A stretch of DNA of 39,921 bases from a virus, in the IMG/VR virus record IMGVR_UViG_3300017714_000037, positions 1 to 39,921 of that record. The stretch is one strand, 5' to 3'. Shown here piece after piece: positions 1-39,921 of this stretch (position 1 is its first letter; the number at the start of each line of letters is the position of its first letter). Under the pieces are notes generated by a model that saw nothing but the letters and a program-made list of their open reading frames with translations, ran no database searches and was not told the DNA's origin. The position numbers were made by a program, and so were the translations under genes.

Positions 1-707
1 AATGTGTGTTGTAAAAAGTCTACAGGTAAATGTTTAACTAATCCACTTTTTGCAAAACCATTAAACATATGGACAGCAATACTAAACGCATGATCATTCC
101 TAAAGTTATAAGATGTTATTCCGTATAATGTTTTAAAGTAAGGATAGTTTGCCTTAATTGCTTCTAGTAAATTAAAGAATATTTCGGTTTCTTCTGATTT
201 TCTAAAGTAAAAAGCAGTTGCCCAATAAAAATCAATCCCAAAGTCATCTACACGATCAAAACTTGTATCGTGCCTTCCTGTAAGTAAATCTCGACTATCT
301 TTGTTTATTAATAAATCTTCTTTGTGATTCCAAATAGCATTTAAACTATCGTTGCAAATTAAATAATCAACATCAATCACAAGTGTTTCATCATATGGAG
401 ATTGATTATAAACTGTTGATCTATTGATATTATAAAAAGGTAATAAATTTACTGTGTGTCTGGTGTCTCTGTATCTTTTGTTATTGTCTACTCTACGTCT
501 TGGTGTAATCTTTATTTGTTCAAAACTATTATCAATTATATTTTTATCCCAAGTATCATTCATATGACGCATTGTTCCTTCGTCAGTAATCAGAGTGATA
601 GCATTAACACCCATATGATGTTTTATCATTGTAGCATTGGCAATAGCAACACTTCCATAATCAATTTCTGTATTGTTATGGGCAAAAAATACTATGCCTT
701 GGCTCAT
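1..707 (-). CDS. Partial GT-A-like glycosyltransferase (3' end outside window)
   Basis: Minus-strand reading frame open from an ATG at 707 to the left edge, 235 residues visible and no stop, so the C-terminus lies outside the window. The protein starts MSQGIVFFAHNN and is rich in alternating hydrophobic strands. A DVD triplet at residues 112-114, in the context ETLVIDVDYLICND, resembles the metal- and nucleotide-sugar-binding DxD of GT-A glycosyltransferases, and a later RNDHAFS segment is also typical of such folds. The ATG overlaps the stop of the upstream gene as ATGA (704-707), implying translational coupling. Likely role is sugar transfer onto a surface or virion component. The DxD is seen in the sequence; the family assignment is inference and the substrate is unknown. 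Confidence 0.6.
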   Translation of the reverse strand, partial: MSQGIVFFAHNNTEIDYGSVAIANATMIKHHMGVNAITLITDEGTMRHMNDTWDKNIIDNSFEQIKITPRRRVDNNKRYRDTRHTVNLLPFYNINRSTVYNQSPYDETLVIDVDYLICNDSLNAIWNHKEDLLINKDSRDLLTGRHDTSFDRVDDFGIDFYWATAFYFRKSEETEIFFNLLEAIKANYPYFKTLYGITSYNFRNDHAFSIAVHMFNGFAKSGLVKHLPVDFLQHT

Positions 708-1057
708 GCTGGTTCTACTAATTTTGCAGTTCTTCTTTTGGTTTGCATTTCACTGTATTGTTTATGATAATCATTTGTCACTTCGAAGTATCTTGAAGTA
801 ATCTCAGTTAAGAAAGATTTTAAATCATCAATCTTAATTGGATTTTCATTCACATCTAACAATACTATTTCTTCATATCCCTGTTGCACAAAAGTTCCAA
901 CAAAGGCAATAAGCTCTTGTGTTACTTTAAATGTGCCACCTTGAGTAGAATATGATAATAATGCTTCACTTTTGTTTTTGAGAATTTGCTTTTGATTAAA
1001 GAATGTTTGTCTATAATTGGCAAATTCTAATGCTTTGTGTAAGCGGTCGTCTGTCAT
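704..1057 (-). CDS. Conserved hypothetical protein, 117 aa
   Basis: A 117-residue, mostly helical, charged protein with no motif I recognise. It has no signal peptide or membrane segment. The start is supported by a strong ribosome-binding site (GGAGGG about 5 nt before the ATG on the minus strand). Its stop overlaps the ATG of the downstream glycosyltransferase-like gene in an ATGA arrangement, so the two are probably translated together. It lies just after the terminator at 1121-1146, so it is transcribed either by read-through from the structural genes or from its own promoter; I see no clear promoter in the 112-bp gap. Function unknown. Confidence 0.7.
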   Translation of the reverse strand: MTDDRLHKALEFANYRQTFFNQKQILKNKSEALLSYSTQGGTFKVTQELIAFVGTFVQQGYEEIVLLDVNENPIKIDDLKSFLTEITSRYFEVTNDYHKQYSEMQTKRRTAKLVEPA

Positions 1058-1120
1058 AATAACCCTCCATATTTTTAAATTATACTTGAAAAATGGTTAT
1101 ATGTCAAACGAAAAGTCAAA

Positions 1121-1146
1121 AAAATAGGGCGTTGCCGCCCTATTTT
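1121..1146 (-). terminator. Rho-independent terminator after structural operon
   Basis: A perfect 11-bp inverted repeat (AAAATAGGGCG / CGCCCTATTTT) around a 4-nt loop. Read on the minus strand the loop is GCAA, a GNRA tetraloop, and the stem runs into a tract of seven T residues (1124 down to 1118) before GACTTTTC. It sits 24 bp beyond the end of the structural gene 1170-2108, in the right place and orientation to end the minus-strand late transcript. Confidence 0.85.
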
Positions 1147-1169
1147 GTAATTTAATATTAAATTAGTTA

Positions 1170-2108
1170 TTATGCACTAACTTCAGTTGTTGTTGAGAAC
1201 GATGGGTTAGCAACTTGTACAAATGAGGCATTGTCTGCTCTCAATGTAGTAATTGTGCTAGTCAACGTACCATCAACTGTATCAGCGCCTGTCCAACCAG
1301 CACCTTCATTTGGAGCGTTACCTAAACCGCCACCAGTGTAGTTACCAGTTTGTGCCGCGTGATCATCATTGAAATTTGCTTTAAACGTTACTACAGTTGC
1401 AGAACCGTATGCCGCATCTGCTTTTGCTTGGATTGTCCAATCATTAGCTGAATATGATCCAGCACCTGTTGCCGTAAAAATTTGTTGATATGATGTTGTT
1501 AAATCATCAAAACCTACTGCCGCCGCTGTTCCACCTGAACCAGTGTATGTAGTTGCGCCTTCGGCAAATTTTACTGTACCTGCATTTGACAATAAGTTAG
1601 TCCAGTCAGTGTTTTGATCTGTTGAAGAACCACCTGAACGTGATCCTGCAAATCTTACTTCACCGCCTGAGTTAAAAAAGTGTCTAGCCGCGTTTGCTGA
1701 AGCAAACGTTACTGTAAACTCGTGATATACTGAACCTGTCCAAGAAGTTGTTCTTGTTGAAGTTACACCAGTATCAGTTGCCATGTTTGATGCATCTGCT
1801 GTTAGTTTATTTGTCGTAATTAATGTGATATCTGCCTCTAAATTTGATAACGGAAGAATGTTACCACCAACTGATACAGTGTTTGACGCATTCGTCAATG
1901 TCGTACCTTGGTGATTAGCACCTTTCTGTAAACCAGAAAGTAAACTGTTCCATTGTGCCGCTGTAATAGTATCACCTGCTGAGATTGTCGCGATCTCACT
2001 CAACCCGTAACCACTATCTGCAGAGCCAGTACCAATAATTGTGTTCACGTTTCCAGCAAATGTATTATAATCACTTGCTTGAATTGTATCACCTTGTTGG
2101 TATGCCAT
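1170..2108 (-). CDS. Virion structural protein, fibre-like (312 aa)
   Basis: A 312-residue protein rich in Thr, Ser, Gly, Ala and Asn with a beta-rich composition, as in phage fibres and other virion surface proteins. The N-terminus (MAYQQGDTIQASDYNTFAG) and the repeated phrases GDTIQASDYN (residues 6-15) and GDTITAAQWN (residues 45-54) look like an internal duplication of a short module. No enzymatic motif is visible. It is preceded by AGGAG seven bases before the ATG. It is the last gene of the minus-strand structural run before the terminator. I recognise the type from structural genes of T4-like marine phages but cannot say whether it is a fibre, a spike or a capsid decoration. Confidence 0.65.
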   Translation of the reverse strand: MAYQQGDTIQASDYNTFAGNVNTIIGTGSADSGYGLSEIATISAGDTITAAQWNSLLSGLQKGANHQGTTLTNASNTVSVGGNILPLSNLEADITLITTNKLTADASNMATDTGVTSTRTTSWTGSVYHEFTVTFASANAARHFFNSGGEVRFAGSRSGGSSTDQNTDWTNLLSNAGTVKFAEGATTYTGSGGTAAAVGFDDLTTSYQQIFTATGAGSYSANDWTIQAKADAAYGSATVVTFKANFNDDHAAQTGNYTGGGLGNAPNEGAGWTGADTVDGTLTSTITTLRADNASFVQVANPSFSTTTEVSA

Positions 2109-2120
2109 ATTATATCTCTC

Positions 2121-2204
2121 CTATTGCAATAGTATTTGTGTTCATAGCATTGTTTTTAGTCTTGCTATGAAGACTTTTCTTGTTTGTATGAGATATACAA
2201 ACAA
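2121..2204 (-). other. Cluster of three inverted repeats in a gene leader
   Basis: The 150-bp gap between 2109 and 2258 contains three perfect inverted repeats: a 10-bp stem at 2180-2204 (TTGTTTGTAT/ATACAAACAA, 5-nt loop), a 9-bp stem at 2141-2171 (TTCATAGCA/TGCTATGAA, 13-nt loop) and the 12-bp palindrome CTATTGCAATAG at 2121-2132. The last lies directly before the ribosome-binding site of the structural gene that starts at 2108. None is followed by a clear T-tract on either strand, so these are more likely leader RNA structure or processing sites than terminators. The rest of the gap is A/C-rich on the minus strand. Confidence 0.55.
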
Positions 2205-2258
2205 AACTTGTTTGTGCTGTATTTTGGATTTTTGTTTTTGTTATTATTGTCATTGTTC

Positions 2259-3329
2259 TTATCCGTATACTGCTAATTTGTTAAATGTTCTCCACTCAGT
2301 ACCATTGTACATCAATGAAAGTTGTTGTCCACCTTGGTTGAGTGTTAAGTTCGAACCGGAGCCGTTTATAGTTGCACTATTTGGATTAATAATACAAGCA
2401 TTTGAACCCCATTGGTGATGTGAGTCAACTAGAGTAATAACTGAACCAGTTGATAAACCTGATGTTGATGGAAGTGTAATTGTTACTTGTCCTGAAGTTG
2501 TGTTTACTCCAACCTGTGCACCTGATGATGCTGTTGTGTCTGTTGCTACAACTGTGAACGTTGTACCAGACGCTGTAATTTGTGACGCTGTTTGACCATT
2601 TAATGTGTCTGCGTTAACACCTTCGGATAATAAGTTATCTTTAACATTAACACCGTGTATCAAAGTACCTTGTGTTGATGTTGTTGATGATGAAACTGTA
2701 ATGTTTGCTGTAAATCCATCGTATATTGCTTGTTCAACTGAACCTGCATTATTTGGATTAGCAAAACTAAAATGTGATGGTGACCAAACTTGAATAACAT
2801 CTTTTGTTGTACCATCTCCTGCTGTTAATACTTGAGCAACTACTTCAATTGAACTTGCTACACTGTAGCCGTTTTTGTTTGCCGCATTGTCATCTACTTG
2901 TGATGCTGTTAATGTAGTAACTTTCATTTCAGCTTTTTCAGATGCTCTAGAAAATTGTTTCCAACCACTTACTGTACCATCTGAGTTTACATTTAATTGA
3001 TTAGTTGTTGTGTTGTACCATAATGCACCTTTTGTATTAGTGTGTGATGATGCACCAACTTGTACGTTTAATGCATGCCAATTTGTCGATGAATTATAAA
3101 CTTGTAATGATTGGTTTGTTGTATCCCAAAAAAGTTGACCTTCTAATGGTGCTGTTGGGGCTGTAGTGTTTGCGTGATTTTCTAAAAGTCTTACAAAGTT
3201 TTCAGCAATGATTTCGCCATAACCAGTAAAGTTTTTACCAATTAAAGTTACACCACCTATCGCGGCAGTAGTACCGTTGTTAACTGTTGAAACCACTGTA
3301 GTTCTAGTGTTGTTTACTGTATATGACAT
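2259..3329 (-). CDS. Tail fibre-like structural protein (356 aa)
   Basis: A 356-residue protein whose first 80 residues (GGVTLIGKNFTGYGEIIAEN, then a segment ending PLEGQLFWD) match a module I associate with tail fibre-like proteins of marine T4-like phages. The remainder is Ser/Thr/Gly/Asn-rich and probably beta-structured, ending in a compact strand-rich domain (residues about 250-350, with HHQWGSNACIINPNS). There is no enzymatic motif and no signal sequence, as expected for a virion part. A late promoter motif TATAAATA lies about 50 bp upstream on the minus strand, and AGGAG precedes the ATG by 11 bases, slightly far. Probably distal tail fibre or a fibre-associated protein; the exact position in the virion is not determinable here. 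Confidence 0.7.
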   Translation of the reverse strand: MSYTVNNTRTTVVSTVNNGTTAAIGGVTLIGKNFTGYGEIIAENFVRLLENHANTTAPTAPLEGQLFWDTTNQSLQVYNSSTNWHALNVQVGASSHTNTKGALWYNTTTNQLNVNSDGTVSGWKQFSRASEKAEMKVTTLTASQVDDNAANKNGYSVASSIEVVAQVLTAGDGTTKDVIQVWSPSHFSFANPNNAGSVEQAIYDGFTANITVSSSTTSTQGTLIHGVNVKDNLLSEGVNADTLNGQTASQITASGTTFTVVATDTTASSGAQVGVNTTSGQVTITLPSTSGLSTGSVITLVDSHHQWGSNACIINPNSATINGSGSNLTLNQGGQQLSLMYNGTEWRTFNKLAVYG

Positions 3330-3378
3330 AGTCTTTTGCTCTCCTTGTGTTAGGTATTAATATATACTACCTACTTTA

Positions 3379-3386
3379 TATTTATA
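3379..3386 (-). promoter_or_regulatory. T4-type late promoter TATAAATA
   Basis: The minus strand reads TATAAATA (plus strand TATTTATA), an exact match to the T4 late promoter element, in the 92-bp gap upstream of the fibre-like gene that starts at 3329. It leaves a leader of roughly 43 nt. Confidence 0.65.
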
Positions 3387-3421
3387 ATATTACTATCAAT
3401 TTTCTACAAAAACAAGCGAAA

Positions 3422-4072
3422 TTATTGTAACTGAACTCTAATAGTATATACAATTTCTATCACCCTGTTTAAACTTTTTTGAACCGGGTGGAATATAACA
3501 TGTGTTAACAGATATTCTTGACTTATACCGCCCGAGTTATATGCGTATATTCCTAACTCGTCAAATATAAAATCTGTAGATGAATCTGATGTTGCTGTAT
3601 CTGATGTTGCTTGAGTTGAAGGTTCACCAAAATCTAATGTACAAGTAATTTGTAAATCAGTGTATGAACTTGAACTTGTAACAATACTAACATTATTTTT
3701 ACTATCTGTACCTGCACTTTGCCCAATTAACTTTTCATAAGTTTTGTTGTACAATCCTGCTGAGTCATCTCTAATAGTACCTGTGTTAGTTGTTTTGTAA
3801 TTAATTTCACCAGTATTTAATACATCTGAACCACCATTACCAAATGCCATGTGGTATATACCGTTGTTTTCCGTCTGCCAATATGACATTGCGTTTGCGA
3901 TAACGAACGCCATGTTTCCAAAATGAATTGCGTTACGTTTGTTTACTAATTCTTCACCTGTTTCGGCATCACGAATTAGCAAGTGTCCTTGCATTTTTAC
4001 ATGGGCACCTTCATCAACGTGCTTATCATTTTCTTGGTCTTTTTGCTTATCTTTGTCCATTGTATTTTCCAT
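3422..4072 (-). CDS. Conserved virion structural protein (216 aa)
   Basis: A 216-residue protein with a charged, Lys/Asp/Glu-rich N-terminal tail (residues 1-25), then KMQGHLLIRDAETGEELVNK and IHFGNMAFVIANAMSYW, phrases I recognise from structural proteins of marine T4-like phages. The rest is beta-rich and Ser/Thr-rich, with the C-terminal part HVIFHPVQKSLNRVIEIVYT. The ATG at 4072 has little upstream ribosome-binding sequence. An in-frame ATG at 4060 is preceded by GGAAAAT and may be the true start, giving 212 residues. No catalytic motif. It lies between the subtilase and the fibre-like gene, in the virion module. Exact role unknown. Confidence 0.65.
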   Translation of the reverse strand: MENTMDKDKQKDQENDKHVDEGAHVKMQGHLLIRDAETGEELVNKRNAIHFGNMAFVIANAMSYWQTENNGIYHMAFGNGGSDVLNTGEINYKTTNTGTIRDDSAGLYNKTYEKLIGQSAGTDSKNNVSIVTSSSSYTDLQITCTLDFGEPSTQATSDTATSDSSTDFIFDELGIYAYNSGGISQEYLLTHVIFHPVQKSLNRVIEIVYTIRVQLQ

Positions 4073-4114
4073 ATTAACTTATATTATATTTAGCTTCTGT
4101 ATTATATACATATA

Positions 4115-4122
4115 TATTTATT
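4115..4122 (-). promoter_or_regulatory. Possible late promoter AATAAATA
   Basis: The minus strand reads AATAAATA in the 50-bp gap upstream of the structural gene starting at 4072, matching NATAAATA, the form also seen at 3379, 8066, 24182 and 24524. The region is very AT-rich, so a chance match is possible. Confidence 0.4.
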
Positions 4123-5649
4123 TTAACTAATTGTCAACACATTTGATGAATTCCAAGGAAGATACAAAAACCTGTTTGGACCACCCTGTGAGCTGGTATT
4201 ATCACTATAATCTGTGCCTGTACCATCACCCATATCAACTAATGCTTGTGAATTATCTGTTAAAAACTTCTTACAATCGGCTGTTGTTGCTTGTGGATTA
4301 ACTTGTAAGTATAGTGCAAGTATGCCACAAACTTGAGGACTAGCCATACTAGTACCACTTATTTTAGCACTTTTGTAGGATGAATTTCCTGGGTATGAAG
4401 TGTTTGTTGAATATCCTGTTGAATTTGTTGCGGCAGTTATGTAAGACCCAGGAGCAAAACAATCAATCCTTGGCCCTTTTTCACTTGATCCTGAAACATT
4501 TTCCCAAGACTGACCATTACTAAATGCTGATATGTTACCAACCACAATTGCATCATTGCTATGTGGACTACCTGGTCTATGATAGTAAATTGGATTTCCA
4601 GCCGATACTTGGCCAGAGCCCCATGACTGCGAACATGTATAGTAGTTGTCATAGTCTGCACCACCTGGTACATCTTGTTTGTGATAATAGTTGCCCGCGG
4701 CCTTAACATATATAACACCGGCATCTGTTAGATCTTCACAAGCGGCATCGATTGCTGTTACTCCATACATATTATGAGTACTAACTTTGTTTCCATAATC
4801 TACATCTAATGAAGTTCCTTGATCAACCCCTCTATAGTTTACTTCAGTTACTGTGCCACCCTGACTGCTATAACCTGGATAGTACCATCTATATCCCCAA
4901 CTTGCATTCACAATAGTTGGTCTTTTAAAACCTGTGTTTGGATCAACAGATTTTTGTTGATGCCAAAGTCTAATTAAATCAAATTCGTCACCGTCTGCTA
5001 TACCGCCACTTGAATCAAAACGTATGCTGTGAATAGTTGCATTCTTGGCCCAACCATAAAGTTTTCCTGCCACTGTACTTGCAACGTGTGTACCATGATT
5101 ACCAACGTCCCCATAATGGTTCGAACTCATGCTACCACTTTGTCCTGTAACTGCGTACCAATCATGTTCTACAAATCTTGTGCTTCCGTTGGCATCTTCG
5201 AAATCTGGATGTCCACTCATCACACCATTATCTTGAATCACAACGTCGACACCTGTGCCATCTAAATTATAATTATAATCGCCACCTGGACTTGCTTCAA
5301 TTACTGCTTGAGTGCATCGTCTTAATGCCCAATTAATATGTGTTGAGTTAGTAGATGAACTTCTTGCAAACACACCTGTTTGTGTTGCAAATAATTCTTT
5401 TGCTTCTTCTGGAGGTAAAACGTCAATACCCATTACTCTTGAATCTGTTTTTAAACGTGTTATTTCTTCATCTGATAAAACATATTCTGTTGTTCTATTG
5501 CTTAATGGTTTTCTGTTTGATACATCAACAGTTCTATCTGGAACAATATTTGAATCAACATTTGAATCTGCTGTGGTATCACGTTCTAATTGATCCCAAA
5601 ACTCTTCGTAGTTAACACCTTTGTTTAATGTTACTAAAACCGGTTTCAT
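4123..5649 (-). CDS. Subtilisin-like serine protease (peptidase S8)
   Basis: A 508-residue subtilase. The catalytic residues are readable: Asp140 in VVIQDNGV, His185 in NHGTHVAS, oxyanion Asn320 in KAAGN, and Ser434 in SGTSMASPQ. Residues 1-78 resemble an inhibitor-I9-type prodomain, with YVLSDEEITRLKTDSRVMGID just before a linker that may be the autoprocessing site. There is no signal peptide, so it is made in the cytoplasm and probably packaged into the virion or acts during assembly. It lies between fibre and structural genes and its ATG overlaps the stop of the upstream fibre gene by one base (TAATG), which argues that it is a tail component. It could process fibres or attack host surface proteins. 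The protease assignment is firm; the target is not known. Confidence 0.92.
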   Translation of the reverse strand: MKPVLVTLNKGVNYEEFWDQLERDTTADSNVDSNIVPDRTVDVSNRKPLSNRTTEYVLSDEEITRLKTDSRVMGIDVLPPEEAKELFATQTGVFARSSSTNSTHINWALRRCTQAVIEASPGGDYNYNLDGTGVDVVIQDNGVMSGHPDFEDANGSTRFVEHDWYAVTGQSGSMSSNHYGDVGNHGTHVASTVAGKLYGWAKNATIHSIRFDSSGGIADGDEFDLIRLWHQQKSVDPNTGFKRPTIVNASWGYRWYYPGYSSQGGTVTEVNYRGVDQGTSLDVDYGNKVSTHNMYGVTAIDAACEDLTDAGVIYVKAAGNYYHKQDVPGGADYDNYYTCSQSWGSGQVSAGNPIYYHRPGSPHSNDAIVVGNISAFSNGQSWENVSGSSEKGPRIDCFAPGSYITAATNSTGYSTNTSYPGNSSYKSAKISGTSMASPQVCGILALYLQVNPQATTADCKKFLTDNSQALVDMGDGTGTDYSDNTSSQGGPNRFLYLPWNSSNVLTIS

Positions 5650-7571
5650 TAGCTCAAATCAACCCAACTAGTACCGTTATAACCTTGAAACTTGCTTGTG
5701 TCTGTGTTAAAGATCATATCGCCACCTGTTGGTGAAGAAATTGCATTTCGTTGTGCTGTTGTTATTCTGCCAAGTCTAAAAGGTGATCCGCTTACTTTTG
5801 TTCTATTAGATGCAGTAAGTGTAATTTCAGTTCCTGTAAAATTTACTGTGCCTGAACCATTTACTGTAAAGTTACTTGTTGTTACACCTGCAAAAGTTAC
5901 TGAATCAGATGTGTTTAAAGATTGATTAGCCCCACTACCGCCTGCAATTGTAATTGTTTTTGTTGCACCTGTTCCACTTGCCGTAACGCCTGCACCAACA
6001 AAGTTTAATGATGTTGCCGCAGTTGATAATGATGAACCTTCATCTTGTACTGTTAATGAACTGCCACCTGATTGTGCTACCCAATCATAATCTGTACCTG
6101 TCCAACTTAATACCTGTCCACTAGTTGCTGTACTAGTGTTTAAGTGTGTATCAGCATCTGTATTTGTATAACCTGCATTTGATACCCATGCATAATCAGA
6201 ACCATTCCAACTTAATACATAGCCTGAAGTTGGATTTGATTGATTTAAATGCACATTAATTGATGCATTAAGATCTGTAATTCCATAACCACCTAATGTT
6301 GTTGGCTTGCCTGTTAGTGAAGCAAATGATTGTGCCGGTACTGATGTTATGTATCCTGCTGAAGCATGATTGCCCCATGTGTATGCATCATCCCAGTTTG
6401 TATTGTTATAACCTGATGGTGTTGCTGAATCTGGTTTCCATTTGAATGATGTTGATGAATGATCATAGTATAAAATTTTTCCATTGTCACCTGCCGCTAC
6501 TGTATCAACATCTCCTAGTGCAGTTAAACCTGCCGCTGATATCCTAGCATCTGCTCTTGCATTGGTAAAGTATAAGTTTGAACCTTCTGTTAAATCTGTT
6601 GTTGTTGCCGCGGCTATACGTGCATCTGCTCTGGCATTTGTAAAGTAAAGATTACTTGAACCTTCTGTAATTTCATCTGTGTTATCTTTTGTTGTTATTG
6701 CCGCATTAACAAATGATTGTGTTGCATATGAATTTGTTGATAGATATGTTGCCACTCTACTATCTTTGTAGAATAAATTATTCGAACCTTCTGACAAATT
6801 ATCTGTAGATGGTGTAACGAATTCAATTCCATTCTCAGCTGATGTAACTCTTAAGAATTGTCCACCTTCTCCCACGTAAGTACCAGGAACGTCAGTTAAA
6901 CCTAATAATGTTGTTACACTACCACCAACTTGTATACCACCTGTTGTAACTGTGCCGGGTTGCCATTCACTAGCACTTGAATTATAAACAAGTACCTGCC
7001 CGTTTGATGCCTGTGTAGGATTAACATTTGATAGTGCTTCTAGTTGTGTTGTAGTAACACCTGTTGCACCTGATACAACTATACCGTCTGTAATTAATCC
7101 ATGGTCAGTAACTGGAAGTAAAGAATCATTAAGCATTGATGAAAATTGGAAATTTCCTGTGCTATTATTATATGTTAAAACTTTTCCATCATCACCAGCA
7201 CTAACTGAGTTTACGTCAGTTAATGACGTCATACTCATTGTACTAATTTTTGTTGCTACTCTAGTATCTGTGTAATATAAGTTTGCTGAACCTTCTGATA
7301 AATTATCTGTGCTTTTTGCATTAAAACTACTATTAAATCTTGCTTCAGTGTAGAATAAGTTTCCTGCTCCTTCAACCAAACTATCTGTCGAAACTGATTT
7401 TAATTCTACTTTTGCATTTGCTTCGTTCCAATATAAAACTTTTCCATTATTGGCATTTGTCCATACAGTTCTATCAAACGTATCTCTAAATGATTTGTAA
7501 TCTGAAAAGTTAGCGTCAAGTTCAGAAAATGTTAACGCTGATCCTTTATCTGCTCTTAATGTTAATGCCAT
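5649..7571 (-). CDS. Tail fibre-like protein with LYFTxARADARI repeats (640 aa)
   Basis: A 640-residue fibre-like protein. The N-terminal module (about residues 1-55: KGSALTFSELDANFSDY, then NNGKVLYWNEANAKVELKS) and the C-terminal module (GDMIFNTDTSKFQGYNGTSW) are both shared with the 154-residue gene immediately upstream, so the two are paralogues. Between them lie five copies of a degenerate unit of the form TDxLxEGSxNLYFTxARADARI, and two copies of HLNxSxxTSGxVLSWxGxDYxW. Such repeated short beta units are common in phage fibre shafts. No enzymatic motif is seen. It is 9 bp from the upstream paralogue and overlaps the subtilase by one base. Likely role is host recognition or fibre structure. 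Confidence 0.75.
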   Translation of the reverse strand: MALTLRADKGSALTFSELDANFSDYKSFRDTFDRTVWTNANNGKVLYWNEANAKVELKSVSTDSLVEGAGNLFYTEARFNSSFNAKSTDNLSEGSANLYYTDTRVATKISTMSMTSLTDVNSVSAGDDGKVLTYNNSTGNFQFSSMLNDSLLPVTDHGLITDGIVVSGATGVTTTQLEALSNVNPTQASNGQVLVYNSSASEWQPGTVTTGGIQVGGSVTTLLGLTDVPGTYVGEGGQFLRVTSAENGIEFVTPSTDNLSEGSNNLFYKDSRVATYLSTNSYATQSFVNAAITTKDNTDEITEGSSNLYFTNARADARIAAATTTDLTEGSNLYFTNARADARISAAGLTALGDVDTVAAGDNGKILYYDHSSTSFKWKPDSATPSGYNNTNWDDAYTWGNHASAGYITSVPAQSFASLTGKPTTLGGYGITDLNASINVHLNQSNPTSGYVLSWNGSDYAWVSNAGYTNTDADTHLNTSTATSGQVLSWTGTDYDWVAQSGGSSLTVQDEGSSLSTAATSLNFVGAGVTASGTGATKTITIAGGSGANQSLNTSDSVTFAGVTTSNFTVNGSGTVNFTGTEITLTASNRTKVSGSPFRLGRITTAQRNAISSPTGGDMIFNTDTSKFQGYNGTSWVDLS

Positions 7572-7807
7572 ACTAAATTCCTATACCAAATTCACCCAAG
7601 CACCGTTTTCGTAACCTTGGAACTTATTATCTGTTGTATTATAAATTACTTCTCCGTTTGAAACACCAGATAATGCATCTCTGGCCGTTGTTGTGTAATT
7701 TGAAAATGTTATTCTCGCACTACTATCTAGAAGAGACCTAATTCTTGCATCTGCTCTAGCGTCAGTGAAGTATAATTTTGCTGAACCTTCAATTAAATTG
7801 TCTGTAG
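6547..7807. repeat. Degenerate fibre repeat (six copies in two genes)
   Basis: DNA repeats of about 55-65 bp encode the unit TDxLxEGSxNLYFTxARADARI. Copies lie near 6547-6600, 6622-6675, 6753-6812, 7258-7315 and 7338-7392 within the 640-aa fibre gene, and 7747-7807 in the 154-aa paralogue. Similarity is clearly visible at the nucleotide level, so homologous recombination between copies, and hence length variation between related phages, is plausible. Confidence 0.65.
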
Positions 7808-8045
7808 TTTTACCAGCCAATAAGGTATCGAATTGTGTTGAAAAATCTGTTATATCTGATGCTGTTAAAGATTTTACTCTTACGGCATTTGCAGTATTAT
7901 CCCAATATAATACTTTACCATTATTTGACAACGAATAGTCAACAGTATTATATAATGCTTTAAATGTTTCGTAATCAGTAAAATTACCATCTAACTCTAC
8001 ATGAGTTAATGCTGATCCTTTAACTAGTCTTTTTGTAATTGCCAT
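7581..8045 (-). CDS. Short fibre-like paralogue (154 aa)
   Basis: A 154-residue protein built from the same parts as the 640-aa fibre-like gene next to it: N-terminal KGSALTHVELDGNFTDY and NNGKVLYWDNTANAVRVKS, one TTDNLIEGSAKLYFTDARADARI-type repeat, and the C-terminal GEVIYNTTDNKFQGYENGAW. It therefore looks like a minimal version of the fibre with a single shaft repeat, either an ancestor of the longer form or a deletion product that is kept. A late promoter motif GATAAATA lies about 20 bp upstream. Probably a short tail-fibre or adaptor subunit; the role is inferred from relatedness only. Confidence 0.7.
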   Translation of the reverse strand: MAITKRLVKGSALTHVELDGNFTDYETFKALYNTVDYSLSNNGKVLYWDNTANAVRVKSLTASDITDFSTQFDTLLAGKTTDNLIEGSAKLYFTDARADARIRSLLDSSARITFSNYTTTARDALSGVSNGEVIYNTTDNKFQGYENGAWVNLV

Positions 8046-8065
8046 TTTCTCTACCTATTCCTTAA

Positions 8066-8073
8066 TATTTATC
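8066..8073 (-). promoter_or_regulatory. Late promoter GATAAATA
   Basis: The minus strand reads GATAAATA (plus strand TATTTATC), overlapping the stop of the giant tail gene and about 20 bp upstream of the short fibre paralogue. It matches the NATAAATA form seen elsewhere in the window and would let the fibre genes be transcribed independently of the 11.6-kb gene before them. Confidence 0.55.
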
Positions 8074-11000
8074 ATTCCGCATAATCTATATCTACATACG
8101 TATCATCAACATAATCAATTAGATTTTCGTTATTTGTTAAGTAATTTGACTGTGCTGTACCACTTTGTAGCACTGATAACCCGTTACTGTTCCAGAAACC
8201 TCTGTTATTACCATTTGGTATAACTTTTGTACCACTATATACATCAACAGCATTAGCATGTGATTGTGTAGTTGTGCCATGTGTACCACGTACAATATCA
8301 CTTAATACATTGCCAGTTATTTTACTGTATTCAATTCTTTCAGATCCGATCCATATCACACCTGGTTTGTTAGTTACATTATCATCTACTTCACTTGCTA
8401 TTTGTTTAGGTTGTGGTAGTTTAGTAGCATCAGTGACTGTAATTGTATTTGATGCTGTTGTTATTGCACCATTTAATGTTGTGTGGTCATCAGTTGAACT
8501 TGTTGTTCCGTCATCGATAAATTTATCTCTTAAATACTCAACTCTACCGTATGGCGAATAGTGAATTTTATATTGCGAATAATCGCCTGTGCCTGTGTAG
8601 TTTGGTGCTGAGCCAGTTACTCCATCATATGTTTTAACTGTAATCATTAATGATTCTCTTGGTGTTATCGGCGCCAGTTCTTCTGGATAATGATCATGAT
8701 CCGGTCTTGCAAATCCTGCCGAGTCAAGTTGTGATTTTACTAGTATCCATTTTTCAGCATCATAATCTGATTTAAATGTTGATGATGATGTGTGTTCAAC
8801 ATTTGTAAAGTAAATTCTATCGTTTATTAAATCCCAACGTGATGTTTGTAGTGTTGTTTCATTTGTTAAATTCTTGTGTGTTACATTTGCAACATAAACA
8901 TTATTGTTATCTTTAACAATATCACCAATTACATAACTTGTTGAAGCTGACCAAGATGCAATATGTGTTAAGTCATCGTTTCTTACAAAAGTGTTTACAG
9001 TATATGTTACTCCTGACTCCCAATGATTAGACATCTTAACAAATTTTGATTCGTACCAATTTTGTGTTGCATCTGGATCGTAACCAATTTCTGGATTCGT
9101 GCTTAATGCTTCCATATCCCAATCTAAACTATCCCAAGCAAAGTTTGTTAGTTCTTGACCAATTCTATCTCTGTTAACTTTGAATCCAATTGGTTGTACA
9201 TCTAAGTCTTTGTAGAATCCAATTTTGTCAGCAAGTGTAGTTACAAATGAACTTACTGAATCTGCATTAGTAGTATCAACATTTGCTAGTTCAGATGCAT
9301 AAAAATATTTTCCTAATCTATCAACATGTGTTGAAGTTGGAGCAGTTACTTTTAACTGATTAATTTTTGCAACATCAGTTGCTTCTGTTGTTGGTTCAAA
9401 ATTAGTATGTTGCCATTTACCAGATTGTGCATCAGTAACAAAGTTACCAGACGTGTGTGCCTGTGTTGCCTGCCAATAGCCACCATTGTATTTTATATTT
9501 GTTCCAACAGCATAACTTTGTGATGTAGCCCAATCACCAATAACATTTGTTGAAGGTGACACCAATGTAATTGATGTGCTTATTCTATCAAATGACATTT
9601 TAGTTTTAAATTTTGGTGTTGGATTAGTTGTACCTGTGCCATTTGTGTTAATAGTATAATCTGCATTTGCTGTAAAATCACTCATTGCCATATCAGCATT
9701 TTCTCTCACAGGAGATTTTTTACTTAAGAAGTTTCTAATTTTTGCACGATATGGTTTTACTTCTTCGATATATTTTCTAACATCATTAAACGGATCTTTT
9801 TCAAAAGATGATTTTTGTGATAGTGCTGTATCTTGTTGTATAACGTTTAAGTAAGTTGATTTAAATAACCAATCAACGTGTTGTTGTTCGCTGATTACAT
9901 ATCTAATTAATGCAAATAATAATTCGTTTTGATATTTTAAGTTTTGACTTATTAGTACATTGTCTTTTAATGTTTTGATATATGCACGAAGTTCAGTAGT
10001 AAGTGCTGTTGAATCTTCTTCAGTGTATATCGTTGTTTTTAATTTTGCTGTCGCAGTTTGTAATCCTACTCTTACTAATGATAAATTACCACTGTTGTAA
10101 GTTGTTGTTGTACCTGCAAGGTAATCAGCATCACAATACTTCCATAGTTCCCATTTTGAATTATAACCAAAATTAACTTTAATAATTTCATCCTGGATTA
10201 GTGTAGATGTATCTATGTTAGCATAGTAGTCAACTATACGATCAATAACTGTGTCATCGTTGAACGAAGTGTTGTAATACCAATTTGTTTTTTCATGATA
10301 TACTGATGTTGTTAATGTATTATCCCAACCTGCATGATTTACATCTAAGTTGATAGAAGTTGTAATTTTATTTAAAACTTCAAATAAAATTTTTCTTGCA
10401 TTCTTAGAATTTTTAAACCAACTCTGTCTTGGTCTTACTTTTGATCCATATCTATCATTTAATGATAATGACATATCCGGAACTGTATTTCCAAGTATAT
10501 CAAACCCAACTGTGCTATCGATCATTTTATTCCAAATTTGGTTTGGTATTGGTGCATCTGGATAATTTTCTTTTAACAATAACCATTGTGCATGTTTTGA
10601 GTTTGTTTTGTCTTTTGAACGTTTTCTATAATTTAGTTGTAATACAGTATTTTCTTTTGTAGTAAAATCTAATACGTTTGCAACTGAAATTGAATTTTGT
10701 GATATTGGTGCAAAATAGTTTAAGCCTTGTGTGATTGGGGATGTAATAACATTTGATACAGTTGCAGTATCACTTATTCTTCCTTCCAAAGCAGGAACTG
10801 TTGTAACATTTTTAACCCAATAATAATATGTTGTTGTTTGTGCCAACGTAGATGGATTTGTTTCAACTTTTGTAGCATAATTGGTTGTTGACTTAACTGT
10901 ACCGGTTCCAGCATAATTAGCCGGAGATACATTTGATTCTACCCACTCATATATGTCAATTTTTGCAGTTGGAAATAATCTACCCCAATTTGATCTACGA

Positions 11001-14000
11001 TACCTATTATCATGTGATTCATAATCAATATATCTTACTGTTGATAAATCCCACCATACTTGCCCAACATATTCGTTCATCCATGGTTTGCTTGTACTAA
11101 CTTGAATAGTGTCGCTGTGATTATTATAAATTGCAGGATCTACTTCTGATTTGTATTGTATTTCTTTATCTGCTTGTGGAGGTAATATGCCTTTTGCAGG
11201 ATCATATGGTACAAGTGTTAAGTTGACTTTGTTTGATCTGTCATCATACAAGACTGCTTTTTCAAATTGTTTAGTGTCAACTTTATCTTTTTGCCTACGT
11301 TTTGTACTTTCAAAATATGCTGAAGTTGTTTGAGTAGCATCATCATAATCAACACCACTGTGTAGAATCCATTGCTTGTTTCCGTATGTGTTAAGTGTTA
11401 ATGCAAGTGTTTCGTTTCCACGTATTGAATTATATTTTGAGATGATCGAAGCATTTGCTGTAAATCTATAAACACCCCATTTGCCAGTGTAGTCATCATC
11501 TAACCAAACTAAATCACCCTCTTGCCAAATATTTGGATCAGTAAATGTATTTGATAAAAAGTTTGTTAGTGTTGTTTTAATATCAGTTGCAACATAATTT
11601 TTATCAGTAGTTAGTCCGCTGTTCAATCTTATATCTTTCCAGTCTAACAATTTAATTCCTGTGCTGTTAATATTTGTATTGTCAGGTGCTGTAACAAACT
11701 CTGGTGTACCATCTGCTTTGGTAATTGAATATTGTTTTGATTTATAGTTTAATGTTAATGTTACTGCACCAGTTGTTGCCGAAGATACCGAAACGTTTGC
11801 TCTAACAGTGATATTTGCATTATCCGTTATCGTTCCTCCTGCTGTGATATTCGATGAAGCAACTGATTGTAAATTAGCAGTTGGCACTGTATACAATGTT
11901 GTTGCAGTTGCTCCATCCCACGATTCAACTACTACTGTTGGCGATGTGCCATCAAATGCAGTTGTCACGTTTGCAGTTAGTTCATCTAAGGCATGAACTT
12001 TCGATAAACCAGTATTGAGGTTAATTATGAAATTTGTTTTTGTATCTTTTACAACAATTTGTCCTGTTGCTGTTGATGTTGTACCAGATGCAAATCCTTG
12101 GTTACCTGTTCCTGGTGGAACAGTGATTGCTGTTATAACTCCTGTTGATGTTGTTATTCCAGAAGTTATATTAAATGCTGTTGAACCGGTTGAGTCAACT
12201 ATTGTGATTGATGGTGTTTGATAATTTAAACCACCGCTAGTGATTACAAAATCTAATATTTCACCAAATCTTCCACTAGTTCCAGATCCTATAAATGTAA
12301 ATGAAGGATCACTATAATCAACATTTACTTTTTTGATAGTTCCGCTTTGGTCAGTAACAGTTATTCCTGTTGGTGCCGCGGAGTAATTTGAACCACCGTT
12401 ATTGAGTGCAAGTTGGTTGCCACCTGTGCTACCACTTAATGCACCTGTGAAAACAACTGTCGGTGATGTGTATCCATTACCACCACTAGTAACTGTGATT
12501 GCTGTAATTTGTCCTGCAACTATTGTTGCTGTAGCAGTTGCACCAGTTCCGTTTGGATCAACAATTTTTACAGTAGGTATGCTCGAATATCCACTACCTG
12601 CCGATGTTACTGCAATTGCTGAAATAACACCTGATGTTAATGTAACCGAAGCAGTAGCATCTTGACCGTCATTAATTTTATTAACAGTCATGTTTGCTCC
12701 AGTACCTGTTGTACCAGTAAATGTTATGATATCTCCTTGTGCAAATCCATCACCACCTGATGATACTGTCACAGTATTAACTGATCCTGCAATATTACCA
12801 ACTGCCAGAGACGCACCCGAGCCAGCCACGTTTGCAAATGGTATAGTAACTGTTGGTGCTGTTTCTGTTGTTGGAATTAATGTTAGAATGTGTGTTCCCC
12901 ATACAGTAGGATCCATTAATAAGTTTCCACTGCCGTCATATGTTTTATGTAATATTAATTTGCTTTCTGTTGCACTGTTTGGTAATCCTGTTCCAGTTAT
13001 AGTAACTTGCATTGCCGTGTTGGCATCACCATTTGAAATTATGTTGTCGATGTTTACACCAGAGTCATATAGTTTATATGCATTCCAATCTTTTCCACCA
13101 ACTGTATCTTTTGCTACCCAAACAGTGCTACCAATTGTAACATTACCTGTTTGTGTTCCGTACAAGTTATCTAGTGACGTTGTATCATATGCTTTATATG
13201 TTGTGTCATCCAAGTGTACATAACCAGCAGTTGGAATTATAGATTGTTCTGTTGTTGTTGGCCATAAGTTTGCAAGTGTTTTTTCACCTGTTGGTTTTTT
13301 TAACCAACGTGCAGTGTCATCGATGTCAATAGTAATAACGTCATCAGTTAAACTATCATAACCTGTTGTTGTAACACCATCTGTTGGTAATATAAATTCA
13401 AACATCAACGGATCTGAAATAATGTCTTCCGCTTTTAATCTTAATTCAAGTTGTTGATTAAAATTAGTTGATCCAAAGTCTCCAACTTTAAATGCCCATT
13501 CTTCGTAAGTATCAAATGTTTGATCTGTACTTACTGTTGTCGAACGTAATAATCTATCAATAGCATTTGTTGTACCTTTTTGTTTTATCATACCTTGATA
13601 TAATTTAACTTGGTTTGATTCTGATACTCCTAAATTATTTAGATAATCTCTTTTTTGATAGCCTATAACATGTAATGCCGCATCTCTAAAGTTCGTTCCC
13701 ACAGTAGATGCATCTATATCATAATAACTGGCAGTGTCGGCAACTGTTTTTTCAAAGTTATTAATTAAACTTGTTCCACTTACGATAAACCCTTCTGCTT
13801 GTAATTTACCTGTCCATCCTAAAGTCTTGACTGTTGATAATCGTACCCTTGGTTGTCTTTGTGCTAATAACGTATTATAAATTGTATCATTGAACATAGT
13901 CTTATTGTTTAAAGTGATTGCATGTTCAGTTTCTTTGATAAACAATCTTAAACCATATATTCCAATTCCTTGTTTATGAGAGATTGTTACAATATCATCA

Positions 14001-17000
14001 TCTCTAACAACATTCATTTGTTCTGCATCTAATCCAAAGCCTTCTTTGTTTAATGCACTATATGATCCATTGATAATATTTTTTAAACTTTGTACTACCC
14101 CGGTTGCTGGCTTGAATTGTAAAGTTGATGCTGACGGACTTAACGTTATGTAATCTCCGTTTTGCCATTTACCTAAACTCCAGAACAAATATTCTTTTGC
14201 TGAATATCTCCAATCTAATGTTTCGCCAATATCAGAATTATGTGTGTCAAACAACCAGCCTTGTGTTTTTAACCATTCACCGTAACCGGCAATTACATCA
14301 TATACTTCTTGTCTAGTTTTAAATACTGTGCCGTAATTAACAAGTACTGTTTTACTATAATCATATTGATGATAATGTTCTACTTCTGTACCACCTTGTT
14401 GTGGAAGTTTTTTAATTTGTCTCCAAAATTTTAAATTTGGAGATGTATCAGCTGAAGTAGCCTGATGAGGTATTGTACATTGATAAAAATTTGATTCGTA
14501 ATTTACAACTTCATCTTTGTGATACATTAATCCTGGGGTGTATCCTCCCGGACTGATATCTTTACCTCCTACACGTACAGTTCTTGATGAGCTGTTTGTG
14601 AGTGGTTTAAAAGTTGTAAAGTATGGATTAGTTATGTCATATCCATAAAGTTTAAATCCTTTTGATGTGTTCTGTATAATAATTGCACTGTATGCCGCTT
14701 CTTGAACACTTGAACCTGTATATAAATTAACAGTAATATCTTCAGGTGGAACAATAATACTAGTACTTTGACTAGTCGAATCATATGCTTCTGATTCTAC
14801 TTGTAGTTTAGTAGAGTCAATAAATCCTGCACATCTATACATCAAGTTTGCTTGTATATTTCGTATAACATTACCAAATGCAGTACTAACTTGATTGCCT
14901 TTGTCAACAACATAATCTGATATAAAGTTTTGTACACCAGACCTAGAATATCTTACGTTGTTGGCATCAGTTTCTGTGTGTACATAATAATCTATGTTAT
15001 TTGGTCTTTTACCTGTAGATGTATCAATAGTCTGATTTACATCACTTTTTGACGACTCGATATCTTGCACATTCCATAACTGTTCAATATATAATCCTGG
15101 ATTAGTTAAGTATAATAATCTTTGTATAGCATATGGATATACCAATGAAGTATAAAATGCATGTTCAACTGGAGCACCATCACCGTAATCCCAATCTGCT
15201 TGTGATACTGACTCTGCAGGTTCCGATGATATTATTCCAATTTGTAAGGGACTTAATAGATTAGCATTTGCATCAACAGGAACATAATTTGAAAAGCCTG
15301 GTTTCTTGTATACATTGTTTGCATTCAAGTAAGATTGATTTGAATAATTTTCTCTATCACCTGCTCTTATAATTCCTTGCTCAATATCAGAAATCAATTG
15401 AGTTCTAATTGACGGATTTGTCCATGTATAATATTGATCCCACCACACTGGCTTTTGTGAAAAGCCTAACATTTCCCATGGATGAGTATGCGGACGATCA
15501 GTACCATAATACCAACGGTATATTCCTCTCCAGTGCCCTGGTAATGAATTACCATCTTGATCCACCAGTGATGAATAATTTAAAACTCTCCAGTCAATAT
15601 TAATTGTTGTTGTACTTCTTCCTGCTGAACTTATTTTTCCTAAAAGTATTTCATTAACTAAAAATCTATCAGTAACATTATCAAGTGTTATTGTGTTTGT
15701 ATCATCACTCACTGATGTTACTATTCCTCTGGACCCTGATGTTGTGCCGAACACTTCTTCGCCAAGTTGAAATTTTTGTTTCGTAGCAGTTGGCAAATAT
15801 CCTGCTTCTACGTAATTTGTAACTACATAGTTTGAGTTTGAAGATAAAGTAATTGTTACTGCATAACCACTATTTTCTTGATAGTTGACAGCATTTTCAT
15901 TTGCCCATCTAGAAAAGATAGGTCTTAGAAGTCTTGTAACTTCATCACGTGACCAAGAAGTTGAATTAAATTTATTTGGTATAATTTGATTGTATTCAAA
16001 CAATGGTAACTTGTCTTGCTGAGATATTACATGATACATAGAATTATAAATTCTTTTTTCTAGTTCAAGTAATGCTGTATCTCTCATATCGTTGTATTTT
16101 AAAACTAAAGAGCCATCATGACACTGTACAAAGTTTCTTGTTCCGGAAGTATATGTCGTATCGTCAGTTAATTCACTTGGTTTGTAAATTCTACCAATAC
16201 CCAGTGATGCTGGAGTAGGTGGTATCCACGTTGGTTGATAACTATCATAGTATCTCAATGTAATGACATCACCTAATTGTGGTTTCTGACTTGGTGTTCC
16301 AAGGAAAACTATTTTTGTACCATTTGATCCAACACTAATAACATAATCATGATTTAATGTTAACTGCACATTATTTTTATAAACATACAGTGCTTTAGTT
16401 TTGTAATCAACGTCAGGATTGAAACTGCTTGAAATTTCTAAGCCTGGTTCGTTGTTGAACACAGTTTGAGTAATATTGTTTAAACTAATCTGTGTACTTT
16501 GCGAACCCCATGAATAATTGGCTGTGTTAATTGTATAAGACTCAGAAGTAAATCTGTCACCACTTGCAACCATATTAGAGTAAGCAAATGGATCAGTTGC
16601 TAGTTTACTAACATTGATATTAGATAATGCACGGTCAACTATTTGTGCTGTGTTTAATGAACTAACTTCTTGAGAATTTTGTATATTGTTTACTGCATTT
16701 AAAAACTTTAATTGGAATTCTTGATATCTATTTTTAACAAATTCTAATGCTTCAGGAACATCTAAGTCACTGTTGTTTGTTATTGCCATTGCTTTTAACA
16801 ATGGAGCATCGTGTTGTAATATTACAGAACCTAAACTTAAATCTTCTTTTGTATCTCTGTAATTATTGTTACCACTGACTGTACCGGTAAATCCTAATTG
16901 ATTTTGTATGATAGATTTAAAGTGTTGGAACAATTCACTGTATGTTGTTGTGCCAATATCATCATTGGATGCGTTGTTTTCTAAGTTTTTTGGTATTTCA

Positions 17001-19651
17001 TAATAGTTTGATTGCTGTAAAGGTTTTTTACTATTTGTAGCATAAAATATTTTAATAAAATCTTCAGCAACAAGATCTTTAACAAAGTTTAGTATAACAC
17101 TATCAGTTGTTGTATAATCTGTGCCAAATTTTAATTTCGTACCATTTTTAAAAATTTCCATATCAAGTACAGAAGTTGGAATAGCTTCTAATACAATAGG
17201 TGTTGTTATGTTTCTGTTACTCACAACATGTTCTTGAACTAATCTTTGAGAAAGTTTTTTAGTTGGATCAATTATCCATTCGTTTGCATATTTAATTTCT
17301 TCAGCGGCCGCTAAAGTAGTTATTGGATTATCAACAATAACAAACTTACCGCCCATATTATTGTGATTGCTACAATGGTAATACAATGTGTCTGGAGCAT
17401 TTGAAGGAACTTTAAATTTTAGTGTTGTTGTTGATCCACTATAGTATGATCTTGATCCTGAAACTCCGCCTATGTATTCTCCTGTGTATGCACCTTGTGA
17501 CCAAGCAGTTCCTGTTGAAATATAAAACGGATGGTTAGCACCAGAATAACCTGTTGAAGATGATTCCGGAGAACTAAATTTAAAGTTATACGTGTTACCT
17601 CTAACTAAAATTAATGACGGCGTTTGTTTTCCGTCTATGTAATATTTGTTTCCGGATCCGTTGTTGTTAGGATTAACATTAACTTCGTAATCAACAATCT
17701 TATCGATTGTTTCTGGATATGTAAATTGTTTATAATATTTGTATCCTGTAATTGTGTTGCTACCATATGAGTATGTGTCTTCATTTAAAAAATTGCAATA
17801 TTGTATATCACTACGATCAACACCTGCTGAGTATGACAATGGAAAACCCAATTCAGTATCATTGGTTCCGGTTCCTTCTTTGTAACCAAATATTTTTGAT
17901 CCAATAAAATCTGATGAGTTATATATCGAACTATCACTTAATAAAACTTTGTTGTTATCATATAAATTGTACAATGGTGCTTGATTTGATTTTATTTTTT
18001 GTTGTGCTTGGTTCCAATTGTATCCATCATAGTACCATTCTGTACCTTTGTAACTACTACCATTTTTAATGTATACTTTGTCATTTGAATCCAATGATGT
18101 TGTTACTTGTGTTAACTTAATGCTTGAACCAACTCCTGACACTTTCCAAACAGATGCGCCAATGCTGAATGTTGAACTAGATACATCCCAACCAAGATCA
18201 CCACCAGTGTTACCACCGCCACCAGTGCTGGCGTCACCATCAATATCTTGGTCCCATAATGTGGTTCCGTCCCATGGTACGTAGTCATCTTGACTAGAAG
18301 CATTTATGAATAATATAGTATCTCTGTTTTGAATGTTTCTTCCGTCAATGTTAATAGTTGTTCTGCCTTCTATTTGTGTTTTAGTTAATGTTGGTTCAAT
18401 AACTGTAACATCTAATAAATGTTTTTTACCGTAATCGTATAATTCAATATCACGTTTAAATTCTATAATTGGTCTTGTTGCACGTCTTGATGATGAGCGT
18501 TGAAATGCTGTCGATGATGTTGCTTGTGCTACATCAAAATTCGTAATGTCCCATGCATCATTATCCCATGCTTGTTCTGTTTCTGTGTCAATAGTTGTAA
18601 CTGGATAACTGTCTAATGTGTCCTTGTGTACCCATCCGTTTGATTTTGACCAAAGGTTACCATCTGTTGCACCTCGTTGCACAGTTATATAATCTTTGCT
18701 AGCCGCTGTTGAATCGTTAATATTTCTTAATGTTCTTGTGTCGACCAATTTAATTTCTTTACCTACTCCTTCAATAAAATACGTTATTGACTTTTGAGTA
18801 TGTGTTGCTGTTATGGCTCCACTTGTACCACCTGATGTTGTGATTGTTACAGTACCCGGAGTATCACCATCATCCAAAAATGATTCTGTAAGCTCAACTG
18901 CTGTAATTTGACCACTGCCGCTAACTGCTGTAATTTTACCAATAGTTTTGCCAGCAATGACAATTGAGTCATTTACTGCATAGCCAGTACCTGCTGTTGT
19001 GATTGTTAATGAATCGTTTGTGTAAAAAAATTGATATGCTGTTCCATTTATATAAGAACCTTCAAATCTAATATGTAAACCATTTGTAAAAATTGTACCA
19101 TCTGGTGCTGTGTATGTTTTCTGACCAATTATATCTGCTGGTAAAGTTATCGATGCTGATGTTGTGCCATCTACAGGTTTCGACGGAAGCGAACTAAACG
19201 TTCCACCAGTTTCTGTTGATAAATCATCTGCATAAGGATACCAATAATAGTTTGCATAATTTAAAAACTTGTCCATGTCAATAGGTGGAGCATATGAATA
19301 ATATGACGACTCAAATAATCTAGATTGTTCGTCGGTAATTCCTCCATCAAATCTAATTTTGTTTATTATATCATTATATGTTGTTTGGTAACTGATATTT
19401 TGAGTGTCTGCATTTCTTACTACAGTTGTTGGTTCAAGTTGATAATAAGTTCTATCAACTGATGGTTCACCTATATAGGAATCTTTATTAGAATTAAAAA
19501 TTCTACCTTGTCTTTGTCCAACGTATCCAATTTCATATTGGCTGTTTTCATTTTTGAACCATTGATCAAATGTAGAATCAAAAAAGTTTTTTAACTTTGT
19601 TGATTGTAAAACATATGGAAGTTGTTTAGATGCAATAAATTGCTCAGCCAT
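8072..19651 (-). CDS. Giant baseplate/tail structural protein (3859 aa)
   Basis: A 3859-residue protein directly downstream of gp6 (3 bp gap), the place of baseplate wedge gene 7 in T4, although T4 gp7 is only about 1030 residues and I see no firm homology to it. It is an uninterrupted frame of 11.6 kb. Visible parts: an aromatic-rich N-terminal domain (1-140); a beta segment with GTGYAVNDSIVIAG (about 213-285); a cupredoxin-like domain (about 655-775) with NHPF and YYHCSNHNNMGG; GGxGYxxxP repeats (about 2267-2500); W/Y segments resembling CBM5/12 modules (about 1702-1749, 3369-3415, 3562-3609); and a C-terminal part with GVIWIGSERIEYSK and IVRGTHGTTTQSHANAVDVY near 3770-3820, a motif seen in phage baseplate proteins. 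Likely a multidomain baseplate or peripheral tail component carrying host-binding modules. The structural role is well supported; domain functions are inferred. Confidence 0.82.
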   Translation of the reverse strand: MAEQFIASKQLPYVLQSTKLKNFFDSTFDQWFKNENSQYEIGYVGQRQGRIFNSNKDSYIGEPSVDRTYYQLEPTTVVRNADTQNISYQTTYNDIINKIRFDGGITDEQSRLFESSYYSYAPPIDMDKFLNYANYYWYPYADDLSTETGGTFSSLPSKPVDGTTSASITLPADIIGQKTYTAPDGTIFTNGLHIRFEGSYINGTAYQFFYTNDSLTITTAGTGYAVNDSIVIAGKTIGKITAVSGSGQITAVELTESFLDDGDTPGTVTITTSGGTSGAITATHTQKSITYFIEGVGKEIKLVDTRTLRNINDSTAASKDYITVQRGATDGNLWSKSNGWVHKDTLDSYPVTTIDTETEQAWDNDAWDITNFDVAQATSSTAFQRSSSRRATRPIIEFKRDIELYDYGKKHLLDVTVIEPTLTKTQIEGRTTINIDGRNIQNRDTILFINASSQDDYVPWDGTTLWDQDIDGDASTGGGGNTGGDLGWDVSSSTFSIGASVWKVSGVGSSIKLTQVTTSLDSNDKVYIKNGSSYKGTEWYYDGYNWNQAQQKIKSNQAPLYNLYDNNKVLLSDSSIYNSSDFIGSKIFGYKEGTGTNDTELGFPLSYSAGVDRSDIQYCNFLNEDTYSYGSNTITGYKYYKQFTYPETIDKIVDYEVNVNPNNNGSGNKYYIDGKQTPSLILVRGNTYNFKFSSPESSSTGYSGANHPFYISTGTAWSQGAYTGEYIGGVSGSRSYYSGSTTTLKFKVPSNAPDTLYYHCSNHNNMGGKFVIVDNPITTLAAAEEIKYANEWIIDPTKKLSQRLVQEHVVSNRNITTPIVLEAIPTSVLDMEIFKNGTKLKFGTDYTTTDSVILNFVKDLVAEDFIKIFYATNSKKPLQQSNYYEIPKNLENNASNDDIGTTTYSELFQHFKSIIQNQLGFTGTVSGNNNYRDTKEDLSLGSVILQHDAPLLKAMAITNNSDLDVPEALEFVKNRYQEFQLKFLNAVNNIQNSQEVSSLNTAQIVDRALSNINVSKLATDPFAYSNMVASGDRFTSESYTINTANYSWGSQSTQISLNNITQTVFNNEPGLEISSSFNPDVDYKTKALYVYKNNVQLTLNHDYVISVGSNGTKIVFLGTPSQKPQLGDVITLRYYDSYQPTWIPPTPASLGIGRIYKPSELTDDTTYTSGTRNFVQCHDGSLVLKYNDMRDTALLELEKRIYNSMYHVISQQDKLPLFEYNQIIPNKFNSTSWSRDEVTRLLRPIFSRWANENAVNYQENSGYAVTITLSSNSNYVVTNYVEAGYLPTATKQKFQLGEEVFGTTSGSRGIVTSVSDDTNTITLDNVTDRFLVNEILLGKISSAGRSTTTINIDWRVLNYSSLVDQDGNSLPGHWRGIYRWYYGTDRPHTHPWEMLGFSQKPVWWDQYYTWTNPSIRTQLISDIEQGIIRAGDRENYSNQSYLNANNVYKKPGFSNYVPVDANANLLSPLQIGIISSEPAESVSQADWDYGDGAPVEHAFYTSLVYPYAIQRLLYLTNPGLYIEQLWNVQDIESSKSDVNQTIDTSTGKRPNNIDYYVHTETDANNVRYSRSGVQNFISDYVVDKGNQVSTAFGNVIRNIQANLMYRCAGFIDSTKLQVESEAYDSTSQSTSIIVPPEDITVNLYTGSSVQEAAYSAIIIQNTSKGFKLYGYDITNPYFTTFKPLTNSSSRTVRVGGKDISPGGYTPGLMYHKDEVVNYESNFYQCTIPHQATSADTSPNLKFWRQIKKLPQQGGTEVEHYHQYDYSKTVLVNYGTVFKTRQEVYDVIAGYGEWLKTQGWLFDTHNSDIGETLDWRYSAKEYLFWSLGKWQNGDYITLSPSASTLQFKPATGVVQSLKNIINGSYSALNKEGFGLDAEQMNVVRDDDIVTISHKQGIGIYGLRLFIKETEHAITLNNKTMFNDTIYNTLLAQRQPRVRLSTVKTLGWTGKLQAEGFIVSGTSLINNFEKTVADTASYYDIDASTVGTNFRDAALHVIGYQKRDYLNNLGVSESNQVKLYQGMIKQKGTTNAIDRLLRSTTVSTDQTFDTYEEWAFKVGDFGSTNFNQQLELRLKAEDIISDPLMFEFILPTDGVTTTGYDSLTDDVITIDIDDTARWLKKPTGEKTLANLWPTTTEQSIIPTAGYVHLDDTTYKAYDTTSLDNLYGTQTGNVTIGSTVWVAKDTVGGKDWNAYKLYDSGVNIDNIISNGDANTAMQVTITGTGLPNSATESKLILHKTYDGSGNLLMDPTVWGTHILTLIPTTETAPTVTIPFANVAGSGASLAVGNIAGSVNTVTVSSGGDGFAQGDIITFTGTTGTGANMTVNKINDGQDATASVTLTSGVISAIAVTSAGSGYSSIPTVKIVDPNGTGATATATIVAGQITAITVTSGGNGYTSPTVVFTGALSGSTGGNQLALNNGGSNYSAAPTGITVTDQSGTIKKVNVDYSDPSFTFIGSGTSGRFGEILDFVITSGGLNYQTPSITIVDSTGSTAFNITSGITTSTGVITAITVPPGTGNQGFASGTTSTATGQIVVKDTKTNFIINLNTGLSKVHALDELTANVTTAFDGTSPTVVVESWDGATATTLYTVPTANLQSVASSNITAGGTITDNANITVRANVSVSSATTGAVTLTLNYKSKQYSITKADGTPEFVTAPDNTNINSTGIKLLDWKDIRLNSGLTTDKNYVATDIKTTLTNFLSNTFTDPNIWQEGDLVWLDDDYTGKWGVYRFTANASIISKYNSIRGNETLALTLNTYGNKQWILHSGVDYDDATQTTSAYFESTKRRQKDKVDTKQFEKAVLYDDRSNKVNLTLVPYDPAKGILPPQADKEIQYKSEVDPAIYNNHSDTIQVSTSKPWMNEYVGQVWWDLSTVRYIDYESHDNRYRRSNWGRLFPTAKIDIYEWVESNVSPANYAGTGTVKSTTNYATKVETNPSTLAQTTTYYYWVKNVTTVPALEGRISDTATVSNVITSPITQGLNYFAPISQNSISVANVLDFTTKENTVLQLNYRKRSKDKTNSKHAQWLLLKENYPDAPIPNQIWNKMIDSTVGFDILGNTVPDMSLSLNDRYGSKVRPRQSWFKNSKNARKILFEVLNKITTSINLDVNHAGWDNTLTTSVYHEKTNWYYNTSFNDDTVIDRIVDYYANIDTSTLIQDEIIKVNFGYNSKWELWKYCDADYLAGTTTTYNSGNLSLVRVGLQTATAKLKTTIYTEEDSTALTTELRAYIKTLKDNVLISQNLKYQNELLFALIRYVISEQQHVDWLFKSTYLNVIQQDTALSQKSSFEKDPFNDVRKYIEEVKPYRAKIRNFLSKKSPVRENADMAMSDFTANADYTINTNGTGTTNPTPKFKTKMSFDRISTSITLVSPSTNVIGDWATSQSYAVGTNIKYNGGYWQATQAHTSGNFVTDAQSGKWQHTNFEPTTEATDVAKINQLKVTAPTSTHVDRLGKYFYASELANVDTTNADSVSSFVTTLADKIGFYKDLDVQPIGFKVNRDRIGQELTNFAWDSLDWDMEALSTNPEIGYDPDATQNWYESKFVKMSNHWESGVTYTVNTFVRNDDLTHIASWSASTSYVIGDIVKDNNNVYVANVTHKNLTNETTLQTSRWDLINDRIYFTNVEHTSSSTFKSDYDAEKWILVKSQLDSAGFARPDHDHYPEELAPITPRESLMITVKTYDGVTGSAPNYTGTGDYSQYKIHYSPYGRVEYLRDKFIDDGTTSSTDDHTTLNGAITTASNTITVTDATKLPQPKQIASEVDDNVTNKPGVIWIGSERIEYSKITGNVLSDIVRGTHGTTTQSHANAVDVYSGTKVIPNGNNRGFWNSNGLSVLQSGTAQSNYLTNNENLIDYVDDTYVDIDYAE

Positions 19652-19654
19652 TGT

Positions 19655-22600
19655 TTACGACCCCTTTTTTAAATTCTGATCAGTGAATGAATTAATAATT
19701 TCAATATTGTCAACTGTTGCTGTTGAATAAAATAATTCGTTTGGATCAGATGTAATTTCAAATAAATCACCAAATATAGATTCTGCATCAGCACCAACAA
19801 TAACTACTGAACTAATTTGTGTCGATAGTTGGTTGTGTATGTATGCACATAATTCTGTATAGTAGAAACTCTCACCGTAATCCCAGTTTGCAATATCAAA
19901 GAATGTTTTAATTGCTGACAACACTCTTGCTTTAATTTCATTGTCTGTTATTGTTGCACCTTGTGCCTTAACAACTTTAAATGTTCCTTGTAATGTAATG
20001 TCTGCTGTTGAACCAAATAGTTTTTTAAATTTTGCTGGTGTATAAATTAATTGGTCACCAATTGCTTTGTATGAATTCAATGCTGATGCAAATAAAGTGT
20101 TTAACTCTTCAACACTTGGTTCTATTGGAAACAAGTCTGCTGATTGATTGTTTGCTGTCCAGGTTAATACATTATCATAATAGTTGCTAGTCATTACAAT
20201 TAATTCTACTACATTTGAAATACTAGGATCAATTCTTTGATCTCTTGGAGCAGTGTGCTTCCACTGGAAGAATAACGGATTAGTAACACCACTTGATGTG
20301 ATAGATGATCTACCAATATTTGCTCTGTAAATTATTGAATTAATTGTTGTTGTATATTCTCCTTGTGAACCTGTTGTTGTTACAAGTGTACCATTGTTAT
20401 AAAACTTCTTATCAGTTGTTAAAAATTCAATACCAGAATTAGTTAATGCTGATACAACTTTTGCTGTTGAAGATAATCTATAATATGTGTAACCATCAAA
20501 CTCAACATAACTTTCAAAAGTGATATAATTTTTTGTATCAACAGTGTCTTGGATTAAATCATCTATTGACAACGGATAGTCCGGTGTTCCGTCTTCATCA
20601 TTATCGAACGGAGCAATTTTAACTTTGCGATCATCAACATACCCATCTTGTTCTATAAAACTATCTACTACTGCTAACTTAATTGTGTCTGGTAATTTTC
20701 CTCCTAGTGAATGAGGTGTAATTGTAACTGTCGGTGGAGAAGTATAACCACTGCCACCTGATATAATTGTAATGTTTACAATTGATCCATTGAATATTGT
20801 TGCAACTACAGAAGCACCTGTTCCAGTGCCTCCTGAAAAATTAATAATTGGTGCATTAGTATAATCAGAGCCTGTTCTGTTGTTATACGTTATTGCCGCA
20901 TTGTTAAATGAATTTAAAAATCCTGTTACTATTCCATTAGCAAGTGCTGTTGGATAAACACTTAACGCACCGGTTGTTGAACCAGATAATGTATCACCTG
21001 ATGTTTGAGCACTAAATGATCCACTAACTTCTGTTAATTGAATTGTTGCTGTACCTACAGCACCAACTTTTACTTTTCCTGTTGCACCTGTGTTTGCTTG
21101 AGTGATAGTTTCACCTAGTTGTACTGTCACTGATCCACTAACGTTAAGATTTAAATCAATAGTTGCTTTAACTGTTGCACCAGCACCTTTTTCAATTTGT
21201 GTGTTAACATCTGGTAAAATATCAATTCTGTCTTGAACACTTAAACCAGTTTTTGTATCTAATGTTTTGTAATCTTTTACATAAAAGAATCTAACATCAT
21301 CAGTCGACTGGAATACATAATCTAAACCTCTTGCTGTCAATGTAAATTTAGCATTTGTGTTTGCACCTTTTTCTGTAAATGTAGATTTAATTAACCAACT
21401 TGCATCGTTATTGGTTCCTGGTGCACCGCCACCTATACTATTATTTTTACTAGTAAACTCACTTGACGTATCAATGTCGTTATTACTAATTAAATACCAT
21501 TCTTCTGTTTTACTAGATGAATTATAAAAGTTATAGCCTAGACCAAATGTTGCCAAAGTTGTTGATGATGCAGTTAACTGTGCTAAAATATTTGCACGTT
21601 CTGTTGCACTAAACTGTGTTCTAAAATGTGGTAGTACTGTTCTTGCAAGATATCCTGTTGGTATTGATTCACTTAAGAAAACTGGTCCTGTTGTTAGTGA
21701 TGTTGGATTTCCGTTTGCTGTAATGCTTTTTACTGTTGCCCAAATTGTTTTTGTTGGATTATTAAAATCATCTACAAACTCAATCTTAGAACCTTTTCTA
21801 ATATAACCGTGCCTGTTAGTTGATGGATCTGTAGAAACTTTTCTTGTTGTTGATGTGTTATCCGTTGTAAAGTATCCGTAAAAACTAGAAGTTGCTGTTG
21901 GCATAGTTCTCCATATTGCTGAATCATTACCTGTACCTTCAAATCTAAATGTTCCTACACCAGTAGTTAAATTACTTTCAACATCTTTTTTATAACTATC
22001 GAAATAAAAGTTTTGCATTTGAATTTGTTGAATCATTTTTTCCATATCGTCAACAACATTTTCATATGAACTATTATCTAAAACCGATATTGTACTTTCT
22101 GATGTATTTGGAGATTTATATGCCATACCATCTTCTCCAATACAATTTACATTGGCAACTGTACCAGTTGGATCTTGTATATCAATAAATCTTGAATGTC
22201 CTGCATGTGTTTTATTAATTGCTTTTATCTTTTGTATTCCTTCTACTTTTGTAACAGGAAATACATTATAATCTTCAGCAGTAATCATTCTGTCTTGTGT
22301 ATAATATGCTTGTGCTGAGTTTCCTTTAATTGCACTCGATGACTCTCTTGGTTGTGAGTTTGTAATAGTATAATTTAAACTGAACGCCATTGTTAAATCA
22401 AAATTTTGATTTGCTTTGTTTACATAACCAAATGCAATACCTTTGTTTTGAATATCTGTTGATTGTATTGCTTCACCTTGCGACTTGCTAGATCTATACC
22501 AAATTCTATATAAGCCTACTGGTATGTTACCAAATTGTCCATCTGAAAACTGTATTGTAACTTGATCATTTAATCTTGTTTTTACATCAAATATATTTCT

Positions 22601-23578
22601 TTCACTTAATGCTAAACTGTTATATATAATATTTTGTCCAGATAATGCTGGAACATTTTTCCATGTTGATTCAACAAGACCGTTTTGATCAATTTCTTGT
22701 ACCCATACATCTGTATTATTAATGTTTGGTGTATCAATATTAACTGTTCTATTTTGTACAGGTTGGTCAAAGTTAAAATCTTGATAATCAATTGCTCCTT
22801 CTTTCATGTACATGAAGAATCCGGTTCCATTACTAGCAAAACCTTTTCCGTCATTTTTATAAATTACATTAAATGAATTTAAAGGATTTGGATTTGCTTC
22901 TTCAACAAATCCTGCTATATTAAATGAAGCTGGAACAATTTCAAATGTATAGTTTTCGTTGTTTACTTTTGATGTAAACGGATAAGCAACTTGCACACCC
23001 TTAACATTATTAAAATGATAAAGGTCGTGATTTAAAGATTGTATTGCTTGTGATTGAACTGGCTTACCAAATTGATTAGATGAATCAAATGATGTGTTTA
23101 AAACTGTAATAAACTGCTCGTACCAATTTGGATTATTTGGATCGTTCCAACGAACTTCAACACTACTTAAATTATTACCTTGACTGTCTATTATTGGCTC
23201 GTTTGTTTTTATTGCTGTTAGTTTTACAAGTCCACGTGCTGGATAGTTACGTTTTGGTTTGTAACTTAACATGTTTGCAAGTTTTAAAATTGAATCTCTT
23301 CTTGAGGCTGTGTCGACAAAATTTTCTCTAGCATTTAAGTCAACTCTAAATGATAAACTTTGACCAAGATATGCTAATAGGTCTATGATAGCAATGAATT
23401 CAGATGAGTTAATGTAGTCATTAAATTCTTCTGGATAGTTTCTTTGAATGTAATTTAACATTGACACTCTGATAGTATCAAAGTCATATGATCTAAAGTC
23501 TGCGTCTTGGAAACTTCTGTAAATTACTTTCCAGTCTTCTGCCGCAAATAAATTTGATTGTCTAACTAGTTGTCCCAT
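19655..23578 (-). CDS. 6: Baseplate wedge protein gp6 (T4-like)
   Basis: A 1307-residue homologue of T4 gp6 (baseplate J family), the wedge subunit that forms the inner ring of the baseplate. The N-terminal part is typical, with a helical region (DFDTIRVSMLNYIQRNYPEE, then LLAYLGQSLSFRVDLNAREN and TASRRDSILKLANMLSYKP), as is the C-terminal part (YTPAKFKKLFGS, NEIKARVLSAIKTFFDIANW). It is about twice as long as T4 gp6. The extra length includes a Gly-rich insert near residues 876-960 with GSDYTNAPIINFSGG and ISGGSGYTSPPTVTITP, the same repeat type found in the giant tail protein downstream. It lies 2 bp after gp25 and 3 bp before the giant gene, so the three are co-transcribed and probably co-assembled. 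Confidence 0.92.
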   Translation of the reverse strand: MGQLVRQSNLFAAEDWKVIYRSFQDADFRSYDFDTIRVSMLNYIQRNYPEEFNDYINSSEFIAIIDLLAYLGQSLSFRVDLNARENFVDTASRRDSILKLANMLSYKPKRNYPARGLVKLTAIKTNEPIIDSQGNNLSSVEVRWNDPNNPNWYEQFITVLNTSFDSSNQFGKPVQSQAIQSLNHDLYHFNNVKGVQVAYPFTSKVNNENYTFEIVPASFNIAGFVEEANPNPLNSFNVIYKNDGKGFASNGTGFFMYMKEGAIDYQDFNFDQPVQNRTVNIDTPNINNTDVWVQEIDQNGLVESTWKNVPALSGQNIIYNSLALSERNIFDVKTRLNDQVTIQFSDGQFGNIPVGLYRIWYRSSKSQGEAIQSTDIQNKGIAFGYVNKANQNFDLTMAFSLNYTITNSQPRESSSAIKGNSAQAYYTQDRMITAEDYNVFPVTKVEGIQKIKAINKTHAGHSRFIDIQDPTGTVANVNCIGEDGMAYKSPNTSESTISVLDNSSYENVVDDMEKMIQQIQMQNFYFDSYKKDVESNLTTGVGTFRFEGTGNDSAIWRTMPTATSSFYGYFTTDNTSTTRKVSTDPSTNRHGYIRKGSKIEFVDDFNNPTKTIWATVKSITANGNPTSLTTGPVFLSESIPTGYLARTVLPHFRTQFSATERANILAQLTASSTTLATFGLGYNFYNSSSKTEEWYLISNNDIDTSSEFTSKNNSIGGGAPGTNNDASWLIKSTFTEKGANTNAKFTLTARGLDYVFQSTDDVRFFYVKDYKTLDTKTGLSVQDRIDILPDVNTQIEKGAGATVKATIDLNLNVSGSVTVQLGETITQANTGATGKVKVGAVGTATIQLTEVSGSFSAQTSGDTLSGSTTGALSVYPTALANGIVTGFLNSFNNAAITYNNRTGSDYTNAPIINFSGGTGTGASVVATIFNGSIVNITIISGGSGYTSPPTVTITPHSLGGKLPDTIKLAVVDSFIEQDGYVDDRKVKIAPFDNDEDGTPDYPLSIDDLIQDTVDTKNYITFESYVEFDGYTYYRLSSTAKVVSALTNSGIEFLTTDKKFYNNGTLVTTTGSQGEYTTTINSIIYRANIGRSSITSSGVTNPLFFQWKHTAPRDQRIDPSISNVVELIVMTSNYYDNVLTWTANNQSADLFPIEPSVEELNTLFASALNSYKAIGDQLIYTPAKFKKLFGSTADITLQGTFKVVKAQGATITDNEIKARVLSAIKTFFDIANWDYGESFYYTELCAYIHNQLSTQISSVVIVGADAESIFGDLFEITSDPNELFYSTATVDNIEIINSFTDQNLKKGS

Positions 23579-23580
23579 TA

Positions 23581-24153
23581 TTAATATCCGCCTCCGCCGG
23601 CGCCACCGCCTGCACCACCACTTGATCCGCTACCTGACCCACCTGTACCGGATTGTAATCCGCCACTGTTTCTAGGCATGCCACTTGCTGATTGGTTCAC
23701 ATTAAATTCAACCATCATTTGTTCGACCATGTTTTGTGGTAATATGTTTATTTTTAAATTTATGATTATACCTGCTTCGAAGCCACTGATGTCTGCTTCT
23801 AATAATTCTACTCTTGGATCTTGACCTACAATTGCTTTTGCATCTTCAAGCATAATTTCTTTAGTTTGTTCATCCAAAGGCTCGTAAAGATAATCCCATA
23901 TAACGCTACCAAACTCTGGCATCATTACACGTTCACCTCTAGCAGTCATAAAATGATTGTAAATATCTTGTTTGATTATGTCAGCATCATATAATACACC
24001 ATTTCGAGCATTTGGACTATTTGAAGCAAACCCACGATAGATACGTGGAGTAACATAGTTACTTTGTGGGGAACTCACTGTAGAAGCTGGAGAGATTACA
24101 CGTGATTGGTTCCCTATTGATCCATTATAATTAGTCGGTGTATTAAGTGCCAT
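23581..24153 (-). CDS. 25: Baseplate wedge protein gp25 (T4-like)
   Basis: A 190-residue GPW/gp25 family protein; gp25 acts with gp6 and gp53 in the conserved core of contractile-tail baseplates. The core spans about residues 45-155 and includes TARGERVMMPEFGSVIWDYL and EPLDEQTKEIM, the typical signature with a conserved Glu-Pro pair. T4 gp25 is about 132 residues; here an N-terminal extension of about 45 and a C-terminal glycine/serine tail (residues about 160-190, largely GGSG and GGGAGGGG) account for the excess. The start has a good ribosome-binding site (AAAGGAAAATT then ATG). It is the first gene of the minus-strand virion run, about 30 bp downstream of a late promoter motif. Confidence 0.93.
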   Translation of the reverse strand: MALNTPTNYNGSIGNQSRVISPASTVSSPQSNYVTPRIYRGFASNSPNARNGVLYDADIIKQDIYNHFMTARGERVMMPEFGSVIWDYLYEPLDEQTKEIMLEDAKAIVGQDPRVELLEADISGFEAGIIINLKINILPQNMVEQMMVEFNVNQSASGMPRNSGGLQSGTGGSGSGSSGGAGGGAGGGGY

Positions 24154-24181
24154 AATTTTCCTTTAACTGCTGTGTTATTAA

Positions 24182-24189
24182 TATTTATG
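24182..24189 (-). promoter_or_regulatory. Late promoter CATAAATA driving the baseplate operon
   Basis: The minus strand reads CATAAATA (plus strand TATTTATG), about 30 bp upstream of the gp25 start. It matches the NATAAATA late motif and is well placed to drive the whole minus-strand virion module. Confidence 0.65.
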
Positions 24190-24231
24190 TACAAAGATAA
24201 ATGCGTATATAATAATAAACTATTTAAACAA

Positions 24232-24239
24232 CATAAATA
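24232..24239 (+). promoter_or_regulatory. Late promoter CATAAATA, plus strand
   Basis: A CATAAATA motif on the plus strand, eight bases before the ATG of the 81-aa gene at 24248. It diverges from the minus-strand copy at 24182-24189, making the 94-bp gap a bidirectional late promoter region. If the start site falls where T4 late promoters start, the leader would be only about 3 nt, and no ribosome-binding site is present. Confidence 0.5.
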
Positions 24240-24247
24240 ACTTTGTT

Positions 24248-24493
24248 ATGAAAATTAAGGATATAGACGAAACATTTAGTGGGTCAATTGCTACTAGTAT
24301 GGGCAACGGAAACGGGTTCAAATCTGGTGGAATTGGCATGGTTGCTCGTAAAAAGAAAAAATCAAAAACTGAGGACGCACAGATTGGTGGAAAAATCAGC
24401 AATACCAACAAAAGATACGGTCCTGCAAAAGGTCCTAAATTTACTGCTGGTGCTGGCATGAAAAATGCTACATATCCACCTAAATCAAAGTAA
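24248..24493 (+). CDS. Small conserved phage protein (81 aa)
   Basis: An 81-residue basic protein rich in Gly, Lys and Ser: GSIATSMGNGNGFKSGG, a Lys-rich KKKKSKT stretch at about residues 36-42, then GPAKGPKFTAGAGMK. The opening is similar in kind to short conserved hypothetical proteins of T4-like marine phages that begin with a conserved FxGSIAT phrase. Low complexity and high positive charge suggest nucleic-acid or partner binding rather than catalysis, but this is a guess. It is the first plus-strand gene of the divergent pair with gp25 and has a late-type promoter motif right before it and no ribosome-binding site. Confidence 0.65.
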   Translation: MKIKDIDETFSGSIATSMGNGNGFKSGGIGMVARKKKKSKTEDAQIGGKISNTNKRYGPAKGPKFTAGAGMKNATYPPKSK

Positions 24494-24523
24494 ATCAGTT
24501 TAACAGCATATATAACGTAAATC

Positions 24524-24531
24524 AATAAATA
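24524..24531 (+). promoter_or_regulatory. Possible late promoter AATAAATA before clpP-like gene
   Basis: AATAAATA on the plus strand, 21 bp before the ATG of the ClpP-like gene. It matches NATAAATA and lies in the 59-bp gap between the 81-aa gene and the protease. Confidence 0.5.
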
Positions 24532-24552
24532 CGTATGTAGGTGTATTAAACA

Positions 24553-25113
24553 ATGAAAAAATATGATCAGTACATAGCCGCAGATAGAATAGACGCTCAT
24601 TTGCATGATAATGATATACACTATCTGACTGGAGAAATTGCTAATGAAAACGTTACTGAAACTATTAAATGGATAATGTCAGCCAATTTAAATAGAAAAC
24701 CTAAAAAAACATTAAAACTATACATTAATTCCATTGGTGGAGATCTGTATGAATCATTTGCATTAATTGATGTAATGAAAAACAGTTACCATCATATTTC
24801 AACTATTGGTATAGGTGCTGTTATGAGTGCAGGACTATTGGTATTTGCTAGTGGTAAACAGGGCGAAAGATATATTGGTAAGAACACAGGCATAATGAAT
24901 CATCAACATTCAGACGCAATGGAATCTAAGATGCATGACATGAGATCACAAATGAAAGAAAACAACAACTGCGAAATGCGTTGTTTGAACATACTGCGTG
25001 AAGCAACTGGATACAGTTTAGCAGATGTTCGTAAAAAATTAAACACACCAAGTGATCAATACTTTACAGCCAAACAGATGATTGACCATAAACTGGCCGA
25101 TCATATATTATAA
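24553..25113 (+). CDS. clpP: ClpP-type serine protease
   Basis: A 186-residue ClpP/crotonase-fold protease. The catalytic triad is visible: Ser92 in GAVMSAGLL, His117 in IMNHQHS (cellular ClpP has MIHQP), and Asp168 in NTPSDQYFTA. The strand LKLYINSIGGDLYESFALID matches the ClpP core, including the GGD turn. Length is close to cellular ClpP (about 195) without the usual N-terminal pore loop. T4-like phages normally use gp21 as prohead protease, so this is probably not that enzyme. It may act on phage or host proteins, alone or with a host Clp ATPase. It stands between the small basic protein and the accessory operon, with its own late-type promoter motif. The protease identity is firm; the biological role is open. 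Confidence 0.88.
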   Translation: MKKYDQYIAADRIDAHLHDNDIHYLTGEIANENVTETIKWIMSANLNRKPKKTLKLYINSIGGDLYESFALIDVMKNSYHHISTIGIGAVMSAGLLVFASGKQGERYIGKNTGIMNHQHSDAMESKMHDMRSQMKENNNCEMRCLNILREATGYSLADVRKKLNTPSDQYFTAKQMIDHKLADHIL

Positions 25114-25118
25114 AACAT

Positions 25119-25147
25119 TTGATTTTCAAAAGAAATGGTAGTATAAT
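25119..25147 (+). promoter_or_regulatory. Sigma-70-type promoter, leaderless arrangement
   Basis: TTGATT (25119-25124), a 17-bp spacer, then a perfect TATAAT (25142-25147). The -10 box ends six bases before the ATG at 25154, so the predicted start site is the A of the start codon. No ribosome-binding site exists in the intervening AAGCAT. This would drive the accessory operon with host RNA polymerase, producing a leaderless first cistron. Confidence 0.65.
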
Positions 25148-25153
25148 AAGCAT

Positions 25154-25834
25154 ATGATTAATGTCATTACATCTGGCTGTAGTTTCACTTACAATTCTGA
25201 AATGACCTGGGTTGGCCAATTAGAAGAATTATGGAACGTGCATAATGTTGCTTCGTGTGCCTCTGGCAACGATTTAATTTCTAGATTTGCTATTAACAAA
25301 TTACAAGAACTAAAAGGACAAAATAATCTGTTAGTATGCCAATGGAGTGGAATACATAGACGTGCATTTTTGTCAGATCATAATTTTGGATTTGACAATG
25401 ATTCTGATTACTGTTTAAAAGATACAAACGGATGGTGGATAAAAAATGGTGGTAACAATGTAGACAGCAAAGTTTCAGACAATGACGCCGTTGAAAAACA
25501 TTTGTTTGAACCTTATAGAAAAATCTACAATGAACAACAAGGTTCTATCGAAAGTCTAGAACACATAGCAAGAACACAGTGGTATTGTAAATTACATAGA
25601 ATACCAATGTTAAACTTTTGGTGGAAAGATGAATTATCAAATATAGATATAGATGCTACATTGGTTGATTGGGATTTGTTTTGGTTTCATAAACAAACAG
25701 GTGGAATGGCCGAATGGTGTATAGATGAAATGTGGGATCCGGGATTTGCTGACGGCAATCACCCTACAAAAGAACATCACGATAAATTTGCAACAGATGT
25801 TATTATACCTAGGATCGAAAAATTAATACAATGA
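25154..25834 (+). CDS. SGNH hydrolase-like protein, copy 1
   Basis: A 226-residue SGNH/GDSL-like protein. The N-terminal nucleophile motif is ITSGCSFT (Ser at about residue 10), followed by a block-II-like ASGND, a block-III-like QWSGIHRR, and a C-terminal GNHPT whose His, with Asp three residues before (DGNH), matches the family DxxH. SGNH enzymes usually cleave or transfer acyl groups on glycans or lipids. The protein also has a WYCK..WWKDEL segment and a WFHKQTGGMAEW segment shared with two other genes here (28090 and 28866). It is the first gene of the operon, its stop overlaps the next ATG (ATGA), and it starts right behind a sigma-70-type promoter. Substrate unknown; surface glycan deacylation is a reasonable guess. 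Confidence 0.72.
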   Translation: MINVITSGCSFTYNSEMTWVGQLEELWNVHNVASCASGNDLISRFAINKLQELKGQNNLLVCQWSGIHRRAFLSDHNFGFDNDSDYCLKDTNGWWIKNGGNNVDSKVSDNDAVEKHLFEPYRKIYNEQQGSIESLEHIARTQWYCKLHRIPMLNFWWKDELSNIDIDATLVDWDLFWFHKQTGGMAEWCIDEMWDPGFADGNHPTKEHHDKFATDVIIPRIEKLIQ

Positions 25835-26973
25835 CTCCATTAATAATTAAACAATATATCAAAGAAGAAACAATAAGTCAATTTGTTGACGGTGATTATT
25901 ATGAACTTGCTTTTTATGGCAGTGATATGTATGAACCATTTATTGATGCAGACTGTTGGTGGGAACCTGGTGTACTTAATAATTTAATTTACAATAATAA
26001 AAAACTTGCTATATGTTATATGCGAGAACCTGCGTTCGAACATGATATCCATGTTGAGAAACAGATACTACTAGGACACGATTTAGTAAGTAAACATAAT
26101 ATAGATCCAAAAAATATTATTTACTTTTATTCAACAGACTTAGGAAAACAAACACATAAAGTGGTTGCAGAAAAACATAATTTAGAACCTAAGCCTTTTA
26201 CTATTATAACATTTCCATATTATGAAGTTGATGCTTACAAAAAAATAATTGAGCAAAAAATATGTGATCATGTTACTCCAGCAGAAACTAAAACTAAAAA
26301 TGCTGTACGAACATTTTTATCATTAAATGGGAAACCAAATAAGTTTATGCGTTTAAAACAAGTTGCACTATACTGGCAACGTAGATTAATGAATAATGGA
26401 TTGGTTACGTTAACAAGAACAGAAGAAGACAAGCAACACTTTCCAGAACTTAAAGATTATTATCCATATGTATCAAGTATAATATCTGAAAAAGAATTTG
26501 GTAAACTTTGTAAGCACTGGCCTCATTCATTAGATGAGCATAACTTAGAACAAGGATTATATGGTAAACATTTTAGTGGATATCCATTTGATAAAAAACT
26601 ATTCCAAGATACGTATATAAGTGTTATATCAGAAACACATAGTGGTGCACATGATTGCAATCCACAATTCTTTCCAACAGAAAAAACATACAAAGCAATT
26701 ATTAATTGTCATCCTTTTATAATGTTGTCAACACAGCATTACTTGAAAGAATTACAAGCACAAGGATACAAAACATTTGCACCATATGTAGATGAATCGT
26801 ATGACCTAGAGCCAGAAGCATACAAAAGAATGAACTTGGCAATTGACCAAATAGAAAAACTTTCTAAAGAAGGTGTACCAGTTGACATGTTACAAACTGC
26901 TGTATACAACTACGCACATCTACAAAGTCGTGTACTGACACATTTAGAGTTAGTAAAAGGATTGATGCAATGA
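25831..26973 (+). CDS. Glycosyltransferase-like protein with TEKTYKAI motif, copy 1
   Basis: A 380-residue protein of a family present four times in this window. Shared landmarks are a central FLSLNGKPNKFMRLK (about residue 160) and a C-terminal FFPTEKTYKAIINCHPF (about residue 281), followed by GYKTFAPYVDESYD. The last block resembles the nucleotide-sugar end of GT-B enzymes such as fucosyltransferases (YITEK-type motif) and exostosin-like proteins, so sugar transfer is the best guess, though the similarity is limited to motif level. It overlaps the upstream SGNH gene by ATGA and the downstream 47-aa gene the same way, so translation is coupled. No membrane segment. Likely a cytosolic transferase in a surface modification pathway. 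Confidence 0.6.
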   Translation: MTPLIIKQYIKEETISQFVDGDYYELAFYGSDMYEPFIDADCWWEPGVLNNLIYNNKKLAICYMREPAFEHDIHVEKQILLGHDLVSKHNIDPKNIIYFYSTDLGKQTHKVVAEKHNLEPKPFTIITFPYYEVDAYKKIIEQKICDHVTPAETKTKNAVRTFLSLNGKPNKFMRLKQVALYWQRRLMNNGLVTLTRTEEDKQHFPELKDYYPYVSSIISEKEFGKLCKHWPHSLDEHNLEQGLYGKHFSGYPFDKKLFQDTYISVISETHSGAHDCNPQFFPTEKTYKAIINCHPFIMLSTQHYLKELQAQGYKTFAPYVDESYDLEPEAYKRMNLAIDQIEKLSKEGVPVDMLQTAVYNYAHLQSRVLTHLELVKGLMQ

Positions 26974-27113
26974 AGACATATTACTTTTGGGTAACATTGC
27001 AAAACAAAGCACCTATGAAAGTTGCAGAAGATGGACGAACAGCCAGCGAAGCAAAACAAATAGTTGAAGCGAGATTTCCAAATGCTAAAATTATTTTTGC
27101 GGAGGGATTTTAG
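26970..27113 (+). CDS. Small conserved protein, 47 aa
   Basis: A 47-residue frame, MKTYYFWVTLQNKAPMKVAE then DGRTASEAKQIVEARFPNAK. It starts in the ATGA overlap with the stop of the preceding gene and ends directly before the ATG of the next gene (TAGATG), so it is tightly embedded in the operon and very probably translated. The pattern of a strand, a charged turn with ADG/EDG, a helix with EAKQIVEARFP and a final strand looks like a small alpha/beta fold that recurs in short phage proteins. Function unknown. It contains no cysteine, so it is not an obvious substrate for the radical SAM enzymes. Confidence 0.7.
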   Translation: MKTYYFWVTLQNKAPMKVAEDGRTASEAKQIVEARFPNAKIIFAEGF

Positions 27114-28121
27114 ATGACAATGTTATACAACAGTTATCCTTATTGGAGATACACACCAAGTAAAAACGGAGAACGTGAAGGGTTGTTTGTAGGAGATCCT
27201 TTGCCATTAATGATTACTCACGGTCCTCAATATCATACTTGCAAAGAAAATAACAAGCCATGTGCATTTGTTATTGAAGAACTTACTGAGTCAGACTTAC
27301 CCGGACCTTCGCTAGAAGATGACTTACCTGTTTTTGAAATGCTACACAAACGTTTACAAGATAATAACATAGATCAAAATGACGTACACATCATTATGCC
27401 GAGCATAAATTTTAATGAACAATATGATAGATGGTGTAAAGATAGCAATCAAAAATATATTATAAAAAATAGATACACATATCCTTTTTATTTTTTAACA
27501 GTACAACGCAGATATGATTATGTACAAGAATTTAATTATAAACGTAATAAACATTTAATGAGTTTGAATGGTGCTGTAAAACCTATGCGTATAAAGTTTG
27601 TAAACTTTTGTAAAGAAAACAGACTAATGGACAACTATATTAGTTTAGTTAATGTATACAATACAACTAACGAGCAAGTTGAATCTGTAAAATTAGATAT
27701 CGAGGCAAACGACTTAACTAAAGATGATAAAATAGTTCCGATAAAATTAATGGCTGACAGTTGGTTAAATGTTATAAACGAAACACACGAAGATGATACT
27801 ATATTTTTTACAGAAAAAAGTTGGAAGCCTATTTTAAACTTACAATTGTTTTTATACTATGGCACAGGTAATCCACAAGCATATTACAAACAATTACAGT
27901 CATACGGATTTAAATTGTACGATGAAATTATTGATTATAATAATAACACCAAAGACGAAATACTAAAATTTTGCAACACACCATTAGAGCAGATTGCTGT
28001 TGATATAGAAAAAGTTAAAGACAAAATGCTTTACAATCAACAGTTAGCACTTGACACTGATTGGCAAACCAAGTATCATAAGGTTATATATGAACAGATA
28101 TCTAATAACATCGGGATGTAG
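27114..28121 (+). CDS. Glycosyltransferase-like protein with TEKSWKPI motif, copy 2
   Basis: A 335-residue member of the same family as the gene at 25831. It has LMSLNGAVKPMRIKF near residue 147 and FFTEKSWKPILNLQLF near residue 231, followed by SYGFKLYDEIIDYN. Compared with copy 1 the DESYD ending is replaced by EIIDYNN. It begins one base after the 47-aa gene ends, with GGAGGG about 10 bases upstream as ribosome-binding site, and its last 32 bp overlap the next SGNH gene in another frame. Best guess is a GT-B-like sugar transferase; the residues that would bind the nucleotide sugar cannot be assigned with certainty. Confidence 0.58.
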   Translation: MTMLYNSYPYWRYTPSKNGEREGLFVGDPLPLMITHGPQYHTCKENNKPCAFVIEELTESDLPGPSLEDDLPVFEMLHKRLQDNNIDQNDVHIIMPSINFNEQYDRWCKDSNQKYIIKNRYTYPFYFLTVQRRYDYVQEFNYKRNKHLMSLNGAVKPMRIKFVNFCKENRLMDNYISLVNVYNTTNEQVESVKLDIEANDLTKDDKIVPIKLMADSWLNVINETHEDDTIFFTEKSWKPILNLQLFLYYGTGNPQAYYKQLQSYGFKLYDEIIDYNNNTKDEILKFCNTPLEQIAVDIEKVKDKMLYNQQLALDTDWQTKYHKVIYEQISNNIGM

Positions 28122-28869
28122 TTTTACAGCTCATGCTGTTGAACCAAACATTGCTTGGCCAAATCATATTAAAGATTGGCAAGTAATTAACTGTGCAGAA
28201 ATGGCCAGTGGTAATGGTTTGATTAGCAGAAACTTAATTGCTACTGTTCCTCATTATGTTGACAATAATCCAACTGTAGCAGTGATGTGGTCAAACCCAA
28301 ATCGCTTTGAATTGTTTTACAATCAACAATCAAACAACTATGATAGAATTTACAAAGACATGAAAGGTAATGGTGGATTCCAAAATCAACCATACACAGG
28401 TAAATGGCAAACGCACGAAACTTCTAACTGGGTAAAAAGTGGAGGAGGATTTGGTCATTGGGAGTTTGACAGCAAAGAATTAAATCAAGATATGAAGTTA
28501 TACATCACTAACTTTCACAACGAAGAATTACAATTTATACAAACACTAGAACATATATTAAAAATACAATGGTATTGCAAAGCACATAATTTAAAATTAA
28601 TCAATATGTGTTGGCAAGATATATTTACTGGACAAAATAATCCAGACGGAAATAATTCAAACAAACACGGTGACTTAATTGTTAACAGTTTTGAAAATGC
28701 TGTACACTTATGGGAACAGGTCGATTGGTCAACTTGGTGGTTCCACAACAACTACGGTGGTCTAAAAGAATGGTGTACAGATAATGGTTATGAACAATTT
28801 CCTGGAAGTCATCCTACAACAGAAGCACAAAAACATTTTGCAGAATCAGTAGTAAAGGAATTGCTATGA
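28090..28869 (+). CDS. SGNH hydrolase-like protein, copy 2
   Basis: A 259-residue protein (MNRYLITSGCSFTAHA), from an ATG at 28090 preceded by AAGG eight bases before. An in-frame ATG at 28051 would add 13 unrelated residues and overlap the previous gene further, so I prefer 28090. It shares GCSFT, NGLISRN, NPNRFE, a WYCKAHNLKLINMCW segment, a WWFHNNYGGLKEWC segment and a final SHPTTEA with copies 1 and 3. The DxxH aspartate is not conserved (PGSH), so if catalytic it would rely on a Ser-His dyad, or it may be a binding protein. Its stop overlaps the next ATG by ATGA. Confidence 0.68.
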   Translation: MNRYLITSGCSFTAHAVEPNIAWPNHIKDWQVINCAEMASGNGLISRNLIATVPHYVDNNPTVAVMWSNPNRFELFYNQQSNNYDRIYKDMKGNGGFQNQPYTGKWQTHETSNWVKSGGGFGHWEFDSKELNQDMKLYITNFHNEELQFIQTLEHILKIQWYCKAHNLKLINMCWQDIFTGQNNPDGNNSNKHGDLIVNSFENAVHLWEQVDWSTWWFHNNYGGLKEWCTDNGYEQFPGSHPTTEAQKHFAESVVKELL

Positions 28870-29630
28870 AAATATTAACTACAGGATGTTCATTTACTCA
28901 TGCACCAGATAGTTGGGCAAACTATTTAGAAAAAGATTACGACTTAATTAATGTCGCACAAGGCGGAGCAGGAAACGAAATGAATATTAGAAATGCAATG
29001 ATAGAACTTTACAAAAACAGTTACACTCATTGCATTGTACAAATATCTGGTATTAACAGATTTGAATTAGTAATAGACGAACACATAGATAGTCAAAATG
29101 TTTTCTTGGTTCCAAACGAACAATATACTTGGATAAAAAGTACAGGTGATCAAGAGTGGTGGCATTCTTGGGCTAAAGAAAATATAACAGAAGAACAAAC
29201 AAAGTTAGTGACTAATGCATTAAATAACTATATGAAGCATTGCTATTCAGAGCATCATCAAATTTTAAAAACATTAATGTCGATAGTTCACTGCCAAACG
29301 TTATGTAAACAAAAACAAATTAAACAATTATATTTTTGTTGGAAGAAAGAATTATGGCAATATGTTGATGTAATTAAAAAATCAAAAGAACTTACTGCTT
29401 GGTGGAATCAAATTGATTGGACATTATTTTGGTTTCACGGACCATACGAAGGTTTAAGTGAATGGGGTATTGCTAACGAATTCGCAGGCAATCTTTTGGA
29501 AGACGTAACTAATAAACCTCCCAAAGGATGGTTGATGATTGATAATAGAAAAACTATGATTGGTCATCCGTCAACAGAATGTCATAAAGCATTCGCAGAA
29601 AAAATTATAAGACCATGGATACAAAAATGA
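28866..29630 (+). CDS. SGNH hydrolase-like protein, copy 3
   Basis: A 254-residue paralogue of copies 1 and 2: MKILTTGCSFTHAPDSW, NVAQGGAGNEMNIR, QISGINRFE (a GxN as in SGNH block III), CQTLCKQKQIKQLYFCWKKEL, WFHGPYEGLSEWG, and a C-terminal IGHPSTECH. Here too the acidic residue of DxxH is missing (MIGH). The tandem position of copies 2 and 3, joined by an ATGA overlap, argues for duplication in place followed by divergence. Its 3' end overlaps the next gene. The family is seen in the sequence; the enzymatic activity and substrate are inferred. Confidence 0.68.
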   Translation: MKILTTGCSFTHAPDSWANYLEKDYDLINVAQGGAGNEMNIRNAMIELYKNSYTHCIVQISGINRFELVIDEHIDSQNVFLVPNEQYTWIKSTGDQEWWHSWAKENITEEQTKLVTNALNNYMKHCYSEHHQILKTLMSIVHCQTLCKQKQIKQLYFCWKKELWQYVDVIKKSKELTAWWNQIDWTLFWFHGPYEGLSEWGIANEFAGNLLEDVTNKPPKGWLMIDNRKTMIGHPSTECHKAFAEKIIRPWIQK

Positions 29631-30955
29631 TTAATTTATTATATCAAACTTGGATTAACCACGTACCTATTTCAAACAGTGTACCACCACATAAAAGAAA
29701 AATGAGTGGCGACGGATACGGTAATGTTAAGTGCAATTATTTAGAAAAAATGTTAGAAGTAGTTGGAATCGAATGGAAGTCGTTGACTGTTGAAAATTTA
29801 GATCCGAACGAAATTACGTATTATCATATACAACCAGAATGGATAGACTTGGCTTTCTTTTATGAAAATGTCTTCCATCACATCGATGATGATGTATTAA
29901 ACTTACTACGTGATCCGAACAACAAAGTAAGATTACTAATTTGGTTCCCATCTGAAGGCTTCCATTTATCAATGCCAAGATTTTTGGATGACATAACTTG
30001 GAGTATTAATGATAAAGGTATACCTTTTGAAAAAGTTAGAATGGTATATGGTGATCTTAAAATTGAAAAAAATTACGAAAGATATATGTTTGAAAAAAGA
30101 TTAAGTGATGATCAAAAAATTACTATGTATCCGTTTAATGTTTTTGAAACAAATTATAGACACGAGTGTGATGTAAGATACTTTATGAGTCATAAACGTA
30201 AAGGTGTTGAAGCTGAAAAAGAATTAATTGATCCTAAAGAGCTTGATCGTAATCATATACGTTCACATAAGTTTTTATGTAAAAATGCAAATCCAAGAGA
30301 ACACAGAATTTATATCATGAGTGAACTATATCGACAAGGATATCAAGATCAAATGATTCATAGTTTTTTAAATAGATACTTTACTCCAGACAGCATTGGC
30401 AATTTAAAAAGTTATGTTCCTGAATCAAAACATCATTATTTAGAAACTATTGACGAATATAGCAAGACTTGGCTTAAAGAAAAAACTCCTATAATACTTG
30501 ATCATAATTCTGATACTATAGGAGAAGACATGAATCAACGTATACTAGTTAAAGAACATTTTACAGAAACTTATTTTAGTTTAGTAACTGAAACTGTATT
30601 TGAATCAAACCCTGCTTCGCCATTATTTGTTACTGAAAAAACTTACATGCCTTTTGTAAATTATCATCCATTTATTATAACCAGTGGTCCGGGGTGTTTA
30701 ACATATCTACAAGAGCAAGGTTATCAAACATTTCCTGAACTGTTTGATGAATCCTACGACGGAGTAACTGATCGATCTAAAAGATTGAGTATGATTATGT
30801 CTCAAGTTGAAAAATGGTGTGACAAAGATATAAAAGAATTACACAAAGCATATTGGAGTGTGTGGGATAAATTAGAACACAACCACAATCATTTTTTTGC
30901 AAAGAGACATCTATCAACGTGGATGGATTTGTTGAAAAAACTGAATGATAAGTAG
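29627..30955 (+). CDS. Glycosyltransferase-like protein with TEKTYMPF motif, copy 3
   Basis: A 442-residue member of the FxTEK family, the longest in the set. It has SHKFLCKNANPREHRIYIM near residue 214 (the LNGxxKPHR position) and FVTEKTYMPFVNYHPF near residue 333, followed by GYQTFPELFDESYDGV, very like copy 1. The start chosen gives an ATGA overlap with the preceding stop, as at three other junctions in this operon, and has GGA seven bases upstream. An in-frame ATG at 29615 would add four residues. The N-terminal half has no motif I recognise. Probably a cytosolic sugar transferase; what it modifies is not known. Confidence 0.58.
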   Translation: MINLLYQTWINHVPISNSVPPHKRKMSGDGYGNVKCNYLEKMLEVVGIEWKSLTVENLDPNEITYYHIQPEWIDLAFFYENVFHHIDDDVLNLLRDPNNKVRLLIWFPSEGFHLSMPRFLDDITWSINDKGIPFEKVRMVYGDLKIEKNYERYMFEKRLSDDQKITMYPFNVFETNYRHECDVRYFMSHKRKGVEAEKELIDPKELDRNHIRSHKFLCKNANPREHRIYIMSELYRQGYQDQMIHSFLNRYFTPDSIGNLKSYVPESKHHYLETIDEYSKTWLKEKTPIILDHNSDTIGEDMNQRILVKEHFTETYFSLVTETVFESNPASPLFVTEKTYMPFVNYHPFIITSGPGCLTYLQEQGYQTFPELFDESYDGVTDRSKRLSMIMSQVEKWCDKDIKELHKAYWSVWDKLEHNHNHFFAKRHLSTWMDLLKKLNDK

Positions 30956-30962
30956 TATTATA

Positions 30963-31583
30963 ATGATTAATAACATTCAACCAGAAGTAACTAGAGTTCA
31001 AGGTAAGATGCTTATTTCAATGCCACATCTTGCTGATCCTAGATTTTATCATAGTACATTAGCAATGTATAAGCATGACGACGAGGGAGCGGGTGGTATT
31101 ATTTTCAATAAGCCGGCAAAGACTTTATTAATGAATGACTTATATAGCGATATGGGTATTGCTCTTTTACCGGATATGGGAGAACAACCTGTTTATTACG
31201 GTGGTCCAGTAAACACACATCAAGTATTTGTTTTACATAGTAAAGATTATACTGATAGAGATACTGTTCCTGTAACTTCCGATCTTTTTTTAACTACTAA
31301 TAAACACATCCTTACTGCTATTGCAAATAAAGTTGGTCCTAGTACATATAAAATTTGTTTAGGTTGTGCTGTTTGGGGACCTAAACAACTTGAAAGCGAA
31401 CTATCAGGTGCATGGCAACACAATGATTTAAGTAGTTGGTTATACGGTAATATAAATGCTAGTGATGTGTTTACATCAAACAATATGTGGCCGGTATCAG
31501 TTGAGCGATATAGCAAGGGAATTGCTAACAATATTTTAGATTTTATGGAAAAGAAACATGCCCCAACAGATAGAACACAATAA
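30963..31583 (+). CDS. yqgE: YqgE/AlgH family protein (UPF0301, DUF179)
   Basis: A 206-residue protein that matches the YqgE/AlgH family along its length: GKMLISMPHLADPRFYHSTL, GAGGIIFNKPAKTL, PVYYGGPVNTHQVFVLH, FLTTNKHILTAI, and CLGCAVWGPKQLESELSGAW. Each corresponds to a conserved block in bacterial YqgE (LIAMP, GIIVNKP, GGPV, GYASWxxGQLExEL). The molecular function of YqgE is not settled; AlgH has been linked to alginate regulation in Pseudomonas. I chose the ATG at 30963, which gives a usual N-terminus; an ATG at 30945 would add six residues. It lies between two FxTEK genes, a curious place for a housekeeping family, and implies recruitment from a host. Confidence 0.85.
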   Translation: MINNIQPEVTRVQGKMLISMPHLADPRFYHSTLAMYKHDDEGAGGIIFNKPAKTLLMNDLYSDMGIALLPDMGEQPVYYGGPVNTHQVFVLHSKDYTDRDTVPVTSDLFLTTNKHILTAIANKVGPSTYKICLGCAVWGPKQLESELSGAWQHNDLSSWLYGNINASDVFTSNNMWPVSVERYSKGIANNILDFMEKKHAPTDRTQ

Positions 31584-32586
31584 CAACACATATCTATTTT
31601 ATGATTTTGACTGCGGTAGAGATCGCGGCATGGCAGACTTACGAAATACTATGCCAGAACATCTTAAGAAAAAACAAAAACCATATATTGTGATATCAAA
31701 TGCATTCGAAGGCGAGATACATTTTAAACAACCTGATACATTTTTAGAACAGTTACACACTCTCCTTAAAGAGTATCCTAGTGATAAAGTTGTATTAGTA
31801 ATGTGTGATGCCAATTTAGATGCAAACTATAAACGTTGGTGTAAAAATTATAAAGAGAAAATAGTGATAGGTCATAGAATATATTTTCCATATACATTAT
31901 TACAACGAACAATTAATCATTTTAATAGTATCACAAACAAGAAAAAACATTTAGCAAACAAATACAAGCATTATATTTGTATGAATGGTGCGGCAAAGCC
32001 ACATAGATTTAGAATGGTTGAAAAGTTATTTTCAAATGGTTGGAATGAGCAAGGACACATAACATATCTAAATAGGTATGGTGCAAACACAAAACACATG
32101 GCTAACGAAAACTTCCAAGGACAGGAATTACTATTAGACTTTAATGCTAAAACAATCGACGAGCAAAGTAATCAAGAAATACTACCAGTACAATATAAAC
32201 AAGCAGTATTTGATATTGTCAACGAAAGCATTGTAAGTGATACTAGTGTGTTCATAACTGAAAAGATATGGAAGCCTATATTACATAAAACTCCGTTTGT
32301 TGTTTTGGGATCAAAAGGAACTTGCAAACACTTAGAAAAGTTTTTTGGTTTAAAAATGTTTCCTAGTATGATTAACTATAGTTTTGATTATGTTGATTAT
32401 CCTCAACGTTTTAATAGATTGGTTAACGATAATTTAAGACGTATAATGGATACTCCATTGGATGATATTAATGCATGGTTGAATAATGCAAAGACACAAA
32501 GTATTTTGTCACACAACCAAACTAAATTAATTAATACAAAAATACCAAGTCTAGTAGATCATATAGATGAAAGCATACATGGATAA
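31558..32586 (+). CDS. Glycosyltransferase-like protein with TEKIWKPI motif, copy 4
   Basis: A 342-residue member of the FxTEK family with the clearest motifs: HYICMNGAAKPHRFRMVEKL near residue 139 and FITEKIWKPILHKTPFVVLG near residue 231, followed by FFGLKMFPSMINYSFD. The FITEKIW..I..TPFVVLG block is the most similar to the fucosyltransferase-type C-terminal motif. The first 26 bp overlap the end of the YqgE gene in another frame, and GGAAAAGAA precedes the ATG. Its last codons overlap the start of the first radical SAM gene by 8 bp. Role as for the other copies. Confidence 0.62.
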   Translation: MPQQIEHNNNTYLFYDFDCGRDRGMADLRNTMPEHLKKKQKPYIVISNAFEGEIHFKQPDTFLEQLHTLLKEYPSDKVVLVMCDANLDANYKRWCKNYKEKIVIGHRIYFPYTLLQRTINHFNSITNKKKHLANKYKHYICMNGAAKPHRFRMVEKLFSNGWNEQGHITYLNRYGANTKHMANENFQGQELLLDFNAKTIDEQSNQEILPVQYKQAVFDIVNESIVSDTSVFITEKIWKPILHKTPFVVLGSKGTCKHLEKFFGLKMFPSMINYSFDYVDYPQRFNRLVNDNLRRIMDTPLDDINAWLNNAKTQSILSHNQTKLINTKIPSLVDHIDESIHG

Positions 32587-33808
32587 AGATTACGCATTAA
32601 AGAAATCAAAACGTTTTTGTATGTTGCCTTGGACACACTTGCACTCATGGCCAGATGGTAGAGTGTTGCCTTGTTGTATGGCACCAATGGATGAAATACT
32701 TGGTAACTTAAAAGATCAATCGTTTGAAGAAATATGGAATTCAGAAAAACTTAAAAAGATGCGTGTGGCTATGATTAATGACAAGCCAACCAAAGAATGT
32801 ACTCGTTGTTACTCCATGGAGAACAGTGGATTGAATACAACAAGGACTTGGGCCAACGAAGCATTTGAAAATCATTTTGATAAGATAGGAACTACAAAAG
32901 AAGATGGCACAGTTGAAAAAATTAACTTGCCTTATATTGATTTTAGATTTTCAAACTTATGTAACTTTAAATGTAGAACATGTGGTCCTGATTTATCATC
33001 AAGTTGGTATGATGACAATGTAAAATTATACGGTCCGTTGGATCAACCAAAAGTTATACGACCATACAAAGACGAAGAAACATTTTGGAAAAAAGTCGAA
33101 CCATACATGGACGGCTTAGAAGAAATATACTTTGCAGGTGGCGAACCACTTATCATGGAAGAACATTATAGAATTCTTAAAAAACTTGATGAACGTAAAA
33201 TGTATCATGTAAGATTAAAATACAACACAAACTTTTCACAAATGACATTTAAAAAATTAGACGTCATGGAAATATGGAATCGTTTTGAATCTGTGAAAAT
33301 AGGTGCTTCATTAGATGGTATGGGTAAGCGTGGAGAATATTTACGTAAAGGTCAGTCTTGGGAACAGGTTGAAGAAAATAGAAAACGTATGTTTGATATT
33401 TGTCCTGATGTGTATATATTTTTAGCAACATGTTTAAATGTATATAATAGTTTTCACGTGCCTGACTTCCATCATGAATGGATACAAAAGGGTTGGATCG
33501 ATGCAGTTGGTGGTAGTTTAATCAATCCGTTGTTTGTTCCAGAAGAACTTTCTATACAAGTGCTACCGTTGGAAATTAAAAAACGTTTAGAAGAAAGATA
33601 TCGTAAAGAACAAGAATGGTTTGATACTTACACAAACAATAAAGAAAAACGTTACGACAAACTAATTCATTTTATGTATGAAAAAGATCATTCACATCTA
33701 TTACCAAAGTTTTGGGAAAGAACTGATATGGTTGATAAATTACGTAAAGAAGATTTTATTTCATTGTTTCCAGAACTTGCTGACCTAAGAACTCTTGCAC
33801 AAGTCTAG
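32579..33808 (+). CDS. Radical SAM protein with N-terminal SPASM/twitch-like domain, copy 1
   Basis: A 409-residue radical SAM protein. The cluster motif CxxxCxxC is at Cys128, Cys132 and Cys135 (LCNFKCRTC), and the AGGEP at 186-190 is the SAM-binding GGEP. Ahead of the core lies a Cys-rich segment: FCMLPWTHLH with Cys14, PCCM with Cys32-33, a GNL..EIWNS..L..MR region, and CTRC with Cys74 and Cys77. This resembles a SPASM/twitch domain that binds an auxiliary Fe-S cluster, but placed N-terminally rather than C-terminally. I chose the ATG at 32579 (an ATG at 32567 adds four residues). It follows FxTEK copy 4 and its 3' end overlaps a convergent SGNH gene by 53 bp. Reaction unknown. Confidence 0.85.
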   Translation: MDKDYALKKSKRFCMLPWTHLHSWPDGRVLPCCMAPMDEILGNLKDQSFEEIWNSEKLKKMRVAMINDKPTKECTRCYSMENSGLNTTRTWANEAFENHFDKIGTTKEDGTVEKINLPYIDFRFSNLCNFKCRTCGPDLSSSWYDDNVKLYGPLDQPKVIRPYKDEETFWKKVEPYMDGLEEIYFAGGEPLIMEEHYRILKKLDERKMYHVRLKYNTNFSQMTFKKLDVMEIWNRFESVKIGASLDGMGKRGEYLRKGQSWEQVEENRKRMFDICPDVYIFLATCLNVYNSFHVPDFHHEWIQKGWIDAVGGSLINPLFVPEELSIQVLPLEIKKRLEERYRKEQEWFDTYTNNKEKRYDKLIHFMYEKDHSHLLPKFWERTDMVDKLRKEDFISLFPELADLRTLAQV

Positions 33809-34577
33809 TGTTACCTTGCTTACCAAAGTGATATCCGTTATCAATTTGTAAACTTTTAAAAGTCGCATCATCAAATAAATTTTCAACTGATGGAAACTGC
33901 CTAGTAGGAAATAGTTTTGTTTTCAATTGTGGTTTATAATTTAGCCAATAAAAAGGAATAACTTTTTTACCAAGTGATTCTAAATAATTAATTAACGAAT
34001 ATGTTTGCTGATAATAAAAATATGTTTGATGATATGAGTCTTTTGATTGTTCGTACCAAGTTGCTAGATAACTTTTAAAAGCATCAAATGTTAACGGTGG
34101 TACGACTTTATTATTAATTCTACTTTTCCATAAATGTTCTACAAACCATGCCCATGTTTTTATATCTCCATGTTCACTTGCACCAGAACCTAGTCCAGGA
34201 CTTAAATGCACAAACGACATGTTATTATCCCAAATTTTATGATAATCATTTCCATATTGATCTATACCAAAATTCATTTGTTTTTCTTTTTCATCAATAG
34301 GATCTAAAACTAATATAGTTCTGTCGTGTGTTGTAATTTGTATCACAAAAATATCTGGATCATAATTTTTTAAAAGATAATCAGCAACAAAATGATAATA
34401 CTCTATACCTGCTCCTGCTCTACCGGCATTATACATAGTATTCTGATTTCCACTATTAGTAAGCCATTGATTTAAAATATAAGGATATGTATCTTTGTGT
34501 TCAAGAGGTTCACTATTTTTTTGTACACCTTCTGTCCAAGAACACCCTAGGCATGCAATCTTAGTTTTACTTTGCAT
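33756..34577 (-). CDS. SGNH hydrolase-like protein, copy 4 (minus strand)
   Basis: A 273-residue SGNH-like protein more distant from copies 1-3. It has ACLGCSWTEG near residue 10, NAGRAGAGIEYYH as the block II glycine region, VIQITTHDR, and a C-terminal DNGYHFGKQGN containing the probable catalytic His. It lacks the WFH..EW insert of copies 1-3. It is encoded on the minus strand behind the SufE-like gene, whose 3' end overlaps its ATG by 11 bp, so the two form a small convergent operon. Its last 53 bp overlap the end of radical SAM copy 1 in antisense. Ribosome-binding sequence is supplied from inside the SufE gene. Confidence 0.68.
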   Translation of the reverse strand: MQSKTKIACLGCSWTEGVQKNSEPLEHKDTYPYILNQWLTNSGNQNTMYNAGRAGAGIEYYHFVADYLLKNYDPDIFVIQITTHDRTILVLDPIDEKEKQMNFGIDQYGNDYHKIWDNNMSFVHLSPGLGSGASEHGDIKTWAWFVEHLWKSRINNKVVPPLTFDAFKSYLATWYEQSKDSYHQTYFYYQQTYSLINYLESLGKKVIPFYWLNYKPQLKTKLFPTRQFPSVENLFDDATFKSLQIDNGYHFGKQGNTRLVQEFLGQQVLETMK

Positions 34578-34968
34578 ATTCTTTTACTTTACCAAACATG
34601 TTATAAGCACCATTACGTCTGTTAGGAGATAATATTGATGTTAATTGTAATCCTTCAATTATACTATCTACATTTGTATTTTGTATTTCTTCTTTAGTTG
34701 CATTACTAAAGATATCGGCAACTAGTGATGCTACTCCTTTGGTAATATGTGCATCTGAATCTGCCATAAATGTTAATACATTGTTATCATATTTTGGAAC
34801 TAACCATACTTGACTCATACACCCTGGCACCTTAAAAGTTTCAATCCTAAACTCTGTCGGCATGGTTGCTCGTGATCCTAAGTCAATTAGATACTGATAC
34901 TTGTCCATATTTTCAGTAAGCAGTTCCAATTCTTCTTTATAAAAATTATATTTTTCTTGTATAGACAT
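34567..34968 (-). CDS. sufE: SufE-like sulfur-acceptor protein
   Basis: A 133-residue protein matching SufE along its length. It has YQYLIDLGS, then VPGCMSQVWLVP with Cys50 at the position of the persulfide-carrying Cys51 of E. coli SufE, FMADSDAHITKGVASLV, and LSPNRRNGAYNMF, all typical blocks. SufE accepts sulfur from the cysteine desulfurase SufS and passes it to the SufBCD scaffold for Fe-S assembly. No SufS or SufBCD gene is present, so it must work with the host enzymes. The start has AAGGA five bases upstream. It is divergent from radical SAM copy 2 with only 17 bp between start codons, which suggests that it supports Fe-S loading of those enzymes. That link is inference. Confidence 0.9.
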   Translation of the reverse strand: MSIQEKYNFYKEELELLTENMDKYQYLIDLGSRATMPTEFRIETFKVPGCMSQVWLVPKYDNNVLTFMADSDAHITKGVASLVADIFSNATKEEIQNTNVDSIIEGLQLTSILSPNRRNGAYNMFGKVKEYAK

Positions 34969-34985
34969 TATATCCTTTTTGTGCT

Positions 34986-36185
34986 ATGTTAAATACAACT
35001 ATGCAAACTCCAAAATCATTCTGTATATTACCATGGATCTCACTAGAGTCCACTGCGGCCGGATGGATTAAACCTTGCTGTATGTATAATAATAACATGA
35101 CTGATGGAAACAAGCAACCATTTAATTTAAATGAAAACGATTTAAATGAAGCATGGGACAGTGATTATTATAGAAATCTAAGACAAGATTTCTTAGATGG
35201 TAAAATGCCTAGCGGGTGTGGTAAGTGTTGGTCAGAAGAAGCAAGTGGTAAAACTTCAAAACGTATTAGAGACAATGCTAGGTTTAAACATCATATTACA
35301 AAAGAAACATTGGAAAATCCAAAAATAAAATATTTAGATTTAAAACTAGGAAACATCTGTAATTTAAAATGTCGTATATGTGGAACGCATTCAAGCTCAA
35401 AATGGATTGCAGAACAAAAGCATTATGATAAACAAGATAATATAAATGACGATCACGTGAGACACAGTTGGCCTGAAACTAATAAACAGTTTTGGGAACA
35501 ACTCGAAACTATGTTGCCTACATTAGAATACATCGACTTTACAGGTGGTGAACCATTTATGATCAAAGAACAATTTGAGTTGTTAAAGTTTTGTGTTGAA
35601 AAAGGTTATTCGAAAAACATAGGAATACACTATAACACTAACGGAACACAATTACCAAATGAAGCACTTGAATCTATATGGCCACACTTTAAATCAGTTG
35701 ATGTACAATTTTCAATTGACGGCATCGGTGAACAATTTGAATATCAAAGACATCCTGCTAAATGGAATCGTGCTGTAGAAATAATACAAGCATTTAAAGA
35801 TAAACAAAGTAAAAAATTTACTGTCGGCATCTGCCATACTATTAATATTTTTAATGTGTATTATATTCCAGAGTTTCTAGAATGGGCAAATGATTTTGGT
35901 ATAAGTGTTTACTTAAACAACTTACATTATCCTATGCACTATAATATTAAATGTTTACCTAACAATGCAAAAAAAGAAATCATTAAAAAATTAGAAAACC
36001 ACAGCAATCCAAATGTAAAAACTTTTATTGATTACATGCAACAAGATGGCGACGGGTATCATGATTGGATGAAATTTGTTAAGTGGACCATACGCAAAGA
36101 TGAATTTAGAAAAGAAAAGTTTGGTAGTATATTTCCCGAACTTGCTGAAGTAACTGAATACAATCATTATATCAAAAATCCATAA
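34986..36185 (+). CDS. Radical SAM protein with N-terminal SPASM/twitch-like domain, copy 2
   Basis: A 399-residue paralogue of the gene at 32579. Core motif Cys125, Cys129, Cys132 (ICNLKCRIC) and TGGEP at 186-190. The N-terminal cluster segment is FCILPWISLE with Cys13, PCCM with Cys31-32, and CGKC with Cys78 and Cys81. A possible alternative start is Met6 at 35001; neither has a clear ribosome-binding site. It is divergent from the SufE-like gene and is followed after 6 bp by copy 3. The C-terminal end (FGSIFPELAEV) matches that of copy 1 (ISLFPELADL), so all parts of the fold are shared. Substrate unknown. Confidence 0.84.
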   Translation: MLNTTMQTPKSFCILPWISLESTAAGWIKPCCMYNNNMTDGNKQPFNLNENDLNEAWDSDYYRNLRQDFLDGKMPSGCGKCWSEEASGKTSKRIRDNARFKHHITKETLENPKIKYLDLKLGNICNLKCRICGTHSSSKWIAEQKHYDKQDNINDDHVRHSWPETNKQFWEQLETMLPTLEYIDFTGGEPFMIKEQFELLKFCVEKGYSKNIGIHYNTNGTQLPNEALESIWPHFKSVDVQFSIDGIGEQFEYQRHPAKWNRAVEIIQAFKDKQSKKFTVGICHTINIFNVYYIPEFLEWANDFGISVYLNNLHYPMHYNIKCLPNNAKKEIIKKLENHSNPNVKTFIDYMQQDGDGYHDWMKFVKWTIRKDEFRKEKFGSIFPELAEVTEYNHYIKNP

Positions 36186-36191
36186 ATAGTT

Positions 36192-37490
36192 ATGATGGAT
36201 AACATAAGTAAAACATTCTGTACTGCACCGTGGGTTCATGCCTATGCTAACAAAATCAAAGGCAAAAGAAAACTATGCTGTAATTCAGTTTATCAAAATG
36301 ATGCTGATAACAGTGCAGTTCCGAAATTAGAACAGTGGTGGAATGATGACTATATGAAAAGCGTTCGCAAAAGAATGCTTAATGGTGAAGCATTACCAGA
36401 ATGTAAAATATGCGATCCTAATGATAAAAAATCAATCACTGCTGGTTCATACAAAGATATGTGGAATGAATCTTACAAAGATTATATTAGAACAATATTA
36501 GAAAATACTACACCAGATGGAGAAACATCTTTATCTCCTACATCTTTCCATTACGAATTATCAAACTTATGTAACTTTGCTTGTCGTATGTGTAGTGTAG
36601 AGTGGGCAAGTAAAATCGAGGCAGAAGCGAAGAAACATGAAAACTATCCGTTAAAAGGTTATGAAAGAAGATACTTAGAAGTAGATCATCAGAGCATGAC
36701 CAAACCATGGCAAAAGAAATTAGAAGATGAGCTGTGGAAAAGCGTAAAGGATAAAACGTTAACAAATATTTACTTCGCCGGCGGAGAACCTTTGATGTGG
36801 GATATACACTGGAAAGTATTAACACACTTGGTAGAGTCCGGACATAGCAAAAACGTTTGGCTTAGATATAATACTAATTTAAGCAGAATGCACTACAAAG
36901 ATTATGATTTAGTAGAACTGTTAAAACAGTTTAAAAGAGTAGACATTGGTTGTAGCATCGATGGTGGAGGTCCTGTTGGAGAATATGTACGCACTGGTTT
37001 AGTATGGAATCAATGGAAAGAAAACTTTAAAAAATTATATCAACTACGACTGTACGATAAATCAAGATTTCAAATACATTTAGAAACAACAATAACAACA
37101 CCGGGCTTGTTTGGAGGAATGCCAGAGCTAATTAATTTTGCAATTGAGCAAGATGCTAGAATAAGAATACACAGAGCAGGTCCCCACGAACCCGACAACT
37201 TGATATGTCCTTCTGCTGTTCCAAGATCAGTAATGAACAAGTGCATAGATGATATTATATTAAATGTTAAACAAAAAGATATTCGTGATAGTGAGTATGC
37301 TGTTAGTCAGTTGTTGAGAATTAAAGATAAACCTGTGTATGAAGAAGATTTTAAAAACTATCATGCTGATTTACGTAAAGGAAAAGAAAAAGTAGAGTTT
37401 ATCGAAAATATACGCAAAGGATTAACACTGAAACAAATAATAGAACAAAGTGGTAACCAAGAAGCACTCAACTGGTACATAAATATATAA
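36192..37490 (+). CDS. Radical SAM protein with N-terminal SPASM/twitch-like domain, copy 3
   Basis: A 432-residue radical SAM protein, the most diverged of the three. Core motif Cys127, Cys131, Cys134 (LCNFACRMC), AGGEP at 196-200, and a further CSIDGGGPVGEYVR matching the GASLDGMG of copy 1. The N-terminal cluster segment is FCTAPWVHAY with Cys10, LCCN with Cys29-30, and CKIC with Cys71 and Cys74. The C-terminal half differs from the others, with a Lys-rich tail. Two adjacent ATGs (36192 and 36195) could be used. It begins 6 bp after copy 2, so it is co-transcribed. It may share a pathway with copies 1 and 2 on different substrates. Confidence 0.84.
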   Translation: MMDNISKTFCTAPWVHAYANKIKGKRKLCCNSVYQNDADNSAVPKLEQWWNDDYMKSVRKRMLNGEALPECKICDPNDKKSITAGSYKDMWNESYKDYIRTILENTTPDGETSLSPTSFHYELSNLCNFACRMCSVEWASKIEAEAKKHENYPLKGYERRYLEVDHQSMTKPWQKKLEDELWKSVKDKTLTNIYFAGGEPLMWDIHWKVLTHLVESGHSKNVWLRYNTNLSRMHYKDYDLVELLKQFKRVDIGCSIDGGGPVGEYVRTGLVWNQWKENFKKLYQLRLYDKSRFQIHLETTITTPGLFGGMPELINFAIEQDARIRIHRAGPHEPDNLICPSAVPRSVMNKCIDDIILNVKQKDIRDSEYAVSQLLRIKDKPVYEEDFKNYHADLRKGKEKVEFIENIRKGLTLKQIIEQSGNQEALNWYINI

Positions 37491-37512
37491 CACAACACAA
37501 TAAGGAAAAATA

Positions 37513-37623
37513 ATGTTTATAGTTAATTGGATAAAAGGTAAGTGGCTAGATTTTAAAATTTGGAGAGCTTACAAAAAGAAAATTAAAAAGTTAAGAAAAC
37601 AAGATCCTTTCATTTACAGATAA
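37513..37623 (+). CDS. Small basic protein, 36 aa
   Basis: A 36-residue protein, MFIVNWIKGKWLDFKIWRAY followed by a Lys/Arg-rich stretch ending QDPFIYR. AAGGA eight bases before the ATG and a stop directly abutting the next ATG (TAAATG) support translation. The pattern of an aromatic amphipathic helix, a basic region and a DPFIYR/K ending is one I associate with very small conserved proteins of marine T4-like phages. Function unknown; an amphipathic membrane-associated or nucleic-acid-binding peptide is possible. Confidence 0.65.
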   Translation: MFIVNWIKGKWLDFKIWRAYKKKIKKLRKQDPFIYR

Positions 37624-37899
37624 ATGATAAACGACTGGATGTACGATGATTGTCGTTTGGAAAACAACGGACTTATTCGTAAGGGATGTGGATATAATAA
37701 GTCATTTAAGTTTAAGGCAGAACTGACCAAAGATATCAATATGAAAACTATATTGTGGTGCAATAGTAATAGTGATGGAAAGTTTGGCTGGTACTTCCAA
37801 ATAAAGAAACCTACTGCTAAATGGCCAACTAGAGAACAGGCTGTAATATCTTTCCAGAAGAAAATAGATTGTATAAACTTTAAATTAAAACAATTATAG
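37624..37899 (+). CDS. Hypothetical protein, 91 aa
   Basis: A 91-residue protein with four aromatic-rich strands (MINDWMYDDCRLENNGLIRK, FGWYFQIKK) and a final amphipathic helix. It has three cysteines apart from the second-to-last region (Cys10, Cys22 and one in ILWCNS) but no recognisable metal-binding spacing. It begins immediately after the stop of the 36-aa gene, so the two are probably co-translated. No homologous family comes to mind. Function unknown. Confidence 0.55.
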   Translation: MINDWMYDDCRLENNGLIRKGCGYNKSFKFKAELTKDINMKTILWCNSNSDGKFGWYFQIKKPTAKWPTREQAVISFQKKIDCINFKLKQL

Positions 37900-37927
37900 T
37901 TGACAAATAAAAAATATAGTATATTAT
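37900..37927 (+). promoter_or_regulatory. Sigma-70-type promoter, leaderless arrangement
   Basis: A consensus -35 TTGACA (37900-37905), a 16-bp A/T-rich spacer and TATTAT (37922-37927). The -10 box ends six bases before the ATG at 37934, the same geometry as the promoter at 25119-25147, so the start site would fall on the ATG. No ribosome-binding site lies between. Confidence 0.65.
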
Positions 37928-37933
37928 AAAAGT

Positions 37934-38152
37934 ATGAATATTGGTAAACACGAATTAGAAATGGTTACAATCACATGTACAGACACAGGCGTTTCTTCCG
38001 AAGCAGAAGTATGGAAGCGTCTTCCAAATGGTGATATCCAAATGCTATTAGAGAATTCTATAAAGATGACTTTTAAAAAATATAATGGCAATGTTTGGAC
38101 TTGCGAAATGATTGGTAAAGAGTTTGTATATGATATTAGGCAACAGAAGTAA
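37934..38152 (+). CDS. Hypothetical protein, 72 aa
   Basis: A 72-residue protein with alternating beta-strand character (ELEMVTITCTDTGVSSEAEV, KRLPNGDIQMLLENSIKMTF, NVWTCEMIGKEFVYDI). It resembles small phage proteins with a Trp-Lys-Arg-Leu-Pro-Asn-Gly-Asp turn, but I cannot name a family. It is the first gene after a consensus promoter and lacks a ribosome-binding site, so it may be translated from a leaderless mRNA. Its 3' end overlaps the small membrane protein gene starting at 38130. Function unknown. Confidence 0.62.
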   Translation: MNIGKHELEMVTITCTDTGVSSEAEVWKRLPNGDIQMLLENSIKMTFKKYNGNVWTCEMIGKEFVYDIRQQK

Positions 38153-38297
38153 AATACTAGCACTTGTATTAGTATTTGTTCTGGTAGGGTTGATTCCTTA
38201 TGCTATAGGACAATGGATAGACGGTGATAATCTATTGTTTGGTTTAGAGCTCAAACCCTTTTGGCTCTTTCAGATAAGAGAATGTTCTGCTTGTTAA
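38130..38297 (+). CDS. Small membrane protein, 55 aa
   Basis: A 55-residue protein with one hydrophobic segment at about residues 9-28 (ILALVLVFVLVGLIPYAIG) and a C-terminal segment ending CSAC. The ATG at 38130 has AAAGAG seven bases upstream; an in-frame ATG at 38112 would add six residues. It overlaps the preceding gene by 23 bp in another frame, and its last 4 bp overlap the convergent gene 38294-38617. A single-span inner-membrane protein with a short soluble tail; possible roles such as lysis or superinfection control are speculation. Confidence 0.5.
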   Translation: MILGNRSKILALVLVFVLVGLIPYAIGQWIDGDNLLFGLELKPFWLFQIRECSAC

Positions 38298-38617
38298 AGA
38301 AATCTATAAAGAAATAACATAAGTGATCCTGTTACTGCTGTACCAACTAGCATAGACAACCAGAATCCATACTGCGAAATCATAAAAACAAACACTGGAA
38401 AGAATAATAAACTGATCAACACAAAGTATACTGTGTGTATACTAATGGTTTTAAATGTTTGTACATCAACTCCTGCATAATACATAAACACAAATGAAAC
38501 AAATGTTGCTAATGGTATGCCCAATACAAAGGCTCCTATAGTAGGATAACGTTCACTCACTGTGCTGACAGTGGCAATAACGATTCCGCCTATGATTGCT
38601 TTGATCAGTAATTCCAT
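38294..38617 (-). CDS. Integral membrane protein, four predicted spans (DUF3147-like)
   Basis: A 107-residue hydrophobic protein beginning MELLIKAIIGGIVIATVST, with four predicted membrane segments (about residues 3-19, 27-45, 57-77 and 84-104). The opening and the IGAFVLGIPLATFVSF segment resemble the DUF3147 family of small bacterial membrane proteins. The ATG at 38617 has AAGG nine bases upstream; an upstream ATG at 38668 would add a polar 17-residue stretch that does not fit. It is convergent with the 55-aa membrane protein, with a 4-bp overlap. Transport or membrane association is likely, but the function of the family is unknown to me. Confidence 0.6.
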   Translation of the reverse strand: MELLIKAIIGGIVIATVSTVSERYPTIGAFVLGIPLATFVSFVFMYYAGVDVQTFKTISIHTVYFVLISLLFFPVFVFMISQYGFWLSMLVGTAVTGSLMLFLYRFL

Positions 38618-38709
38618 TAAATGTGGCCTTTTATCTTCCACCATTCTTTTTGTTGTACATCGTGGCATCTAGACATCATCACACCTGGCTTTGGCATCGC
38701 ATTGAAAAA

Positions 38710-38820
38710 TTACATTTGTTCTACACACTGTTCGTTTGTATCGTAGAACTTGCGTTCGCTTTCGTACCAGCCACCTTCCGGTCCTGCTATAAAATATAAT
38801 ATCACTAGTGCCCATTTCAT
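38710..38820 (-). CDS. Short hydrophobic protein with copied leader, 36 aa
   Basis: A 36-residue frame, MKWALVILYFIAGPEGGWYE followed by SERKFYDTNEQCVEQM. The first 12 residues are hydrophobic, giving the look of a signal anchor; the GGWYESxRxFxDxxxC pattern resembles small phage proteins with a WYExxRxFxxxxxC phrase. It is directly downstream of the SGNH gene 38832-39572, and the 24 bp around its start are nearly identical to those at the start of that gene (see the repeat). No ribosome-binding site precedes the ATG. Translation is likely but not proven. Confidence 0.55.
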   Translation of the reverse strand: MKWALVILYFIAGPEGGWYESERKFYDTNEQCVEQM

Positions 38821-38838
38821 ATTAGTACTTATCAGAGG
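38815..38838. repeat. Duplicated start-region repeat, copy A
   Basis: 24 bp, TTTCATATTAGTACTTATC followed by R and GAGG, matching 39567-39590 at 23 of 24 positions. On the minus strand it covers the 5' leader and the first codons (ATGAAA) of the 36-aa gene. Confidence 0.8.
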
Positions 38839-39572
38839 ATGTCAACGACTTTAGGCAAAATATAGTTGTTAAAAACCCATTTGTTTGCTTTAGGACTCCA
38901 ATGGTCATCGTCTCTAGAGATAATTAGATCATTGTCAAAATACAATTGTCGTTGTTGTGTTGATGCGTGGCCTCGTGGTGAATGTGTTGGTTCTACTCCA
39001 TGGGCTAATAAAAGTTTACTATACGCATTTGTTAAATCATCTGTTATTGCCTCATTTGGATTTCTTAATAAGTTTAATTTTATTATGTGTTTAAAATTAT
39101 ACAGTTTATCTACATTGTCCCACCATTTCCTATTATACAAACGATATCTACTAGATACAGATGTATTCCTTAGTGTTTCTAACAATGCTTTTTGTGTAGA
39201 CTTTGGTATTCTATTGGTTTCATCTCCAAAGTACATTAATTCGTCTGAATGTATAGAATACCAATATGTGTTTCTAAGAACAAGTGTTTTATAATTACTT
39301 GATACTTCGTTTTCAAGAGTAAATAATTCACCATCAGCAATACTTGAAAGTATTCGTTGATTATATGTTTCATTAGTTAATACAACATCAACATCTTTCA
39401 TTTTTGCATCAAGCATGGCTATACGATAATGATCATACCCTCGACCGCCTAGTGAATAATTAATGAATTGGTGCTGAGGGAAGTGTTGTGATAGCAAGTA
39501 AGACCAATGATTTTTTTCTTGGCCGTCTTGACTGTATGCCGAGAAACTATCTCCAATAAATGCTATTTTCAT
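38832..39572 (-). CDS. SGNH hydrolase-like protein, copy 5
   Basis: A 246-residue SGNH/GDSL-like protein with the clearest family motifs in the window: KIAFIGDSFSAY (GDSF, nucleophile Ser near residue 9), a block-II YSLGGRGYDHYR, and a C-terminal DDDHWSPKANKW in which DDDH fits the family DxxH. I chose the ATG at 39572 because GDSF then lies at the usual distance and because the sequence around it is duplicated at the start of the next gene; an ATG at 39605 would add 11 unrelated residues. It is preceded by the A/C-rich tandem repeat array (39594-39770 on the minus strand). Likely an esterase-type enzyme acting on a host or phage glycan or lipid; not a close relative of copies 1-3. Confidence 0.75.
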   Translation of the reverse strand: MKIAFIGDSFSAYSQDGQEKNHWSYLLSQHFPQHQFINYSLGGRGYDHYRIAMLDAKMKDVDVVLTNETYNQRILSSIADGELFTLENEVSSNYKTLVLRNTYWYSIHSDELMYFGDETNRIPKSTQKALLETLRNTSVSSRYRLYNRKWWDNVDKLYNFKHIIKLNLLRNPNEAITDDLTNAYSKLLLAHGVEPTHSPRGHASTQQRQLYFDNDLIISRDDDHWSPKANKWVFNNYILPKVVDIL

Positions 39573-39590
39573 ATTAGTACTTATCGGAGG
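39567..39590. repeat. Duplicated start-region repeat, copy B
   Basis: Second copy of the 24-bp repeat found at 38815-38838, here at the start of the SGNH copy 5 gene. The shared minus-strand sequence reads CCTC-Y-GATAAGTACTAATATGAAA, with no ribosome-binding site. Confidence 0.8.
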
Positions 39591-39593
39591 GGT

Positions 39594-39770
39594 CATATAT
39601 TGCATTTTTTGTATGCGAAAATTTTTTTGCAGGGGTGTTTATATTGCATAGTTTGTATTAGCGGTTTTTTGTATGTGCGGTGTTATATATTGTATTTGTG
39701 TGTATGTGGCGGTTATATTGTATAGTTTGTATGTGCGGCGGTTATATTGTATTTTACGTATTTGCGGGAC
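39594..39770. repeat. Degenerate tandem repeat array, G/T-rich on plus strand
   Basis: Five starts of TATATTGYAT-type units (39594, 39639, 39683, 39713, 39742; spacing 45, 44, 30 and 29 bp) alternate with six GTATNNGCGG-type units. The spacings suggest a base module near 15 bp. The plus strand is almost free of C, so the minus strand is A/C-rich. No convincing coding frame is seen. It lies directly upstream of SGNH copy 5 on the minus strand and could be a binding-site array, a promoter region or a replication element. Confidence 0.65.
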
Positions 39771-39921
39771 TTTTTTACAACGTATAGAAACCTGTTAACA
39801 CAATGCACTATAGTTCTGTATACGGCTTTGCCTTCTCGCTAAAGGAAAATACACTTACGTGCATTTTCCAGCTCTCGCAGGGACTCTAACTATGGGCCAC
39901 TATTCACCACCATGTTAAATG
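39771..39921. other. Noncoding palindrome-rich stretch at right edge
   Basis: No open frame survives in any of the six readings. It holds an 11-bp inverted repeat at 39844-39869 (GGAAAATACAC/GTGCATTTTCC with one mismatch on plus, a G-U wobble on minus, where the loop GUAA is a GNRA tetraloop). An outer pairing CTATAGTT (39808-39815) with AACTATGG (39888-39895) encloses it, and CTCGC occurs twice, one copy on each side of the hairpin. It may be a structured RNA or a regulatory site; I see no tRNA. Confidence 0.4.

Follow-up and report, generated by a model that had tools for sequence, protein, structure and literature searches.

Introduction

The host-recognition cluster of pelagimyophages is hypervariable. 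Besides the tail fibre module, it carries several glycosyltransferases, together with cassettes of radical SAM genes that differ between relatives by gain or loss (PMC7029224). One T4-like marine virus carries 12 radical SAM genes in a single genome along with genes for Fe–S assembly, and ClpP is noted as well; the authors link the radical SAM genes to Fe–S metabolism (PMC5332604). Aeromonas phage 332-Vera has eight radical SAM genes among its structural genes (PMC12390700). The moraphages have four core glycosyltransferases, but the word "radical" is absent from the text (PMC12619734), and we do not equate them with the virus described here.

The window analyzed in this work is a complete IMG/VR record (IMGVR_UViG_3300017714_000037) of 39,921 bases. 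An initial annotation made from its letters had described a run of SGNH-like, FxTEK, YqgE, SufE, and radical SAM genes, and had proposed that they form a multi-step pathway for a modified glycan on the virion or host surface. The observation is confirmed and the interpretation is partly supported.

Gene content of the cassette

The window is a fragment of the genome of a large marine myovirus. Genes for gp25 and a gp6-like baseplate wedge protein adjoin the cassette. The best matches of the wedge protein among named phages are jumbo myoviruses, among them Salicola phage SCTP-2, Atu_ph07, PA5oct, CBB, and GAP32 (37–43% identity). All genes named in the initial annotation proved to be open frames where it had placed them. 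It had counted 12 genes of five families; the genes and the families stand and the number does not, as its own list sums to 13 (four SGNH-like, four FxTEK, one YqgE, three radical SAM, and one SufE). A fifth, weak SGNH-like protein (38832..39605, minus strand) lies beyond the range 25154–37490, and its Lipase_GDSL match is below the cut-off (E=0.013). The initial annotation had called the block mostly one coupled plus-strand operon; most plus-strand neighbors abut or overlap, by 4–71 bases. A promoter scan gave matches no more numerous than in shuffles.

The FxTEK and SGNH-like proteins

The four FxTEK proteins are encoded on the plus strand by GT1 (25831..26973), GT2 (27114..28121), GT3 (29615..30955), and GT4 (31558..32586). 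GT1 and GT4 share a profile family. GT4 is the one that was modeled, and the fold evidence comes from it. Its structure was predicted with AF2 from a 55-sequence alignment (pLDDT 93.1, pTM 0.89). The model shows two Rossmann-like domains and a C-terminal donor site, which is the arrangement of the GT-B fold. In the PDB, Foldseek ranks WaaG and mango fucosyltransferase 13 highest; fucosyltransferase 2nzx and the phage HY126 glycosyltransferase come just below. In VIA-align, many GT-B enzymes are all tied at Z-scores of 10–11, the α- and β-glucosyltransferases of T4 DNA among them (10.9 and 10.3). The best matches in the viral structure library are mostly uncharacterized proteins from uncultured phages; one is a 788-aa record named UDP-glucose/GDP-mannose dehydrogenase.

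The residues E223, E235, and K236 are invariant. The FxTEK proteins have in common with GT10 fucosyltransferases the GT-B fold and the C-terminal E...(F/Y)xTEK donor-site arrangement, which falls weakly in register with the GT10 motif YEN...YITEK. They differ in that GT1–GT4 have no Pfam GT10 match (PF00852), and an hhalign comparison with GT10 sequences covered only 52 columns, within which the TEK motifs coincide, at a probability of only 30%. A PDB sequence search with the GT profile returned no glycosyltransferase; the single match (E=4.8) is an unrelated dehydrogenase. GT3 and a divergent GT found zero matches in 50,697 annotated phage records. The description of these proteins as glycosyltransferase-like, already made in the initial annotation, holds at the level of the fold (GT-B) for the modeled member, and transfer from a nucleotide sugar is predicted from the fold.

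SGNH1 (25154..25834, plus strand) was also modeled with AF2 (pLDDT 92.4). Its best PDB match is E. coli TesA (Z-score 14.7 over 161 residues, 3.3 Å), and the model has the SGNH fold, as had been suggested. Neither of the two modeled families thus turned out to have an unrelated, non-glycan type of fold. The serine of block I (Ser10) and the histidine of block V (His203) are each present in 54 of 54 aligned sequences, and G8 is invariant as well. Cassette SGNH proteins share the fold, the nucleophile serine, and the invariant histidine with the TesA/TAP hydrolases. They differ in their greater length, in the block III asparagine, which is replaced (Ser/Gly at the likely position in the 54-sequence alignment), and in a variable aspartate three residues before the histidine (DxxH; Asp in only 24 of 54). 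"SGNH-like fold" is the safer name because of these last two changes. We refer to the proteins as being of the SGNH fold, and either an esterase or an acyltransferase activity is possible.

SGNH2 is an open frame at 28051..28869 on the plus strand; the ATG at 28090 (MNRYLITSGCSFT) is the likelier start. SGNH3 (28866..29630) follows on the same strand, and the divergent SGNH4 (33756..34577) is on the minus strand. SGNH1 found zero matches in the 50,697 phage records.

Radical SAM, SufE, and YqgE proteins

Three plus-strand genes encode radical SAM proteins: rSAM1 (32567..33808), rSAM2 (34986..36185), and rSAM3 (36192..37490). Over their whole length, they score 414.7, 388.4, and 298.1 bits, respectively, against NF033640, the NCBIfam family of N-terminal twitch radical SAM proteins with a curated cut-off of 170 bits. 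All three are members. The N-terminal cluster domain had been called unusual; the domain is present, and it belongs to this already named family. Pfam detects the radical SAM domain and an N-terminal SPASM domain, and in rSAM3 the N-terminal domain is detected by NF033640 only. Each protein has the CxxxCxxC motif. The N-terminal auxiliary-cluster cysteines of rSAM1 are C18/C36/C37/C78/C81, and the set of each protein is kept in its orthologues. Apart from ClpP, rSAM1 is the slowest-changing gene of the cassette (92–95% identity within its clade and 57–63% with the far clade, defined below).

SufE (34567..34968, minus strand; PF02657, E=2.6e-34) has the conserved acceptor Cys50, and YqgE/AlgH (DUF179; 30945..31583, plus strand) matches PF02622 with E=1.6e-30. 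Both assignments were correct from the start. A single-protein scan with YqgE found one relative, and the same scan with rSAM3 found none. Among nine records, YqgE occurs in G000 and G001 only. Four further YqgE matches among phage records look like misfiled bacterial sequence and were set aside.

Two large relatives are rich in radical SAM genes. NF033640 has 21 matches in a 328-kb relative and 22 in a 242-kb relative, in several clusters and with some matches weak or partial. In one cluster of the 328-kb relative, the radical SAM genes are accompanied by genes for a carbamoyltransferase, a UDP-sugar dehydrogenase, and an FAD/NAD reductase, and by a weak QueC match. Matches to SufE or A-type Fe–S carriers occur in such relatives, which fits a high demand for Fe–S clusters of the kind put forward for other T4-like marine viruses (PMC5332604). 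Among the 50,697 phage records, the radical SAM relatives are nearly all from Vibrio phages, and a profile search of the radical SAM clusters of Vibrio phage K566 found no SGNH or FxTEK gene.

Conservation and exchange in related viruses

A search of viral contigs with GT3 retrieved nine others, in which GT3 is 43–85% identical. The order SGNH1, GT1, GT2/SGNH2, SGNH3, GT3, GT4, rSAM1 is found in nine of nine, and this core recurs down to around 40% identity. SGNH4 and rSAM2 adjoin the core in all eight contigs that reach far enough; the ninth, as fetched (L003), stops inside rSAM1. The gene families thus occur together in related viruses and are not scattered. A search with an SGNH1 profile also found partial copies where contigs end, which brings the total to 15 contigs in two clades.

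In the near clade (L002/L005, L003, and L004), the cassette follows the baseplate genes (gp25 and the gp6-like wedge). The plus-strand run opens there with a ClpP-like serine protease, which in the window lies at 24553..25113 on the plus strand (PF00574, E=6.8e-28; PHROG head maturation protease). YqgE is present as well, as is SufE where the contig reaches. In the far clade (L006–L011), the fetched flanks of the cassette contain no gp25 or gp6 match. The far-clade cassette is without YqgE and SufE, and the 242-kb record has SufE elsewhere. The order of GT2 and SGNH2 is mostly swapped, an extra GT1-like gene precedes SGNH3, and in L009 and L010 the rSAM2–SGNH4 pair is inverted.

In the phylogeny, GT1–GT4 and SGNH1–SGNH3 each form one clade holding both viral lineages (support 0.998 for GT1 and 1.0 for GT2). 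The SGNH4 sequences form a clade of both lineages with one outside sequence included (support 0.98). Because the paralogue groups hold both lineages, the split between paralogues is older than that between the viral clades, and each paralogue has retained its own place. The proposal of a multi-step pathway gains support from this deep orthology of every paralogue. All genes compared with L005 and L004 have dN/dS values of 0.05–0.56, and these values show purifying selection on each of them; dS is in many cases close to saturation or past it. The arrangement is more than chance, since nine other contigs share the order and dN/dS is in this range.

Some positions have changed. A 47-aa open frame (26970..27113, plus strand), described earlier as a protein embedded in the run, is indeed open; in the nearest relative, GT1 and GT2 have no such frame between them. 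No rSAM3 was found after rSAM2 in L002 and L004, and only the present virus has rSAM3 at this place. Both genes are accessory, and recent unshared additions, because the nearest relatives lack them at the matching positions. L002 has three SGNH4-like genes in tandem, and in L019 two radical SAM genes separate ClpP from SGNH1.

SGNH3 of the window is 64% identical to that of the far-clade contig L010, whose remaining GT and SGNH genes are at around 31–44%. It is only 31% identical to SGNH3 of the near relatives L002 and L003, where the flanking SGNH2 and GT3 are at 81–95%. From these identities, SGNH3 is a slot for allele exchange. ClpP is 100% identical to that of L002 at the amino acid level, and the neighboring cassette genes are at around 82%. 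The locus as a whole is mosaic, with a conserved center.

Relatives in bacteria

A scan of bacterial genomes with the GT1 profile found one locus, in a Bdellovibrionia genome. Two tandem FxTEK proteins there adjoin a GT9 heptosyltransferase, a GT2 enzyme, and a UDP-sugar dehydrogenase. Within the Bdellovibrionota, the family is present in four of 192 genomes (E 1e-10). In three of the four carriers, an FxTEK copy sits amid radical SAM genes, of which several are of the twitch type, and one such copy adjoins a nucleotide-sugar dehydrogenase. Each of these three genomes has 13–19 NF033640 matches, compared with 0–10 in five others inspected, in a small, unmatched comparison; the fourth carrier, one of those five, has three. 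A link between FxTEK glycosyltransferase-like, radical SAM, and sugar-nucleotide genes exists outside viruses, because Bdellovibrionota copies adjoin radical SAM and nucleotide-sugar genes. In three viral records, 17 FxTEK genes lie outside the cassette, and four of them are no more than 150 bases away from a radical SAM gene (1.3 expected, P ~0.03). The linkage beyond the cassette is modest.

Discussion

We consider it rather probable that the cassette encodes a pathway by which a jumbo myovirus carries out, in the cytosol, glycan assembly, acyl modification, and radical editing, the product of which is likeliest to be on the virion. We start from the gene set, its order and conservation, two folds, the active-site residues, and the bacterial gene link, and propose from these the activities, the order of steps, the substrates, and the target. 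The four GT-B enzymes would build a short glycan in a set sequence, each adding a single sugar. The SGNH enzymes would add or remove acyl groups at defined positions, and the step of SGNH3 may be exchangeable between lineages. Some other radical SAM enzymes are known to carry out epimerization, dehydration, or oxidation, and rSAM1 and rSAM2 could edit a sugar ring or the glycan in one of these ways. SufE, with SufS of the host, would help to supply the Fe–S clusters that the virus needs for its many radical SAM enzymes. The acceptor would most likely be virion proteins, of the tail or the capsid, and less likely the host surface.

The choice of acceptor bears on the main alternative, in which the cassette remodels a glycan of the host surface (LPS O-chain or capsule) during infection and excludes competing phages or shields progeny. 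Such a role was proposed for the glycosyltransferases that pelagimyophages carry in their host-recognition cluster (PMC7029224). The bacterial FxTEK relatives sit in glycan loci, and the exchange of SGNH3 alleles resembles serotype-like variation. However, no flippase, polymerase, ligase, export, or membrane protein was recognized in the cassette, and its enzymes look cytosolic, without obvious membrane segments in a simple hydropathy window. We favor a virion acceptor because there is no obvious membrane segment and no annotated export or polymerization protein, and because the near-clade block follows baseplate genes; we regard remodeling of the host surface as unlikely. Against the main reading are the replaced block III asparagine and variable aspartate of the SGNH proteins, the modest FxTEK linkage, the lack of a sequence match to a solved glycosyltransferase, and the far clade, with no gp25 or gp6 match in its fetched flanks. 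In a bolder version, a new family of GT-B enzymes and its matched SGNH partners would make an acylated, radical-edited virion glycan, with the exchangeable acyl step as a serotype switch; this version is put forward tentatively and is doubtful at present.

The match of GT4 to the T4 DNA glucosyltransferases also recalls DNA hypermodification, in which the GT-B and radical SAM enzymes would modify phage DNA and the SGNH enzymes would acylate or deacylate base-linked sugars. The weak QueC match in the 328-kb relative would be in keeping with this. However, the T4 enzymes tie (within 1 Z) with many GT-B enzymes acting on sugars and proteins, Pfam scans found no base-modifying gene in the window, and the bacterial relatives are in glycan or radical SAM loci, which makes this explanation highly improbable. 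Peptides are often the substrates of SPASM/twitch radical SAM enzymes, and the weaker NCBIfam matches here include peptide maturases. A further alternative is a RiPP-like modification of a peptide or protein, tailored by the glycosyltransferase and SGNH genes, and the run does contain the 47-aa frame. This frame is not conserved and the core has no other small conserved open frame, and we give such a role very little weight, slightly less than that of DNA modification.

If true, a glycan pathway would assign a definite biochemical function to the radical SAM genes whose multiplication in large marine phages is puzzling (around 20 matches in each of two relatives). It would define a GT-B family without a sequence match in Pfam, NCBIfam, or the PDB, which recurs as uncharacterized proteins in uncultured phages and bacteria. 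The cassette would also provide a compact gene set for direct tests of phage glycan synthesis.

Glycosyltransferases with radical SAM cassettes, many radical SAM genes in one virus, and eight in a structural cluster are already published. The initial annotation knew of no phage system of this kind; in the libraries that were searched, this holds for the precise combination, and the general idea has precedents (PMC7029224, PMC5332604, PMC12390700). To judge by these searches, the novelty lies in the fixed cassette, in the two families (GT-B and SGNH) and their orthology, and in the link to bacteria. Aeromonas phage 332-Vera has multiple radical SAM genes, as here, and is set apart by its description, which mentions no glycosyltransferase or hydrolase (PMC12390700). 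The Fe–S-rich T4-like viruses resemble the present virus in their many radical SAM and Fe–S genes and in ClpP; the excerpted report describes no glycosyltransferase/SGNH cassette (PMC5332604). Pelagimyophages likewise combine several glycosyltransferases with radical SAM cassettes, beside a tail module. The present cassette lies beside gp25 and the gp6-like wedge in the near clade, and the fetched flanks of the far clade show no such match. In pelagimyophages, however, GT8 is the commonest family and the text names no hydrolase or SufE (PMC7029224), whereas the present cassette has four GT-B paralogues and SGNH partners in a fixed order.

The third SGNH-fold gene of the cassette (SGNH3, 28866-29630) is a slot of allele exchange between two viral clades, and its neighbours are not exchanged. 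The ClpP-like protein that heads the plus-strand run (24553-25113) is 100% identical to its counterpart in L002, a near-clade viral contig, whereas the genes alongside share only about 82% identity, which argues for a recent exchange.

Outside the cassette, the tail/baseplate module carries on the minus strand a subtilase-family serine protease (4123-5649; PF00082, E=7.3e-31), relatives of which lie 5′ of the cassette in the far-clade contigs L008 and L011. A 3859-residue protein (8072-19651, minus strand) that adjoins the baseplate genes contains, in two stretches, CBM_5_12 carbohydrate-binding modules (E=5.6e-9). The protein at the left end (3-707, minus strand) resembles GT-A/GT8-type glycosyltransferases by eye and has a DVD motif; no Pfam match was found for it.

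The twitch radical SAM family is multiplied in the large viral relatives, with 21 matches in the 328-kb contig (L004) and 22 in the 242-kb contig (L006), spread in each over several clusters. In the bacterial locus L083 an SGNH-family relative adjoins a gene that resembles carbamoyltransferases by eye; one radical SAM cluster of the 328-kb virus (L050) likewise includes a carbamoyltransferase gene. Three Bdellovibrionota loci (L079, L080 and L081) are islands in which an FxTEK glycosyltransferase gene is accompanied by several radical SAM genes of differing kinds; that of L080 additionally holds a nucleotide-sugar dehydrogenase and a GT2 gene.
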